This document shows, one piece after another, positions 1-64,000 of a DNA stretch of 64,000 nucleotides; the stretch's first letter is position 1; each line of letters begins with the position of its first letter. The notes under the pieces were generated by a model. The model was not told the origin of the DNA. It saw only the letters and a program-made list of their open reading frames with translations, and did not search any database. The position numbers and the translations under genes are program-made. Origin of the DNA: Echinarachnius parma (Eukaryota; Echinodermata; Echinoidea; Clypeasteroida; Echinarachniidae); contig JBAMJV010007109.1 in the NCBI GenBank assembly GCA_037951105.1, forward strand, positions 90,001-154,000. The letters run 5' to 3'.

Positions 1-81
1 ACAATTTTTGAAAAAGTGTAAGCATTTTTTACATTTGTTAATAAATCATCTTATAAATCCGGGCCTCATCTGCAGATTTAT

Positions 82-412
82 TCCGATCGGATATATTTAT
101 TCATATTTTAGCCGTTTCTGAACCGATTTTGATTAAATAAAGTTTATTCTGTCCGATTGTTTGCTCTTTCAAATTTCACACTCAGTTTTTCATTATCTCA
201 CTAATTTTTTTTTTGTGCAGCGCCCTCTATACCAAAACTGAACTAAAAATGAAATTAAAGGTATAGTGTTGAGTATTGGTATTTCCCGAAGTGCCCCCCG
301 AGATAATGAAAAACTGACTGTCAAATTCGAAAGAACATAATCAATTTTAATGACAGAATAAACTTTATTTGATCAAAATCGGTTCAGAAACGGCTGAAAT
401 ATCCATAAATAT
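82..412. mobile_element. Foldback/MITE-like palindromic element
   Basis: Left arm (about 86-208) and right arm (about 298-412) are reverse complements with some mismatches; core AGCCGTTTCTGAACCGATTT against its complement near 380-400. The loop holds about 90 bp. No coding capacity. Confidence 0.7.
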
Positions 413-784
413 ATTTGTACATGTATTAAAAATGTTCTTCACCGGCAATCACCGGGTGATATTTAGACTTTTTAGAAACATTTCAAAAATGCTCGAAGAC
501 TACTTTGAAAAAAATCAGAATAGGTTTTTAAAAAGTCGTTGATGATATCTCTATTGAATCATTATTTTAACAAACATTAAATGCACAAATTTGTTGACGG
601 GGATGTGCCTCACAGAACTCTGAAATGGGGGTTTGAAGAGCTGACTAGCACAAAATATAGGGTCTTTGGAGCTACAAAAACCCTGAAACGGGAGTTAAGG
701 GGTCTACGGAGAAGACTAAAACTACAAAATACATAGACTTGGAGCTATATACCAAAGACCTACGGAAACCCTCAAAAAGTGGTC

Positions 785-945
785 CAAGAAGCCAAACTAG
801 AAGAGAATAATGGACTTGGCGCTAGTCAAATACATAGCCAAGTCATTCCGGGGGTCTATGGAGCCGAACTAGAAGAAGAATAATAGACTTGGCGCTACTA
901 ACTACCTAGCCAAGTCATTCCGGGGGTCTATGGAGCAGCAATTTT
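785..945. repeat. Short tandem duplication (~75 bp unit)
   Basis: AGTCATTCCGGGGGTCTATGG occurs twice, with flanking AACTAGAAG..GAATAATGGACTTGGCGCTA also repeated. The rest of 413-1880 holds poly-C runs (1038-1080) and no supported gene. Confidence 0.6.
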
Positions 946-1879
946 TGAAAATCGGGTATCTTTAGAGCTGCGATCGGGTGTGAAAAAGGGGTTCTTTTAA
1001 GCGGCACATACCCGTCTTATATACATTATACTTGAGTGCCCCCCCCCCCCCCCGGGGTAGCCACCCCCCCCCCCCCCCCCACACCATCACTCGAAGGCTT
1101 CATTGAACACACACACTTATATGATATATGACCCAATCATTGGTCAGCGCAACCGTTGCAAATGAAATACGGAAGGTATACAGACTAGTAAATGACAAGA
1201 TAGTGTTAGGATTGAAATGTATATAAAACCCAATAAAAACATGCACGATCAAGTTATTTATCTGATTCTCCGACCTCCGTATTAGTAGCAAATTATGTCA
1301 CTGACATAAAAAAAGGACTACAGAAGAAATGTAAAAAGGGCGGGGGAGAGATAAGTGAAAATACATACTTACTACCATATCAGCTCAGGTTTGGGGGAAA
1401 TTTTGCACAGCTGATGGTGTCACTTTTGGGCATGCATGCACGGTGTGGGGTTGCGTGTTGTCTCCTTTCTGAGAGTGGGCTCTTCATCTGAGAGTGAGAG
1501 CGAGCTATGAATCATAATAATTAGCTGTAGCCCCCACAGGCCCACTCATAATGGATATGTGTTTGATACTTAGTAGCCTATAAAGAATATGTTATAAAAG
1601 AATTGAATCATTTCCATTTCACTCTAACAATAACAAGAAGTGAATGCACTTTCGCGCTAAGACTGGAAAGGGGAATAATACCTCCAATGGCAATACAAAA
1701 ACAACTACAATTAATATTTATACAGAAATACCTAATTACTATGTCTATGTTCATGTCTAATTTACAAAAGTATTTGCCTAAAGTGTAAAACATTATTAAT
1801 TTCAAGTTTATTCAAATGGTGTTTAAAACTTATTTTAAAAAAAATGTGGGAAATAAAAATAGCAACTTGGGATATTGAT

Positions 1880-1963
1880 AGTGACGTGACGTACGTACGT
1901 GAGAGAACAATGGCGACTACCGTAAAGTCTGCTACATAAGCAAAACGATATGCCGGATATGTA
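1880..1963 (+). promoter_or_regulatory. SMG7 promoter/5' leader with CRE-like sites and two upstream ORFs
   Basis: Overlapping TGACGT motifs (CRE-like) occur in GTGACGTGACGTACGTACGT at 1881-1900. Upstream ORF 1 is ATG at 1910 to TAA ending 1939 (nine codons plus stop, context AACAATGG). Upstream ORF 2 is ATG at 1950 to TAA ending 1964 (four codons plus stop). Its stop overlaps the main start codon as TAATG, an arrangement seen in termination-reinitiation. The transcription start is not visible from sequence, so whether the CRE-like sites are promoter or leader is undecided. Confidence 0.5.
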
Positions 1964-1986
1964 ATGAATTTTGTTCAGATCTTACG
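1964..1986 (+). CDS. SMG7: SMG7 exon 1 (coding part)
   Basis: The main ATG at 1964 gives MNFVQILR. The donor CG|GTGAGT follows 1986, leaving phase 2. Joined to exon 2 it reads VQILRKANDLKA, aligning with human QYLRQAEVLKA, and this alignment is the reason for choosing this start. Start context has G at -3 and A at +4, so it is moderate. Confidence 0.8.
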
Positions 1987-2719
1987 GTGAGTTTGTAGAA
2001 TTAAATTTCATTACGACTAACGACCATTTGCTTAAATGGATGTATGCTTTTAGTGTTATCGTAAACATTTTATTTATTTGTTATTGTAAATGATTAACTT
2101 TCGCCCTGAAACTTTGCGGTTTGTAGACAGATTTAGCGTATGCGAAATCGCACACGGTAGTGCCAGTCCCACCCATTGACGTCTGACGCATGTCAGATTT
2201 CGGTAACGCAATGAAGTGACGAAATAAGTTCTATCCAACTATCGACATGATTATCATGTTTATCTACTTATATCCAGTAGGCAAAGTCACATAAGAGTGA
2301 ACTATAATATTTGGCTGAAACCCGCATTTCAATTATTTATGAAAAATATCAACATTCAATTTGATTTGGAGTTTGAAATAATTATCAGATGACAGAAGAA
2401 GTATTTATTATTATTGAATATTGTGTTGTGATGCCAATGGCAATGGCAACGCATTTGCAAATGACATGTCCATGGTTCATGCATGTTCGTGCATGAAGTC
2501 TTGATAGGCGTGAATTTGCTAAATGCACTATGGCAAATGTCTATGGGAAAACGGTTTGAAGTGTCCATTTTTACATGAACATTTTATACTTAAAATTAAA
2601 TAAGTTATAGGCCTGAAACTAATGCTGTAACTGACCTTGATGATCGGATCGTTTGATCGGATCGGCAAAAATTTATCGATCTTCAAAATCGGATCGATGA
2701 TCGGGATCGGATAATCGGC

Positions 2720-2751
<32 letters not shown>

Positions 2752-5700
2752 TGCGTTAATTTGCATCACTTTGCAACAAAACTGGTTCGTTACTTACTGC
2801 ACATTTTTGTTCTGGTCACTCGATAGTCCGCCGTAGTATTTTTTATAAACATTAAAGCCATTTGGACGACTTAAATCAATATTTTGGATGCGCCGAGGCT
2901 GCTTGCTCGGAGCTGTGCATCGCGCAGGGCTGGCGCTAGCGTGGCCAACCGGTAGAGATACGGCCGAGAAGACCGTCAGCGGATCGCGAGGCTATGCTTT
3001 CACGTGCTTTATAACGGCATCGCGGCGCAGCATGCACGCAGGTAGCACGCGACAGGTGATCTATCTCCGTACATGTGACCTATTTTTGTTGATGTTGTTG
3101 TTATAATTATAGTTACTTAACTTTTGCATTTTGTTGTTTTTAGTTTGACATCGTTTTTTTATGCTGTTGCTGCATGCATTTTCAGTCAGATTTTTGCGCA
3201 TCGCTTGTTTATTTTATCCTGTTTCCTTAATTGAATTGCAGCTTGATTATTAATATTACTCAGTATAAAATAATAATTAAGAATAAGATATTTTGATTTC
3301 TTTGTTGCTGTTTTTCACGACTGATTTTCTAAAAAATAACTTGAGTTTATTTAACTTTTTTGTTATTCTTTGTTCTCCTTTAGAATCAGTTTAACTCGAT
3401 CAACAAGTTGGGTACATGATGTATTATAAGCTACATGCAGTAAATAATTCTGAAAAAACAAAAAACAATAGAAAACATAAAATTAAGAGGACATTTTTTA
3501 AATAAACAAAGTAATAGTAATACACAGGTGTACCCCCAATAATTTTTGTGCCCCCCCCCCCCCCAACCAGTCCGACCACCTTCGCCACTGGCTACATGTG
3601 TTTGTTTGTTTGTTTGTATTTGATTAGTGTGTATTGCTTTGTTATTTTGCAACTAGTACATAAGTTTGTTCGCTAATTACTTGTACCAATAGCCCCAATA
3701 CCGATCCCCACGTCATTCAACAATCCGAAATGTTTTAAATGTACTAAAAATAATAGCCCCCGCCCCCAAACTTTCCGTCGTCCGGCGTATAGGCCTACTC
3801 AAGAAACAAAGTACCCTCCCCCAGTCTACTGAGAAGTGAGAAGGCTGCCACCCCCTCCCCGATACAAAACGAGTACCGGGTATTATATTTTAAAATATAT
3901 AAATTATTGTTATGTACACAGAGTATAATAATAATAACAATAATATCGATTTATATAGCGCCTAATATGATTGATAAATGACGGAAATGATGAACTGATG
4001 AGGATGACAATGAATGATCATTATGAAGATGGCGATGCCAATGATTATTATGATAAAAAAGAGGATGGTAATGATCCATGATGAAGATGAGGATGATGGT
4101 GCATGTTTGACTGGTGATGATTATAATAATTACTAACATCGAGACGGACAAAGTGCCATTATAATGGAGCTAGGGGCGAAGCAAGAACATTGTAAACTGC
4201 GTCGTGGCAACTCCCCGATAAAATGTAAGTAGTATATAATTTATTATTATTTTTAATTGCGTTACGTACAATTATTGCAATATATGGGGAGGTCCTCAAT
4301 ACAGTGTGACAAAAAAATGAAGAAAGCGTTAGCCTAATGGCAGTGTGAACGAAATAATTACAGTTCCCCAATTTGCGTGCCCCCCCCCCCCCCCCCTGAA
4401 AAAATACAAAATCACACAGTCGCACATAAACTAAATCATAATCAGGGGCCGCAGAATGTTTTGATTTTGGGGGTGGGGGCCGACCACATTTCAATTGTTA
4501 TCATAACTATCTTATCATCACCATTATTTTCAATTTGACGTTTATATTATGATGTTGATCATCAAGTATACAATTTCACAAGCCATCATCCGTCGGAAAT
4601 AATAAGTATTTATATTTTGAACATCATCATGAGTACATAAAAATAAAAATCGCCCCGTCGCACATGGAAACTAAATCATAATCAGGGGCCGCATTGATAT
4701 TGGGGGATGGGGGAGGGGGCTGACCACATTGTCCACATTTCAATTGTTATCATGATTATCTTATCATCACCATTATTTTCAATTTGACGTTTATATTATG
4801 ATGTTGATCATCAAGTATACAATTTCACAAGCCATCATCCATAGAAATAATAGAGTATTTATATTTTGAACATCATCATGAGTACATACAAATTAAAATT
4901 GCATGGTCGCACGGAAACTAAATCATAATCATGGGCCGCAGAACGTTTTCGGGTTGGGAGGAGGGGGTCGACCACATTTCAATTGTTATCATAATTATCT
5001 AATCATCACCATTATTTTCAATTTGACATTTATGTTATGATGTTTATCATCAAGTATACACTTTCACGAGCCATCATCCTACTAGAAATAATAAAGTATT
5101 TATATCATGAACATCATCATGAGAAAGAGTACATATGAATTATTAATCATAACAAAAACGCATAGTCGCACTATCCATGGTCGCACGTGAAACTAAATCA
5201 TAATCAGCGGTCACAGAATTATGTTTTTGATATTTGGGGGGGGGGGGGTGGTGGAGTTGGCTGACCACATTTCAATTGCATTATCATAAGTATCATTTTA
5301 AGTCCCCCATGCTCATGTTTATCTCATCTTCCTCGTCATTACATTTATACTCAAAGCGTAAACAAATTATAATTCTTTAAATTGAAAGAAGGATCGGCCG
5401 AATGTAGTCCTCGCACGCGCAACACAAGTCAAAATTGGAGCGTCCGTCATCTTCCTAAAAAGGAAAGAAAAAAAAAACATGTTATGATTATGTTTACATA
5501 GTTAAATTTTGACGCCATTAGTCAATAACAACATATCAAACAATTTATATACTCTCTCGATCTCCCGGAATTCGGGGACCGGGAGATCGAGAGTGCAAAT
5601 TTACAGTTTATATTATACATGTATACTAATAATAATTATGTACCAGCTTTCCCCTGAATCTTAGGCCTTGCTGGCGACTATATAGATCAACAAATCGTTT

Positions 5701-8700
5701 TTATGTCCTCTTCCATAATTTATCAGCATTCTCTATCAGTCGGCCGACAGTAAAAGACTGAATTTAACATGTAAAAGAGGATATGAAAACGATAATTCGT
5801 TGATCTATAATAGCTTGCGACATAGGACACGCATGCCGCCCGCATGCATGCACGGCGCCAGCGCGGCGCCGATCGTGCGCGCGCCGGGTCTGACGGCCTG
5901 GAGTTCATGTGAACATCCGTCGGGAATATCGTTCAAATGACTAGCAATTTTGCGAGTCTTGTTCCGATTTTCGCCTTTCAAAACGAAGTAAACTAACAAA
6001 GAGTATCTCGAAAATAACATTTTTTCAAGTAAATGATATAGATTGTCCCTTTTTAAAATTTCAATTCCGATATTCTTGCAAAGAAAATGGATGGTTTTCT
6101 CCCGGGATTTTTTTTTTTTCACATAAGTCATAACACATAAAAAAAACAAAAACAAAATTTCATCCGATCCGATCTCCGATCTTTTCTGCATGATCGGAAA
6201 TCGGCAAAAACGGCAAAAAAGCCATGATCGGATCGGGATCGGCATCCCGGGGGGGGGTACTCACGTATATTGGGTATACGGGGATGTGCCGCTCGGAAGG
6301 GTGACTTTTTCAAGAAAGGTCCTTAGACATGGGTCCCCTTTTCATCAAAAAAATCCTTAGACATGGGTCCCCTTTTTCAAATTTCCCCTTTTTTATACGG
6401 GATTTTTGGGTTTGCCGATGTGAAATAGCAAAAATTTTCAAGCTCGCTACGCTCGCTAACTTAAAACCACAAAATTTGCGGGAAATACGCCAAAACACAT
6501 GCCCCGCAGCGGGAAATACGCCCAAAACATGCGCCGCAGGCGAAAAAAAAATCCTTAGACATGGGTCCCCTTTTCGCAAAATGACCCTTAGATGTGGGTA
6601 TGGGTTTGGAGGTCTCAGCCGCACACCCCCGTCCTACTATAATCTGAGCACCCCCCCCGGGATCGGCATGCCGATCCGATGATCGGTTACAGCGTTACCT
6701 GAAACCTGTTTTAATTGATTCCTTGACGTCTTTGTAATTGTAGGATTACAAACAAGTTTGTATATTTTACATGAACATTTTATACTTAAAATTAAATAAG
6801 TTATATATAGGCCTGAAACCTGTTTTAATTGATTCCTTGACGTCTTTGTAATTGTAGGATTTAAGGCTGTTGACGAGTCCCGGGTACCCGGGTCCCGCCG
6901 AAAAATGTCGAGTCCCGGGCGCAAAAATCGATACTCGATATCCCGAAAAAAAGCAAAAAATTGATTTACGAATTTGCTGTATTTTATAAGATGATTTATT
7001 GTCATAAATGCGCTGCATTTTGTCACTTGAATGAACATGTTTCCCAGCGGCGTGACATGCCTATACTAGCGAAATCAACAAATTTATAAATTTTGGGTAC
7101 CCGGGACTCGCCCGAAAAATTATCGCGAGTCCCGGGTAGTAAATATACCCGAAATTGACAGCCTTAGTAATAGTAGGATTACAAACAAGTTGGAATACTG
7201 ACTTACCATCCACCTTTCAAATATTTGCAGAAATAAAGTATAGATCTGTGTACAGTGATTTCACTGATTTGCCTAGAATGCCGACAGTGAAAATAACAAT
7301 AATAATGTCAAAAAGGCCATGAAAGCGATAGATCGCTTTTGTCGATCTATGATTTGCCATACAGCCATAGACTAGTGAAATGTTGCTAAAACTTTTGCTT
7401 GAAATCGTATATGTAATTTGTCTTTGCTAACTTAGCTTCTAGACTAGACTACAGCAACGTCTTTGACCGAATCAGGCCGTGAAAATGAAGTAAAATTTAT
7501 TGAGACAAGTTTACCCGGCCAAAAGTCCTTGTGTATCTTTGAAATGCTACCCTTATTTTGAGAACTACATTTTAATGTCAAATTCTGGTAAACTATATCA
7601 TTTGAATATATTCAAGTGTTTCTCCAATGTGCCTGTAAAATTGTATTTAACAAATCATATTACCCAATGCCGATACAAATTATTTCCCTGAAAAAAAAGG
7701 AGCAGAGAATAGAGAAGTCAAAGTAACTATCCAAATTCGGATGTACATGTATGCAATTGGAAGTCCACTGACTTGTGTATGGATATGTAATTGTCATTTT
7801 GTGCATGTTGAAATCTGTAGCATCTAGCCTTCTACGACTAGAATTAACAATGTTCGATACAACTTACAAGTCTTACATTTATGGAATAAATTTGCAGCAG
7901 TGTGATTTTCTTTCCTGGAGAGAAAATAAAAGTTGCATACTAATTTTGCCATTAAGTTGAATAAGAATAATCCTTTTGACATGCTTTGTAGCAATGTTAA
8001 ATGAGATTTCAATGAATGTGTAAAGTTGCTAAGTGCTTGTGAGTGTTTAAGATCTAAATTTTTCGTCATTATCTACCAACACGTGCCCTGACTACCATAG
8101 CGTGCCCAGCATTGGCACGCATCAGCATGCATGACTAAAAGAACCAATTCTCTATACAAGTTGTAAAGATCATCGGTTCTTTAAGTCATGCATGTCAAGT
8201 CGTGGGCACGTGTTGGTTGGTAGAGAATGCCAAATTGTCAATTGAAATAATGTTTTTTTTAAATTGCGACTTTGTTCATTTATGTCCTTTTTTTTTCTTC
8301 ACAGGAAGGCAAATGACCTCAAGGCACAACTTACAGGTGAGATGCAATGTCAACTCCAGGGGGTGTTTCATTAAACACTATAATACATTTTAGCAGCATT
8401 GATTCAAAGGGACAATGATCACTAAAAATCGATGCTAAGTGTTAGTGAAAGTGAAAGACCCTCCTGATTTAGCTAGATTAAGGGTCTAAACTTCCCATGT
8501 TATTGTGGAAATTTAGTAATAATTAAATGTAATTATGTAGAAACTGCTATAAACATTGATGCATATCACAAACAACAAGTAGTTTGTTAAATTAAACCTT
8601 ACCCTCATCATATTTAGTCTTAATTAAAGGTGGTTATACTGGTTTGTGGAAAATGCTTTGTGAAAAGGAAAATGTATACTTTGAAAACATGTACACAGTT

Positions 8701-11700
8701 ACCTCATGGGGTAAAGTATGATTTCAAAGCTTGCATTTGGATTGTATAAATAACTTGAGCGATAGTTTAATCTTTGAAGGTTCCTATGGTAGCTTGTAGA
8801 GGGACACCACATGAAATATTCTTTCTTTGAATAGTGGTGGTCCTAGGAAGGATTCATCGCTCAAATATTTTTAACCACTGGAGTCATGATTCTCCTGACG
8901 ACGAACAGAACATACTGATCGAAACGTTGAGGACTTAGTGGGTCTGTCTTGGGACCGCAATAATCCAAGAAAGAATATTGGAGATGATGGATTGTAAACA
9001 TTCTCTTTCCAATTAGCAGTTGCATTGATTTTTAGAGAGAAATATAATCATCCCATTTGAAGGATTTTAAGTAATCCATGTTGAACTATCATACAAAGGG
9101 ACTGTAGGCAAAACACAAACAAAGATCTATGCACAAATATCTCTTACATTCCTGACCAGCTCTTGAAATGATTACAGGACCGCTGGCCAGGGGCCACTAC
9201 AAATGAGCTCTGGGCCACACTAATGTACTTAATTATGCTAATTAAATATTACCTGCCCAAATGGGCAACCAAGCAACATAATGTTTAGTGTACAATTGCT
9301 TTGTTGGGGGCTACAAAATCCAGGTTCCGGGCAACTAAAATTTGAGAAATCGTTATTTGATTTGCCCGACTTGGCCACAAAGCTACAAGGGAAGATAAAT
9401 AAATTGGAGCATTGCCTGTATGCTTTGTTGTGTGCATGTATTCTAGTTGAAGGTAGAAGTGATGCGTGAGTGAGGAAGCAGTGCCTGCAGGATGCCTAGA
9501 GCAACTCCTCCTGGGGGGATCTGTAGTAATCCATGTCAAACCATTAAAGAGAGGAACAGGCAAAAAACAAAGAACTTGCACAAATTCATTTATGTCCTAA
9601 ATACTTTGTAGTGTGTTTTCTAGCTGAAGGTGGAAGTGATGTATGGGTGATGAGGAGGGGCCTGCAGGATGCCTAGAGCAGCTCGTTGCCTCAAGGGAGA
9701 TCTGAGGATGGGTCTGGACAAACGCACAAACAGACAGACAGATAGATAAATAGATAGACATACACATACACAGATTGATCTTTGCTTAATCACAGTGATT
9801 TTCCTATTGTTTCCTAGCTGAAGGTGGAAGTGATGCGTGGGTGACGAGGCAGGGCCTGCAGGATGCCTATCATCAGCTCCTCCTGGGGGATCTGGAGACG
9901 GCCTTGGACAAGAAGCTGGAGCAGGAGCTCTGGAACCATGTCTTCAAGAACCACATCTCATCGCTGCAGCACAAGGCTCGTGATCGCATGGTGAGTAGAG
10001 CTGGATTGAGAAGATTGTACAGTATTCTTTATACATTTATTGTGGAAGTTTGTATGGCCTGTATGTTCTTATAATGTAATAAGAGCCTGTCTGTAATACC
10101 CTCGAGGGAGAGGAGAATGAGCTCTAGTACCGTGTCATCAAGAACCACATCTCATCGCTGCAGCACACTTCATTGATCGCATGTGAAGTAATCACTTGCC
10201 AATTAAAAATGGCATTTACACATATAAGAATGATCATGTACATGTATACATTTTGGGTAAGAACATTGATATGTATCATACTTTATGTTCTTCACATGAT
10301 TAATAAAGTAAATAACAATTGTTCCCGAGGCATTTTCTATCAAGTATTCTGCTGCAAGTACTTCATACTACAGTATTGGTCAAAATAAACTAACCCCCCT
10401 GTAATCTGGTACAGATGTATTTTGTTTTAAGAACATTTAACCGTGGGTATTATTTGATGCAGTGGTCTGGAGCTGTTTTAACCCATCCAGTAGCCCATTT
10501 CATAACACAGTTGCAAATGTTGTAAGTGTCTAATTATTGTAACTACCATGGCAACAGCTGTAATGCTCCATGCTGATTGGCTGTTGACCTAATAGTTACA
10601 ATAATTGGACACTTACAACAATTGCCAGTGTTTTATGAAATGGGCTACTGTAGACTGGTTAAACAAAAACTCTGTCTGACTTTCTATGGAGGATGCATGT
10701 TACACTCTAAAATCAAATAGTCTTAAACAGGTTTACAACATGTAGGGGATTGACAGGCTTCTGACGATATAATTCAATATACACCATGTGTTCTACACAA
10801 TGTTTGGTATTTGTGGTCAAGAGAATGAATCACTTCCTTTGTTTCTTTGCCTTTCTAAGAATTAAAACGCGTAAATTATAATTCGGTGCATTAGTCATAC
10901 CAGGTTAATCCAAGCAAATGTGGATGAAATGGCAAGGTATTATCAACTGCCTCCACACTAACCTTTTGTCCTACTTGACCATTCGGGGCAAGTGAATATT
11001 CAAACATTACTTGCTGGAACATAAAATGTACTTGCCCGAGAAAACTAATGTGAAACAAAATACAACTTAATTGCCTTAGGTAGCTCAACTTGCGTGGCAA
11101 ATTTCTCGCTTCTTTCTAGGTCAGGAATGACATTATTCTCTCATAGTTGGAACAGAAATGTTAGTTGCCCAATTGAACAACCAAACTAGACCATTTATGA
11201 AATTCACTTGCCCGTCATCAATTTTGACTTGCACCGTGCAACAGGGCAAGTGCTAGTGTCAAGCCCTGGTTATCACAAAATAATGCTTTGGGCATTTTAA
11301 TCCTTCGAATATATAATGTTCTCATTTTTTAGAAGAACTGATAATAATGACAGTGACAAAAGAGTGAATTTTTGTTAAAGTGATCAATTAAAGGGCAATG
11401 AAACTATGGCTTTCGGTTATTATTATCGTTTAGAGGGTGAACAGACATTTGATTTGATACATAACTTGGCAATTTTGGCCTCCTGGATCCCATGAAATCC
11501 TTACGTGAACATACCCACATTTTGCTAATTCTTACGGCGGCAAAAGATGATGGGAGCGGCCATAATCTTGTAAATACCCGACATGCTTTGCAAACTCTGA
11601 CGTATGTGCTTAGGGCCGAACAAAAAGCTTTTCACTGATTTCAAAGCATCTACAAGTATTCAGACAATGGTTTGAATTGGTGCTATTGAAATGCATTAGT

Positions 11701-14700
11701 GCATATCATTGACCGTAGTCCACACAAACCTAATAATGGCGGCCTCCAGTGTTCGCGTGAATAGTGGTATACCCGATTTAGCATTTTTGCTTACTGTTAC
11801 TAATGAGTGCATCTTTCTAGTTGTATATTTCCTCTTAGGTATCACTAATAATGGAAATAATCAATGTTTTTTCAGATCAATAACATCCATTTTGACTGAC
11901 CATTGGAGGCTGCCATATTTTCCAACGGAACCGCATGACATGCCATCTGAGCACGCACAAACAAAAGCGGGTTATGAAACCGCTGTTGTTGAATATGATG
12001 CTATGTCAGTGGTTACGTAATGTGCTTTTGTTAGTGCACGCTCAGATGACGCCTCATTTTTGCGGTTATATTCTGAAATGCCTTGTCTGAAATTGCACAC
12101 CTGTCAAAATGACATGCCTGCCAGCCTGTGTTCTAGGAGAAGAAACCCAAATTCATACGTGATAATACAAAATTCCTCAAACTTGTTTCTTTTCTTTTAG
12201 AACCCAAAGAGATCGGAAGTTCAAGCCATGCTGTCCCTAGTTCTCGACAATGCCAGTGGCTTCTATATACAGGTATGTATTCTTGATATTAAAGGGGAAC
12301 TAATCCCAAGAAATTGGTCCATAATGAATTTGCAAAATAACAATGTAATAAGTCAATAGATAACCGATAGTTCCAAATTGGTTACTTGTAATTGCTCTAC
12401 TTTGCTCCACAGAGAGATGTGATGTTCATTTTGTTTATATGATTATGACAATGATTATAATGATTTTTCTGATGAAAGTAATGATGATAATGAAAACAAT
12501 TGTGATTCGGTATGTTCTTAACCCGTAATGGCAAAGTTATTTTCTTTAGATTAAAGGGAAAAAAGAAATGGTTAGCCAGAACTGAACAATGAAAAAAGGC
12601 TATAACCTATTAAAGATGGTCAGCTACAAAATGTTCACTGAAGCACTAGTTCGTAGCCTACTTATATTTATGTCTCACACACAGTTCTTTCAAGAGATCT
12701 GCAGTGGGTTTGTTGTGGAGTTGGCATATCGTATCAAGGCCCAACGTTTGGGACGGTTCTCTGAGATGCTGCCCTCCCCTCAAAATCTGGTCCTGCCTAA
12801 TTTAAATAATAAAGCTTGTCATCATTCTACACATACATATCATAATTGTTTTGAATAACTATATATCAACTTTTCTTAACTGCCTAGCTGCTCCAAGAGA
12901 TCTGCAGTGGGTTTGGAGTGGAGTTGGCGTGTCGTATCAAGGCCCAGCGTCTGGGACTGTTCTCCGAGATCCTCCCCTCCGCTCAGAAGCTTGTCAAGCC
13001 CAAGGCGGCAACATGCCTCTACATCTGCCAGCACTGCTTGGTTCATCTTGGCGACATAGGTATGAGCATTCTCTTGCATACATGATCATGTTGGTACAGT
13101 CAAACCTGTCTTAGTGACCACCTGTCTGTAGCAGCCAGCCTGCCTATAGTGGCCGCAAAACGTGTTCCCCTGCATCAAAAAACAATATATGATGGAACCT
13201 TTCTTTTTTGCATAAAGAGTTGCGATTAATCGCAAAGTTGCGTTTTATTGAAAGTCAGAAAACATGCGCACTTGGGCCAATCAGAATTGCGCATTTAGGA
13301 GCTTTTTCAGACTTACGATTAAACACATCTTTGCGATTAATCGCAACTCTTTATGCAACACCCCCCAGGTTGCCTTGTCAGACCAGTAAAATAATGATTA
13401 CTAAATATATTTTGGTTGCCCAATCAGGCAAGTATAATTTGCCATTGATTAAATATTTTTTGACCCGAAGCTCACTTGTTGTGGTAGAGTGCCAGCCCCG
13501 GCTAGAGTTGTGTGCCGTCTGGCATTTGTTTGGCCCTTTTCTCCAAATTGTAAACTATTTGTAAACTCTCTGTTTTTTAATTTGTCATTTCCCCCTGTAG
13601 CTCGCTACCGCACCGACACCCAGCAGGCCGAAAGCTTCTACTGTCATGCGGCTAGCCTCGTCCCTTCCAACGGTCAGCCTTACAACCAGCTGGCCATAGT
13701 CTCGGCGACCAAGGGTGACCAGCTGTCAATGGTATTCTACTACATTAGAAGCATAGCGGTCAAGTACCCCTTTCCGGCCGCTGCCACGAACCTACAAACC
13801 ACCTACGCCAAGCTGGTAGACAGGTTAGTGTAAAGGTTATAATAATAGTATTTTGTCTGACGGTCAGCCAACTGGCTATAGTATCAGGAGCATAGCGGTC
13901 AAGTACCCCTTTCCAGCTGCTGCCACCAACCTACAAACCACCTACGCCAAGCTGGTAGACAGGTAAGTGTAAATTTTATAATAATAGTATTTTGCTGACG
14001 GTCAGCCAACTGGCTATAGTATTAGGAGCATAGTGGTCAAGTACCCCTTTCCGGCCGCTGCCACCAACCTACAGACCACCTACGCCAAGCTGGTAGACAG
14101 GTTAGTGTAAAGGTTATAATAATAGTATTTTATCTGACGGTCAGCCAACTAGCTATAGTATCAGGAGCATAGTGGTCAAGTACCCCTTTCCGGCCGCTGC
14201 CACCAACCTACAGACCACCTACGCCAAGCTGGTAGATAGGTTAGTGTAAAGGTTATAATAATAGTATTTTGCTGATGGTCAGCCAACTGGCTATAGTATC
14301 AGGAGCATAGCGGTCAAGTACCCCTTTCCAGCCGCTGCCACGACCTACAGACCACATACGCCAAGCTGGTAGATAGGTTAGTGTAAAGGTTATAATAATA
14401 GTATTTTGTCTGATTTGGTCAGCCAACTGGCTATAGTATCAGAAGCATAGCGGTCAAGTACCCCTTTCCGGCCGCTGCCACGAACCTACAAACCACCTAC
14501 GCCAAGCTGGTAGACAGGTTAGCGTAAAGGTTATAATAATAGTATTTTGTCTGATTTGGTCAGCCAACTAGCTATAGTATCAGGAGCATAGCGGTCAAGT
14601 ACCCCTTTCCAGCTGCTGCCACCAACCTACAGACCACCTACGGGCAATTCCAAGGTAACAGCGTGACGGTAGGAGGGTGTTTCTCACGATGAAAGTCTAA

Positions 14701-17700
14701 ATAACTCACAAAATAAAAATGTCCAGAACCAAATTTTGATATGCATCTGTTCCCACTATCCTACCAATTATTTACAATAGGAAAGAAAATCAAAATTCCC
14801 ACTAAATTATGAATTATGAATATCAATATCTGCGGTAACAGCGTGACGGCAAAAAGACATGGGTTTCTTACATGGTAAGAAACTAAGCAAACTCTGTGAA
14901 CTACAGGAACATTTTGCAATTTTGTCACATTGATTCTTTGTACTAGACATCAAGCTAGAACATCCAAATAAAAATGTAGAAAAAATCCAATGTTCATAGT
15001 AAATATGATATCATAAACGTATCTGTGCACGGTAACAGCGTGACGGTAACAGCGTGACCTCTGAATTGTACATGTTATATATATGGGAGATATTGATGAG
15101 ATGAATAAGATTATATAATTTTGATGTAGTCATCCAGAATCTATACAGAACTAGATGAATGGGTAATATAACCCAGATGCTCTGAAATGATGGTTCGCAT
15201 GACACAAATTTGCAGCCTAGCGCCCTCTATTGATCAAAAATGTTTTTGGACAAAACTGAAATTCTTATCTTTTTCAGAATTTAGTTTGAGGAACCATCAA
15301 TTATCAAACCCAAAATACAAACTTAATTGCAACAATGAAATATTAGACCTTTGACATCTGACCTTTGACCTTATTTCTCAAATTAGCATACAAATGTTTA
15401 ATTCTATGTCGGCACAGTGCATATCTACAAGTGATTTGTTACATGTAACATGATTTCAATGTCAGTAAGTTTTTGTGTTTGAATTGGTAATTATCCGAGT
15501 GACCTTTGACCTGTGCTCCAAACATTTCCATAGAATTTTCTTTTATCTACAGTATTCTTTCTAACATTAATTCTGGCATTTTTTTGTGAGATAAAAAATA
15601 AACTACAATAATTTGACCTGTTGACCTTTGACCCCATGACCAAATTCTATAATCAGGTCATCTACTTCACTGAACGCATACCAGTATTAATTATCATGTC
15701 ATCCTTCAAGGATTCTTGAAATATCTTGAGAATAATATATTTTGTGCATATTAATTAGCTGTGACCTTTGACCTTTGACCTCATGGCCCCAAAATGTATC
15801 AGATAATCCATACCTCTGAATACATGTCTTGTACAAAGTTTGAACCGAATCCATCCAACGATTCTTGAGATATTGCAAAAAAAAAGTAGGTTGCGTCACG
15901 CTGTTACCCAAAAAGTAACAGCGTGACCAAATTGATATTGCTTAGATTTATTAGTGGTAAAAGATAATGCTGCTATTTAGCATCCATAATATAGCTCTAT
16001 GGGTGAATGAAGAAGAAACAAAAAATAATTTCATTCCCATTCATATTTTTCCAGAAATATTAAAAATACCTGTTTTTAGGGTAACAGCGTGACATATAGA
16101 TGACTATAAATGAAACAGTCACTGAAGCAGAACAAAGAGCGAAAATTCCGAAATAGATATTTATCTGATAAATTGAAGTAATGTTCTTACCAACACTGAA
16201 AGAAAATGTTATGAAAACCTATTTTTGCAGCTCTTTTAAGCTTAATATTTACAAGTATATTTTGTGAAAATAATTGAAAATTAATTTATGCTAATTAATT
16301 CCTATGAAATAATAGTTTACGGCAAAATTTTTTTCGAAAAAAATGCATTTCTGAATAGTTTGATCTTTAAGCTTTAATTTGATACCAAATATGTTATGAT
16401 TCGACGAATTTGAAAAATGGGTGCTTATGTCAATGTTTGCTTGGAATTGCCCCTACGCCAAGCTGGTAGACAGGTTAGTGTAAAGGTTATAATAATAGTA
16501 TTTTGTCTGATGGTCAGCCAACTGGCTATAGTTTCAGGAGCATAGTGGTCAAGTACCCCTTTCCAGCTGCTGCCACCAACCTACAGACCACCTACGCCAA
16601 GCTGGTAGACAGGTTAGTGTAAAGGTTATAATAATAGTATTTTGTCTGACGGTCAGCCAACTGGCTATAGTATCAGGAGCATAGCGGTCAAGTACCCCTT
16701 TCCAGCTGCTGCCACCAACCTACAGACCACCTACGCCAAGCTGGTAGACAGGTTAGTGTAAAGGTTATAATAATAGTATTTTGTCTGACGGTCAGCCAAC
16801 TGGCTATAGTATCAGGAGCATAGCGGTCAAGTACCCCTTTCCAGCTGCTGCCACCAACCTACAGACCACCTACGCCAAGCTGGTAGACAGGTTAGTGTAA
16901 AGGTTATAATAATAGTATTTTGTCTGACGGTCAGCCAACTGGCTATAGTATCAGGAGCATAGCGGTCAAGTACCCCTTTCCAGCTGCTGCCACCAACCTA
17001 CAGACCACCTACGCCAAGCTGGTAGACAGGTTAGTGTAAAGGTTATAATAATAGTATTTTGTCTGACGGTCAGCCAACTGGCTATAGCATCAGGAGCATA
17101 GCGGTCAAGTACCCCTTTCCGGCCGCTGCCACGAACCTACAGACCACCTACGCCAAGCTGGTAGACAGGTTAGTGTAAAGGTTATAATAATAGTATTTTG
17201 TCTGACTGTCAGCCAACTAGCTATAGTATCAGGAGCATAGTGGTCAAGTACCCCTTTCCAGCTGCTGCCACCAACCTACAAACCACCTACGCCAAGCTGG
17301 TAGACAGGTTAGTGTAAAGGTTATAATAGTATTTTGCTGACGGTCAGCCAACTAGCTATAGTATCAGGAGCATAGCGGTCAAGTACCCCTTTCCAGCTGC
17401 TGCCACCAACCTACAGACCACCTACGCCAAGCTGGTAGATAGGTTAGTGTAAAGGTTATAATAATAGTATTTGGTCTGATGGTCAGCCAACTGGCTATAG
17501 TATCAGGAGCATAGCGGTCAAGTACCCCTTTCCGGCCGCTGCCACAAACCTACAGACCACATACGCCAATCTTGTAGACAGGTTAGTGTCAATGTTATGA
17601 GAGTATATTTGTCTTGACGGTCAGCCAACTGGCCAAGTACATCAGGAGCATAGGGGTCGAGCAAGAATGCACCTTTATAGTAGCACTGGATAGAATGCTC

Positions 17701-20700
17701 CCCAGGGAGTGACTTGTGTGTTTGTTTGTAGCATGTATCCATTGACCGGGATAATAATATTGGATGCATGGCCCTCTGAGACAACAGTGCAAAATTACTG
17801 TAGTGGTTACTTTTGATAAACAAAAACAGATTGATAATATTAATAATGATAATAATATTTTGATATATGATGACACGCGCAGTACCCCGAGGTACCGTTG
17901 TACCCCGGTATCCCGCGTTGTGTAGCGCCATCTTGTGTCCACCCGAAGTACAACCGTACCACAGAGCAATCATGGAGGTCGCTGGTGTATTGCGTTGTGC
18001 ATGCAGCGCTTGTATGCACGCTACCCTAAAAAAAAAAAAAAAAAATTAAAACAAAATGGCGGATTTTCATTTGGTACCCCAGGGTACCATTTATGTCATC
18101 ATCTATAGTTGATTAGATAAGATAGATAAGATAAGATAGATTAAATAATTGATATTGACTCTTCTGCTTTTGCGTTGTTGCTTTCTCTGCCACCAGGGAT
18201 GAGGTGAAGATCTTCAAGATGAAGGAGGTGGAGCTGATCCACTACTTCATCAAGTTTCATGCCATCATCTACCTGGCCTCTTGTGAACAAGGTAAATTAG
18301 TTTACTTATAAATACAAAGATTATATTTTGAAAATTAGAAAAGAAAATTGGGCTTCCCCAGGAATTGAATCAGAGACCTGCAGATGCAATTTCCAGTGAA
18401 GCCCAATTTTCTTTAGTCATTTTCATTTAAATTATATATTTCTGGTCAGTTTACCTATGTTTTTATGTACAAAGATTTTATGTGCAAAGGGGCATTTTAG
18501 TTACTTTAGTGTGTATCCTCAGAATTCCACCTGGAACCCCCTCTCCCAAAATTAGTTTTATTTGTACAAAAATGCTATGTGTAAACTGGCATCTTAGAGT
18601 CAACCCTTAGTCAAACCTGCTCTAGCGACCATGCAAATATAAAGTCCCCCTGGCTCCAAAGCCCACGATTTTGTGTTCCCTTGAAAGCAGTTCACCCGTT
18701 AATGAACCTGTCTACAGCGACCACTTGTATTAAAGACCACCTTTATCGTCTCCCTAGACGACATGTTTGACTGTAGTTTACAGGCATGTGAGACTGCGAT
18801 ATTAAAACAAACAAAAATATATATATATATATATTTTTTTAAATTAACGTAGATCTGACCAAATCTTACCTAGTAATTATGCAAGAATTATGAAAAATAA
18901 GGTTGAGAATGCACCAGAGAGCATTCAATACTCATAAACTTCAAGGCCTGGACCCCAGCCGCAATGGACTTTGTGCTCGCAATGTGCACTTCCCGCACAC
19001 TTGTGCAATTACGCCGTGACTTTCCTCTTTTTTTTCTTACCTCACACACATGCCTGAGTTTATTTACAGATTTTATGTGTGCCCTGAGTATTATCATTAC
19101 CTGCCTTTACCATTTCTCACCCACATTAACCACTTGGAACCCATCTAGGATTATTACCTACATGTACTTGGTCTGATTATCACCCATAATAACCACCAAG
19201 AACCTCCCTCAAAGTGTACCCATATAAGTATTACATCTTGAACCATTTATCACTCCCATTAACTACCTAGAACCCCCTCAAACTTAGCTCAAAGTAGATT
19301 CTTAACTACTTGGATTATTACCAACATTATCCATCTAGTACCATCATGGTAATGAGGGTTTTTTCAATAGCACATCTTGAACATGGACGTTGATGCATTG
19401 ACGTCACGTAACCAACCAAGCTTACCGCTATAAACCTCTTCTTATTTGATTATCCATGTATTTTGTATTTTCCGTATTGTTGATTCTTGATATATATAGA
19501 TAGTCCTTTTACAAATTTAATTGTTCGATAGATCTTCTAGTTGCCGGATCGTAATAAGAATAAGCTAGAGGACAACTTTCACAGTCACTTGTCACAGGCT
19601 ATCTTGACCAGTGGGGAACTCACCCATATAGCAACTATAAACCTCTTCTTATTCAATCTGTTTTTTTTTGTGGCAGTTTCACAGATTGTCGGTTCTTTTA
19701 TGAATTAATTGCTTGACAGATCTTGACATTTGTAAATTTAACTTACTTTTTCAGATCTTCAAGTTGCTGGATCGATCAAGGACAAGCTAGAGGAGAACTT
19801 CCGCAGCCACCTGTCCCAGGAAATCTTGACCAGTCGGCAACTGACCCAGATGGCTGCCATAAACCTCTATGCTTTGCACACCATACGGCAACTGCATACC
19901 AGCAACGGCCAGTGTGGCAAGACCAGTAGCAGCAACAGTGGTAGCAGGGCTGGGAGTGGTAGTGGCGAGCTGGACAGACTCTCGAGCGTTGTGGACACTA
20001 GCTGTGGCAAGCCATACGTTACCAACAGCGCACAGTGCTGGACACTCACTATGGGCTTCTCTTGTAAGTAGAGTCATTAATGAATTGTGCTCTTATCCTT
20101 TTGCTTTCTGATATATCTGTGAGTGTTTTGTAAAATCAACAAGATATCTCTGACTTAACGTGTTTAAACGTCACTTAAAGGGACTTAGTAACATTGTCCA
20201 AATCCTCAAAATAAAATTGTAATTCTAGCGGTTCCCTTATAGCTTGTTGTATTCGTATTAACAATAAAATCATGGGACAGGTTTCGGTTTTTCAAATTTC
20301 CCTTTCGTTACAAAGATATGTATGATTGAAGTATTCAGATAAGAAAAACTCCGGGCGAGTTTTTCTTCCATGTACAAAGTGAGTGCAGTGAGTTACTGAA
20401 TATCACTTTGCATTTTTGCTCATTACTTGGCCATACAATGTCCATTTGACTTGAAATTTTCACACAATAACCTGTGGACATATGAGTTAACAACAATATA
20501 CATTGCACCAACCATTCATCACTTTTTGCACATGTCAACAAAGTTACTAGATCCCTGGCCTGGTCTGCCTGCTGTCAGACTGATGCTTGGTTGGAAACTC
20601 CTCCAGCCAGGAATTACCATCATTATTATCAATCGACATCGACAGCATCATCATCCTATTTTCATGATTGATTGCTAATTGATCTTTTGTATTTGCTTCA

Positions 20701-23700
20701 TTCCCCAGTCAATCTGCTGCAGATGATGCTGCACTACATGCCCCAGAAGGCAGCGGAATCCCCCCTGGACGCCTGGCCTGGTCTTCCTGCTGTCAGACTG
20801 ATGCTTGGTTGGATTTTCCTGCAGCCGGGAATCTTTGACGACCCAGTCCTTACCACCAAGACCAGGTTTGTAGCCGTGCAGTTAATTTAGATTCTCACTA
20901 TTGCATTTTGTCATAAAAACTCTTAAAAGGGTGCCCTAATCTGAGTTTCTATGCCGTTTATGGTAAATGATAACTTCCGGTATGCAATTAAGCCTAATAG
21001 AAAATTTGCAGTTGTCAATTAAGTAGTTGTTAAAATATTTGTAAAAACATCTCTGAGCAAACAAAATTTGAGCAAAATTAGTAAGGAAATATGATAGTTA
21101 CAACAATTTGAACTTCAAGGAGAGATGGGACGTAGTTTTGAAAGCGGTGCTGACTGTGGCATTATTCATGAGCAACCACTTATTAGTGTTGTACACAGAT
21201 TTGTACTTATACACAGGCCATTTGATGGAGTTATATGCAAAAGGCCATTAACCCTAATCCCACTGGGTTATTTTGATCACTTGAGTCCACTGGGGGGGGG
21301 GGGGGGGGGGGCCATTTTGGCGCCCCCTCAAATCTCGGCAACGAATGGACCGATTGACTCGAAAATCGGCACATACGTAAAACTAGTCTAGTAGAATAAT
21401 AATTTGAAGAAAGAAAAAAAAATTGGACCATTATTTTTTTTTTTATAATTAATTAAAATTTTGAATATGCAAATTTTTGACGAATTTGGGGGAAAATTGG
21501 GATTTTCATCTAAAATCAAGAGAAATTACAGGATTTCTTCAGGTTTTCAGGTAAAAATACTTTCAAATGATGTAATTCATCATATCCATGTTTTTTATGG
21601 TAATAAAATATATCACTAATTTGCATAAATATGCAAATTAGTATTCCCGGATTTACCCACATTGTTTTCTTTCTTATGTATTTTATTGTTTGTATTGTTT
21701 TTTTTAGTTTTTTTTTTAGAAGAATTTATCTCTGAAGTGTATGAATTAAACTAATAACAAAGAAATAATCCAAATTATAATTCAATCTAACAATTATAAC
21801 AGATTTGGAGTTTACATGGCATCGGATGTAGGAATTGCATAGAAACCTGTACAAAAATTGCATTTTTTTTGTGACGGTCGAGCAATTATCGACCTCTAAA
21901 ATCAGTTCTACATGTCCGACCGGGGTGAATTATATATCAAAACGTGCGGGAGACTTGAGAGAAAAAAGTCATGAAATTTGAACGTGAAATTATAATCGGT
22001 CTAGATGCACGTCAAAAAAAACGACAGGGGGGGGGGCCAAAATGCCCCCCCCCCCCCCCCCAGTGGGATTAGGGTTAAGTCATTTGTACCAATTAAAGAA
22101 AATTTCAATTGAATATGATGTAGAACAATGACAAAAATAAGAAAATATGTGATAGTTTTGATCCTAATATCCTCTATTTTCTAATAACTCACTTTTCTAC
22201 AACTTTTCCTTGCAGTGTTTGGAGCAAGCTAGGCCGAGTGCTGACATCACTACAGGTTGACAGCGCACCCCGCCCCGATGACTCCACCAGTTCCCTGCCC
22301 CTCCCCGAAGACAACCTGTTAGATGGGTTCACCCCGCTCCAAGATTTCCAAAGGTAACATTGAAGAGACTGCGTCGTTGCTTGAAATAATTACAAAAAAA
22401 ATGACTTGGGGAGAACGAACTGAAACTGACAGCAAATGGACACCATCCCTAAATTGTCAATTTTGGTTCAGTTGGTTTTACTTGGTTTTGATCTGTTGAC
22501 AGTTTAAGTGGTCGAATGTACACTCAATTCGGGCGACGAATGCAGACCAACACAGGATAGAACATTTCTTTTGTTACCCCAAAGCTTACATTTAGTCGAC
22601 ACCAAATTAACATCACCTTGAATATATTTGTGAGAAGGTATAAAGCGGTTAAGCTGGGAGTGAATTGAATGAACGAGGAGAGATGTTTTTTTTTTCTTTC
22701 TTAAATTTGGATCTTGACTATGGTTAGAGTAAGCGATCAGAGGGGAAGTGAAGCAAAATTAATCCATTTAGAGGGTTGCTATCCTAGGGCAAGAGTCTCG
22801 AACACTAAGCTATCAACTGTCTGTTTGTTTCTTTAATTAGGGACCTAGACTTTGGTCAGAGTAAGCGGTCAGGCTGGGAGCGGTGTGAGATGGACCAGGA
22901 GAGATGTCAGAGGCTGTCTGGTCAAGGCAAATGGCTCGCACACCATCAACCAAGGTAAGGCACATAAGTCCATCTCTATTGAATAACACATTGTTTGACC
23001 ACGGCCAGTTCAAAGCAGCGATCTATTGCACATGACAATGGTAAATGCGTGTGCACTTACCAGGCTAGTAGTGGCATGAACGCAGGGTCATTTCCTGTGC
23101 GTAATAATGTTTAGTCGAGAGTTTGGCCTTTATTTTTTTGGTTTTGACAAACAATTGGATCGCAGCATAACAAAATATAACCCTTTCATTTGATATTTAA
23201 ACAATATTTCTTCATCCTCTAGGCTATACAGCATGTTTTTTGCAACTATACCACTTTCATTATCACTCATCAGTATTATTTCAAACTTTGATTTATCCTT
23301 TTTATTTTAATGTTACGATTCCTTTGATTTTCCACTCAAAAATAATTAATTACCCTTGTCATCCAACTCCTAATTTCTCATAATTGCAGTCTGCTAAAAG
23401 TGGAGACATCTGCTGGCAAGCTAATGTTCACCAGTCCCCTTGGAGACGATGCTGCATCCCGAAGGTCCTCCCATCACCAACAGAGACAGCTCCGGGCTAC
23501 CAAGACACCCATTGCTAGCAAAGGTACGTCCAACAATAATCTACCCATTGCTAGCAAAGGTAGGTCCAACAATAATCTACCCATTGCTAGCAAAGGTAGG
23601 TCAAACAACAATCTACCCATTGCTAGCAAAGGTAGGTCCAACAATAATCTACCAATTGCTAGCAAAGGTAGGTCCAACAATAATCTACCCATTGCTAGCA

Positions 23701-26700
23701 AAGGTAGGTCCAACAATAATCTACCCATTGCTAGCAAAGGTAGGTCCAACAATAATCTACCCATTGCTAACAAAGGTAGGTCCAACAATAATCTACCAAT
23801 TGCTAGCAAAGGTAGGTCCAACAATAATCTACCCATTGCTAGCAAAGGTAGGTCCAACAATAATCTACCCATTGCTAACAAAGGTAGGTCCAACAATAAT
23901 CTACCCATCGCTAGCAAAGGTACGTCCAACAATAATCTACCCATTGCTAGCAAAGGTAGGTCCAACAATAATCTACCCATTGCTAGCAAAGGTAGGTCCA
24001 ACAACAATCTACCCATTGCTAGCAAAGGTAGGTCCAACAATAATCTACCAAATGCTAGCAAAGGTAGGTCCAACAATAATCTACCCATTGCTAGCAAAGG
24101 TAGGTCCAACAATAATCTACCCATTGCTAGCAAAGGTAGGTCCAACAATAATCTACCCATTACTAGCAAAGGTAGGTCCAACAATAATCTACCAATTGCT
24201 AGCAAAGGTAGGTCCAACAATAATCTACCCATTGCTAGCAAAGGTAGGTCCAACAATAATCTACCCATTGCTAGCAAAGGTAGGTCCAACAATAATCTAC
24301 CCATTGCTAGCAAAGGTAGGTCCAACAATAATCTACCCATTGCTAGCAAAGGTAGGTCCAACAATAATCTACCCATTGCTAGCAAAGGTAGGTCCAACAA
24401 TAATCTACCCATTGCTAACAAAGGTAGGTCCAACAATAATCTACCCATTGCTAGCAAATGTACGTCCAACAATAATCTACCCATTGCTAGCAAAGGTAGG
24501 TCCAACAATAATCTACCCATTGCTAGAAAAGGTACGTCCAACAATAATCTACCCATTGCTAGCAAGGTAGGTCCAACAATAATCTACCCATTGATAGCAA
24601 ATGTACGTCCAACAATAATCTACCCATTGCTAGCAAAGGTAGGTCCAACAATAATCTACCCATTGCTAGCAAAGGTAGGTCCAACAATCTACCCATTGCT
24701 AGCAAAGGTAGGTCCAACAATAATCTACCCATTGCTAGCAAAGATAGGTCTAACAATAATCTACCCATTGCTAGCAAAGGTAGGTCCAACAATAATCTAC
24801 CCATTGCTAGCAAAGGTAGGTCCAACAATAATCTACCCATTGCTAGCAAAGGTATGTCCAATAATAATCTGTTTGATCTATGTTATGAGGGAATAATTCT
24901 TAATGATTTGTTTCACTTTAAAAGGAGAAAGTTGTGATGCTATGTAGGCCAAGCTGTATTGTTTATTTGTCTCCATGGTGATAATGCAATAGCGACACCA
25001 GAGAGAGATTAAACCATTGATTACTAACAAAGGTATGTCCTATCAACATTAGGTTTCCAGACAAATTATATAATATGAAAACTCATCAAAATATTGAAGT
25101 ATGTTTTCATGGGTCTGCAGAAGAAGACTAGTCTGTTGTCTAGAAATATGCATCTATAATGGTTCTATTGTCTCCAAACTTACGTGTGTATAGAATTGGT
25201 GCAATCGCAAACGTTTGGCACTTACGAAGCAAAGGCCCTGGTGGTTCTGTAAGTTTTGGTGATTAATTGCATTGTTTATGAATTACACAACCCTGTGCAA
25301 TGTGTTGGACATCTATTTTATATCAAACAACGGTACCAAAACATATAAGCCTGTATTATTCTTTCACTCTTTGCTTGGTGGTCCCCTTGAATACTTGGGT
25401 GCCTTCTTCTTTATCTGTAGGTGTAGAGGCAGTCACAAAGAGTGTGGCCACTGATGTGAAGGAGATACCCAAGAAGGCCGGAAGGGATGGAGCCCCGAGG
25501 AGGGAGAGCAAAGGAGAGGAGGACGGACAGAGCAAGACCATTGCAGTACAGGTACGGTCAAAGGCAGTGGCCTACAGTCAAACGCAGTGGCATACAGTCA
25601 AACGCAGTGGCCTACGGTCAAACGCAGTGGCCTACGGTCAAACGCAGTGGCCTACGGTCAAACGCAGTGGCCTACGGTCAAACGCAGTGGCCTACGGTCA
25701 AACGCAGTGGCCTACGGTCAAACGCAGTGGCCTACGGTCAAACGCAGTGGCCTACGGTCAAACGCAGTGGCCTACGGTCAATCGCAGTGGCCTACGGTCA
25801 AACGCAGTGGCCTACGGTCAAACGCAGTGGCCTACGGTCAAACGCTGTGGCCTACAGTCAAACGCAGTGGCCTACAGTCAAACGCAGTGGCCTTACAGTC
25901 AAACCTGTCTTAGCAGCAACCTGTCTATAGATAGCAGCTAACCTGCCTAATGTGACCACCAAAAGTGATCCCCTTCACTGGAAAACAATGTTATGGAACC
26001 TGTCTATAGAGGTCACTGTTCTTGTTTCCCTTGGGTGATCACTATACACAGGTTTGACTGTAGTTACAGAGGAAGGAGGTTATAATTAGTTTATTTTTTG
26101 GAATTAATTATTTTTAATTAATAGCCAATATTGTATGGCTTCATATACGTAGGTACTTCAAGAGGATTTAACTAAGAAGTTACTTTTCTTGAAGTACTTA
26201 TCTGAAGCCATATAAATTAATCTATTAATTAAAAAAGTATATAGATATAGATATGATGATGTACAAAAACAAGTCTTGACTTCTTTTTTTAAAATCTTTG
26301 AAAGGATTGTGAAAGATGTTTTTAAAAAAAGGAAATTTACCTTTTCATTTCCTGTTCTATTCATATCTGGTGTTAGCTTATGGGGAGTGGGAGGAGGTTG
26401 GGGGGGGGGGGGGGGGGGGGTGAGGGTAAGGGGGAAGGGGGAAGAGTGTGCCCCTTTCCCCCAATAAGTGTGCCCCCTCTATAATTCAGACCACGCTACC
26501 CCCCTGGTCAACCATGCTCTACCAACCACCTGTAAACAAAGCCCACTGTCTGTATGTCAGGAAAGAATGATTGTTTTATTTTATAATTTACTCCGCTGGA
26601 GCCACAAAACCAGGTGGGGAAAGGAGTCAAGTCTCTGTTGCTGTTGTTGTTGTGGTTGTATTGTTATGCAAGCCTCCACGCTAATAATTTTCTCTACTGG

Positions 26701-29700
26701 GCCCCCCATTAGGCAAGCAGAATCATAACTTTTAAATTGCCGACTTTACTTCTAGATAAGATTTACATGTAAAGAATTGCATTATTTTCTCCAAGTCGAC
26801 CAATAAATCAGTTGCCCAGTCGGGCAACCAAACTAGGCCATTTATACAATTTTACTTGCCCGACATCAATTTTGACTTGCCCGGGGCAAACGGGCACTGT
26901 GTTAGTGTCGAGCACTGTGTTATGAATAAAATGCTCCGCTTGCGCACGACTCTGAACAATTGCCCTGCGGTCATTTTTGATGTGACACTGTGAAGACCAC
27001 GTCTCTTGACTCCACAGGAACTAGGAAGCAGTCCATGTGTTAATGAACCTGTCTACAAAGACCACCTCTCTTGACTCCACAGGAAGTAGGAAGCAGCCCA
27101 TGTGTTAATGAACTTGTCTATAAAGACCACCTCTCTTGACTCCATAGGAACTAGGAAGCAGTCCATGTGTTATGAACCTGTCTATAAAGACCACCTCTCT
27201 TGACTCCATAGGAACTAGGAAGCAGTCCATGTGTTAATGAACCTGTCTATAAAGACCACCTCTCTTGACTCCATAGGAACTAGGAAGCAGTCCATGTGTT
27301 ATGAACCTGTCTATAAAGACCACCTCTCTTGACTCCATAGGAATTAGGAAGCAGTCCATGTGTTATGAACCTGTCTATAAAGACCACCTCTCTTGACTCC
27401 ACAGGAACTAGGAAGCAGTCCATGTGTTAATGAACCTGTCTACAAAGACCACCTCTCTTGACTCCATAGGAACTAGAAGGCAGTCCATGTGTTATGAACC
27501 TGTCTATAAAGACCACCTCTCTTGACTCCATAGGAACTAGGAAGCAGTCCATGTGTTAAGGAACCTGTCTACAAAGACCACCTCTCTTGACTCCATAGGA
27601 ACTAGGAAGCAGTCCATGTGTTAATGAACCTGTCTACAAAGACCACCTCTCTTGACTTCATAGGAACTAGGAAGCAGTCCATGTGTTAATGAAACTGTCT
27701 ATAAAGACCACCTCTCTTGACTCCATAGGAACTAGGAAGCAGTCCATGTGTTATGAACCTGTCTATAAAGACCACCTCTCTTGACTCCATAGGAACTAGG
27801 AAGCAGTCCATGTGTTAATGAACCTGTCTACAAAGACCACCTCTCTTGACTCCATAGGAACTAGAAGGCAGTCCATGTGTTATGAACCTGTCTACAAAGA
27901 CCACCTCTCTTGACTCCATAGGAACTAGGAAGCAGTCCATGTGTTAATGAACCTGTCTACAAAGACCACCTCTCTTGACTCCATAGGAACTAGGAAGCAG
28001 TCCATGTGTTAATGAACCTGTCTACAAAGACCACCTCTCTTGACTCCATAGGAACTAGGAAGCAGTCCATGTGTTAATGAACCTATCTATAAAGACCACC
28101 TGCCTGTAAAGACAAGGAAAGGGGGAATTCAGCATGTAATGAAATTAACATTGAAGGATTATTTTGTATCTTGCTTAGGAGACAATTAGAATTTGATTTT
28201 GAAATGAGTTGGTGCAGTTCGATTTTATAACCAATTAGCTGATTCTGACAAAATTAGTTTGTACTGGTGTGAAAGTTATTCATTATTATTGAAATTATGT
28301 AATTGCTGATCTTGGGGGTGTTTCACTACTAAACACTAAAATTGATTGTAACATTGATTTATCACGAAAAATCAATGCTAAAATCGATTTTAGAGTTAGT
28401 GAAACACCCTACTGATGTCAGTCTAGAACTAATTGATGATGCGCCATCAATGGACTGTCTCTGAGAACTTCTTCTTTTTGTCTTCCACAGGCCATCATGT
28501 CTCGACCCACCAGTGAGGGCAGCAAATCTGTCACCTTCAAGGTCCAAGAGAAGTCGACTACAACTGGTGGCCCATCAAAGTCCTCCAAGCAGACGTCCAC
28601 CAAGGACCAGGACGCCCCTAAACGCCACGTGCAGTGGCAGAATCCGCCCCATGCCTTTGCCCAGGAACCCTCCTACTTCCCCCAGCAGAAGACCTCACAC
28701 CCCGCCCAGCCTCAGACTCAACAGCAGCTTCATCAGGCCGGTACGCAGACCGGTCTGCCCCCACCGAAGGGCGTGCCAACCCAACAGTCACAACAGGGGC
28801 ACATTCCCAGTCAACCAGCGCAGGGGCACATGTCCAATCAACCCTCGCAGGGTCACATGTCCAATCAGCAAGTACAGGGGCACATGCAGGGTCAGCAGTC
28901 GCAAGGGCACATGCCCCACGGACATGCCCCCCCTCCAAGGCACCCCCATCCCCAGCCAGCAGCCCAATACCCTCAACAGCAAGGCCCCCCTCCTCCTCAG
29001 CACTTGCCCCACCCCTATGGTTACCCACCTCCACCTAGAGGGCCACCACCCCCTTCCCTCGGCCTCCCGCCCGACCAGAGGTTTCCCCCTCCAATGGGAC
29101 CCCCACCTCCGTTTCCAACTTCCCAAAATGCCCCTCCTTCTAGAGGGATGCCCCCTGGCCCCCCTCCTCCGCCCCATGGGCACTCGGGTCCTCCTGGATG
29201 GCCGCAGATGCCGCCGCATATGGATGGAGGTCGGCCAGACGGGCAGCAGAATCTGACTAGAGATGATCCGTCAGCTCACATTGGCCGAGATGGGATGCCA
29301 CCACCGCCTCACATGCAGCCTCCAAAGGTTCAGGTCAGTAGCTGTCGTGTGCTTAACTCGCTTCAACCCAAATCCTTATTTGCCATCTTGTACAAAAGAA
29401 TAGACTCTTAAATGCTATCTTTTATATTAGTGATATCCTGTGCTTATTCTGATTTGTCAAAATCCTTGAAACATAAGTAGAACACAATTGTTGTATCATT
29501 GAAAGATAAAAATGGTACAGATAATAGTAATAACATTTCTTTTTTTTAATGACACACATCTCCACCAGATAAATCATATATCATTTTACTATGATTATCA
29601 CCACCGGTGACACAAGGACTAACATCGCACAATAGCTTCTGCACCAAGAACTAAAATAACATGGCATCTTTAAAGGGCTCCAATAAAAGTAAAGTTATCT

Positions 29701-30928
29701 GTTTTTTCCATCGCAGATCCCTCCACCAATGCCGCAAGGACCGAAAATGAGCAGTCCCAACTCGAGCATCCCTCACCACCAGTCCCACCAACAACATCCC
29801 CACGGCGGCTGGAGGATGGGGAGTCCCCTGGGAATGCTGGAACGATCCGAGGATCGCCCATCGTCCGACACCATGACCAACATCAGCCTCTGGAACGCAT
29901 CCATGGCAGACAACCGCAAAGGTAGCGGCGGCGGGCACCTGCCGAGGGGTGCTGCGGAGAACCCTCTGTACCCGACGAGGGGTGCTCCGGACAACTCCCC
30001 GTATCATCCCAGGGGTGCCCCCTCAGAGAACCCTTCGTATCAGCAGAGGGGTGCTCCGGAGAATCTTCAATACCAGCAGCAGCAGCACCATCAGACATCC
30101 GGGATGGGTAGCCGTAGGGAACACAGCCCCATGAGAAGTCCCGCTGCCAACTCCCCTCAGTTTAGGCTCTCTCCATCGGTGGAAGACTTTGGCATGCAGC
30201 AGAGTCCAGGAATGGGTCTCCACCAGACGAGCCAGTCCCAGCCCATACCGAGGCGCATGTCTAACCCCTCTGAGGTAACTATTAACCCATTGCCTGTGGC
30301 AACCTGGTGGGTACTATATTAACTATTTGGGGATTGTACAATCTAACAGCGAACGGGTTAAAACTTATCTTGAACCTTTCCAGTTTTTGACTACCAGTAT
30401 GCCTTTTGAGTTATTGTACCCTGCAAGTGCCGGTGTTTATACTAAAAAATTAGATATTCTTCCCAACCTAGATGCTGTTATTCTGTGGTCTTGTTTTTAT
30501 TGTCATGTTGTTTCTAAGCACAGATAATGCTATGATATGATATGATATACCCACACGAGCATTTAATACTAAGTGGTTTCAGGGATCGACCACAGTGTCA
30601 GGGTTTTCTAAAGCTGAGTTGTTAGAGCACCGGTCTAGCAATCCAGAGGTCTCGTGTTCGAATCCCGGAAAAATACCATTTTGTTTGCTCATTTTTCATA
30701 TATATGGACCACAATTCTAAATTTGATTGCTATGTTAATATCACACATGGTGATAGAAATCAGTTGAATTATCATGCAAGATGGTATTTGTTTTTTTATC
30801 TTTTACATTATTTCCATTCTCAACCCCAGATACAGGGATTTGGTTCATCCTCCACCTACAACCAGGGACAGAGGAACTACATGCCCTCTGCATCCATGCT
30901 GCACGAGCAGCACAATGCCAGTATCCGA

Positions 30929-30959
<31 letters not shown>

Positions 30960-33900
30960 AAGCATCCCAACTACCTGGAGGACCTCCACCGCAAATCCTC
31001 GACGGCCATGGAGCAAACCTCCTGGAGCTACTGACCAAGATGCAGAAGCAGATAGTGCCGGAGGCGGCCATCAGTAAACCTGGCTTCCCCCAGGATTTCC
31101 AGAGCGATGTCTTCAACATGGACAGCACCAACCCTCCTCAGCAGCCAAAGAGCGTTATCAAGGATCCCCCAGGATTCAGCAAGCCACCCGAAGGCTACCC
31201 CTCGTACAAGGACCACCAGATGGCTAAGGACAACAGCGGGTTGGGGATGTCGGACTACTATCGTCTGCAGCAGGAGCTGCTGAAGGAAAGTAGCCAGGGT
31301 CCTAGCCTAATCCACAGTGGACCTCCGGGAGAGTCTGCATTCCGCAAGGTGCAGCCTCAGCATCAGCAGCAGCAGCATCATCTTCAGCAGCAGCAGCAGA
31401 GAGATGGAGAGGACGCGCTCTTCCTTCGTTCAGGCGTGGATTCCAAGGATCCAAGGAACCAGAACCATCCCTTCTCCTTCTTTGCCACCCCCGACGGAGG
31501 TCAGCAGGAGAAGCAGCAGCTGCTTGGAGGCGAGAGCTTTGGCTTCGGGAGAAACATCTTTGGTCAGGAGTCAAGGTTGGATGAACCAGCACAACCTTAC
31601 AGGTAATATATAGATTAAAACAAACATTATTTTAGCTGGGCGATAAGCGAGATGACATTCCCAGTCTGTTTTAATAGGGATAATAAAAGCTTTCGCTTTG
31701 GGAGTAATATCATTGGTTAGGATTTGAGGTTGGATGAGCCGGCCAAACCGCTTTCTTACAGGTAATATTTAGATTAAAGATCTTTTGATATTTTTATGTT
31801 TGCTTTTCATTAGAACAATGTTTTTACTTGGCTGATAAAATTGCGGGGCTATTTTAACGTGGAAAATGAGTTTTGGATATAAAAGGGAGAAATATATTTG
31901 TTCAGGAGTTGAGGTTGAATGAACAAGCATATGTTAAGTCCCATAAATATTATACTTTAGATTTACTATGTAGAATACAATGAGAATTTTGACATAGAAT
32001 AATTAGTAATGCAAATAACATTGTTATTTTGTATGCCTCTGCACGAAGTCATGTTTTCGGATTGTCAGTCCATCCCTAAATCTTTACATCCATTCTCGTG
32101 ATCACGATTTCTCAAGAACCGATTGACAGATTACCATCAAACTTGGTACACGTATGTATCGTCTTAGCATAACATATGTTTATTCTCTATTGTCAGGCGA
32201 GCTTCCGGGAGTCTGTACGAGACATCGAGCAAGACGGGTGCCCCTACCAGCACCACCGGCAAGGACCAGCCATGGGGCACTAACGGGAGAGAAGGGGGTC
32301 AACAGCACACCCTAGATGAGGGCATGTTGGACTACTTCCCGACCCACGCACCGGGCAGTCGTAGCGGGAGTGGCAGCGGTTCGGACAAGCTATCGGCCAG
32401 CTTCGATGGTCGCTGGCAGGACGGCGGTGGTAGTGGTAGTGGGAGGGACCAGAGATCCCAGGAGAACAGTCGAAGGTCCTCACACGATGCCCTCTACACG
32501 CAGGTCAGTAAACGAAGAACTGAAAAATGAACCCCTGTTAGTCTTAACTCTGTCATAGTGAACATCCAGAACAATGGCGTCTGTAAAATGACTATGCTAA
32601 TATTTTCTTTGTTCATTTTCATTTCTATTATATATTTCTGGTCAGTTTCCATCTGCTTGTAATAATAGATTTTATTTTGTAGTTTTGACGAATTAGGTGA
32701 TACGTGATCTATGTGATCATGAATAATTACATTAGTGCAAGGTGAAAGGAATGTTTATTTAGTATCTTTCTATGTATTAAGATATGATTCCGCAGCCATA
32801 TATCAGTTTCAAAGATACTGTACAATAAACCTTTGACACTATTTTACAGAATGAAGAAATAATTGTCATGATTTTATCTTATTTTTTATTTACTATCAAG
32901 GGTACGCTACTCAGTGGCGCATTATTACCCTTGGTCATTGACAAAATCAAATCCAAGTTTTCCTCCCTTTATATATGTTCTTGGAATCATCAACGTTGTA
33001 CTGAAAATGAAGATTGTAGTTTACTTGTCGAGGAACACTTCACGCATTTCTAACGGGAACCTGGTGGATCCTGTACTAACTCTAGACAGATTTTAAAACC
33101 TAGTTGGGCGCCATTGCAAAGCATTTTTTTTAACTGAACGACCTACCCTGTATTTTTGAAGAAGACAAGAATAAACAATCAAAAATGAAATAGGGAACAG
33201 GTTAATAAACTGTTATTGAACACACTGTCATACTAAACGTTGTCCCGCTCTGGAGCCAATGGTGAAAGGTTGTTCTCTGGTGATTCTGGTGTGGGTTACA
33301 AGGGGAACCCCCGCGGAGGAGAAGAGTGTGTTCTCCAGCAGCGGCGGCAGCTATTTCCTCTTTAGCTCACCCTGCCCCAGTAGCCCATTCCATAAAACAA
33401 TTGCAATCGTTGTAACTATTTGGTCAACAGCCAATCAGCATGGAGCATTACAGCTGTTGCCATGATAGGTACAATAATTGGACACTTACAACAATTGCAA
33501 GTGTTTTATGAAATGGGCTACTGGTCTGAACACTCAAACACTTTCTGTCATGAATATGTGTTGAAGTAATCATTGTCCCTTTCTCAAATGCAGATGAACT
33601 CTGGAGCCAATGGTGGGAGTTTCTTCTCCGGTGGTTCTGGTGCGGGTACCAAGGGGAACCCCCCGGAGGAGGAGAACGTGTTCTCAAACAGTGGTGGCAG
33701 CTGTTTCCTCTTTAGCTCACCCTGCCCGAGGTCTGGACACTCCACATTTTCTGTCATGAATAATGTGTTGAAGTAATCATTGTCCCTTTCTTTAAAATGC
33801 AGATGAACTCTGGAGCCAATGGTGGGAGTTTCTTCTCCGGTGGTTCCAGTGCGGGTACCAAGGGGAACCCCCCGGAGGATGAGAACGTGTTCTCAAACAG

Positions 33901-36510
33901 CGGTGGCAGCTATTCCCTCTTTAGCTCACCCTCCCCCTGGTCGGCGCGGCAAGATGAAGGTAGGAACAAGTCTCTTTTATTTAGCTGTTCTAATTGTACG
34001 TCCCATTTGTACAAAGCTGGTATTGGAATGTGTTGCAAACTCTGCAGGAATTGACAATATGTGTGTATGTGTGTATAGCACTGGGTGCTCCTAACAAGCT
34101 TCTGGCTGGAATACTCCCTAGGGAGTGGAAAATATGCACTGTGTGTGCAAGAACGATTGCAGCATGTATCCATTGACCGGGGTAATAATAATAGCGCTTA
34201 GAGGCTTTATTGCAATTTGCCCTCTATAAGTACCTATTATTAGTAATAATTATTATTATGTCTATGTACAATGTATGTGTGTGGAGGGGGCGTTAAGGGC
34301 AGATCAGGTCATCATGGTTTCATAAGGGTTATTCTGAATGAGAATATGAAGTCAAACTCTATTACTCTGATTTATTTGTTGTACTTGTTTGGTCACAGAT
34401 GGCAGTAAAGCCGGACAGGGTCTGGGGCTCAGGTGGAGAGATCCTGGGGCTCAGGTGGAGAGAACCTGGGGCTCGGGTGGAGAGAACCTGGGGCTCAGGT
34501 GGAGAGAACCTGGGGCTCAGGTGGAGAGAACCTGGGGCTCAGGTGGAGAGAACCTGGGGCTCAGGTGGAGAGAACCTGGGGCTCAGGTGGAGAGAACCTG
34601 GGGCTCAGGTGGAGAGAACCTGGGGCTCAGGTGGAGAGAACCTGGGGCTCGGGTGGAGTGAACCTGGGGCTCGGGTGGAGAGAACCTGGGGCTCGGGTGG
34701 AGAGAACCTGGGGCTCAGGTGGAGAGAACCTGGGGCTCAGGTGGAGAGAACCTGGGGCTCAGGTGGAGAGAACCTGGGGCTCAGGTGGAGAGAACCTGGG
34801 GCTCGGGTGGAGAGAACCTGGGGCTCGGGTGGAGAGAACCTGGGGCTCGGGTGGAGAGAACCTGGGGCTCAGGTGGAGAGAACCTGGGCCATCAAGCTCA
34901 CCAACTTGCAGTCTGCGTCATTCATTCTCAATTTATTTAGAATTATTTTATTTATTTTATTTTAATAATATCTTTTGTTTCTTGACAGATGGCGGAAAAG
35001 GCGGAGAGGGTCTCGGTGGTCTGGGGCTGAAGTGGAGGGAACCCCAGCTTTCTAGCTCACCAACTAGCAGTCTGCTTCCTGAGCGAATACAGGTAAGGAC
35101 ATCTTAATGACACTCATGCGCTGGAAACCCATTATACTTAACGTAGGCGGCCGTATGATATGCATTCATAACAGTCAATATAGAGTTGCTAGAGGTATTG
35201 TATAAAATTGAGCATTATGCTTAAAGCTCTACCGACAAGAAAACTACCTCAAAATTGTGTTTTACTGTATCTAAGGTAGAATTTCATGAAGATTACTAAT
35301 AAAAACATATTTTCCTCGTGGGAAAACCGGTAAAATAAAAAAAATCAACTTGTAAATTCCCTTTAGGAACCCCCGTAAAAAAATCGAGTCCGGGCGAAGA
35401 AAAATGACGTTATCTTTGTGACGTCACATAAGGACAATCGCAGTATAGCTTGGTACTCTATTGTCATAGACGTACACGCTGAGTGCATCTACTGTCGTTG
35501 ACAGAGAGATATTATTTCGATTTTTTTCAATATTTGCAAACATTTGTTAAGTTTATATCATGGAGGATCCACACTCAGATGTGTTGCTGCATCCTGCTGC
35601 AATGCATTTCTTAGGCATATTCAGTTAAGCCTCAATTTCCAAGCAAATACGAGTTTGTTTTACTAGCAAGTCAAAGGCTCTGCCTATAAACCATGCACAT
35701 TCGTACTTTGTACTCTGTGTTGTGATCCTTATGTGACGTCATGACCCGATGGGCACGTACAAACACGCGTATAAATAACTTTTTTAGGAGTATGGAATGC
35801 CGATGTGAAAAAAAGCCAAAAAATTGCATGAAATTTACCTTTTTTGCCCAACTTAAGGATTTCTTTGAAAAAAAGAGTGTGGTATATCAATATAGGCACA
35901 TATTCAAAGCTATAAACCTGAATCAAAGCCGGGATTTCACTATACCTTTAAATCCCTTCTTGCTAGGGTCTATTGAGAATGCATGCTATTCTCAAATTAA
36001 ATAGTCTTTAACAGGTTACAGTAAACATATATTAATTTAGGCTTGACGACAATACCCCTCAATAGAAGAAACTCCCTCTGGACGTCATCAAGGTTTAACG
36101 AGTCTCAGTCCCAGAGCCTGATGTATGAACCTGTACTAGCTTCTGCAATCCCCATAGAGTAAATATAGGGTGCACCAGGTTCCTGTAGGCAGTGGGTTAA
36201 CTGCATTGCTGATCTATATTATTTCTATGTTTGTCTGTCTGTGTGCATTACAGAGTATCTGGTCCAGCCCGGTCCGGTCCGAGCAGTCCCCTCTGGAGAA
36301 GATCCTGGGTCACAAAATAAGCCTGGACCAGCAGATGCCCCTAGCTTTCTAGGCAAGCTTTTAAATCGAGACTGTATAACTCATCCCTTTTTCCTTTTTC
36401 ATGTACTCTCACAGAGTATCTGGTCCAGCCCGGTCCGGTCCGAGCAGTCCCCTCTGGAGAAGATCCTGGGCCACAAGGTGAGCCTGGACCAGCAGAAGCC
36501 CGACACCTGA
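1964..36510 (+). CDS. SMG7: SMG7-like NMD factor, 20 spliced exons (whole gene)
   Basis: SMG7 binds phosphorylated UPF1 through a 14-3-3-like domain and carries NMD targets into mRNA decay in the cytoplasm. Joining 1964-1986, 8305-8336, 9818-9990, 12201-12272, 12888-13059, 13601-13823, 18197-18291, 19755-20063, 20709-20865, 22216-22353, 22841-22954, 23390-23523, 25421-25551, 28491-29333, 29717-30274, 30830-31602, 32197-32503, 33803-33959, 34989-35092 and 36415-36510 gives 4611 nt, an open frame of 1536 residues. Residues 1-232 are the 14-3-3-like/TPR domain (LWNHVFKN, YICQHCLVHLGDIARYR, SNGQPYNQLAIVSATKGD). K62 and R159 match human K66 and R163, the known phosphoserine-binding pair. Residues 232-550 form the helical hairpin region (GKWLAHHQPR). 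The rest is Pro/Gln-rich, with SMADNR, SYSLFSSPSPWS and SIWSS blocks shared with human SMG7. It is longer than the human protein (about 1140 residues) because of this tail. Exon joins are my inference from splice sites and phase; identity is from remembered family sequence. Confidence 0.94.
4160..5290. repeat. Tandem repeat, ~245-280 bp unit, about 4 copies
   Basis: Units begin ACTAAATCATAATCAGGGGC at about 4430, 4670, 4915 and 5195. They share a G-rich tract, GACCACATTTCAATTG and a CATCATCATGAG end. Copies diverge by a few percent and by indels. Confidence 0.8.
5551..5594. repeat. Hairpin
   Basis: CGATCTCCCGG..CCGGGAGATCGAGAGT forms a 16-bp near-perfect stem with a 10-base loop. Confidence 0.7.
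5669..5822. mobile_element. Small palindromic element
   Basis: GGCGACTATATAGATCAACA near 5670 pairs with a reverse-complement stretch at about 5785-5820 (GTTGATCTATAATAGCTTGC). The arms extend inward through an AAAACGAT/ATCGTTTT block. Confidence 0.55.
6235..6665. repeat. Repeat block with four TTAGACATGGGTCCCC motifs
   Basis: CCTTAGACATGGGTCCCCTT recurs near 6320, 6355 and 6552, with a variant near 6586. The block lies between CCCGGGGGGGG and CCCCCCCCGGGATCGGC ends that are roughly inverted, suggesting a dispersed element. ORFs across it are not supported. Confidence 0.5.
6860..7172. mobile_element. MITE-like element with CCCGGG-rich arms
   Basis: Starts TAAGGCTGTTGACGAGTCCC and ends with TTGACAGCCTTA. 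Internal arms carry GGGTACCCGGG and CGAGTCCCGGG in both orientations. It interrupts a copy of the sequence GTAGGATTACAAACAAGTT that is intact near 6740. Confidence 0.65.
7173..8072. other. Intron 1 sequence, no feature recognised
   Basis: AT-rich, no splice-bounded ORF, no repeat structure that I could identify. Confidence 0.5.
8073..8223. mobile_element. MITE-like palindrome
   Basis: CTACCAACACGTGCCC on the left pairs with GGGCACGTGTTGG..TAG on the right; CATGCATGAC is also inverted inside. About 150 bp, just upstream of exon 2. Confidence 0.7.
8305..8336 (+). CDS. SMG7: SMG7 exon 2
   Basis: A 32-bp microexon. A long T-rich tract ends in CTTCACAG at 8304 and the donor is ACAG|GTGAGA. It encodes KANDLKAQLT with split codons at both ends; phase 2 in and phase 1 out match exons 1 and 3. 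It corresponds to the first helix of the 14-3-3-like domain. Confidence 0.82.
8357..8467. mobile_element. MITE, GGGTGTTTCA family, copy 1
   Basis: Begins GGGTGTTTCATTAAACACT and ends with an inverted, decayed version (AGTGAAAG..ACCCTCCTG). A second copy is at 28315-28412. Confidence 0.6.
9447..9535 (+). pseudogene. Decayed copy of SMG7 exon 3 (a)
   Basis: TTCTAG then TTGAAGGTAGAAGTGATGCG, AAGCAGTGCCTGCAGGATGCC and CTCCTCCTGGGGGGATCTG follow exon 3 in order. In-frame TGA/TAG codons have appeared. It extends to about the GGAGATCTGG point of the exon. Confidence 0.85.
9624..9725 (+). pseudogene. Decayed copy of SMG7 exon 3 (b)
   Basis: TTTCTAG then CTGAAGGTGGAAGTGATG, GGCCTGCAGGATGCCTAGAG and GGTCTGGACAA. 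The acceptor-like TTTTCTAG is kept but stops disrupt the frame. Confidence 0.85.
9818..9990 (+). CDS. SMG7: SMG7 exon 3, 14-3-3-like domain
   Basis: Acceptor TTTCCTAG at 9817, donor ATG|GTGAGT after 9990. It encodes EGGSDAWVTRQGLQDAYHQL and continues through ALDKKLEQELWNHVFKN. The Lys of FKN (K62) is equivalent to human K66, which contacts phosphoserine. Three decayed partial copies lie nearby (9447, 9624 and 10104). Confidence 0.95.
10104..10184 (+). pseudogene. Decayed copy of SMG7 exon 3 (c, 3' part)
   Basis: AAGAACCACATCTCATCGCT followed by GCAGCACA and TTGATCGCATG matches the exon end. The donor has decayed from ATGGTGAGT to ATGTGAAGT. Confidence 0.85.
10488..10650. mobile_element. MITE with CAGTAGCCCATT inverted repeats, copy 1
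   Basis: Terminal CAGTAGCCCATT/AATGGGCTACTG, 163 bp, with inner inverted TTGTAAGTGTC arms. A sister copy in inverse orientation interrupts an exon 18 relic at 33378-33523. Confidence 0.85.
10960..11275. repeat. Dispersed TTGCCC/GGGCAA repeat fragment
   Basis: Contains ACTTGCCCG and GGGCAAGTG strings in both orientations. Related fragments occur near 9240-9370, 26810-26900 and 39585-39790. Family unknown. Confidence 0.5.
12201..12272 (+). CDS. SMG7: SMG7 exon 4
   Basis: A 72-bp phase 0/0 exon encoding NPKRSEVQAMLSLVLDNASG followed by FYIQ, close to the human NPNRSEVQANLSLFLEAASG helix. Acceptor TTCTTTTAG, donor CAG|GTATGT. Confidence 0.95.
12685..12800 (+). pseudogene. Truncated copy of SMG7 exon 5
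   Basis: Acceptor CACACACAG at 12684, then an open frame FFQEICSGFVVELAYRIKAQ and RLGRFSEMLPSPQNL, about 80 percent like exon 5. After about 110 bp homology stops before the YICQHC block and no donor is seen, so it cannot replace exon 5. Confidence 0.9.
12888..13059 (+). CDS. SMG7: SMG7 exon 5
   Basis: Encodes LLQEICSGFGVELACRIKAQ through YICQHCLVHLGDI. Acceptor CTGCCTAG at 12887, donor ATAG|GTATGA after 13059, phase 0 in and 1 out. The SYICQHCLVHLGDIARYR block is one of the best conserved in SMG7. A truncated copy of this exon lies just upstream at 12685. Confidence 0.95.
13209..13357. mobile_element. MITE with 27-bp inverted repeats
   Basis: TGCATAAAGAGTTGCGATTA on the left and TAATCGCAACTCTTTATGCA on the right are perfect inverses. 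149 bp, in intron 5. Confidence 0.85.
13601..13823 (+). CDS. SMG7: SMG7 exon 6, TPR core
   Basis: Encodes ARYRTDTQQAESFYCHAASL, VPSNGQPYNQLAIVSATKGD and RSIAVKYPFPAAATNLQ, all very close to human SMG7. R159 in ARYR is equivalent to human R163. Acceptor CCCCCTGTAG, donor GACAG|GTTAGT after 13823, phase 2 out. Its 3' part seeded the large tandem array that follows. Confidence 0.96.
13840..17660 (+). repeat. Tandem array of ~15 partial exon 6 copies (138-139 bp unit)
   Basis: Units start at about 13889, 14027, 14165, 14304, 14443, 14582, then after an inserted transposon at about 16537, 16676, 16815, 16954, 17093, 17231, 17366, 17505 and a decayed one at 17644. Each holds a fused piece of exon 6 (GGTCAGCCAACTGGCTATAG joined to AGCATAGCGGTCAAGTACCC), missing about 60 bp in between. 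Most keep the donor GACAG|GTTAGT and the following intron start. Confidence 0.95.
14642..16452. mobile_element. 1.8 kb non-autonomous DNA transposon inserted in the exon 6 array
   Basis: Perfect 13-bp inverted ends GGGCAATTCCAAG/CTTGGAATTGCCC, flanked by CTAC at 14638-14641 and 16453-16456. Removing it restores the array unit. It holds seven copies of TAACAGCGTGAC (near 14656, 14834, 15032, 15045, 15918, 16081, and inverted at 15896) and GACCTTTGACCT strings. No transposase ORF. Family not recognised. Confidence 0.9.
17864..18105. mobile_element. MITE-like element with GATGATGACA ends
   Basis: ATGATGACA..GGTACC at the left and GGTACC..TGTCATCAT at the right are inverted. The interior has CCGTTGTACCCCGGTATCCC and an A-rich run near 18029-18045. 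Confidence 0.65.
18197..18291 (+). CDS. SMG7: SMG7 exon 7
   Basis: Encodes DEVKIFKMKEVELIHYFIKF then HAIIYLASCEQ, matching human DEVKTKWGVSDFIKAFIKFHGHVYLSKSLE. Acceptor GCCACCAG, donor CAAG|GTAAAT. Phase 2 in, 1 out. Confidence 0.94.
18341..18414. mobile_element. 74-bp palindrome, tRNA-like interior
   Basis: AAGAAAATTGGGCTTC and GAAGCCCAATTTTCTT are perfect inverses. On the - strand the interior resembles a B-box (GGTCTCTGATTCAATTCC), but it is too short for a tRNA. Confidence 0.55.
18605..18780. repeat. GTCAAACCTG dispersed repeat
   Basis: Starts GTCAAACCTGCTCTAGCGACC and ends near TTTGACTGTAG. Relatives lie at 13097-13170, 25905-26065, 39948-40095, 47016-47192 and 61110-61205; a fragment of this family forms the minisatellite at 26990-28100. 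Confidence 0.7.
19530..19655 (+). pseudogene. Decayed copy of SMG7 exon 8
   Basis: AGATCTTCTAGTTGCCGGAT, AAGCTAGAGGACAACTTTC and GCTATCTTGACCAGTGGGG follow the exon 8 5' end in order to ATAAACCTCT. Frame is broken. A smaller relic (CTATAAACCTCTTCTTATT) is near 19430. Confidence 0.88.
19755..20063 (+). CDS. SMG7: SMG7 exon 8
   Basis: Encodes IKDKLEENFRSHLSQEILTS and RQLTQMAAINLYALHTIRQL (compare human LREKLEEQFKRLLFQKAFNSQQLVHVTVINLFQLHHLR). A Gly/Ser-rich insertion (NSGSRAGSGSGELD) has no human counterpart. Donor CTCTT|GTAAGT after 20063. Confidence 0.93.
20551..20618 (+). pseudogene. Decayed copy of SMG7 exon 9 (middle)
   Basis: CCTGGCCTGGTCTGCCTGCT, GTCAGACTGATGCTTGGTTG and CTCCAGCCAGGAAT match exon 9 closely. 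Ends are truncated, no splice sites. Confidence 0.9.
20709..20865 (+). CDS. SMG7: SMG7 exon 9
   Basis: Encodes FNLLQMMLHYMPQKAAESPL then AWPGLPAVRLMLGWIFLQPG. It corresponds to the human LPAVKVSMDWLRLRPRVF helix. Acceptor TTCCCCAG, donor ACCAG|GTTTGT. Confidence 0.92.
21248..22078. mobile_element. TTAA-flanked non-autonomous transposon (~830 bp)
   Basis: Ends are inverted: TTAACCCTAATCCCACTGG at the left and CCAGTGGGATTAGGGTTAA at the right, followed by poly-G/poly-C runs. TTAA at both edges fits target duplications of piggyBac or Kolobok type (inference). No transposase ORF. Confidence 0.8.
22216..22353 (+). CDS. SMG7: SMG7 exon 10
   Basis: Encodes VWSKLGRVLTSLQVDSAPRP, then LPLPEDNLLDGFTPLQDFQ. 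It is equivalent to the human WPWLISLLNSF to LPEEFELQGFLAL segment. Acceptor TCCTTGCAG, donor CAAAG|GTAACA, phase 2 in and out. Confidence 0.9.
22636..22686 (+). pseudogene. Decayed copy of SMG7 exon 11 (a)
   Basis: GTATAAAGCGGTTAAGCTGG then GAACGAGGAGAGATG parallels exon 11 GTCAGAGTAAGCGGTCAGGC..GACCAGGAGAGATG. Confidence 0.7.
22709..22752 (+). pseudogene. Decayed copy of SMG7 exon 11 (b, 5' part)
   Basis: GATCTTGACTATGGTTAGAG then TAAGCGATCAGAGGGG parallels exon 11 GACCTAGACTTTGGTCAGAGTAAGCGGTCAGGCTGGG; a T/C-rich tract precedes it. Confidence 0.7.
22841..22954 (+). CDS. SMG7: SMG7 exon 11
   Basis: Encodes RDLDFGQSKRSGWERCEMDQ, then ERCQRLSGQGKWLAHHQPR. It matches human RNLDFSKGHQGITG and RRIRQQRLISIGKWIADNQPR, the end of the helical region. 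Two decayed copies precede it. Confidence 0.93.
23390..23523 (+). CDS. SMG7: SMG7 exon 12, with expandable donor
   Basis: Encodes SLLKVETSAGKLMFTSPLGD, then RRSSHHQQRQLRATKTPIASK, and leaves phase 1 at the first donor, AAAG|GTACGT after 23523. The next 36-bp minisatellite repeats this donor. Reading on through the array in frame adds units of GRSNNNLPIASK. I chose the first donor as default; any later in-phase donor would also join exon 13 correctly. Confidence 0.82.
23516..24858 (+). repeat. 36-bp minisatellite with a splice donor in every unit (~37 copies)
   Basis: Unit reads GGTAGGTCCAACAATAATCT then ACCCATTGCTAGCAAA. Each has AAAG|GTAGGT or GTACGT. As 36 is divisible by 3 the array is open in several frames on both strands. 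The exon 12 frame runs as GRSNNNLPIASK for about 29 units until a 1-bp deletion near 24563. Confidence 0.97.
25421..25551 (+). CDS. SMG7: SMG7 exon 13
   Basis: Encodes GVEAVTKSVATDVKEIPKKA, then ESKGEEDGQSKTIAVQ, charged and likely disordered. Acceptor TTATCTGTAG, donor GTACAG|GTACGG, phase 1 in and 0 out. A 20-bp minisatellite starts at the donor. Confidence 0.85.
25552..25895 (+). repeat. 20-bp minisatellite at exon 13 donor (~17 copies)
   Basis: Unit ACGGTCAAACGCAGTGGCCT. It begins within a base or two of the exon 13 donor (GTACAG|GTACGGTCAAAG) and merges at its far end into a GTCAAACCTGTCTTAGC dispersed repeat. ORFs over it are repeat artefacts. Confidence 0.95.
26990..28100 (+). repeat. 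64-65 bp minisatellite (~17 copies)
   Basis: Unit includes CTGTCTATAAAGACCACCTC, TTGACTCCATAGGAACTAGG and AAGCAGTCCATGTGTTA. Copies differ by few bases and one length step (GTTAATGAAC or GTTATGAAC). Part of the unit derives from the dispersed GTCAAACCTGT family. Confidence 0.96.
28315..28412. mobile_element. MITE, GGGTGTTTCA family, copy 2
   Basis: GGGTGTTTCACTA on the left and TTAGTGAAACACCCT on the right, about 98 bp, lying just before exon 14. Internal AAAATCGATTTTAG palindrome. Confidence 0.7.
28491..29333 (+). CDS. SMG7: SMG7 exon 14, Pro/Gln-rich region
   Basis: An 843-bp phase 0/0 exon (281 codons). It starts AIMSRPTSEGSKSVTFKVQE, where VTFK resembles human VVTFKENI. It then has Gln-rich decamer-like repeats (QGHMSNQPS, QGHMSNQQV, QGHMQGQQS) and a proline/glycine-rich stretch (YGYPPPPRGPPPPSLG). 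The Pro-rich tail of human SMG7 is the decay-inducing part, via the CCR4-NOT subunit POP2. Acceptor CTTCCACAG, donor GTTCAG|GTCAGT. Confidence 0.93.
29717..30274 (+). CDS. SMG7: SMG7 exon 15
   Basis: A phase 0/0 exon of 186 codons. It contains NISLWNASMADNRK, matching the human DSSYSMADNRS block. This is followed by repeats of a RGAPEN/RGAAEN-P-x-Y motif (about 15 residues, four times) and MRSPAANSPQFRLSPS. Acceptor CCATCGCAG, donor TGAG|GTAACT. Confidence 0.93.
30601..30676 (+). repeat. tRNA-derived SINE head or tRNA relic
   Basis: AGCTGAGTTGTTAGAGC resembles an A-box and TGTTCGAATCCCGG a B-box at tRNA-like spacing. Loop CTAGCAA would give anticodon AGC (Ala). Anticodon and acceptor stems pair poorly, so this is not a functional tRNA. 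Confidence 0.5.
30830..31602 (+). CDS. SMG7: SMG7 exon 16, polyglutamine-bearing
   Basis: Encodes IQGFGSSSTYNQGQRNYMPS and a run of about 12 Gln from mixed CAG/CAA codons. It then has HGANLLELLTKMQKQIVPEA, a second Gln-rich patch near 31360 and NHPFSFFATPDGG. Acceptor CAACCCCAG, donor TACAG|GTAATA, phase 2 out. Two decayed copies of its 3' end follow. Confidence 0.92.
31690..31762 (+). pseudogene. Decayed copy of SMG7 exon 16 3' end (a)
   Basis: GCTTTGGGAGTAATATCATT, GAGGTTGGATGAGCCGG and TTACAGGTAATAT match exon 16 end and donor (TTCGGGAGAAACATCTTTGG..GATGAACCAG..TTACAGGTAATAT). Confidence 0.85.
31871..31932 (+). pseudogene. Decayed copy of SMG7 exon 16 3' end (b)
   Basis: GGGAGAAATATATTTGTTCA then GGAGTTGAGGTTGAATGAAC is a more diverged copy of the same segment. 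Confidence 0.7.
32197..32503 (+). CDS. SMG7: SMG7 exon 17
   Basis: Encodes RASGSLYETSSKTGAPTSTT, LDEGMLDYFPTHAPGS and Ser/Gly-rich segments ending HDALYTQ. Acceptor TTGTCAG, donor CGCAG|GTCAGT, phase 2 in and 0 out. Low complexity limits alignment to human SMG7. Confidence 0.9.
33247..33377 (+). pseudogene. Copy of SMG7 exon 18 (a), MITE-interrupted unit
   Basis: CTCTGGAGCCAATGGTGAAA, TACAAGGGGAACCCCCG and GCTATTTCCTCTTTAGCTC correspond to exon 18. No acceptor precedes it. It ends at the MITE at 33378. Confidence 0.9.
33378..33523. mobile_element. MITE with CAGTAGCCCATT inverted repeats, copy 2
   Basis: 146 bp, ends CAGTAGCCCATT and AATGGGCTACTG. It lies inside the first copy of the exon 18 duplication unit, splitting sequence that is continuous in the next copy at about 33730. 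Confidence 0.88.
33594..33732 (+). pseudogene. Copy of SMG7 exon 18 (b), possibly still spliced in
   Basis: Intact acceptor CAAATGCAG, frame open: MNSGANGGSFFSGGSGAGTK, then SNSGGSCFLFSSPCPR. It lacks the PWSARQDE tail and has only a weak donor (GAG|GTCTGG). Splicing on to exon 18 in that phase would meet a stop at once. Confidence 0.85.
33803..33959 (+). CDS. SMG7: SMG7 exon 18 (functional copy of a triplicated exon)
   Basis: Encodes MNSGANGGSFFSGGSSAGTK, then SNSGGSYSLFSSPSPWSARQ, equivalent to the human ETSLYSLFEGTPWSPS block. Acceptor AAAATGCAG, donor GATGAAG|GTAGGA, phase 0 in and 1 out. Of three copies only this one has a good donor and the PWS residues. Confidence 0.88.
34399..34917 (+). 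pseudogene. Copy of SMG7 exon 19 expanded by a 22-bp minisatellite (~21 units)
   Basis: Acceptor GGTCACAG then GATGGCAGTAAAGCCGGACA, matching exon 19 start. The middle piece CTGGGGCTCAGGTGGAGAGA plus AC is repeated. It closes with TCAAGCTCACCAACTTGCAG as in exon 19. No donor. Because 22 is not a multiple of 3, the same 22-residue period is open in all three frames. Confidence 0.92.
34989..35092 (+). CDS. SMG7: SMG7 exon 19
   Basis: Encodes DGGKGGEGLGGLGLKWREPQ then LSSSPTSSLLPERIQ. Acceptor TTGACAG, donor ATACAG|GTAAGG, phase 1 in and 0 out. It is preferred over the copy at 34399 because that copy has no usable donor. Confidence 0.85.
36254..36352 (+). CDS. SMG7: SMG7 alternative terminal exon 20a
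   Basis: Acceptor GTGCATTACAG with a good pyrimidine tract. Encodes SIWSSPVRSEQSPLEKILGH then KISLDQQMPLAF and stops at TAG (36350-36352). It matches the C-terminal SIWSSSMMHPGPSALEQLL motif of human SMG7. It has no donor, so it would end the ORF and leave 20b in the 3' UTR. Confidence 0.75.
   Translation, partial: SIWSSPVRSEQSPLEKILGHKISLDQQMPLAF
36415..36510 (+). CDS. SMG7: SMG7 terminal exon 20b
   Basis: Near-identical to 20a for its first 80 bases but ends KVSLDQQKPDT and TGA (36508-36510). Acceptor CTCTCACAG. It contains an internal donor-like CACAAG|GTGAGC absent from 20a. Which of 20a and 20b is the major form cannot be told from sequence. Confidence 0.8.
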   Translation, partial: SIWSSPVRSEQSPLEKILGHKVSLDQQKPDT

Positions 36511-37680
36511 AGGGAGCCGACGGGAACTAACCCTATCGCCCCGTCTCGACACGCACACCCCGTGTTGCCGGTTCGAGGTCTAATAGGAGAGAAGAAAAAA
36601 TACAACCATCAAGAAAAACACCACCATCTAATACATCTACAAGATCATCATTATCATCGTGATAGCTACTATGTGTATGTAAAAACCGAAAACAAAAGAG
36701 AGATATAGAAAGGAGGGAAGGAGAGAACCAATCGTCATTGGATCGTGCAGAGAGGAGGAGTAGAAGGTGGAAACCTTCCTTGTTAGCCCTTCTATCCATC
36801 CTCTAGATTACCACATGGTTATGGTAGAAGAGCAAGAGCGAATTACTCCTCTGAGAAAACCTCGAGTTATCTTTTTTCTGAAGAGTGAGACATCGTTTTT
36901 TTAAACTAATCATCTTGTTTTTGGTTCATTTTCGAGTCTTAGCTTGACAATGAGAAAAAATAAATTGTACAAAAAGAGAGAGAGAGAGAGAGAAGGGAAA
37001 ATAGAGTAAGGAGAATATATTGTTGTTTGAGTCTAGATGTAGGTTAACAGAATTTGACTTGTTAATGGTTTCAAAACAATAATCGTCTTATTTCTTTTTC
37101 CAAAAGCTTCAAGTAGCAGTTGCGTGTTAAAAAAACTGAAGATTTCGGAAAGAGAATAGAATGCTATGTGCAGCAGAAATATGCTGCAAAAATGTGATCG
37201 CATCTGCGCCTGGATTCGTGAGCCAAAATCGTAACATTAGCTTTGTCCACTATGATCCAACCACAAAAGATGCACGATATATCATATAAGATAGATGAGG
37301 CACAATAGCATCTTTTTTGTGAGTCAAGAGAGCGATAGCTAAGAGTGGAACTGGGGTAGGGTATGTGTGACCCGGTATAGAGACCATCTTCCCGGCGATC
37401 GGAGAATCGTAAAGCTAGTTCTGCCATAGTTAGCTGGGGAAATGTACATGTACCTCTGTGATTTGGTTTGGTTGTTGAATGGTACAAGTGGATGCGCTAG
37501 TATGGAAGTGGAAAGAATTTGATGTGTAAATTTGGGCTGAGGATTTTAATTGGAAGTCGAAGTCCTTTATAGGACGGGCGAGCACTCTTCCTCACTTGGT
37601 GCCCTGTAGTGTCAAACAAAAAATACATAGCGCTTTGTTCCTGACATGTTACGTCTCTTTGGTCATTGTATATAAATAAA
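36511..37680 (+). other. SMG7 3' UTR (probable) with candidate poly(A) signals
   Basis: No credible ORF. AATAAA occurs at 36959-36964 and 37675-37680, either of which could be a polyadenylation signal. A GA-rich tract lies at 36980-37000. The UTR end is a guess. Confidence 0.4.
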
Positions 37681-40200
37681 ATGGTGCCATTTTGTACCCT
37701 GGATGCTGTCAGAGTATATACTCTTTTGCTAATAGGAGAACTATTGTGCATGATGAAAGAAATGGTCACATTAAAACAATTAATCATTCAATAGTTGCTT
37801 TATTTTATTTCGAACTTTGCAGCGTGTCATTTGCAAAACAGGATTGAAATGCAACATGATTTGGAAGATCATATTTCTTGTTTTATTTTATTTTTGTTTT
37901 TATGTAATCATAATACATAATTATTCCAATATTCAGTATTTCATTTCGTACTGTGCAGCATGCCATTTGCGAGACAGGAATGAAACGTTCAACAAAAATT
38001 TTCGAGAAGAAAATAGCAACATGATTTCGGAGATCAGATTTCTTGCTTTTATTATTGTTTTATGTACCATAATCATAATTAATACATTTATTCCAATATT
38101 CAGTATTTCCAAAGACATGGGGAAAGGAGAAAGTGTAATGCATGCGTATGGATGAGGAAGAGAGGAAGGGAGGATAAGAAGGAGAATAGGTGACGGAGAA
38201 AGAGAGATAGAGAGGGAGAGGGAGAGAGAGAAAGAGAGGAGTGATGTGGAAAGCGTGGTATTGCAAACAAGAGCTACATTTGACAATTTAAAACTAAGGA
38301 ACCAAATCTGATAAGAGATTGGTCTGTTTGTACATAATCGACATGCAACATAACTTTTTAATTTTTGTTTCGTTCCATAACATCATTATTTTAAACAGTC
38401 ATGCTGTCAGTGAAAATTTTCCAAAGACAAAGAGTGCGAAAGGAATTTGGAGTTCAATTCATACATTTTATGAATCATAATTTGAATAGTATGAATGATA
38501 TAAATGTTACTGCGTGTGTTTGTATATCTTGTATTAACAGAGCCAACTTTACCGACATGTATTGCTGAGATATTAATTTATCAGCCTCGATAATAGATAC
38601 CTTTGTCGAAATAGACGCTAGGGCTAAGAAAGTTAGCACTATTCCCCTGGCCCTGGGGCCATGAAAAGGGAGTTTCGGGCCACCAAAATTGATTTAATGA
38701 CAAACTGTAGCTTGCACAACTAGGCATAACAAATTGACAGACATATGTGATGTTATATTTCATGCAAATTTCTAGCCATCGTACTACTAAAAGGATAAAT
38801 TTGACTTGTTATGGATTACGGTACGTGGTTGGGTGTCCAAGGTGAATTTAACGAATGTCAGTCGCTTTAAGGTGTCCTTTTACAATGTAGAGATCCCACT
38901 CACCAGCCACTTCTAAAATTGAAGGAAATTAGTTAAATAATAATAATATATTTGATATATATAGGGCCTAGCCCTTATGTGATATATTGTCATCTCCAAG
39001 TATTGGTTGCGATATCCAGGTTCCTTTCATCTTTGATGATTTCAATTTGTAGTGCTTTTACTTCCCTCAAATTTTCTGTCATTTCTGTATTGCTATTTAT
39101 TTTATATTTATTGTTCACAATTTCAATCATTGATTTTATTTTATACACATCTCTTTATTCATTGGCTGATCCTTGTGCTACTTTATACTTTATTTCGCTA
39201 TAATCGAAGTATGATTAAAAGAGAGCAAAGAAAATGGGATTCCAACGGGATAATCGAAGTATGACGGATCAAACCCCAAGTTGGTTGCCACATTCATGTA
39301 TGAAATACATTGTATGTATGACGGATCAAACCCCAAGTTGGTTGCCACATTCATGTATGAAATACATTGTATGTATGACGGATCAAACCCCAAGTTGGTT
39401 GCCCCATTCATGTATGAAATACATTGTATGTTTTGTTTACAAAGGGCTATAAATCTCATTGCCGTTAGTTATTTTCGACTCGATACATTATCACTCGGTC
39501 TTATAGTGTGCATACGTTTTGCATCTTCATTTGAGATGCTACAATGCATATAACAAACAAGCACTTCTACTCTACAACTGAGATTATTTGCCCGACTGGG
39601 CACCCAAATCGTTTATGGAATTGTTCCTATTTTTCTTTGTTTTGGGCAACCCAAATCCAAGATTACTTGCCCCAACTGGGCAGCCGAATTTAACAGAAAT
39701 GTTATAAATGCTTGTCTTTGTTTCTGACCACCCAAATTGTGTTTGGGGCCACTAGAGCTGGAAAAGTATTACATTTACTTGTCCCAACAAGGTAGGAAGA
39801 AGTTAATTTTGTGCCCAGCAAAAGGCATTATAGTTAAAGATTAAAGGACATTATTATCCTGGAAAAACGTACATGAGTTATGAAGTCCTACATTGTGAGC
39901 AGTATTCGGTATGAGTGTCAAACATTGAGCAATATCACATAATGTACTAGTCAAACATGTGTATAGTGACCACTTAAGGGAAACAAGAAAAGTGGCCACT
40001 GTAGACCGCTGATTTCTATAGACAGGTTCCACAACATCGTTTTCCTTTTTCATCCTATCACTTTGGTGGCTGCTATAGACAGGTTGCCACTATGAAGAGT
40101 ACGTGTCTGCAGCTCGGATTATAGACAGATAGTTGGAATACAGTTCATTACTGACGGATTTAGAAAAATAGGCTCGAGTCGAGTGGTCATTACTATCATG
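37681..40200. other. Intergenic region with minor repeats
   Basis: A ~150-bp tandem duplication (37808-37945 and 37946-38107, sharing CCAATATTCAGTATTTC), a GA-rich stretch (38155-38245), three 57-bp units at 39262-39431 (TGACGGATCAAACCCCAAGT and on), TTGCCC repeat fragments at 39585-39790 and a GTCAAACATGT element at 39948-40095. No gene seen. Confidence 0.6.
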
Positions 40201-40204
40201 GAGA

Positions 40205-41150
40205 GAACGCTTAAAGGGATGCCTGTAAAGTGTCTAACTCCACGAAAATTACTTGGAGCTTCCTCGTTTCTCTTCTACCGTGTTGTTTAGCTTATGGTAA
40301 GAGAAGAATAAAATAGGGTTAGATTTTTTCAAATGCCCCTTTAGCATGACGATATCTATCATTCAGCTCAAGAGCGTTAATGAACGGTCATAAACCTCAT
40401 AAGCGTCATACAGTAATTCGTTGTAAAAGCCGACGCATATTTTCACTTTTTTAACCAGGAAAGCAGTGTTCTTTATCAATGAAACTTTCACACGCCATTT
40501 GGACATATCTTACAATGATTTTGGTACAGGATTGAAGTCTCAAATGTCATTTTGGGCAATATTGGACACTTTACAGGTGCACCTTTTAAGACAGGATTCA
40601 CTGGAATTGATTCTTTTCCATACAAATCATTAAAAGCATTGAAAGAAAAAGAGATGACGACCTTAATTGGAGCATAACTAGACAAATAGGACAAGGTAAC
40701 TTTACCCACTACGCAGTTAAAGTGATCCATTAAGTTAATACAATTTTTTTTCCAAAAGTGATCTTTGAGACTTCAATCATACACCAATGTCATCGTAAGA
40801 TGCTTCTGGATTCCACGGGATATTCTTTGTAGAAAAGGAACAATGTTTACCTAGTGAAAAAGGTGAAAATTGATGGCAGAATTTATCCCTTATCGTCTGT
40901 GCAAAGTATCCAAATTCTGATAATATGAACGATCAAAGTGTTAAAAACTTGGATGCTTTTGACTACAGTCAAACACCATGGAATGCTTTTAAATTCAATT
41001 TCAAATATATCCATAATAAGGGAGACATTTGAAAAAATCAAAACCCATTTCTTTATTTTGCTACCATAAGCTCAAACAACAAGGTACAAGAGAAATGTGG
41101 ACGCTCCAAGTGATTGTGGTGGAATTTGACAAAGTTAATGTATCACTTTA
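40205..41150. mobile_element. ~0.9 kb foldback element
   Basis: The left arm from about 40215 (CTTGGAGCTTCCTCGTTTCT, TGTTGTTTAGCTTATGGTA, TTTTTTCAAATG) is mirrored by the right arm to about 41150 (TTTGAAAAAATC, TACCATAAGCTCAAACAACA, CGCTCCAAG). Inner arms near 40530 and 40770 also pair (TTGAAGTCTCAAATG/TTTGAGACTTCAA). No ORF of note. A related fragment is near 42100-42180. Confidence 0.75.
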
Positions 41151-44030
41151 ATTGGGGATGGATTTCAAGTTTTAAAGGTAATTTTTCTCAATGAGAACAT
41201 TTCTGATTGCAATGAAATATTTTTGAAGAAGAACTGCGAAGCACATAATTAGGAAAGGATATAAAGGCAGGAGTTCATATCACTGACAAATTACACAAAT
41301 GACTTTAATTTAATTAATTGTGAGAAATGTCTACCCTACAATTAATTACTACAAACTTACAGAAATAGGCATCGGGACATTATTATATACAAAAAGAGGA
41401 AATTATGAAGGACTTTCTTGAAAGTGTTTACCGCAAAATTAATATCTGAAGGAGTTACAGAAATAGTCAAGTGGTATTTAGTATAATAGAATGAATCTTT
41501 TTTTAAATTTATTTTCATGAAATGTTTTCTATACAAGTTATCAAAAAAATTGGCACGAACAGAGATGGGAAATTTTAAATATTGTGAGACATATTACAGG
41601 GAACTGATAATGTTAATGAAATGTGTACTATATATAAAAAGTAAACATGAGCAAGGGCAGAAATATGATATTTGATTGTTAAATATGTTGACAAAATAGA
41701 AATATGTGCAGTATATTGTCAGAAAATGGTTTGCTGTACATTTTCTTGGTATTGTGACTTGCTGGATTTCTCTCCCATTTTGTGAAGGGCTGTTTTTGCC
41801 GGAGTACATGTAGAACAAGTCACCGGAAAGCCAACATTCTGCAGAATTCGGAAATGTCAAAATCAGAACATTTAAATACTGTATTAGGGTGTTATCAGCG
41901 TTTTGGGGAAACGGGCCACACAATTCAGACAAATACAAGATACTTGTACAGAAATAGACAGGGATTATTGTTAATTACGTATATATCTTTTACAGAGTAA
42001 TAAACAAAAAATAAGTTGAATTTGAAGCCTTCTTTAAGTGCTTCCTTACCAATAGTCCGATACTTCGCCCGAATGATCGGTGAAATAAACTGACATTGAT
42101 TTTCACTTTTTTCACTAGGTGAACATTGTTCTTTTTCTATTAATATATAACACTGAAGTCTCAAACTTCACTTTGGGAAAAATCTTATTATATTCTGTAA
42201 TATTCTACTTCAACATATTTGCTGTTTGCTCCTTCTTTTTTTACCCATTTACCCCCCAGAGTCTGCTAAATCCCCATAGAGTTTATACATTGCACACCTG
42301 GGGGCCGAGGGCTTGAAGTGTAACCTAGGTCCAGCCCTTATATCCAGTGATCTCGGTGCTATACTTGGAATAACCTGTACTGTTTGCGAACCCCCAGCCT
42401 CTGTTTGCGGGGCTTGCAATAATTATATACATCATTTTAGTATAACATGTGTAAACAGTGCACACTTTGGCTGAGATTTGCAATAGTTGATTCAACTTCA
42501 ATAAAAATCCCACAGTTTATAAAGGAGTGCCGCAACGTTTGTCTCTCATTTTACAAAATACCGGTAAAATAAGGTTTCCATCCATTTAAACTAAACACGT
42601 ACACAATTAAAATATTGAATTAATTCAAATTCTGTGTGATGAAATTACAAAGACACAAGCCATGCAAACCATGCGCATAGAGACCCTAACCTTTGGGTGA
42701 TATGTGCTCTATAAGAACTGTATAATTATTATCAGCATCTTTGTTATTTATTTAAAGTGGTTTGAAACACTTTAATCATTTTCGTGGTTTAGAAATGAGA
42801 GACGAATGTGCAACGCTCCATAGAACCATGGCATTTCCAACCATATGGTTTATGTTGAAATCACCTTTGTGAATTCCAGCGTATGATTTTTGTGATACCA
42901 TACATGAATTAGTTAAAAGGTAACAGGGCATTTTTATGTATTTTTGCTGCATGGTCAGCAAATTGGCAGCTTTACGGAGCATTGTACATGTATACCAAGA
43001 GAGTGAAATGTGGCTACTGACAGAGATGTGTTCCTCCTCATTTGTATTGATCCTAGACCATTATAATAATCTTCTTAATTTTTATTTCCGTTTATTAATG
43101 ATTGATTGATACCGATATGCATGTATTTATAGTTGATAATGGGTTTATTGGATATCAATAAAGATTTATAGGTATTGAAATGAAAACCATGAATTTCCAG
43201 TGTATATTTTTTCTTGTCTCATCTTGAATTGTGTTTGATTTGAAAGGTTTCTTTCAGGAATTTGCATATTGAAATTCGGAAAAAACAAATATAGGTTTAG
43301 TAAGTAAAGTGTATACATGTAGTTGGAAATGACATTCATATCTTTTCCCATTATGTAAGATTCATCATTCATTAAATTACGGTCATTATTACATTTATTG
43401 TTTAGAATTTATCAATCGGTCAACACAAGCAAGGGTCAACAAAGGATTCTGTTCAGCTAATTATAAAAAAACAAAGGGGATTTATTTTCATTCTGTAAAT
43501 AAAGAGCAAACAATTGTCTGGTCTTTTGATTTGGAATTTCATAAGGAGAGATTAAACATTTGTATCATGATGATAATCTAGCTATTAAAGTGTTAATTGT
43601 TGATGATTCAAGTGCGTTCATAGATCTCGGACAGGCCTTTTAGGTAACTACGTGTACACAAATTTCAGAGAAATGCATTTTTAATCGGTCTTTTTTGTGT
43701 GTGTTCATACCAGAGTGCAAGCACCCATACCCCTCACGTTTCACTTGCACTTTGAAGAAAAAAATAACAAATACGGTAGTAGCGCTCCAAGTTATGATTG
43801 CTTTTCCCGAGTCCTTGATGATTTGTACATGTAAGTCAAGGTCGATCCGGACCCTGACCCCTCTTCGCAAGGTCGCGACCCCCTAAGAACACGCCCCACT
43901 CCTCAGTGAGTGCGGAACATAATGCAATTTTCATGCGCTAATCATCTTTTCATCACGGGGCCGTAACGACTTTGGCAGGGGTAAATATTATGGCGCGCAT
44001 TGAATAAACGATTATCGCAGAATTGCCCCA
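41151..44030. other. Intergenic, no gene recognised
   Basis: AT-rich; scattered ORFs under 120 codons without splice or codon-use support. Confidence 0.5.
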
Positions 44031-44145
44031 GAAATGCCTTCTGAACTCTTGGTGGTACTCGTCCAACGTGTTTTTTCCTACTACACAGCCCAGACTTTGG
44101 AGAAATGTTTTTTCCTTCTCTACCTTGAAAAAAAAGAAGAGAATA

Positions 44146-44292
44146 GGGGCCATCTACAAAGTACGTACACACGAGAGAGGGGAAGGGGGGGGGGGGGGTG
44201 GGGAGGGGGGTTCACCACGCTAATGCGTACGATACATTCAACCACACAGGGGGGGAGGGGATAATTTGCGTACATACTTTGTAGATGGCCCC
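44146..44292. mobile_element. MITE with GGGGCCATCTACAAAGTACG ends
   Basis: Left GGGGCCATCTACAAAGTACG and right TACTTTGTAGATGGCCCC are inverted; G-rich interior. It lies between two related flanks sharing AGCCCAGACTTT and GAGAAATGTT (about 44085-44120 and 44370-44400). Confidence 0.8.
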
Positions 44293-45397
44293 ATATTCTA
44301 GAGGAATGCTAATGGGGATACCCCCTAATCAGTCTCAGTTCCAATGGTTGTTCCACGGTTTTTCCTACATAGCCCAGACTTTAGAGAAATGTTCTTTCTT
44401 CTTCTGGCTCTATCTTGTAAAAAAAAAGAATAATTATTCTGGAGGAATACTAATGGGCCTAGACAGACAGAAAAATCAGTCTCCGTTTTGATGATGGGTT
44501 TTCCATGGAGACTGTGTCTGGCTCCACTGTGGTAGTGCACGCAGTAGAAAGTGATATTTAACAAAGAAAGCCCCATTTAGAACCTTAGAACCAAGGACGA
44601 GAGCTATTTTAAGGCAAAATTTATCATTGTTTTCCTCTACAAATTGGCAACTCCTAATTTTTTTCCGACCTTTTAATGACATAAAAATAGGTGGAAAATA
44701 TTTAGAAATTACAATTTAAGACAAATATGAAGTGACTTTGCAGCAAAGTTGCCAATTTGAACACCGAAATCTGTTTTTAAAATATCACAATGTGTTGCCA
44801 ATTTAAAGATTTTCCTAAATTATACGCAATAATAAAAATCATTAAAAAATAACTAAATAGTGCTCTAAAAACAGAGAAATGTATGCTCTTTCTCCTTGTA
44901 TACATCATATAACTTTTTATCTTCTTGCTGAAGTGTAGGACTACCAACCCACAAATATGTGGGACTCCGTCCTTGATGGGTTAAAGGGCCCTGTGGCATA
45001 CATAGTGTTAGCGTATAGAGGGTTGTGGTTGTATTAATTTGTTTTATTTTATTTTTTATTTTTTTGCTAAACACCGCCATAAGCTCGCACGTATACCACC
45101 AAACGCTACGTAACTGCAAGTGGAATCATACTTTTCAGCACCTCTGCAAGTGTAGTACGACGTGTTAATTGCAATGGCATTTGTTCCGAGTGAAGGGAAA
45201 TTGATCAAACACATGTCTATTCTGTACTCCAGATGAGGCTGTAAGCATACCATAATGTGGGTACTTTTTTTGCATGCATTCACTATGCATCATGTTATTG
45301 ATATTTTCCAGTTTATTTCTTAGCAAAAGCTACTTTGTTTGCCTGGTGGGGGAGAGGTGGTATTGCTATGAAGAAATTACTGTCTACAGGATTGCTC

Positions 45398-45668
<271 letters not shown>

Positions 45669-45749
45669 ATCAATCTCAAAATACAAAAAAAAAGATGCCA
45701 GAAGTGTCAGTGAATTGGATTTCAAATAGAACACACAAACGTATTTAGT

Positions 45750-48700
45750 TTATTCCTGCATCAATCAACATGGTGTCAATTTTACAAATACTCTTCTTTC
45801 GCTTCTCTTAAGTTAAGTTAATCATCTTACTAGAACTGTGGCCTTCTCTCTTCACTGACGAAAGAAAGAGAAATGGGATTCACAAATACAGTATCGCAAG
45901 CATCGGTCCCCTAAACATCAGCGTCACCAAAAAAAATGTTACGCCAAGTTACACTAATAATTTCTCTTTTGAAATAAACATTTGATTCTGGAATGACACT
46001 GAACAAAAATGACAACGAAAAACAAAATAAATATATATATCTTCTACGGAAGGAAAAAAAAGTAAAATCAATTGACAAATGTACGACTTTCGTAACGGTG
46101 GTATTCGTAGTTTATACATGAACGTGTAGGTTTCCACTAAGAACCGTGTGACAAACATGAACGTTGAAAATAAATAATGATATCAACACTGAAAGTATAG
46201 TGTATATGTGTTTTTTTCAATGATGGTATTAATCGGGTGTGCACAATAAATTGTGTAATATGAACAATAATAGTTGAATACCAGTTGGGAAAGTAATAGT
46301 ACACACATGTATTTGTTCATGTAGTGTAGATCAAAATCTGTTTTACCACAGTAAAGTGATAGGTGGCTAATTTCACTAAATGTCTATTTAAGAAAAACAA
46401 AATCCCAAAATAAATACCTTTACATTAAACATCACTCTGCAAAGAATCACCTTGTTATGGATTTTAACCCCCCCCCCCCCCCCTTCCCCTTTTGTCTGAC
46501 CCTGAAGAAATTGAGTCAAAATCTGCCCACATTTTTAATAAAAATAAATGAAAATTAAATGAAAAGAAAGAGCATAATGAATAAAACGATTTCTTTATCA
46601 AAACAAAACCTCTACCAACAATTCGGTGAATTGGTGGTGACGAATAACGTATATTGAAATGGATGATGCTAAGATATTAAAGATACCACACAAAGTGTTG
46701 CCTCTTTCGACTCCCATGTCACGATGCACGTAACGATAACATTTCATAGAAATAATTATTTATCTTCTCATATATATACAAATTACATAGATATATGTAC
46801 AAACCGCTATTGAGACTCGACGTTGTAAGTAAAACCCTAACACACAGGCTATATCAGAGTTCTGGACACCCTATACATGTCGAGTTAGTATAGAGACAGA
46901 CGACAAATATATTATCTTTTTCATTCGTAGAGAAGTATTTCACACAAAACTGATCAACGCTTACAATGTTTTTTTCATCTTTTTTGTTGTTGGTTATACA
47001 AAACTAAATTGTAGGTACAGTCAAACCTGTCTTAGCAGTCAACCTGCCTATAGTGGCCACCAAAAATGACCCCCTACAGAGGGAATCTGTCTACAGAGGT
47101 CACCTGTCTATAGAGGTCACCTGTCTACAGTGGCCACCTTGTCTTGCTTCCCTTTCATACAGGTGACCACTATTTGCAGGTTTGACTGTATTCATAGCAT
47201 TAATTGCTGAGAACATATGAAACCAATGTTGAATACATTATATGAAACTCGGCTGCAACCTCCTTCAGTGGCGAAGAGAGAATTAATAACTCCAGTGACT
47301 TTGTACACGTATCTACACCATATCCCTCCAGTACCATGGGTGGTATTAAAAAAACGCATTTGAACAAAGCACACAAAAAAGCTGAGAATATATTATATAT
47401 TGTAGGTAAACGAAGGCCCGAATTCTCAACAGTGGATTAGATTCGACCCTGGGATGATTAAACCTCGGATAGATTGCGCCATTTGGACTAGAATGTCTCT
47501 TTCAGACGCTAAATTTAACCTTTTTTCCCCATTTGTGTATGTCGCTACTGAAGGATGCCTGAACAACATTTTAAATTCTTCGATTTCATCTTCTAAAATG
47601 AGTAAAGCATCGAGATTTGAATAGCAAAAGCTCCATTGATAATATGGTCTTTAGTATTTGTATCTAGCGACGACCCAGTCTGCATATACTTTTTCACGAA
47701 TTAGCACCCTAAAAACTCTGAGGTGTGTGTTAAGATAACATCATGCACTGTATTCGCAATCGCCAAATGAGAGTTACTCTACAGAAATAATTAATAAATA
47801 AGTACAAAAAATGATACACATAATTATTCAACATTTACACAGTCTTCTCAAATGAGTTTTGATTGCACGTAACATCATGATATACTAAATATTAAGTAAC
47901 GATAAGCAATATTTTCATCTATGAACACCCAGAATTATTCAAAGACAAAACCCATCATCCATTTAAAGACATATCTTGTTTGAGCCCGAGCAAAAAACTC
48001 AAACACAATATTCTAAGAGTTCAATTAAACTAAGATTTTGCTAAAAAAATAGTTTTGTAGCAAATAAAGAGACCATTGCAGGTTCATAATTACTTGAATA
48101 ACAATGCATGCTTCTATTATAAAACTTTTAAGAAAAATAAACTACATCTTTCACATTTATTCGCATTATCAAAATTCTGTAAAGCACAAAAAGTTTACAT
48201 ACATGTCAGTTTTAGGACTGTTACGTTTTAGAGTACTTTTTATCATACGCACTAACTGATATCTTGGTGCTTTGCCAATATCAAATCACTCTGAATAATT
48301 TTAAATTCACTGTCCATAAGTTTAGTGCCATTTTCTTTCAATCAAAACAGCTCCGTTTTATAACTCTAATTTAATTTCTATACAAAACATCAATTTGACG
48401 GTGTAAGACGAGTTGTCTTTTTATCACAGAGTAGCCAACCAGTAATTTAAGTTAAATTTTATATTACCACGAAAATTAATTGTGTTGATATTTTGTCTTC
48501 GCTCAAAAATAAATAAATACAGCGATCATTTTGCCATATCCTATGTCTGAAGCAAGATAAGAAAAACCAATGATCCTCTACAATATTTACATAAACAGAA
48601 ACAGGTAATGACTTAACTATAATATGCAAACGTGAGCTAATTAATATATGAAAATGTCTCTCACACATAAATAGAAAACTATAGAATGTGCCGTGCATTG

Positions 48701-50370
48701 GCTTTCAGAGGCCAGCTCTGATGGAGGGAGTAACAAAGAGAGAAATTGCTCGACGAAAACACTAGAACCAAATTCACAAGGTTTGCAATCGATTAAATCA
48801 AATGCCACAATGACCACAACAAATTCATATTGTTTTTCGATTGAATAATAAATTAGACAAATGATGCGAGTGGATATTACTACAATGCCATCCCCAATTT
48901 GTATAATGTTATGTTATTCATGCAACCATATACAGTATATCTAGCATCCACAATTGCTGATAAGATTGTTAATTCTATAACTTGCCATTTCAAATACTGA
49001 ACAAAATGTGACCGACTTACCAACGATTTGTAACACCATTATTAAACGAAGCAATGCAAAATATTGTCTGACCATAACTGAATCTAAATGTCATACATTT
49101 ATTATGTAACGTTAAGACACATACATCTTGTACTTTAAAACAAAACAAAAAAGTAATTAACAACTTTAGACAAATCAATTTATGAGGAGGAAAAACGGAA
49201 GAAAAAATATTGATATTGTTCACGAGGGATGTTGGAGTTGCACAATTCGCTATTTACCAAATCAAAATCAACAACAGAAAACGGGTTCTACACGTACATC
49301 TCATACATGTACCATACAAAATAAATAATTACGAAAGTGCTGAGACACCAGAAGAAGCATACCGTTTAAAGTACTAAGCGCTAACAGCTGCCCAAAAGTT
49401 TTGTACAATATTCTTTGAACAAAATACCAACAAAAAAGACAAATAATAATTAAACAAACCTTTGTTGCCTGCTTCTGTTCTGTATATTGCAACTTGTTCT
49501 CTAAAGACAGTGCACAAGATGACAAATTAAATTGTAACACTTGTACATTTAAATTTCTTTAACTCAAAGAGATTTATTTTCTCCACTTAGGATAATAGTT
49601 CATACTTGTCATGGATCAAGCCATCACTACCTTTTTTTGCTTGTATTGTAAAATGCACAATCGATCAGCAAATTAATCAGGCTTTTCCTTCTTTTTTTTA
49701 ATAGTTTGTTTAAGTAAGAGGTGGGTTGGGCAAAAACACAAAATATCATCATCATCGTAAATATCATAACTGTTGTCTGACAACATATAATCAACACCAT
49801 CAAATTGCACCTTTTTTTAAAATTCACAATGTTTACTGTATATTATAAGTTCATCTCCCGTGTTTGCTTGTGATAATTCGAACACACAATGACCGCATCC
49901 GATTGAAAAGAGTCTATCGCAAGAATTCTAAGCGATAGGACTGAACCATCGCCACCTCTGACTACCCTTCCATGTTCACCGACATAGATCTGCAAGGTAT
50001 TTCTTTGGTTCACGTGGATACGATGTATTCATTCACCCACCAACGAACCAACAACGGACATGCCAGCAGATCTATTCCAGTGTCGTACATTGTCAGGAGC
50101 CTGTCCGGTTTGATGGTCAATCCTTTGCCCAGACACTTTCTGTGGTCTTATTCTCAACTCAGGGGAGGTTGCAACAACGTCCTCCATCCCTTTGGGTAAC
50201 TAGAAAGAGGGAGGGCATCTTCTTAGCATTGCTGACATAATGCCATATTTGCTTTAAAGGTGTTGCACGATTGGGAACACAACGGCCAACTTGGGCAATG
50301 CCCTTTAGCTGATATAATTGTGTAGTCCTCCAAGCTGTTTCCATTTCTGTTCAATCCTGGACAAACGGCG
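45750..50370. other. AT-rich region, possibly long 3' UTR of the nuclear receptor (- strand)
   Basis: No protein-like ORF. A GTCAAACCTGT palindromic element at 47016-47192 and a poly-C run near 46470. Several TTTATT (AATAAA on the - strand) sites; the real 3' end cannot be fixed from sequence. Confidence 0.4.
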
Positions 50371-50408
50371 GGTGTGGCTATCCTCTACTTCCCTGCGTAA
50401 GAGGTCTG

Positions 50409-50680
50409 CATCCCGTTGCTATAACAACACCCTGTACTGTCCCCAACCCCGCGATGGCGTTGGTCAGATAGGGTGCGCATATAGGGGCGCTGCTATAGCA
50501 CGATATATCTCTATGGGTGCTTATAGAACTGGCTGCTATGGCATCACCCTTGTACCTTGTACAGCCTGTCATCTTCCCTCCCGTAGGTGGAGAAAAAATA
50601 TCCGCATCCCCATTGCTATAACAACGCCCCTGTACTGTCCCCAATTGGACAACTCCCATGGGTGAAGAAGAATACATCTG
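50409..50680 (-). pseudogene. Partial copies of the nuclear-receptor stop-codon region
   Basis: GCATCCCGTTGCTATAACAA (50409) and GCATCCCCATTGCTATAACA (about 50602) repeat the sequence at the true stop (about 50681). The first continues with CCCCGCGATGGCGTTGGTCA, reading APYLTNAIAGLG on the - strand, a copy of MPYLLNAIAGVG. Confidence 0.85.
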
Positions 50681-50690
50681 CATCCCATTG

Positions 50691-50917
50691 CTATAACGAC
50701 GGGCCATTGGGCCCCACCCCGGCGATGGCGTTGAGCAAGTATGGCATGTAGAGGAGCTTGCTTTGGAGTAGGAGTCTGGAGCAGGCCTGGAGCTCGGGGA
50801 GCTGCGAGACCAGGTCGTCGTAGCGACCCGCCTGGTTGTTGGCCTCCATGAAGTCCCTCAGGGCAAGGAGGTACGGCTCCTGGACCGAGCGGATCTGGTC
50901 GTTTGAAGGCTTGCCTC
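50691..50917 (-). CDS. NR6-like receptor terminal exon: ligand-binding domain C-terminus
   Basis: Acceptor CTCCTGCAG before 50917; the split Gly codon fits the previous exon. It encodes GGKPSNDQIRSVQEPYLLAL, RDFMEANNQAGRYDDLVSQL, PELQACSRLLLQSKLLYMPY and ends with TAG at 50693-50691. It aligns with the GCNF LPEIRYIAGKMVNV helices. Decayed partial copies lie on both sides. Confidence 0.87.
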
Positions 50918-53900
50918 CTGCAGGAGGGAGAAGGAGAACGAAAAGAAAACAATTAAGAAACCACAGTTACTAGATGTTGATTGGGATGGATTCTTTGTAA
51001 GTTTGTTAATGATTACAGGAAGAATGGGTCTCCAAAAGTCCCATAGGTCTCCTGGACTAGAACAAGTCCCATAGGTCTCCTGGAATAGATGGATCTGGTC
51101 CTTGGACAGCTCGCCTCCTGAAGAAGGGAGGAAGAGAACAAAAATCAAATTTCCACCTTGGTATTATAACATGCATTCCCTACAGACCCGAGCCCTAATC
51201 AATTCATTGTGCGATCAATCAGTTGATTAATCGTGAATCTTTTTGTTACAGAACCCCGCATTGCGGAACATTTTAAATGATAAAAAAGGAAAAAACAAAC
51301 AAAGAAAGGCCTTGAGGAAGTCCCTCAGCACCAAGGGGTTCCAGGATGGGGTGAATCTGGCCATGGAAAGGCTTCTATCATGCAGGATATGCACAAATGA
51401 TATGAAATTAATTAGCAGCTCAAAAAAGGAAAACCGAAAATTAATTCCTTGCTTTCAAACAAATGAATAACAAGAAAATAAAAGGCAATTTTGTTTTCGC
51501 ATTTTAGATGATCTTCCTAAATCCTTTCCAAGAAAAAGAAAAAAAAAACAAGATAAGACTTGTTTTTACCACATCATTATGTTACTTAAATCTTCTTGAA
51601 GCACACATTATATGAAGCCATATAAAATTTGTCTATAAAATTACAAATACTGATTTCAGAAATGTCAGAATTACAAATTTGTACAAGAAAACTCTATAAA
51701 TTTCAGGGACATTGACATGAAAACTCATATTATGCAAGCTTGTTTATCATTCATCTACAATCACGAACCGAACGACATTTGATTAGTTATCTCAAGGGGG
51801 CCTCACCTTGGCTATATAAAGATACACTCTCAAGGAAACCATTGCGTAGTTTTTCAACTGTTTTCTCATTAAAAACAAGATGAGTTGGCCTCAAACACAT
51901 TACAACTTTGTCCATATATATGGTTTCAATAACCGTTAGAAAGCACAGAAAAACAATGACAGCATTGTATTGTATATATAGCTTTGTATTTGCCAAACAA
52001 CTCCAATTATAATAAAGAAGGATTATATCTAAAGCCATCAGTAGCCTTATAGCTTGTATGATTTCCAAACTCCCAATTAATGTCCGAGAAAAACGCAATA
52101 ATTGGGCCTGGGAAAAAAATTAAAATTTATTTTTTCGGGGGGTACTTTTCAAGCTTGCCTGCATGAAAATAATACTCTAAATTGTGTTTCCATTGAAATC
52201 TATGCTAATTGGTGGGAGCTCTTTTTGGCATTTTAGGGGCAAATCCGCCCTGAATTGGGCTTTAAGAAACTGTCTGTATGAAATACATGTTGTTGTTTGT
52301 ATGAAGTTTTTTATAAGAAAAAGGAACCTGGGAATCTATGTTATAAACAATATTGCGGGAATGCAAATACGAAGGGATAGAGTTCCAACGTCCCATGATC
52401 TCAATATTGTTCTCGAGACCTTCTTAATCCAAAAGCTTCACTCGCAACCTTATAATAAACCCACAAGCGTCTCTCATACCATTATAACAAATGCTTTGCT
52501 CTGTCTACTTTACAAAAGCTCCTCTCACGACCTTATCATAAATCCCGATGTCTCTCTGCGTCCAGACCTTCCAAATCCCTTTTCTTCTCCCCTCCCTTCC
52601 TATTCCTCCCTAACGACACATTCACGTCCGCCCAAATCCTCCTTGTCTATCCTCATCTTTCAGTGAATACAGACCCTAGTACAGTATATATAGTCTTCAT
52701 CCCTTTTCCACGATGTCCAAAAATACAAACATGTACTCCGCATTTCTCTCACTATGATATATTATTTTTATCCTCTTATTATCTGCAGGTAAAAAAACAA
52801 CAACTCTGAATTTCTCTCACCATAATATATCATTTTCATCTACTCATCCACAGGAAACAAAACGGCAACTCTGTATCTCTCTCTCTGTACATTATTTTCA
52901 TAATCTCAAGAACAGGGGATAAAATACTCTGTATTATTTTCATCCTCTTATCCACAGGAAAAACAACAACGACGACTCTGTATTTCTCCCTCCGTAACAT
53001 TATTTTCATCCCACTCGTCTAAAGGAGAAAAAAAATACTCTGTATATTTCTCTCGCTGTCCATTATTTCCATCCTCTCATCTACAGGACATTGCCTTGCC
53101 ACGTAGGTACGGAGAGTACGAGTATGAAATGGGGGGGAAAGACGGGAGAGGCCATTGCCCCGAACTCGGCTGACATAAATGTAGAGATTCGCATCATTCA
53201 CCGAGGAGCAATAACCAGGCTTAGGGAGACGGAGGGAAAGAGAGGGGGAGAGAGGGTGAGGGAAGAGGAGAGAGGGGGAAATAGGGAAGGCGATAGAAGT
53301 GGGTGGAGAGCCATGAGAAAGGTCCGGAGACAGATACAGATGGAGAGAGAGAAAGACAGTGAGAGAAAGGGGGAGTCAGACACGAAGAGGGGGGGGGGGG
53401 GGGGGGGGGGAGAGAGAGAAGTGGATAGAGATAAAAGTGGGTAAAAAGACAAAGACAGAGACAGACAGAGAAATAAAAGTGACATGAGACAGTGATACGT
53501 TCAGAAGAAAAAAATAAAGGTACAGAGAAAGGGGGGACGGAGATATTGAGAGAAGGAGAGTAAGAGAAGTGGGCAGAAAGAAAGGTAAGTAGTACAAAAA
53601 CTACAGACTTCAAAAGGGTAACTAGGGTAATGAGGGGAGGGGGAAAGATAAAGATAGACAGAGAGAGAGGGGGGGGGGGGGGCACCAGACATATTTTATA
53701 ACATAGGAGGAGATGGAGGGGGATAGAGACATGAGAAGGGGGAAGGAAGAAACATGTACATATTGAGACAGACATACATATTGAGAGTTGGAAAGAAAGG
53801 GAGTTTTTTCTAAGAGATAAATATGACAATTGAGAAAGCGAAGACAAGGTCGCTATAATATAAGACAATGGAACAAAAGAGAGTAAGAAACCAGGACAGA

Positions 53901-56900
53901 GGTAACAAAATGGAGGAAAGACGACTGTAGCCTGGAAAAATTATCATATTTATGGGTTACCCTTGGAGATGAGCCCATAATCAAGTCATAAATGCCACGG
54001 TGAACAGCTAAGGGGGAAGGAGTCATATTCTCCGCTAGTCTACACCAACCAGACTCCGATTCACCCATGCAGAAAATAATGAATTTGTATCTTATTATGA
54101 GGGGTATGTCTAAAGCTAAAAGGAGTACTTGGTTCCTGAGCATGAACAAACTTTAGTTCTTCTAAATAATAGTTGTTCTGATTACTCTGTAGGAAATATA
54201 TTTCCTAATCCTCAGAAAAAAAGAGAAAAGAGTTTAATGTTGGTATTTCCTAAGAGAAATATACATGCATGTATGCATTTCTTGGTATCACTAATGTTCG
54301 AACCCGTAATTGCCCTCCCTAAACTACCAATTGAATGCATAAGCACGACATTTGGGAGAAAAGTCTTGTCATATCCTCCTTATTCCATTCTTTCCTTCAC
54401 TTAACCGACTTAATCAGTGACCCAGGACCACAGAAATGTAACCATGGCATATCATATTAATCAATTTATTTTGTAGACTGTAGAATGTCCATGCTGAAAT
54501 GTGACCCCGCAATGACAAAGCAATAAAACTTCACGGACCTCATGAAATCCGATACCAACCCACCCACCCACACAAACACACACACAAACACGTACGCCAA
54601 ACAGACATACATGTATGTACCAACACATACCTGCTTATAGGTATCACATTATTATGATTATTCCATTACTTTCCTAATGAATTAGATGAGGAAGGGTGGG
54701 TTAGAGGACAAAAAAACCGCACAAAAGATTCACTTTCTATTCCATGCAAAACAAGGAAGTAATATCACGGTGATTTATCTGATCAGGTTCAAGATCACCT
54801 ATTTAGTGGATTATTTTTAGCAACACACGGTCGGTCGAGCATCACGCACGAGCATGAATGCAGCTGTGCGGCGGTCGGTCGTCGGATGACGATAAACATT
54901 TCTGAGAGAATGATAATATTAACTTTCGCTTTCATCATGTCCCCGTTTTTTTATGGCTCGTTTAAAAATAGGGAGAAAGAGACTAGGTATGGGTTCAGTT
55001 CAGACAATATTATGCTTGGCGCGGCTGGGAGAAAGAGCGTGTATTGGTATCCCGCTTTGTAAATCAATACACCAAGGTCACATTGAAAAGAACGATCTTC
55101 TCAGAAATCTAATAATTGCTCCGTAACACAATGGTGCTGACAATGGGTGTTGTGCGTTCAATAATTGTGTGCTAATTTTGAGAACAATGCCCAAGCTGAC
55201 TGGCATTCCTGGGTTTTTTAACGTAATGAGAACAAAATCACACAGAAGAGTGCACTGCTTTTCAACTGCTTTCAAGTTTATAACTTGATTGATTGGCACT
55301 AGTTACCTATATAATATTTATTGTGTTTTTTTATTTAGAGTGTTTTTGTTTGAATTCCACGTGGAAGAACCTAATATTTGGATTTTGAAATAAGTTCAGT
55401 TCACCTCCAAGTGCCTGCACATCTCAATAATAGCAAAATAATGTGATTTTTTAAAATGCAGGCTTCCATGTCAAAAGTATTTACTGCGTCCCTGGTTAAC
55501 AAGATTTTAATATTGTAAGAATGATCTGCATTTCGCAACCAAATTGCTAGGCATCAGGACTTTATTTCTGATTTTACTAGGTACAAAATGATTTCCGAGC
55601 CAGTTTTTACTCATATGGTTCTAATCCAGTTAAGCTGAACTGCAACATAATTCTGCTACAAAGAGTATACTAATTTAAGGATTTTCTGCATTTAGCAGCA
55701 CAATTGTTTCGCATCAAAACTTTATTTACGTGTATTATACCATTCACCAATTTGGTATGAATAGTGATTTCTACGATTTCTCTTTTCTTCATTAAGTTCA
55801 ATTAACATCCTTTGACATATCTTTAATAAATGTGGCTCATGAACTTCGAGATGATTCTGTTGCAAAGATTGTACTCTTTTAAGATTGTTCAGCATTTAGT
55901 AGCACTTTATTGCTGTGCATCGGAACTTTAATTCTATTAAAATTCCTGATTTATATGCTTTTTTTCTCTTCATAAAGTTTAATTTCCATCATTCCACAAT
56001 ATCTTTAATTAATGTAACTCATGATAAACTCCAAGATGAATCTGTTACAAAGAGTGGGCGGTTGGATCAATCTTGATGCGGAATCCAACCTTTTCTTTAA
56101 TATAGGGTTTAGGAAAAAGAATTATGCATGAATCGGTCTTGCCAGTCGAGCTAATGGCAAGGCTTGGGATGGGCTTTACACATAATCCACTCACATTGTG
56201 TGTACGATTTGCTGAAAAGAATTAATTATGTATTTTGTATGATATATGCTGACAATAATTAATTATGCATTCATAATCCACACTTGTAATGCCAATGGTT
56301 ACTACAAATAATGATGGGCAGGTGCCGGTCTTGTCTGTAGAGCTCTTAGTCTTAGTTAACCCACTGCTTACAGAAACCCGGTAAATCACGTACTGACTCT
56401 GCTGGGAGAGTGACACAATTTAGGAGTGATTGTGTTAAAAAGCAATTTCATATATATTTCTTCGTATTCAGCAGGTCACAAACAAACGCAAGAAATGTCT
56501 TGCTATTCTATGGCCAATTAGTATTGCAGTATACCAAGTATATATACAGTATACTGAATCTGGAAGAGTAACCATTGGTATACATTTAGGAGTACTTGCG
56601 TTTATAAGCAGGTTCATATATAATACATGTTTTAATTTAGCAGGTCATAAACCCTAGCAGGAAATATCTTGCTTGTCTTGGGCCGAGTATGGCAGTGACC
56701 TTCCTGCTTGGTCTGTATGCCTCCACTTTAACTTGACTTGCATGAATAACCTTAACACATTGGCTTACAGGAACCAGGGGTCCTGTGTATTACATCTACA
56801 GGTATGACAGCTCTTTGAGAAAAGATGGGTTAACTTTGTCTTGCTTTCATTGAATACCATAAGAAGAGGCAATGATTATATCCAGCAACCGGAAGGTATG

Positions 56901-59870
56901 AAATTGTTGAAAAATGGCCCGGAAATAGGCCGCAGTTTGTTTAAAAGACTTGAGGAATTGCATTGTGAAGTGAAACAGAATGACCCCACTTGAAACAGAA
57001 ATAGAGACAAACTTATAGATTCTGAGAAATAAACAGAGTTGAACTTTGCTACAAGTTCCTAATGAGAGCAATCATTATATTTATTGTCATTATTGTCTGT
57101 AACAGACTTGCACGGCATTGACATTAGGATTTGTGCCAAATGGTCAAGTGTCCTTTAACCCAATCCCTTCAAATTCTGAAATCCTGGTAAACTTTGTACA
57201 TAACCCACCAAGTTTCCTGAATGCTAGGGGTTTATAGTTTTGAGAACTAAATTTAAAGACCAACATTTAACCTAGAGGCCAGTATCAATTGCATTCCTGT
57301 AGACATAACTGTAGACAATAAATTAAGTTGAATCCTTTTAGCATGAGCATTTAAAAATGGTTTCTGGGAAGAACCACCATTGAGAATCTCTGTGGCTCCA
57401 GAGGTCTCGGCAAAGCTCAATTCTTTTGCCCGTTTTCATTTTTATAGTAATCATATTGTCTCATCATCTCACCTTGGTCCAAGAAGAGGATGACCTTGAG
57501 CAGAAGGTACTCGTTCCGGGTGACGCCCAGCGTCCTGAACGATGCGGCCAGCTTGGTGACCTTCTCCACGACCTCGCCCATCTCGTCGCGGAAGATGTCC
57601 ATGTCGAGCCGGAGGTCCAGCGCCTTGTTCATGCACTCCTGCAGCAGCAGCAGGTTCTTGTGCGTGCACTGCTCGAAGCTCAGCCCCAGCTCTGAACCGA
57701 TCCCACTGCTGCCACCATTTTTGCTGGAGGCCACTCCCGCACTCATCCCACCGCCGACGCCGCTGCCCGTCAGCGGCTGCTTGAAGTGCATGGCACGGCT
57801 GATGGTGCACAGTAGCATCAGGTCCAGCCACTTGGTCTTCAGGAGGTGCGTGTGCTCGACGGCGGACAGCTGCGTGAAGAACGGTAGGTGCTTGACCCAC
57901 TGCACCAGGTGGAACACGAGCTCCTCGCCGAGGCGGCACTGCAGCCGGAGGAAGTCGTCAAGCTCCACTGTGGTTGGGAGCTCACTGTACTTGTGATCTC
58001 TGAGGTTGACGCCTTCCTTCTCTGCCACCTATAGAGGGGTTTGCAAAGGGGACAAACAGTCTTTGGTTATATAATTGCATTCTTGTTGGCTGGCTCAGTG
58101 ACTTCTACATGGATTCATAGGCCAGGAGACCAACAAGGAAATATGTGAAAACTATTGAAATAAAGTAAAGAGAATTATCACAAACAGAAATTCAATGAAA
58201 CTTATGATGCGTTGATGTTTGAATGACACATTGCATAAAATCAAGTACTTAAATTATTTTACAAAAAAACAAACTTATATAACATGGGTTGTTTTTCCGC
58301 TTAAGAGTATTACACAGGTATGCCTTTTTAATATAAGTCTATATACCATGCACAATTTTTGTTTGGTGATATTTATGAAAGTTAATCCAAGACAGATATT
58401 TCTGTCTACCAGTATAAGATGTTTTGTTGCTATAAATAGGCAATGCTATAAATAGTATTTACTCCAGTCAGGGACTCCACTTAAGTCAGACTTGAGTAAA
58501 CTTTGTACGTAAGGTCATTGTGTAAGCTTGCTGGACCTATCACCTATGTGTTTGTTTTTATCACAAAATGCCTCTTCTTATCTTTCCCTCAAATTTATGG
58601 TGTCCTTCACATAATTATATATGTAGCTATTTGACTTCCTGACCAACTATCCACACGCTAATCACAATCTGGCCAGGGTGCGTATGCGCAATCTGTCTGG
58701 TTATTTTTTCTATCTGCCCACAAGCGCCTAGCCATGATCACCTAATCACCCAAACTATTCAAACAATGCAACTTATGAGCAATGTCACAGTCTGATAAAC
58801 ATGCACCAACCACGTGGAGGTCATGGGCATTTGTAATTACTATTCTGCCTGATCTCTCTGGACAGTACAAATTTGCAGACACATTTATAAACAATATTTG
58901 AGACAACAAACTACACGTCAAGATTTCATTTGTACTACAGTTTTTTTTTATAAAGAAGTTTGCATTTATGCAGCAAACAGTCCACAATTAATAGATAAAA
59001 CAATACTTATTTGCCTCTCCCCAAAACATGAAGGAAAGACCATTTATAAGTATATGCACCATTATAAGAATGACCAATAATACTTGTATACATACATTAA
59101 AAACTCATTTACCTATTCCTACGCTTTCTAACCTACCTTGAGGACTGCCGACTCCGTTTGCTGGAGAACTTCGATCAGCTGTGCAGTCTGGGGCTTCAGC
59201 GTCCTCACCTCACCCCCGCTGCCGCCATTGTGCTTCCCGGACAAGCCCCCGACTCCGTTACTACCAACCGCTCCTCCAGCCCCCTTGCCTCCTTTGGCCT
59301 CCCGGTCAGCCTTCATGGCCTCCCTGGCTGCCTTGAGCGCCTGTTTCTCGGCCCGTGTCTTGCGGTTCAGCTGAGCCTTCTGCTGAGCCATCAGCTGGAA
59401 CTTCTTTCTCAGCTTGTCGTAATTCTTTGGCTTACACTACAAGAAGAAACAAAAAGAATAGAAAAAATTAAGTTTGGATGGCACATTTAAAGTATGTACA
59501 GACATCATTACGCAGGGCTACTGCAACAGTAGTACTAGTAAACAAAATTAAACACTGCAAAAAGGAAAAAACAAAAAATCAGTATGCATATTATTGTTCA
59601 ACTGATGAAGGCTGAAAATGAAATGGGATTCAGCAAAGGAAATCTTACTGAATCTTTAAGAGATATCTTTCAAGCAAATGTGTCCATAATCTTAGCTGGT
59701 TTCAATCTTTGGATTCTTTGATTGGAAAGTGTGCGCCCTCTACCAATTTTGCCACATCATATATATAAATATAAATGATCCTAAGAAGCAAAACTTTCTC
59801 AAAGAGGGATGACAAACCTTGTATGAGAGTCCTGTGTTTCTTCCTCCTGGCATGCGATCTTCTCGAACAG
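50691..59870 (-). CDS. NR6 (GCNF/HR4)-like nuclear receptor, 3' part of gene
   Basis: Four exons on the - strand (59870-59818, 59436-59137, 58028-57473, 50917-50691) splice in phase to the C-terminal part of a nuclear receptor, a DNA-binding transcription factor. The first gives AVREDRMPGGRN, the C-terminal extension after the second zinc finger; this exact style is typical of NR6 (GCNF AIREDGMPGGRN; insect HR4 AIREDRMPGGRN). The second is a basic, Gly-rich hinge. The third and fourth form the ligand-binding domain: LQCRLGEELVFHLVQWVKHL, PFFTQLSAVEHTHLLKTKW, LGVTRNEYLLLKVILFLDQ, VQEPYLLALRDFMEANN. The protein ends AIAGVGPNGPSL without an LxxEΦΦ AF-2 motif, as in GCNF. Zinc-finger exons are not seen in the window. 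I am sure of a nuclear receptor, less of the NR6 subgroup. Confidence 0.87.
51041..51365 (-). pseudogene. Decayed copies of the nuclear-receptor terminal exon 5' part
   Basis: 51085-51145 (GATGGATCTGGTCCTTGGAC, GCTCGCCTCCTGAAGAAGGG) mirrors the exon start and acceptor. 51302-51365 (GAAGTCCCTCAGCACCAAGG, GGATGGGGTGAATCTGG) mirrors the FMEANN to QEPYLLALR segment. Frames are broken. Confidence 0.75.
51366..52735. other. Nuclear-receptor intron, nothing recognised
   Basis: AT-rich intron sequence without convincing ORFs or repeats. Confidence 0.5.
52735..53090. repeat. Tandem repeat, ~60-70 bp unit, about 6 diverged copies
   Basis: Each unit has CTCTGTATTTCTCTC, then ATTATTTTCATCCTCTTATC, then CACAGGAAAA. 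Confidence 0.8.
53200..53720. repeat. Polypurine (GA-rich) tract with poly-G runs
   Basis: Nearly all purine on the + strand, with G runs near 53390-53410 and 53671-53681. ORFs on either strand here are compositional. Confidence 0.9.
54400..55500. other. Nuclear-receptor intron, minor CA-rich tract only
   Basis: CACCCACCCACACAAACACA near 54560; otherwise nothing recognised. Confidence 0.45.
55503..56056. repeat. Tandem repeat, ~175-195 bp unit, 3 diverged copies
   Basis: Shared order: CTGCATTTAGCAGCA, CATCAAAACTTTATTT, TTCATTAAGTTCAATT, TATCTTTAATAAATGT, GTTGCAAAGA. Units near 55503, 55677 and 55874. Confidence 0.75.
56420..56705. repeat. Two-copy tandem duplication (~155 bp)
   Basis: TTTAGGAGTGATTGTGTT..AGCAGGTCACAAAC..AAATGTCTTGCTATTC is repeated as TTTAGGAGTACTTGCGTT..AGCAGGTCATAAAC..AAATATCTTGCTTGTC. 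Confidence 0.7.
57473..58028 (-). CDS. NR6-like receptor exon: ligand-binding domain helices 1-8
   Basis: 185 codons plus one base. Acceptor CTCTATAG, donor CCAAG|GTGAGA. The nuclear-receptor signature (W-x-K-x-x-P-F-F-x-x-L, then LL, then KxxWLDLMLL) is clear in QWVKHLPFFTQL. A Gly/Ser-rich insertion of about 30 residues (TGSGVGGGMSAGVASSKNGG) follows helix 5 and is absent from vertebrate GCNF. GC content is well above the surroundings. Confidence 0.92.
58029..59136. other. Nuclear-receptor intron, nothing recognised
   Basis: AT-rich with no repeat or ORF I can support. Confidence 0.5.
59137..59436 (-). CDS. NR6-like receptor exon: hinge
   Basis: 100 codons, phase 0/0. It starts CKPKNYDKLRKKFQLMAQQK and continues with a basic helix (NRKTRAEKQALKAAREAMKA). 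A Gly-rich linker (GGAVGSNGVGGLSGKHNGG) follows, then TLKPQTAQLIEVLQQTESAV. The basic stretch may act as a nuclear localisation signal (inference). Acceptor TCTTGTAG, donor CTCAAG|GTAGGT. Confidence 0.85.
59818..59870 (-). CDS. NR6-like receptor exon: DNA-binding domain C-terminal extension
   Basis: A 53-bp exon. On the - strand the acceptor ATCTTTAG precedes 59870 and the donor ACAAG|GTTTGT follows 59818. It encodes (A)VREDRMPGGRNTGLSYK. The P-G-G-R-N element is the A/T-box that contacts DNA beside the half-site in NR5/NR6 receptors. Confidence 0.88.
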
Positions 59871-62800
59871 CTAAAGATAAAAGAAAAGAAAAGAAAATAA
59901 TAATGTTATTTTGGTTTTTTTCCTACCTTTTCATTCCAAATAAAACTATAAAGAACAGTACTTTGTTCTACGTGATATATCAAAGCTTTTTCTTTGTTCG
60001 TCCTACCCTTCTTATAATTAATTCCACATCATACACAAAAAAAAACCCCACTTCAATCTTCTATATACATGTATGGCTTCTCCCTGGTAAATTACTCCAT
60101 TACTTCATTGTGTTGTTAGGGAAGTTAGCATTTGACTATTTCATGTAGTAAATGCTATGTACATCTTTATTTCAATTTAATCATGGTCATATTATTGAAG
60201 AAAGCACAGAGTAGAGACAATAAATGTCAACATCTTGTTGAAACCTTGTTGGACTTCAGTACCACACCTAGAAAATACATTTAATGACCACGCTCTGTTA
60301 TTATTTGCTCATGATAATGAGCCACTTCGGTCATCAGATCTCTTTAAAGGGATCTTGCAACTTTGTAAACACATGTGCAAAAATTGATGAAGATTTGATC
60401 AAAATGTGTTTCGTTATATTTATAACCTGATATGTCCACTGAGTGATGTGTGAAAATTCCATGGGAAATGAATGTCACATATATATGACCGAGGAATGAT
60501 GTTTGCTAACTTATTGCACTTGGTTTGTACACAGTTGAAAGTCTCCCAGGGAGAGTTTCAATTCGAACTCTGTGTAGATTTGGGAAACCGAAATCTGTTC
60601 CATGCCTCTATCAGTAATACAAATACATCATGGTTTGTGAGAACTGCCTAGAGTTTAAAGTAAATTTTGTAGTTTTTGACGGTTTCTAGACCCCTTTAAT
60701 GTTCTATCTGACCAGTCTTGACGTCAACGATGCCCTTCCTCCCTTGAATAAAGCAATCAAATCCCCCTGAAAGCCAACATGGAACTGCCCGCAAGAATAC
60801 TTGGCCTTCGGCTTAATGGCGAGCCTGCAGGGCATGGTTATGTAACACTCAGACAGACTAGTCCACTCTGCACAAGGGGGTGATTTACCATCGATATCAC
60901 ATGAGAGAAACATATTGGCTTAGTACATTGTAGGTGAGGAGGGGAGAATGGGGGAATTCTCAACCCTTGCTACAAATAATTAAAACTTTAAATGACACAT
61001 GCAAGCCTCTTTGTTTGAAGCGTATTTGAGGCAACCCTGGCTACGCCATTGACTAAATTCTCAAAGTAACCATGGCTTCACAGTATTATCTAGATAACAA
61101 TTGTGCATACAGTCAAACCTGTGTATAGTGACCACCTAAGGGAAACAAGAAACGTGGCCACTGTAGACAGGTGACCTCTATAGACATGTTCCATAACATG
61201 GAGATCTGCATATTGCATCAACCATATCTCAGGATGTACACAAATATTCACTTGAATCTCCGTTTCTTATTAACAATTGCAAATTTGACATTTGAACAAA
61301 AATGTCAGAATATATTTGAAAAATAAGTCACCCTCTCATGATTTGTTGTCAGTAATGTAAATGAATACACATTATTCATGTAGCCACTATATAAGGTCAT
61401 TCATTTTCTGGGTGAAAATCTTAAAGACTTTTTGCGCTTTTTCTTGGACAATGTAATAAATGTATTTAAAAGTCAATAGGTCCCTTCTGGAATATATATT
61501 CAAAGATACTTTGAAGTATCCAATTTAACTGTATATGAATAATTTACACATTTGATATGTAAGTTTATTTAAAGATGTTTAAAGAGGAGGTCCATTGGGG
61601 GCGGGAGGTTTATAGTTCCCTATCCCGTTCCTTGCACCCTTTAAAGGTCCTTTGCCTTTGCATGTGTGAATGTCACAACAACCAACAACCGTGTGAACCC
61701 GAGTGGCCCCTTCCCAGAACATGAGAGTGACACGCACCCCCTGCCGCAAGTTATGGAGGTCATTATATGTCATTATTGCGGGGGAGCTGATTATTTTGTG
61801 GCACAGCAGATGCCATCCATCCGACCTTTATCCACCATTTCGCTTCACTTATTAGCGGTCGATGACTTCTGCAGGTGAATATGAATTGAGGTACATGCAT
61901 GATGCCTACATACATGTACTATTTATGAACTTAAAAATAACTACATGAACCGCGCGGTACAAGTACCAGTAGTACTTGCAAATTTAGAAGTACAGGTAAT
62001 TACTGGTATTCTCTTTTAATCCAACTCCAAACATAGATAGATTAATGAGTTATGATGAACAGAGCAAAGTAAAAACTAACCAGATATGAAAATTGTTACA
62101 CTAACTGCTCTGTTAACCTACTGTCTATGGGTAGGAACTTTAGTATGACAACGATATGGGTATTGCAACTTACAGTAGAGAACGGGTCAAGACTACATGA
62201 TGTTCTTACTATGGCATCTTAGCCGTTTCCAATTAAGACTTGTCAAAGGCGGTTATGCAGTTGAACTTGGGTATAATAGACACTTATACATTTCCCCAAG
62301 ATCCCTGGTCAAGACTTGGCCACCTCTAATAAATGTCCAAATTTGACCACCCCTGGACACAGCAAATGTCCATCTATTAATTAACTCTATTCACCAGGGA
62401 CCAGAGAGTGACCTACACACAGGGGCAGTGACCTGAAACTGCTTGACCAAGGACACTGGCCCCATCAAATTCCTCTATTTTTTTTAAATTTCAGCTCAGC
62501 TCTCACAGAAAAGCCATAAATGTCATGATAACCCATTGCCCAACCAGCCAGCCCAACCAAGCCATGTCTGTGCGTGCCAGTCCAAATGAACCTTGAGGAC
62601 GAAATAAAAACAAATTTATGCGCATTCTCAATCCATTACAACACTTCTGGGAATCATATCCACACTTGACGTTTCTGCTGGTTAGTGGTCAATTTCTGAG
62701 GGTCACTGTTTAAAATTTAAAACTTAAAAGGCCATTCAGGGATTTGCCCAATGCCCACCCCTCTCTCTCTCAAACCATCTCATTTTTTCACTGCAACTAC

Positions 62801-64000
62801 GCTACTACAGTACATGTATGTAATGCCTAATGGTATGAACATACTGTGTGTGATACTTCCTTTCAAACATAATTGTGATGTCTTTCATGTTAGGAACGAA
62901 AATGTGACCCTCCATTAAACACACAAGCCTAATAATATGCAATGAATTATGCAACGCCGGCACTTTATTCATAATGACACATCCAAAATACCATTACTCC
63001 TTGAGTATAATGAAGATTATGCAGCGAGTACTGATATATACACTGAAGGAATGCCCTGCCATATCCTACCATTTTATAATCCATATCCTAGTGTTTACAG
63101 ATTTTTAATGTTACACAAATGACAAAACCATGACAATTCCTTTAAGCAATACTTTTGAGGGTCTTCCTCTGTAATTAGTCTATGAATGAGACAACTTTGG
63201 TACTTTGAAAGTATTGTTGATGCTCAATCCTCAACATATTCAATTCATTCTTTTTTATGTAAGTGGAAGTCCAATCATTCTATATTTATATGACTACAGT
63301 ATGTCATTGAAATTTTAAATATGAGATCTAGATTTGAGAGAAAGTCTTGGATGAAAAGAACTGAATTCCTTGAAGTTGAAGTATATGTAATTTAAGAAAT
63401 ATCAAGTGATGAATTACCTTTGATGAACATTGTTTTTCATGTTTTTTAAATTGCAAAACTCAATTAAAGCGGACCAAAACGCATAACACAAAGCAATCTG
63501 TGTAATAAGACCTATATTCACACATTTCGAATATCCCTGAATCACCCGAAACATGAATTCGGTTGAGGAATGGGCATAGTTTATATTTTGCTATCACGGG
63601 CTCTTTATGGATGCTCTGAGCGGCGCCATGATTTTTGTTTTCCGCCCAAACGTGACGTTGTCATGGACTGACGCTTATTGGTCTAGCCAAAGGCGATTTA
63701 ACTATTAGTTTGATAACTTATTTTTATGAAAAATCGGAGCGAACAAAAAAAACATTGCACTGCTGATAGCTTATTTTTTTAAATCTAATTATTTAGTATA
63801 TCTTTTATTTGTTTCTACTCTGATTATATGTGAAGTATGATAGTATATTATTTTCTAGTCAGAACGAGGGTGTTCATACGACATTCGAATTGTATGATAT
63901 CAACGAGCGCGTACGCGTTCGCAATCCTCCAAAACTGTAATATGTTTGCTACTTTTAATTCAATAGTTGTACTTCGAAATATCATGATATATATCGATAA
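59871..64000. other. Upstream intron or flank of the nuclear receptor
   Basis: No C-x2-C zinc-finger exon (CEGCKGFF-like) found on the - strand. A GTCAAACCTGT element lies at 61110-61205. Two - strand ORFs (60704-60913 and 61579-61773) are not recognised. Confidence 0.45.
63610..63695 (-). promoter_or_regulatory. Promoter-like motif cluster (weak)
   Basis: Reading the - strand: a CCAAT box (GACCAATAAGC), a CRE-like AACGTCACG, an E2F-like TTTGGGCGGAAAA, and an ATGGCGCCG. These sit in a locally CpG-rich spot. No exon is tied to it, so the owner gene is unknown. Confidence 0.25.

Follow-up and report, generated by a model that had tools for sequence, protein, structure and literature searches.

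Minisatellites whose units repeat an exon-intron boundary, called 'mirages', have been described in amphioxus, in the genes for Adh3, the globins BflGb6 and BflGb9, troponin C and PGBD5 (PMC3087553, PMC3902484). Many units were found to carry AG/GT, haplotypes differed in unit number and splicing was reported to be regular; the globin mirage had 6 and 3 units, against the 38 and 11 donors of the array analysed in this study (PMC3087553, PMC3902484). That array is located in the SMG7 gene of an echinoderm, and it resembles the mirages in that it spans an exon-intron boundary, keeps GT at 37 of 38 donor positions and differs in unit number (38 versus 11) between what appear to be two haplotypes. 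Unlike the mirages, it has a unit that is a multiple of 3 and open, and its splicing is a prediction. Its occurrence outside the cephalochordates concerns the host and not the structure.

Tandem duplication of AGGT-bearing segments is also one of the ways in which introns can be gained. In SMG7, splice signals are likewise copied by tandem duplication, but the copies lengthen an existing intron and no new intron is evident. In man, the IFI6 gene (6-16, G1P3) is said to contain a minisatellite with multiple splice donors, reportedly described by Turri et al. in 1995, and its unit of 12 bp keeps the reading frame. The SMG7 array is similar to it in being a minisatellite at an exon end whose units carry donors, the gene and the sequence being unrelated; its 36-bp unit also preserves the frame for donors 1-29, and this property is lost at donor 30. 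In IFI6, two downstream repeat units are reported to serve as donors as well (PMC4526556), and exclusive use of the first donor is thus not universal.

We propose, with a probability of about 0.8, that the SMG7 array is a minisatellite of the mirage type, in which donor 1 is most likely the one used, the later copies are intronic and neutral, and the in-phase length of the unit is coincidental. It is most likely a striking case of a known kind of repeat and not a new switch of protein length. Among the titles listed when a literature collection was searched for sea urchin cases, none concerned the subject, and such cases may still exist in print. The described range of exon-boundary minisatellites, comprising cephalochordates and human IFI6, is extended to an echinoderm and to two identified genes, SMG7 and HOIL-1.

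The array and its host gene

The window, i.e. the whole stretch of 64,000 nucleotides that was analysed, corresponds to positions 90001-154000 of contig C7100 (G000:C7100:90001-154000) in a 1.2-Gb assembly. At 23507-24870 of the window TRF reported a 36-bp minisatellite of 38.0 copies with 95% matches, which is far beyond chance. Homology identifies the gene bearing it as SMG7, a factor of nonsense-mediated decay. Between human SMG7 (1ya0) and the exon encoding RYRTDTQQAESF... the match has an E value of 1.1e-28; for the exons joined around exon 12, the E value against the same chain is 7.6e-10 and the alignment extends to residue 488 of the 497 in that construct. The names 'exon 12' and 'exon 13' follow the initial annotation and are not counted from the start codon.

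Exon 12 (23390..23523, plus strand), placed by the 1ya0 match together with its joined neighbours, encodes at its start the end of the structured region and in its remainder a linker. Its end lies in phase 1 (AAA G|GT), which matches the phase at the start of exon 13 (25421..25551, plus strand). The first donor sits 28 residues beyond the last residue aligned to 1ya0, in a linker expected to be disordered. By coordinates, the intron ahead of exon 12 measures 435 nt, and the one that starts at donor 1 measures 1,897 nt.

The first unit of the array spans the exon-intron boundary at 23524, where the first 5' splice site, AAG|GTACGT (23524..23529, plus strand), is probably the sole one used; its predicted openness lies within the range of the gene's other donors. 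The unit map places 38 donor positions from 23524 to 24852, the single one devoid of GT being position 35 (24744), which reads AT. Most commonly the units end in AAAG|GTAGGT or AAAG|GTACGT. Donors 1-29 are spaced by exactly 36 bp and are in phase with exon 13, and in this part of the array (23507..24566, plus strand; TRF and unit map) the initial annotation was correct about some 29 in-phase donors and an end at 24570. The array nevertheless continues for 300 bp further. A 35-bp unit precedes donor 30 (24567), so that donors 30-38 are out of phase, and a 33-bp unit precedes donor 34; this out-of-phase part (24567..24870, plus strand; unit map) holds nine donor positions, eight of them with GT. 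A further copy of the unit, diverged and standing apart from the array, carries AAAG|GTATGT (25010..25040, plus strand) and is present on both contigs described below.

The match to U1 covers 7 of 9 positions in donors of the AAG type and 6 of 9 in the AAT and AAA variants. In this respect the reading of the initial annotation is supported, the 29 in-phase donors being almost alike in their match to U1.

Two lengths of the array

When the assembly was queried with two units of the array, matches were obtained at two places, in the window on C7100 and on contig C2934. Collinearity of the latter with the window, in pieces with gaps, extends from about 870 to 50232, and the listed pieces (>300 bp) show 82-98% identity each. 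Its array has 11 donors, all 36 bp apart and all in phase. Repeat number therefore varies, as had been anticipated, with 38 and 11 donor positions on two homologous contigs. Both 36-bp arrays contain unit variants specific to their contig, which indicates separate turnover of the two. C2934 apparently represents the other haplotype of the window, a recent duplication being the alternative.

It might be argued that the unit number was inflated, or the second contig misassembled, since tandem arrays are hard to assemble and a single assembly was available. We regard such an artefact as very improbable, however, given that each contig has unit variants of its own, that collinearity in pieces extends over 50 kb at the identity given above, and that several other SMG7 arrays differ in length as well. 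Among these, a 139-bp array has 15 boundary copies in the window and 2 on C2934; by TRF, a 20-bp array has 17.5 copies in the window versus 10.8 on C2934, and a 22-bp array 21.2 versus 2.3.

In the 139-bp array, the final part of the exon for SIAVKYPFPAAATNLQTTYAKLVDR is repeated along with its donor. It occupies two blocks on the plus strand, at 13750..14642 (TRF; two boundary copies on the other contig) and 16452..17658 (TRF and a search for boundary copies). The 20-bp array (25553..25904, plus strand; TRF) starts at the donor of exon 13, and its consensus unit has no GT donor. In addition, an intronic array of 65 bp lies at 26993-28101 of the window in about 17 copies, and TRF reports none on C2934.

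Coding properties of the units

Changes were scored in 38 units, of which 28 came from the window, where they lie between its donors 1 and 29, and 10 from C2934; the nine units that follow the break of phase in the window were set aside. Of 18 distinct changes from the unit consensus, 4 were synonymous and 14 nonsynonymous, the neutral expectation for the synonymous share in this unit being 0.23-0.30. Ten SMG7 exons compared between the contigs, with gapped codons set aside, gave 29 synonymous and 13 nonsynonymous changes (pN/pS 0.13). Array and exon changes differed with a Fisher p of 0.0015, a value which juxtaposes two kinds of comparison and involves only 18 distinct array changes, not independent of one another because units exchange variants. 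The exons are constrained, whereas the units show no coding constraint, and the view of the initial annotation that they act as protein sequence is for the most part without support; the 36-bp units behave as intron.

The open frame of the unit is unremarkable. Among 20,000 shuffled 36-mers that kept GGTAGGT and AAA, 58% were open in this frame, and multiplication by 1/3 for length gives a chance of about 0.19 for a unit both in phase and open. In the consensus unit, two forward frames out of three are open. The in-phase, open property is not beyond chance, and the 36-bp length would be a coincidence.

An alternative explanation would make the array an in-phase switch, in which several of the 29 donors are used and SMG7 acquires a variable number of 12-residue linker repeats, depending on the allele and perhaps on the tissue; peptides with GRSNNNLPIASK should then exist. 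Such a function would agree with 29 in-phase donors that match U1 almost equally and with the phase of all 11 donors on C2934; the insert would lie beyond the end of the alignment to the SMG7 crystal structure, and human IFI6 provides a precedent (PMC4526556). Yet units without coding constraint, nine out-of-phase donor positions kept in the window and sister arrays with non-triplet periods argue against the switch, and we consider it unlikely. A partial involvement of the later copies, either through some use of downstream in-phase donors, producing allele-dependent 12-residue repeats in SMG7, or through out-of-phase donors, generating decay targets and a feedback on SMG7 level, appears quite unlikely too.

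Choice among the donors

As to the origin of the mirage-type array that we favour, a segment made up of the end of the SMG7 exon and the beginning of the intron that follows would have been duplicated in tandem, and the duplicated units would then have expanded or contracted by slippage or unequal exchange. Exon 12 is flanked by long introns, and its recognition should thus take place across the exon, in which case the donor nearest to the upstream acceptor would win. Copies 2-38 would be left in the intron, neutral and unseen, and their number would be free to vary. At most, the in-phase length of the unit would render an occasional use of later donors harmless, each unit then adding 12 residues to a probably disordered linker.

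Published experiments provide a rule for such a choice. The upstream donor was chosen exclusively in each of five minigenes whose strong donors were identical and whose flanking introns measured 365 nt, and with flanking introns longer than 250 nt minigenes with identical donors were spliced solely at the upstream one (PMC9225289). When both donors were weakened, larger exons were mostly skipped (PMC9225289). In human data of the same study, about 60% of all events favour the downstream donor, but where the donors are of near-equal strength about 60% favour the upstream one, and long introns act in its favour (PMC9225289). As both introns next to exon 12 exceed 250 nt, donor 1 should win under the rule for equal donors. 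Two natural lengths within one gene, with 11 and 38 nearly identical donor positions, provide ready material for testing the choice of the spliceosome among equal donors, for which the rule of exon proximity predicts the first donor exclusively, regardless of the number of competitors.

Predicted folding of the array RNA

Use of donor 1 could also be secured in another way, if the RNA of the array folded on itself and hid most of the later donors while leaving the first one open. GGUAGGU is able to pair with the downstream AUCUACC, and a palindrome, UUGCUAGCAA, lies between units. For most GTAGGT copies, the predicted probability that the 9-nt donor is unpaired comes to around 1e-5 (from about 2e-6 up to 2e-3), compared with 0.012-0.018 for donor 1 and 0.0003-0.06 for nine other donors of the gene that were examined. 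On C2934, donor 1 is predicted to be the most open of 11. The folding energy per base of the array was reached by 1 of 300 dinucleotide and none of 300 mononucleotide shuffles.

On the other hand, donors 27 and 31 of the window (AAT|GTACGT) are predicted to be more open than donor 1 (0.039 and 0.062), donors 35 and 38 about equal to it, and on C2934 donor 2 comes close to donor 1 (0.031 versus 0.035). Among 300 shuffles of each kind, 31 dinucleotide and 20 mononucleotide ones equalled the array in the burial of the donor itself. The predictions make silencing by structure possible but rather unlikely. In openness, the first donor of five other arrays ranked 8 of 28 (HOIL-1), 7 of 10, 11 of 11, 5 of 8 and 7 of 11, and hence was never the most open; solely in HOIL-1 was it clearly above the median of the rest. 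On the ranks in these five arrays, the burial of donors in RNA is rejected as a general mechanism; at best it is local and may contribute in the SMG7 array.

Similar arrays in the genome

A search of the genome for three AGGTAAGT octamers spaced by 20-50 bases gave at least 106 overlapping matches, versus at least 548 for the reversed-pattern control, a count possibly inflated by simple repeats; donor octamers in tandem triplets are therefore not enriched genome-wide. Thirteen array families were present among the matches listed. Three resembling microsatellites were dropped and ten were examined, with a few hundred bases viewed upstream of each. Likely exon ends start four of the ten, with periods of 32 bp (CUB-like), 38 bp (coiled-coil-like), 41 bp and 35 bp (HOIL-1), and in the other six no exon was seen within the few hundred bases viewed.

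The exon end is clear by homology in HOIL-1 (L051, G000:C8084:80000-81200), probable in the CUB-like (L025) and coiled-coil-like (L033) families, whose matches are below the Pfam cut-off, and possible in L043, which has no Pfam match. Joined to the single downstream acceptor that was inspected, the CUB-like exon would not continue in frame as CUB, and so this exon-end model is putative. In HOIL-1 (RBCK1), the end of the RING1 exon, ...RECLHTFCR, aligns ungapped to human HOIL-1 (7yui, E 1.4e-13), and the ungapped homology reaches the first donor of the 35-bp array. About 29 units copying the last 35 bases of the exon follow, 28 of which were found with a CAG|GT donor, as TTCTGCAG|GT. Inclusion of a second unit would cause a frameshift within RING1; judging from this homology, the first donor should thus be the working one, since it alone adds nothing to the conserved RING exon.

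The periods of donor-spanning arrays, 32, 35, 38, 41 and 139 bp, include no multiple of 3. Selection for a triplet unit length, considered as a separate possibility, obtains no support from the four sister arrays or from the 139-bp and 20-bp arrays of SMG7.

Further repeats in SMG7 and the host group

Extra, partly decayed copies were noticed near further SMG7 exon edges, at 9437-9960, 12685-13000, 22693-22901, 31543-31778 and 33248-33936, and they look as though tandem duplications of exon ends accumulated locally in the gene. No enrichment of boundary duplications was found in SMG7, where 7 of 28 boundaries have a further copy in the window; this count omits one likely exon between Ec and Ee and includes about six boundaries placed roughly (the Eb, Ee and Ef donors, the Ek acceptor and both Eo ends). 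In controls, a local duplicate was found for 282 of 942 intronic and 42 of 204 exonic probes. CAG-rich tracts are present in an SMG7 exon at 30929-30960 and 31351-31398 of the window and, on the other contig, at C2934:19478-19503 and 19036-19080 (L009); their lengths and units, as given by TRF, differ between the two contigs.

The mitochondrial contig has a tRNA cluster and a gene order that agree with those of sea urchins and sea cucumbers. Its COX1 contains 18 ATA, 4 AGA and 14 TGA codons and scored 930.4 bits against 8ugh_4A (PDB) when translated by the echinoderm code, and 913.5 bits by the invertebrate code. The better fit of the echinoderm code points to an echinoderm, and amphioxus, considered at first as the host, was rejected on this ground. 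The ends of this contig (L016-L017, G000:C14600; 19,741 bp) overlap by about 4 kb at 97% identity, as would be expected if a circular molecule had been read beyond its start and its assembly were imperfect.
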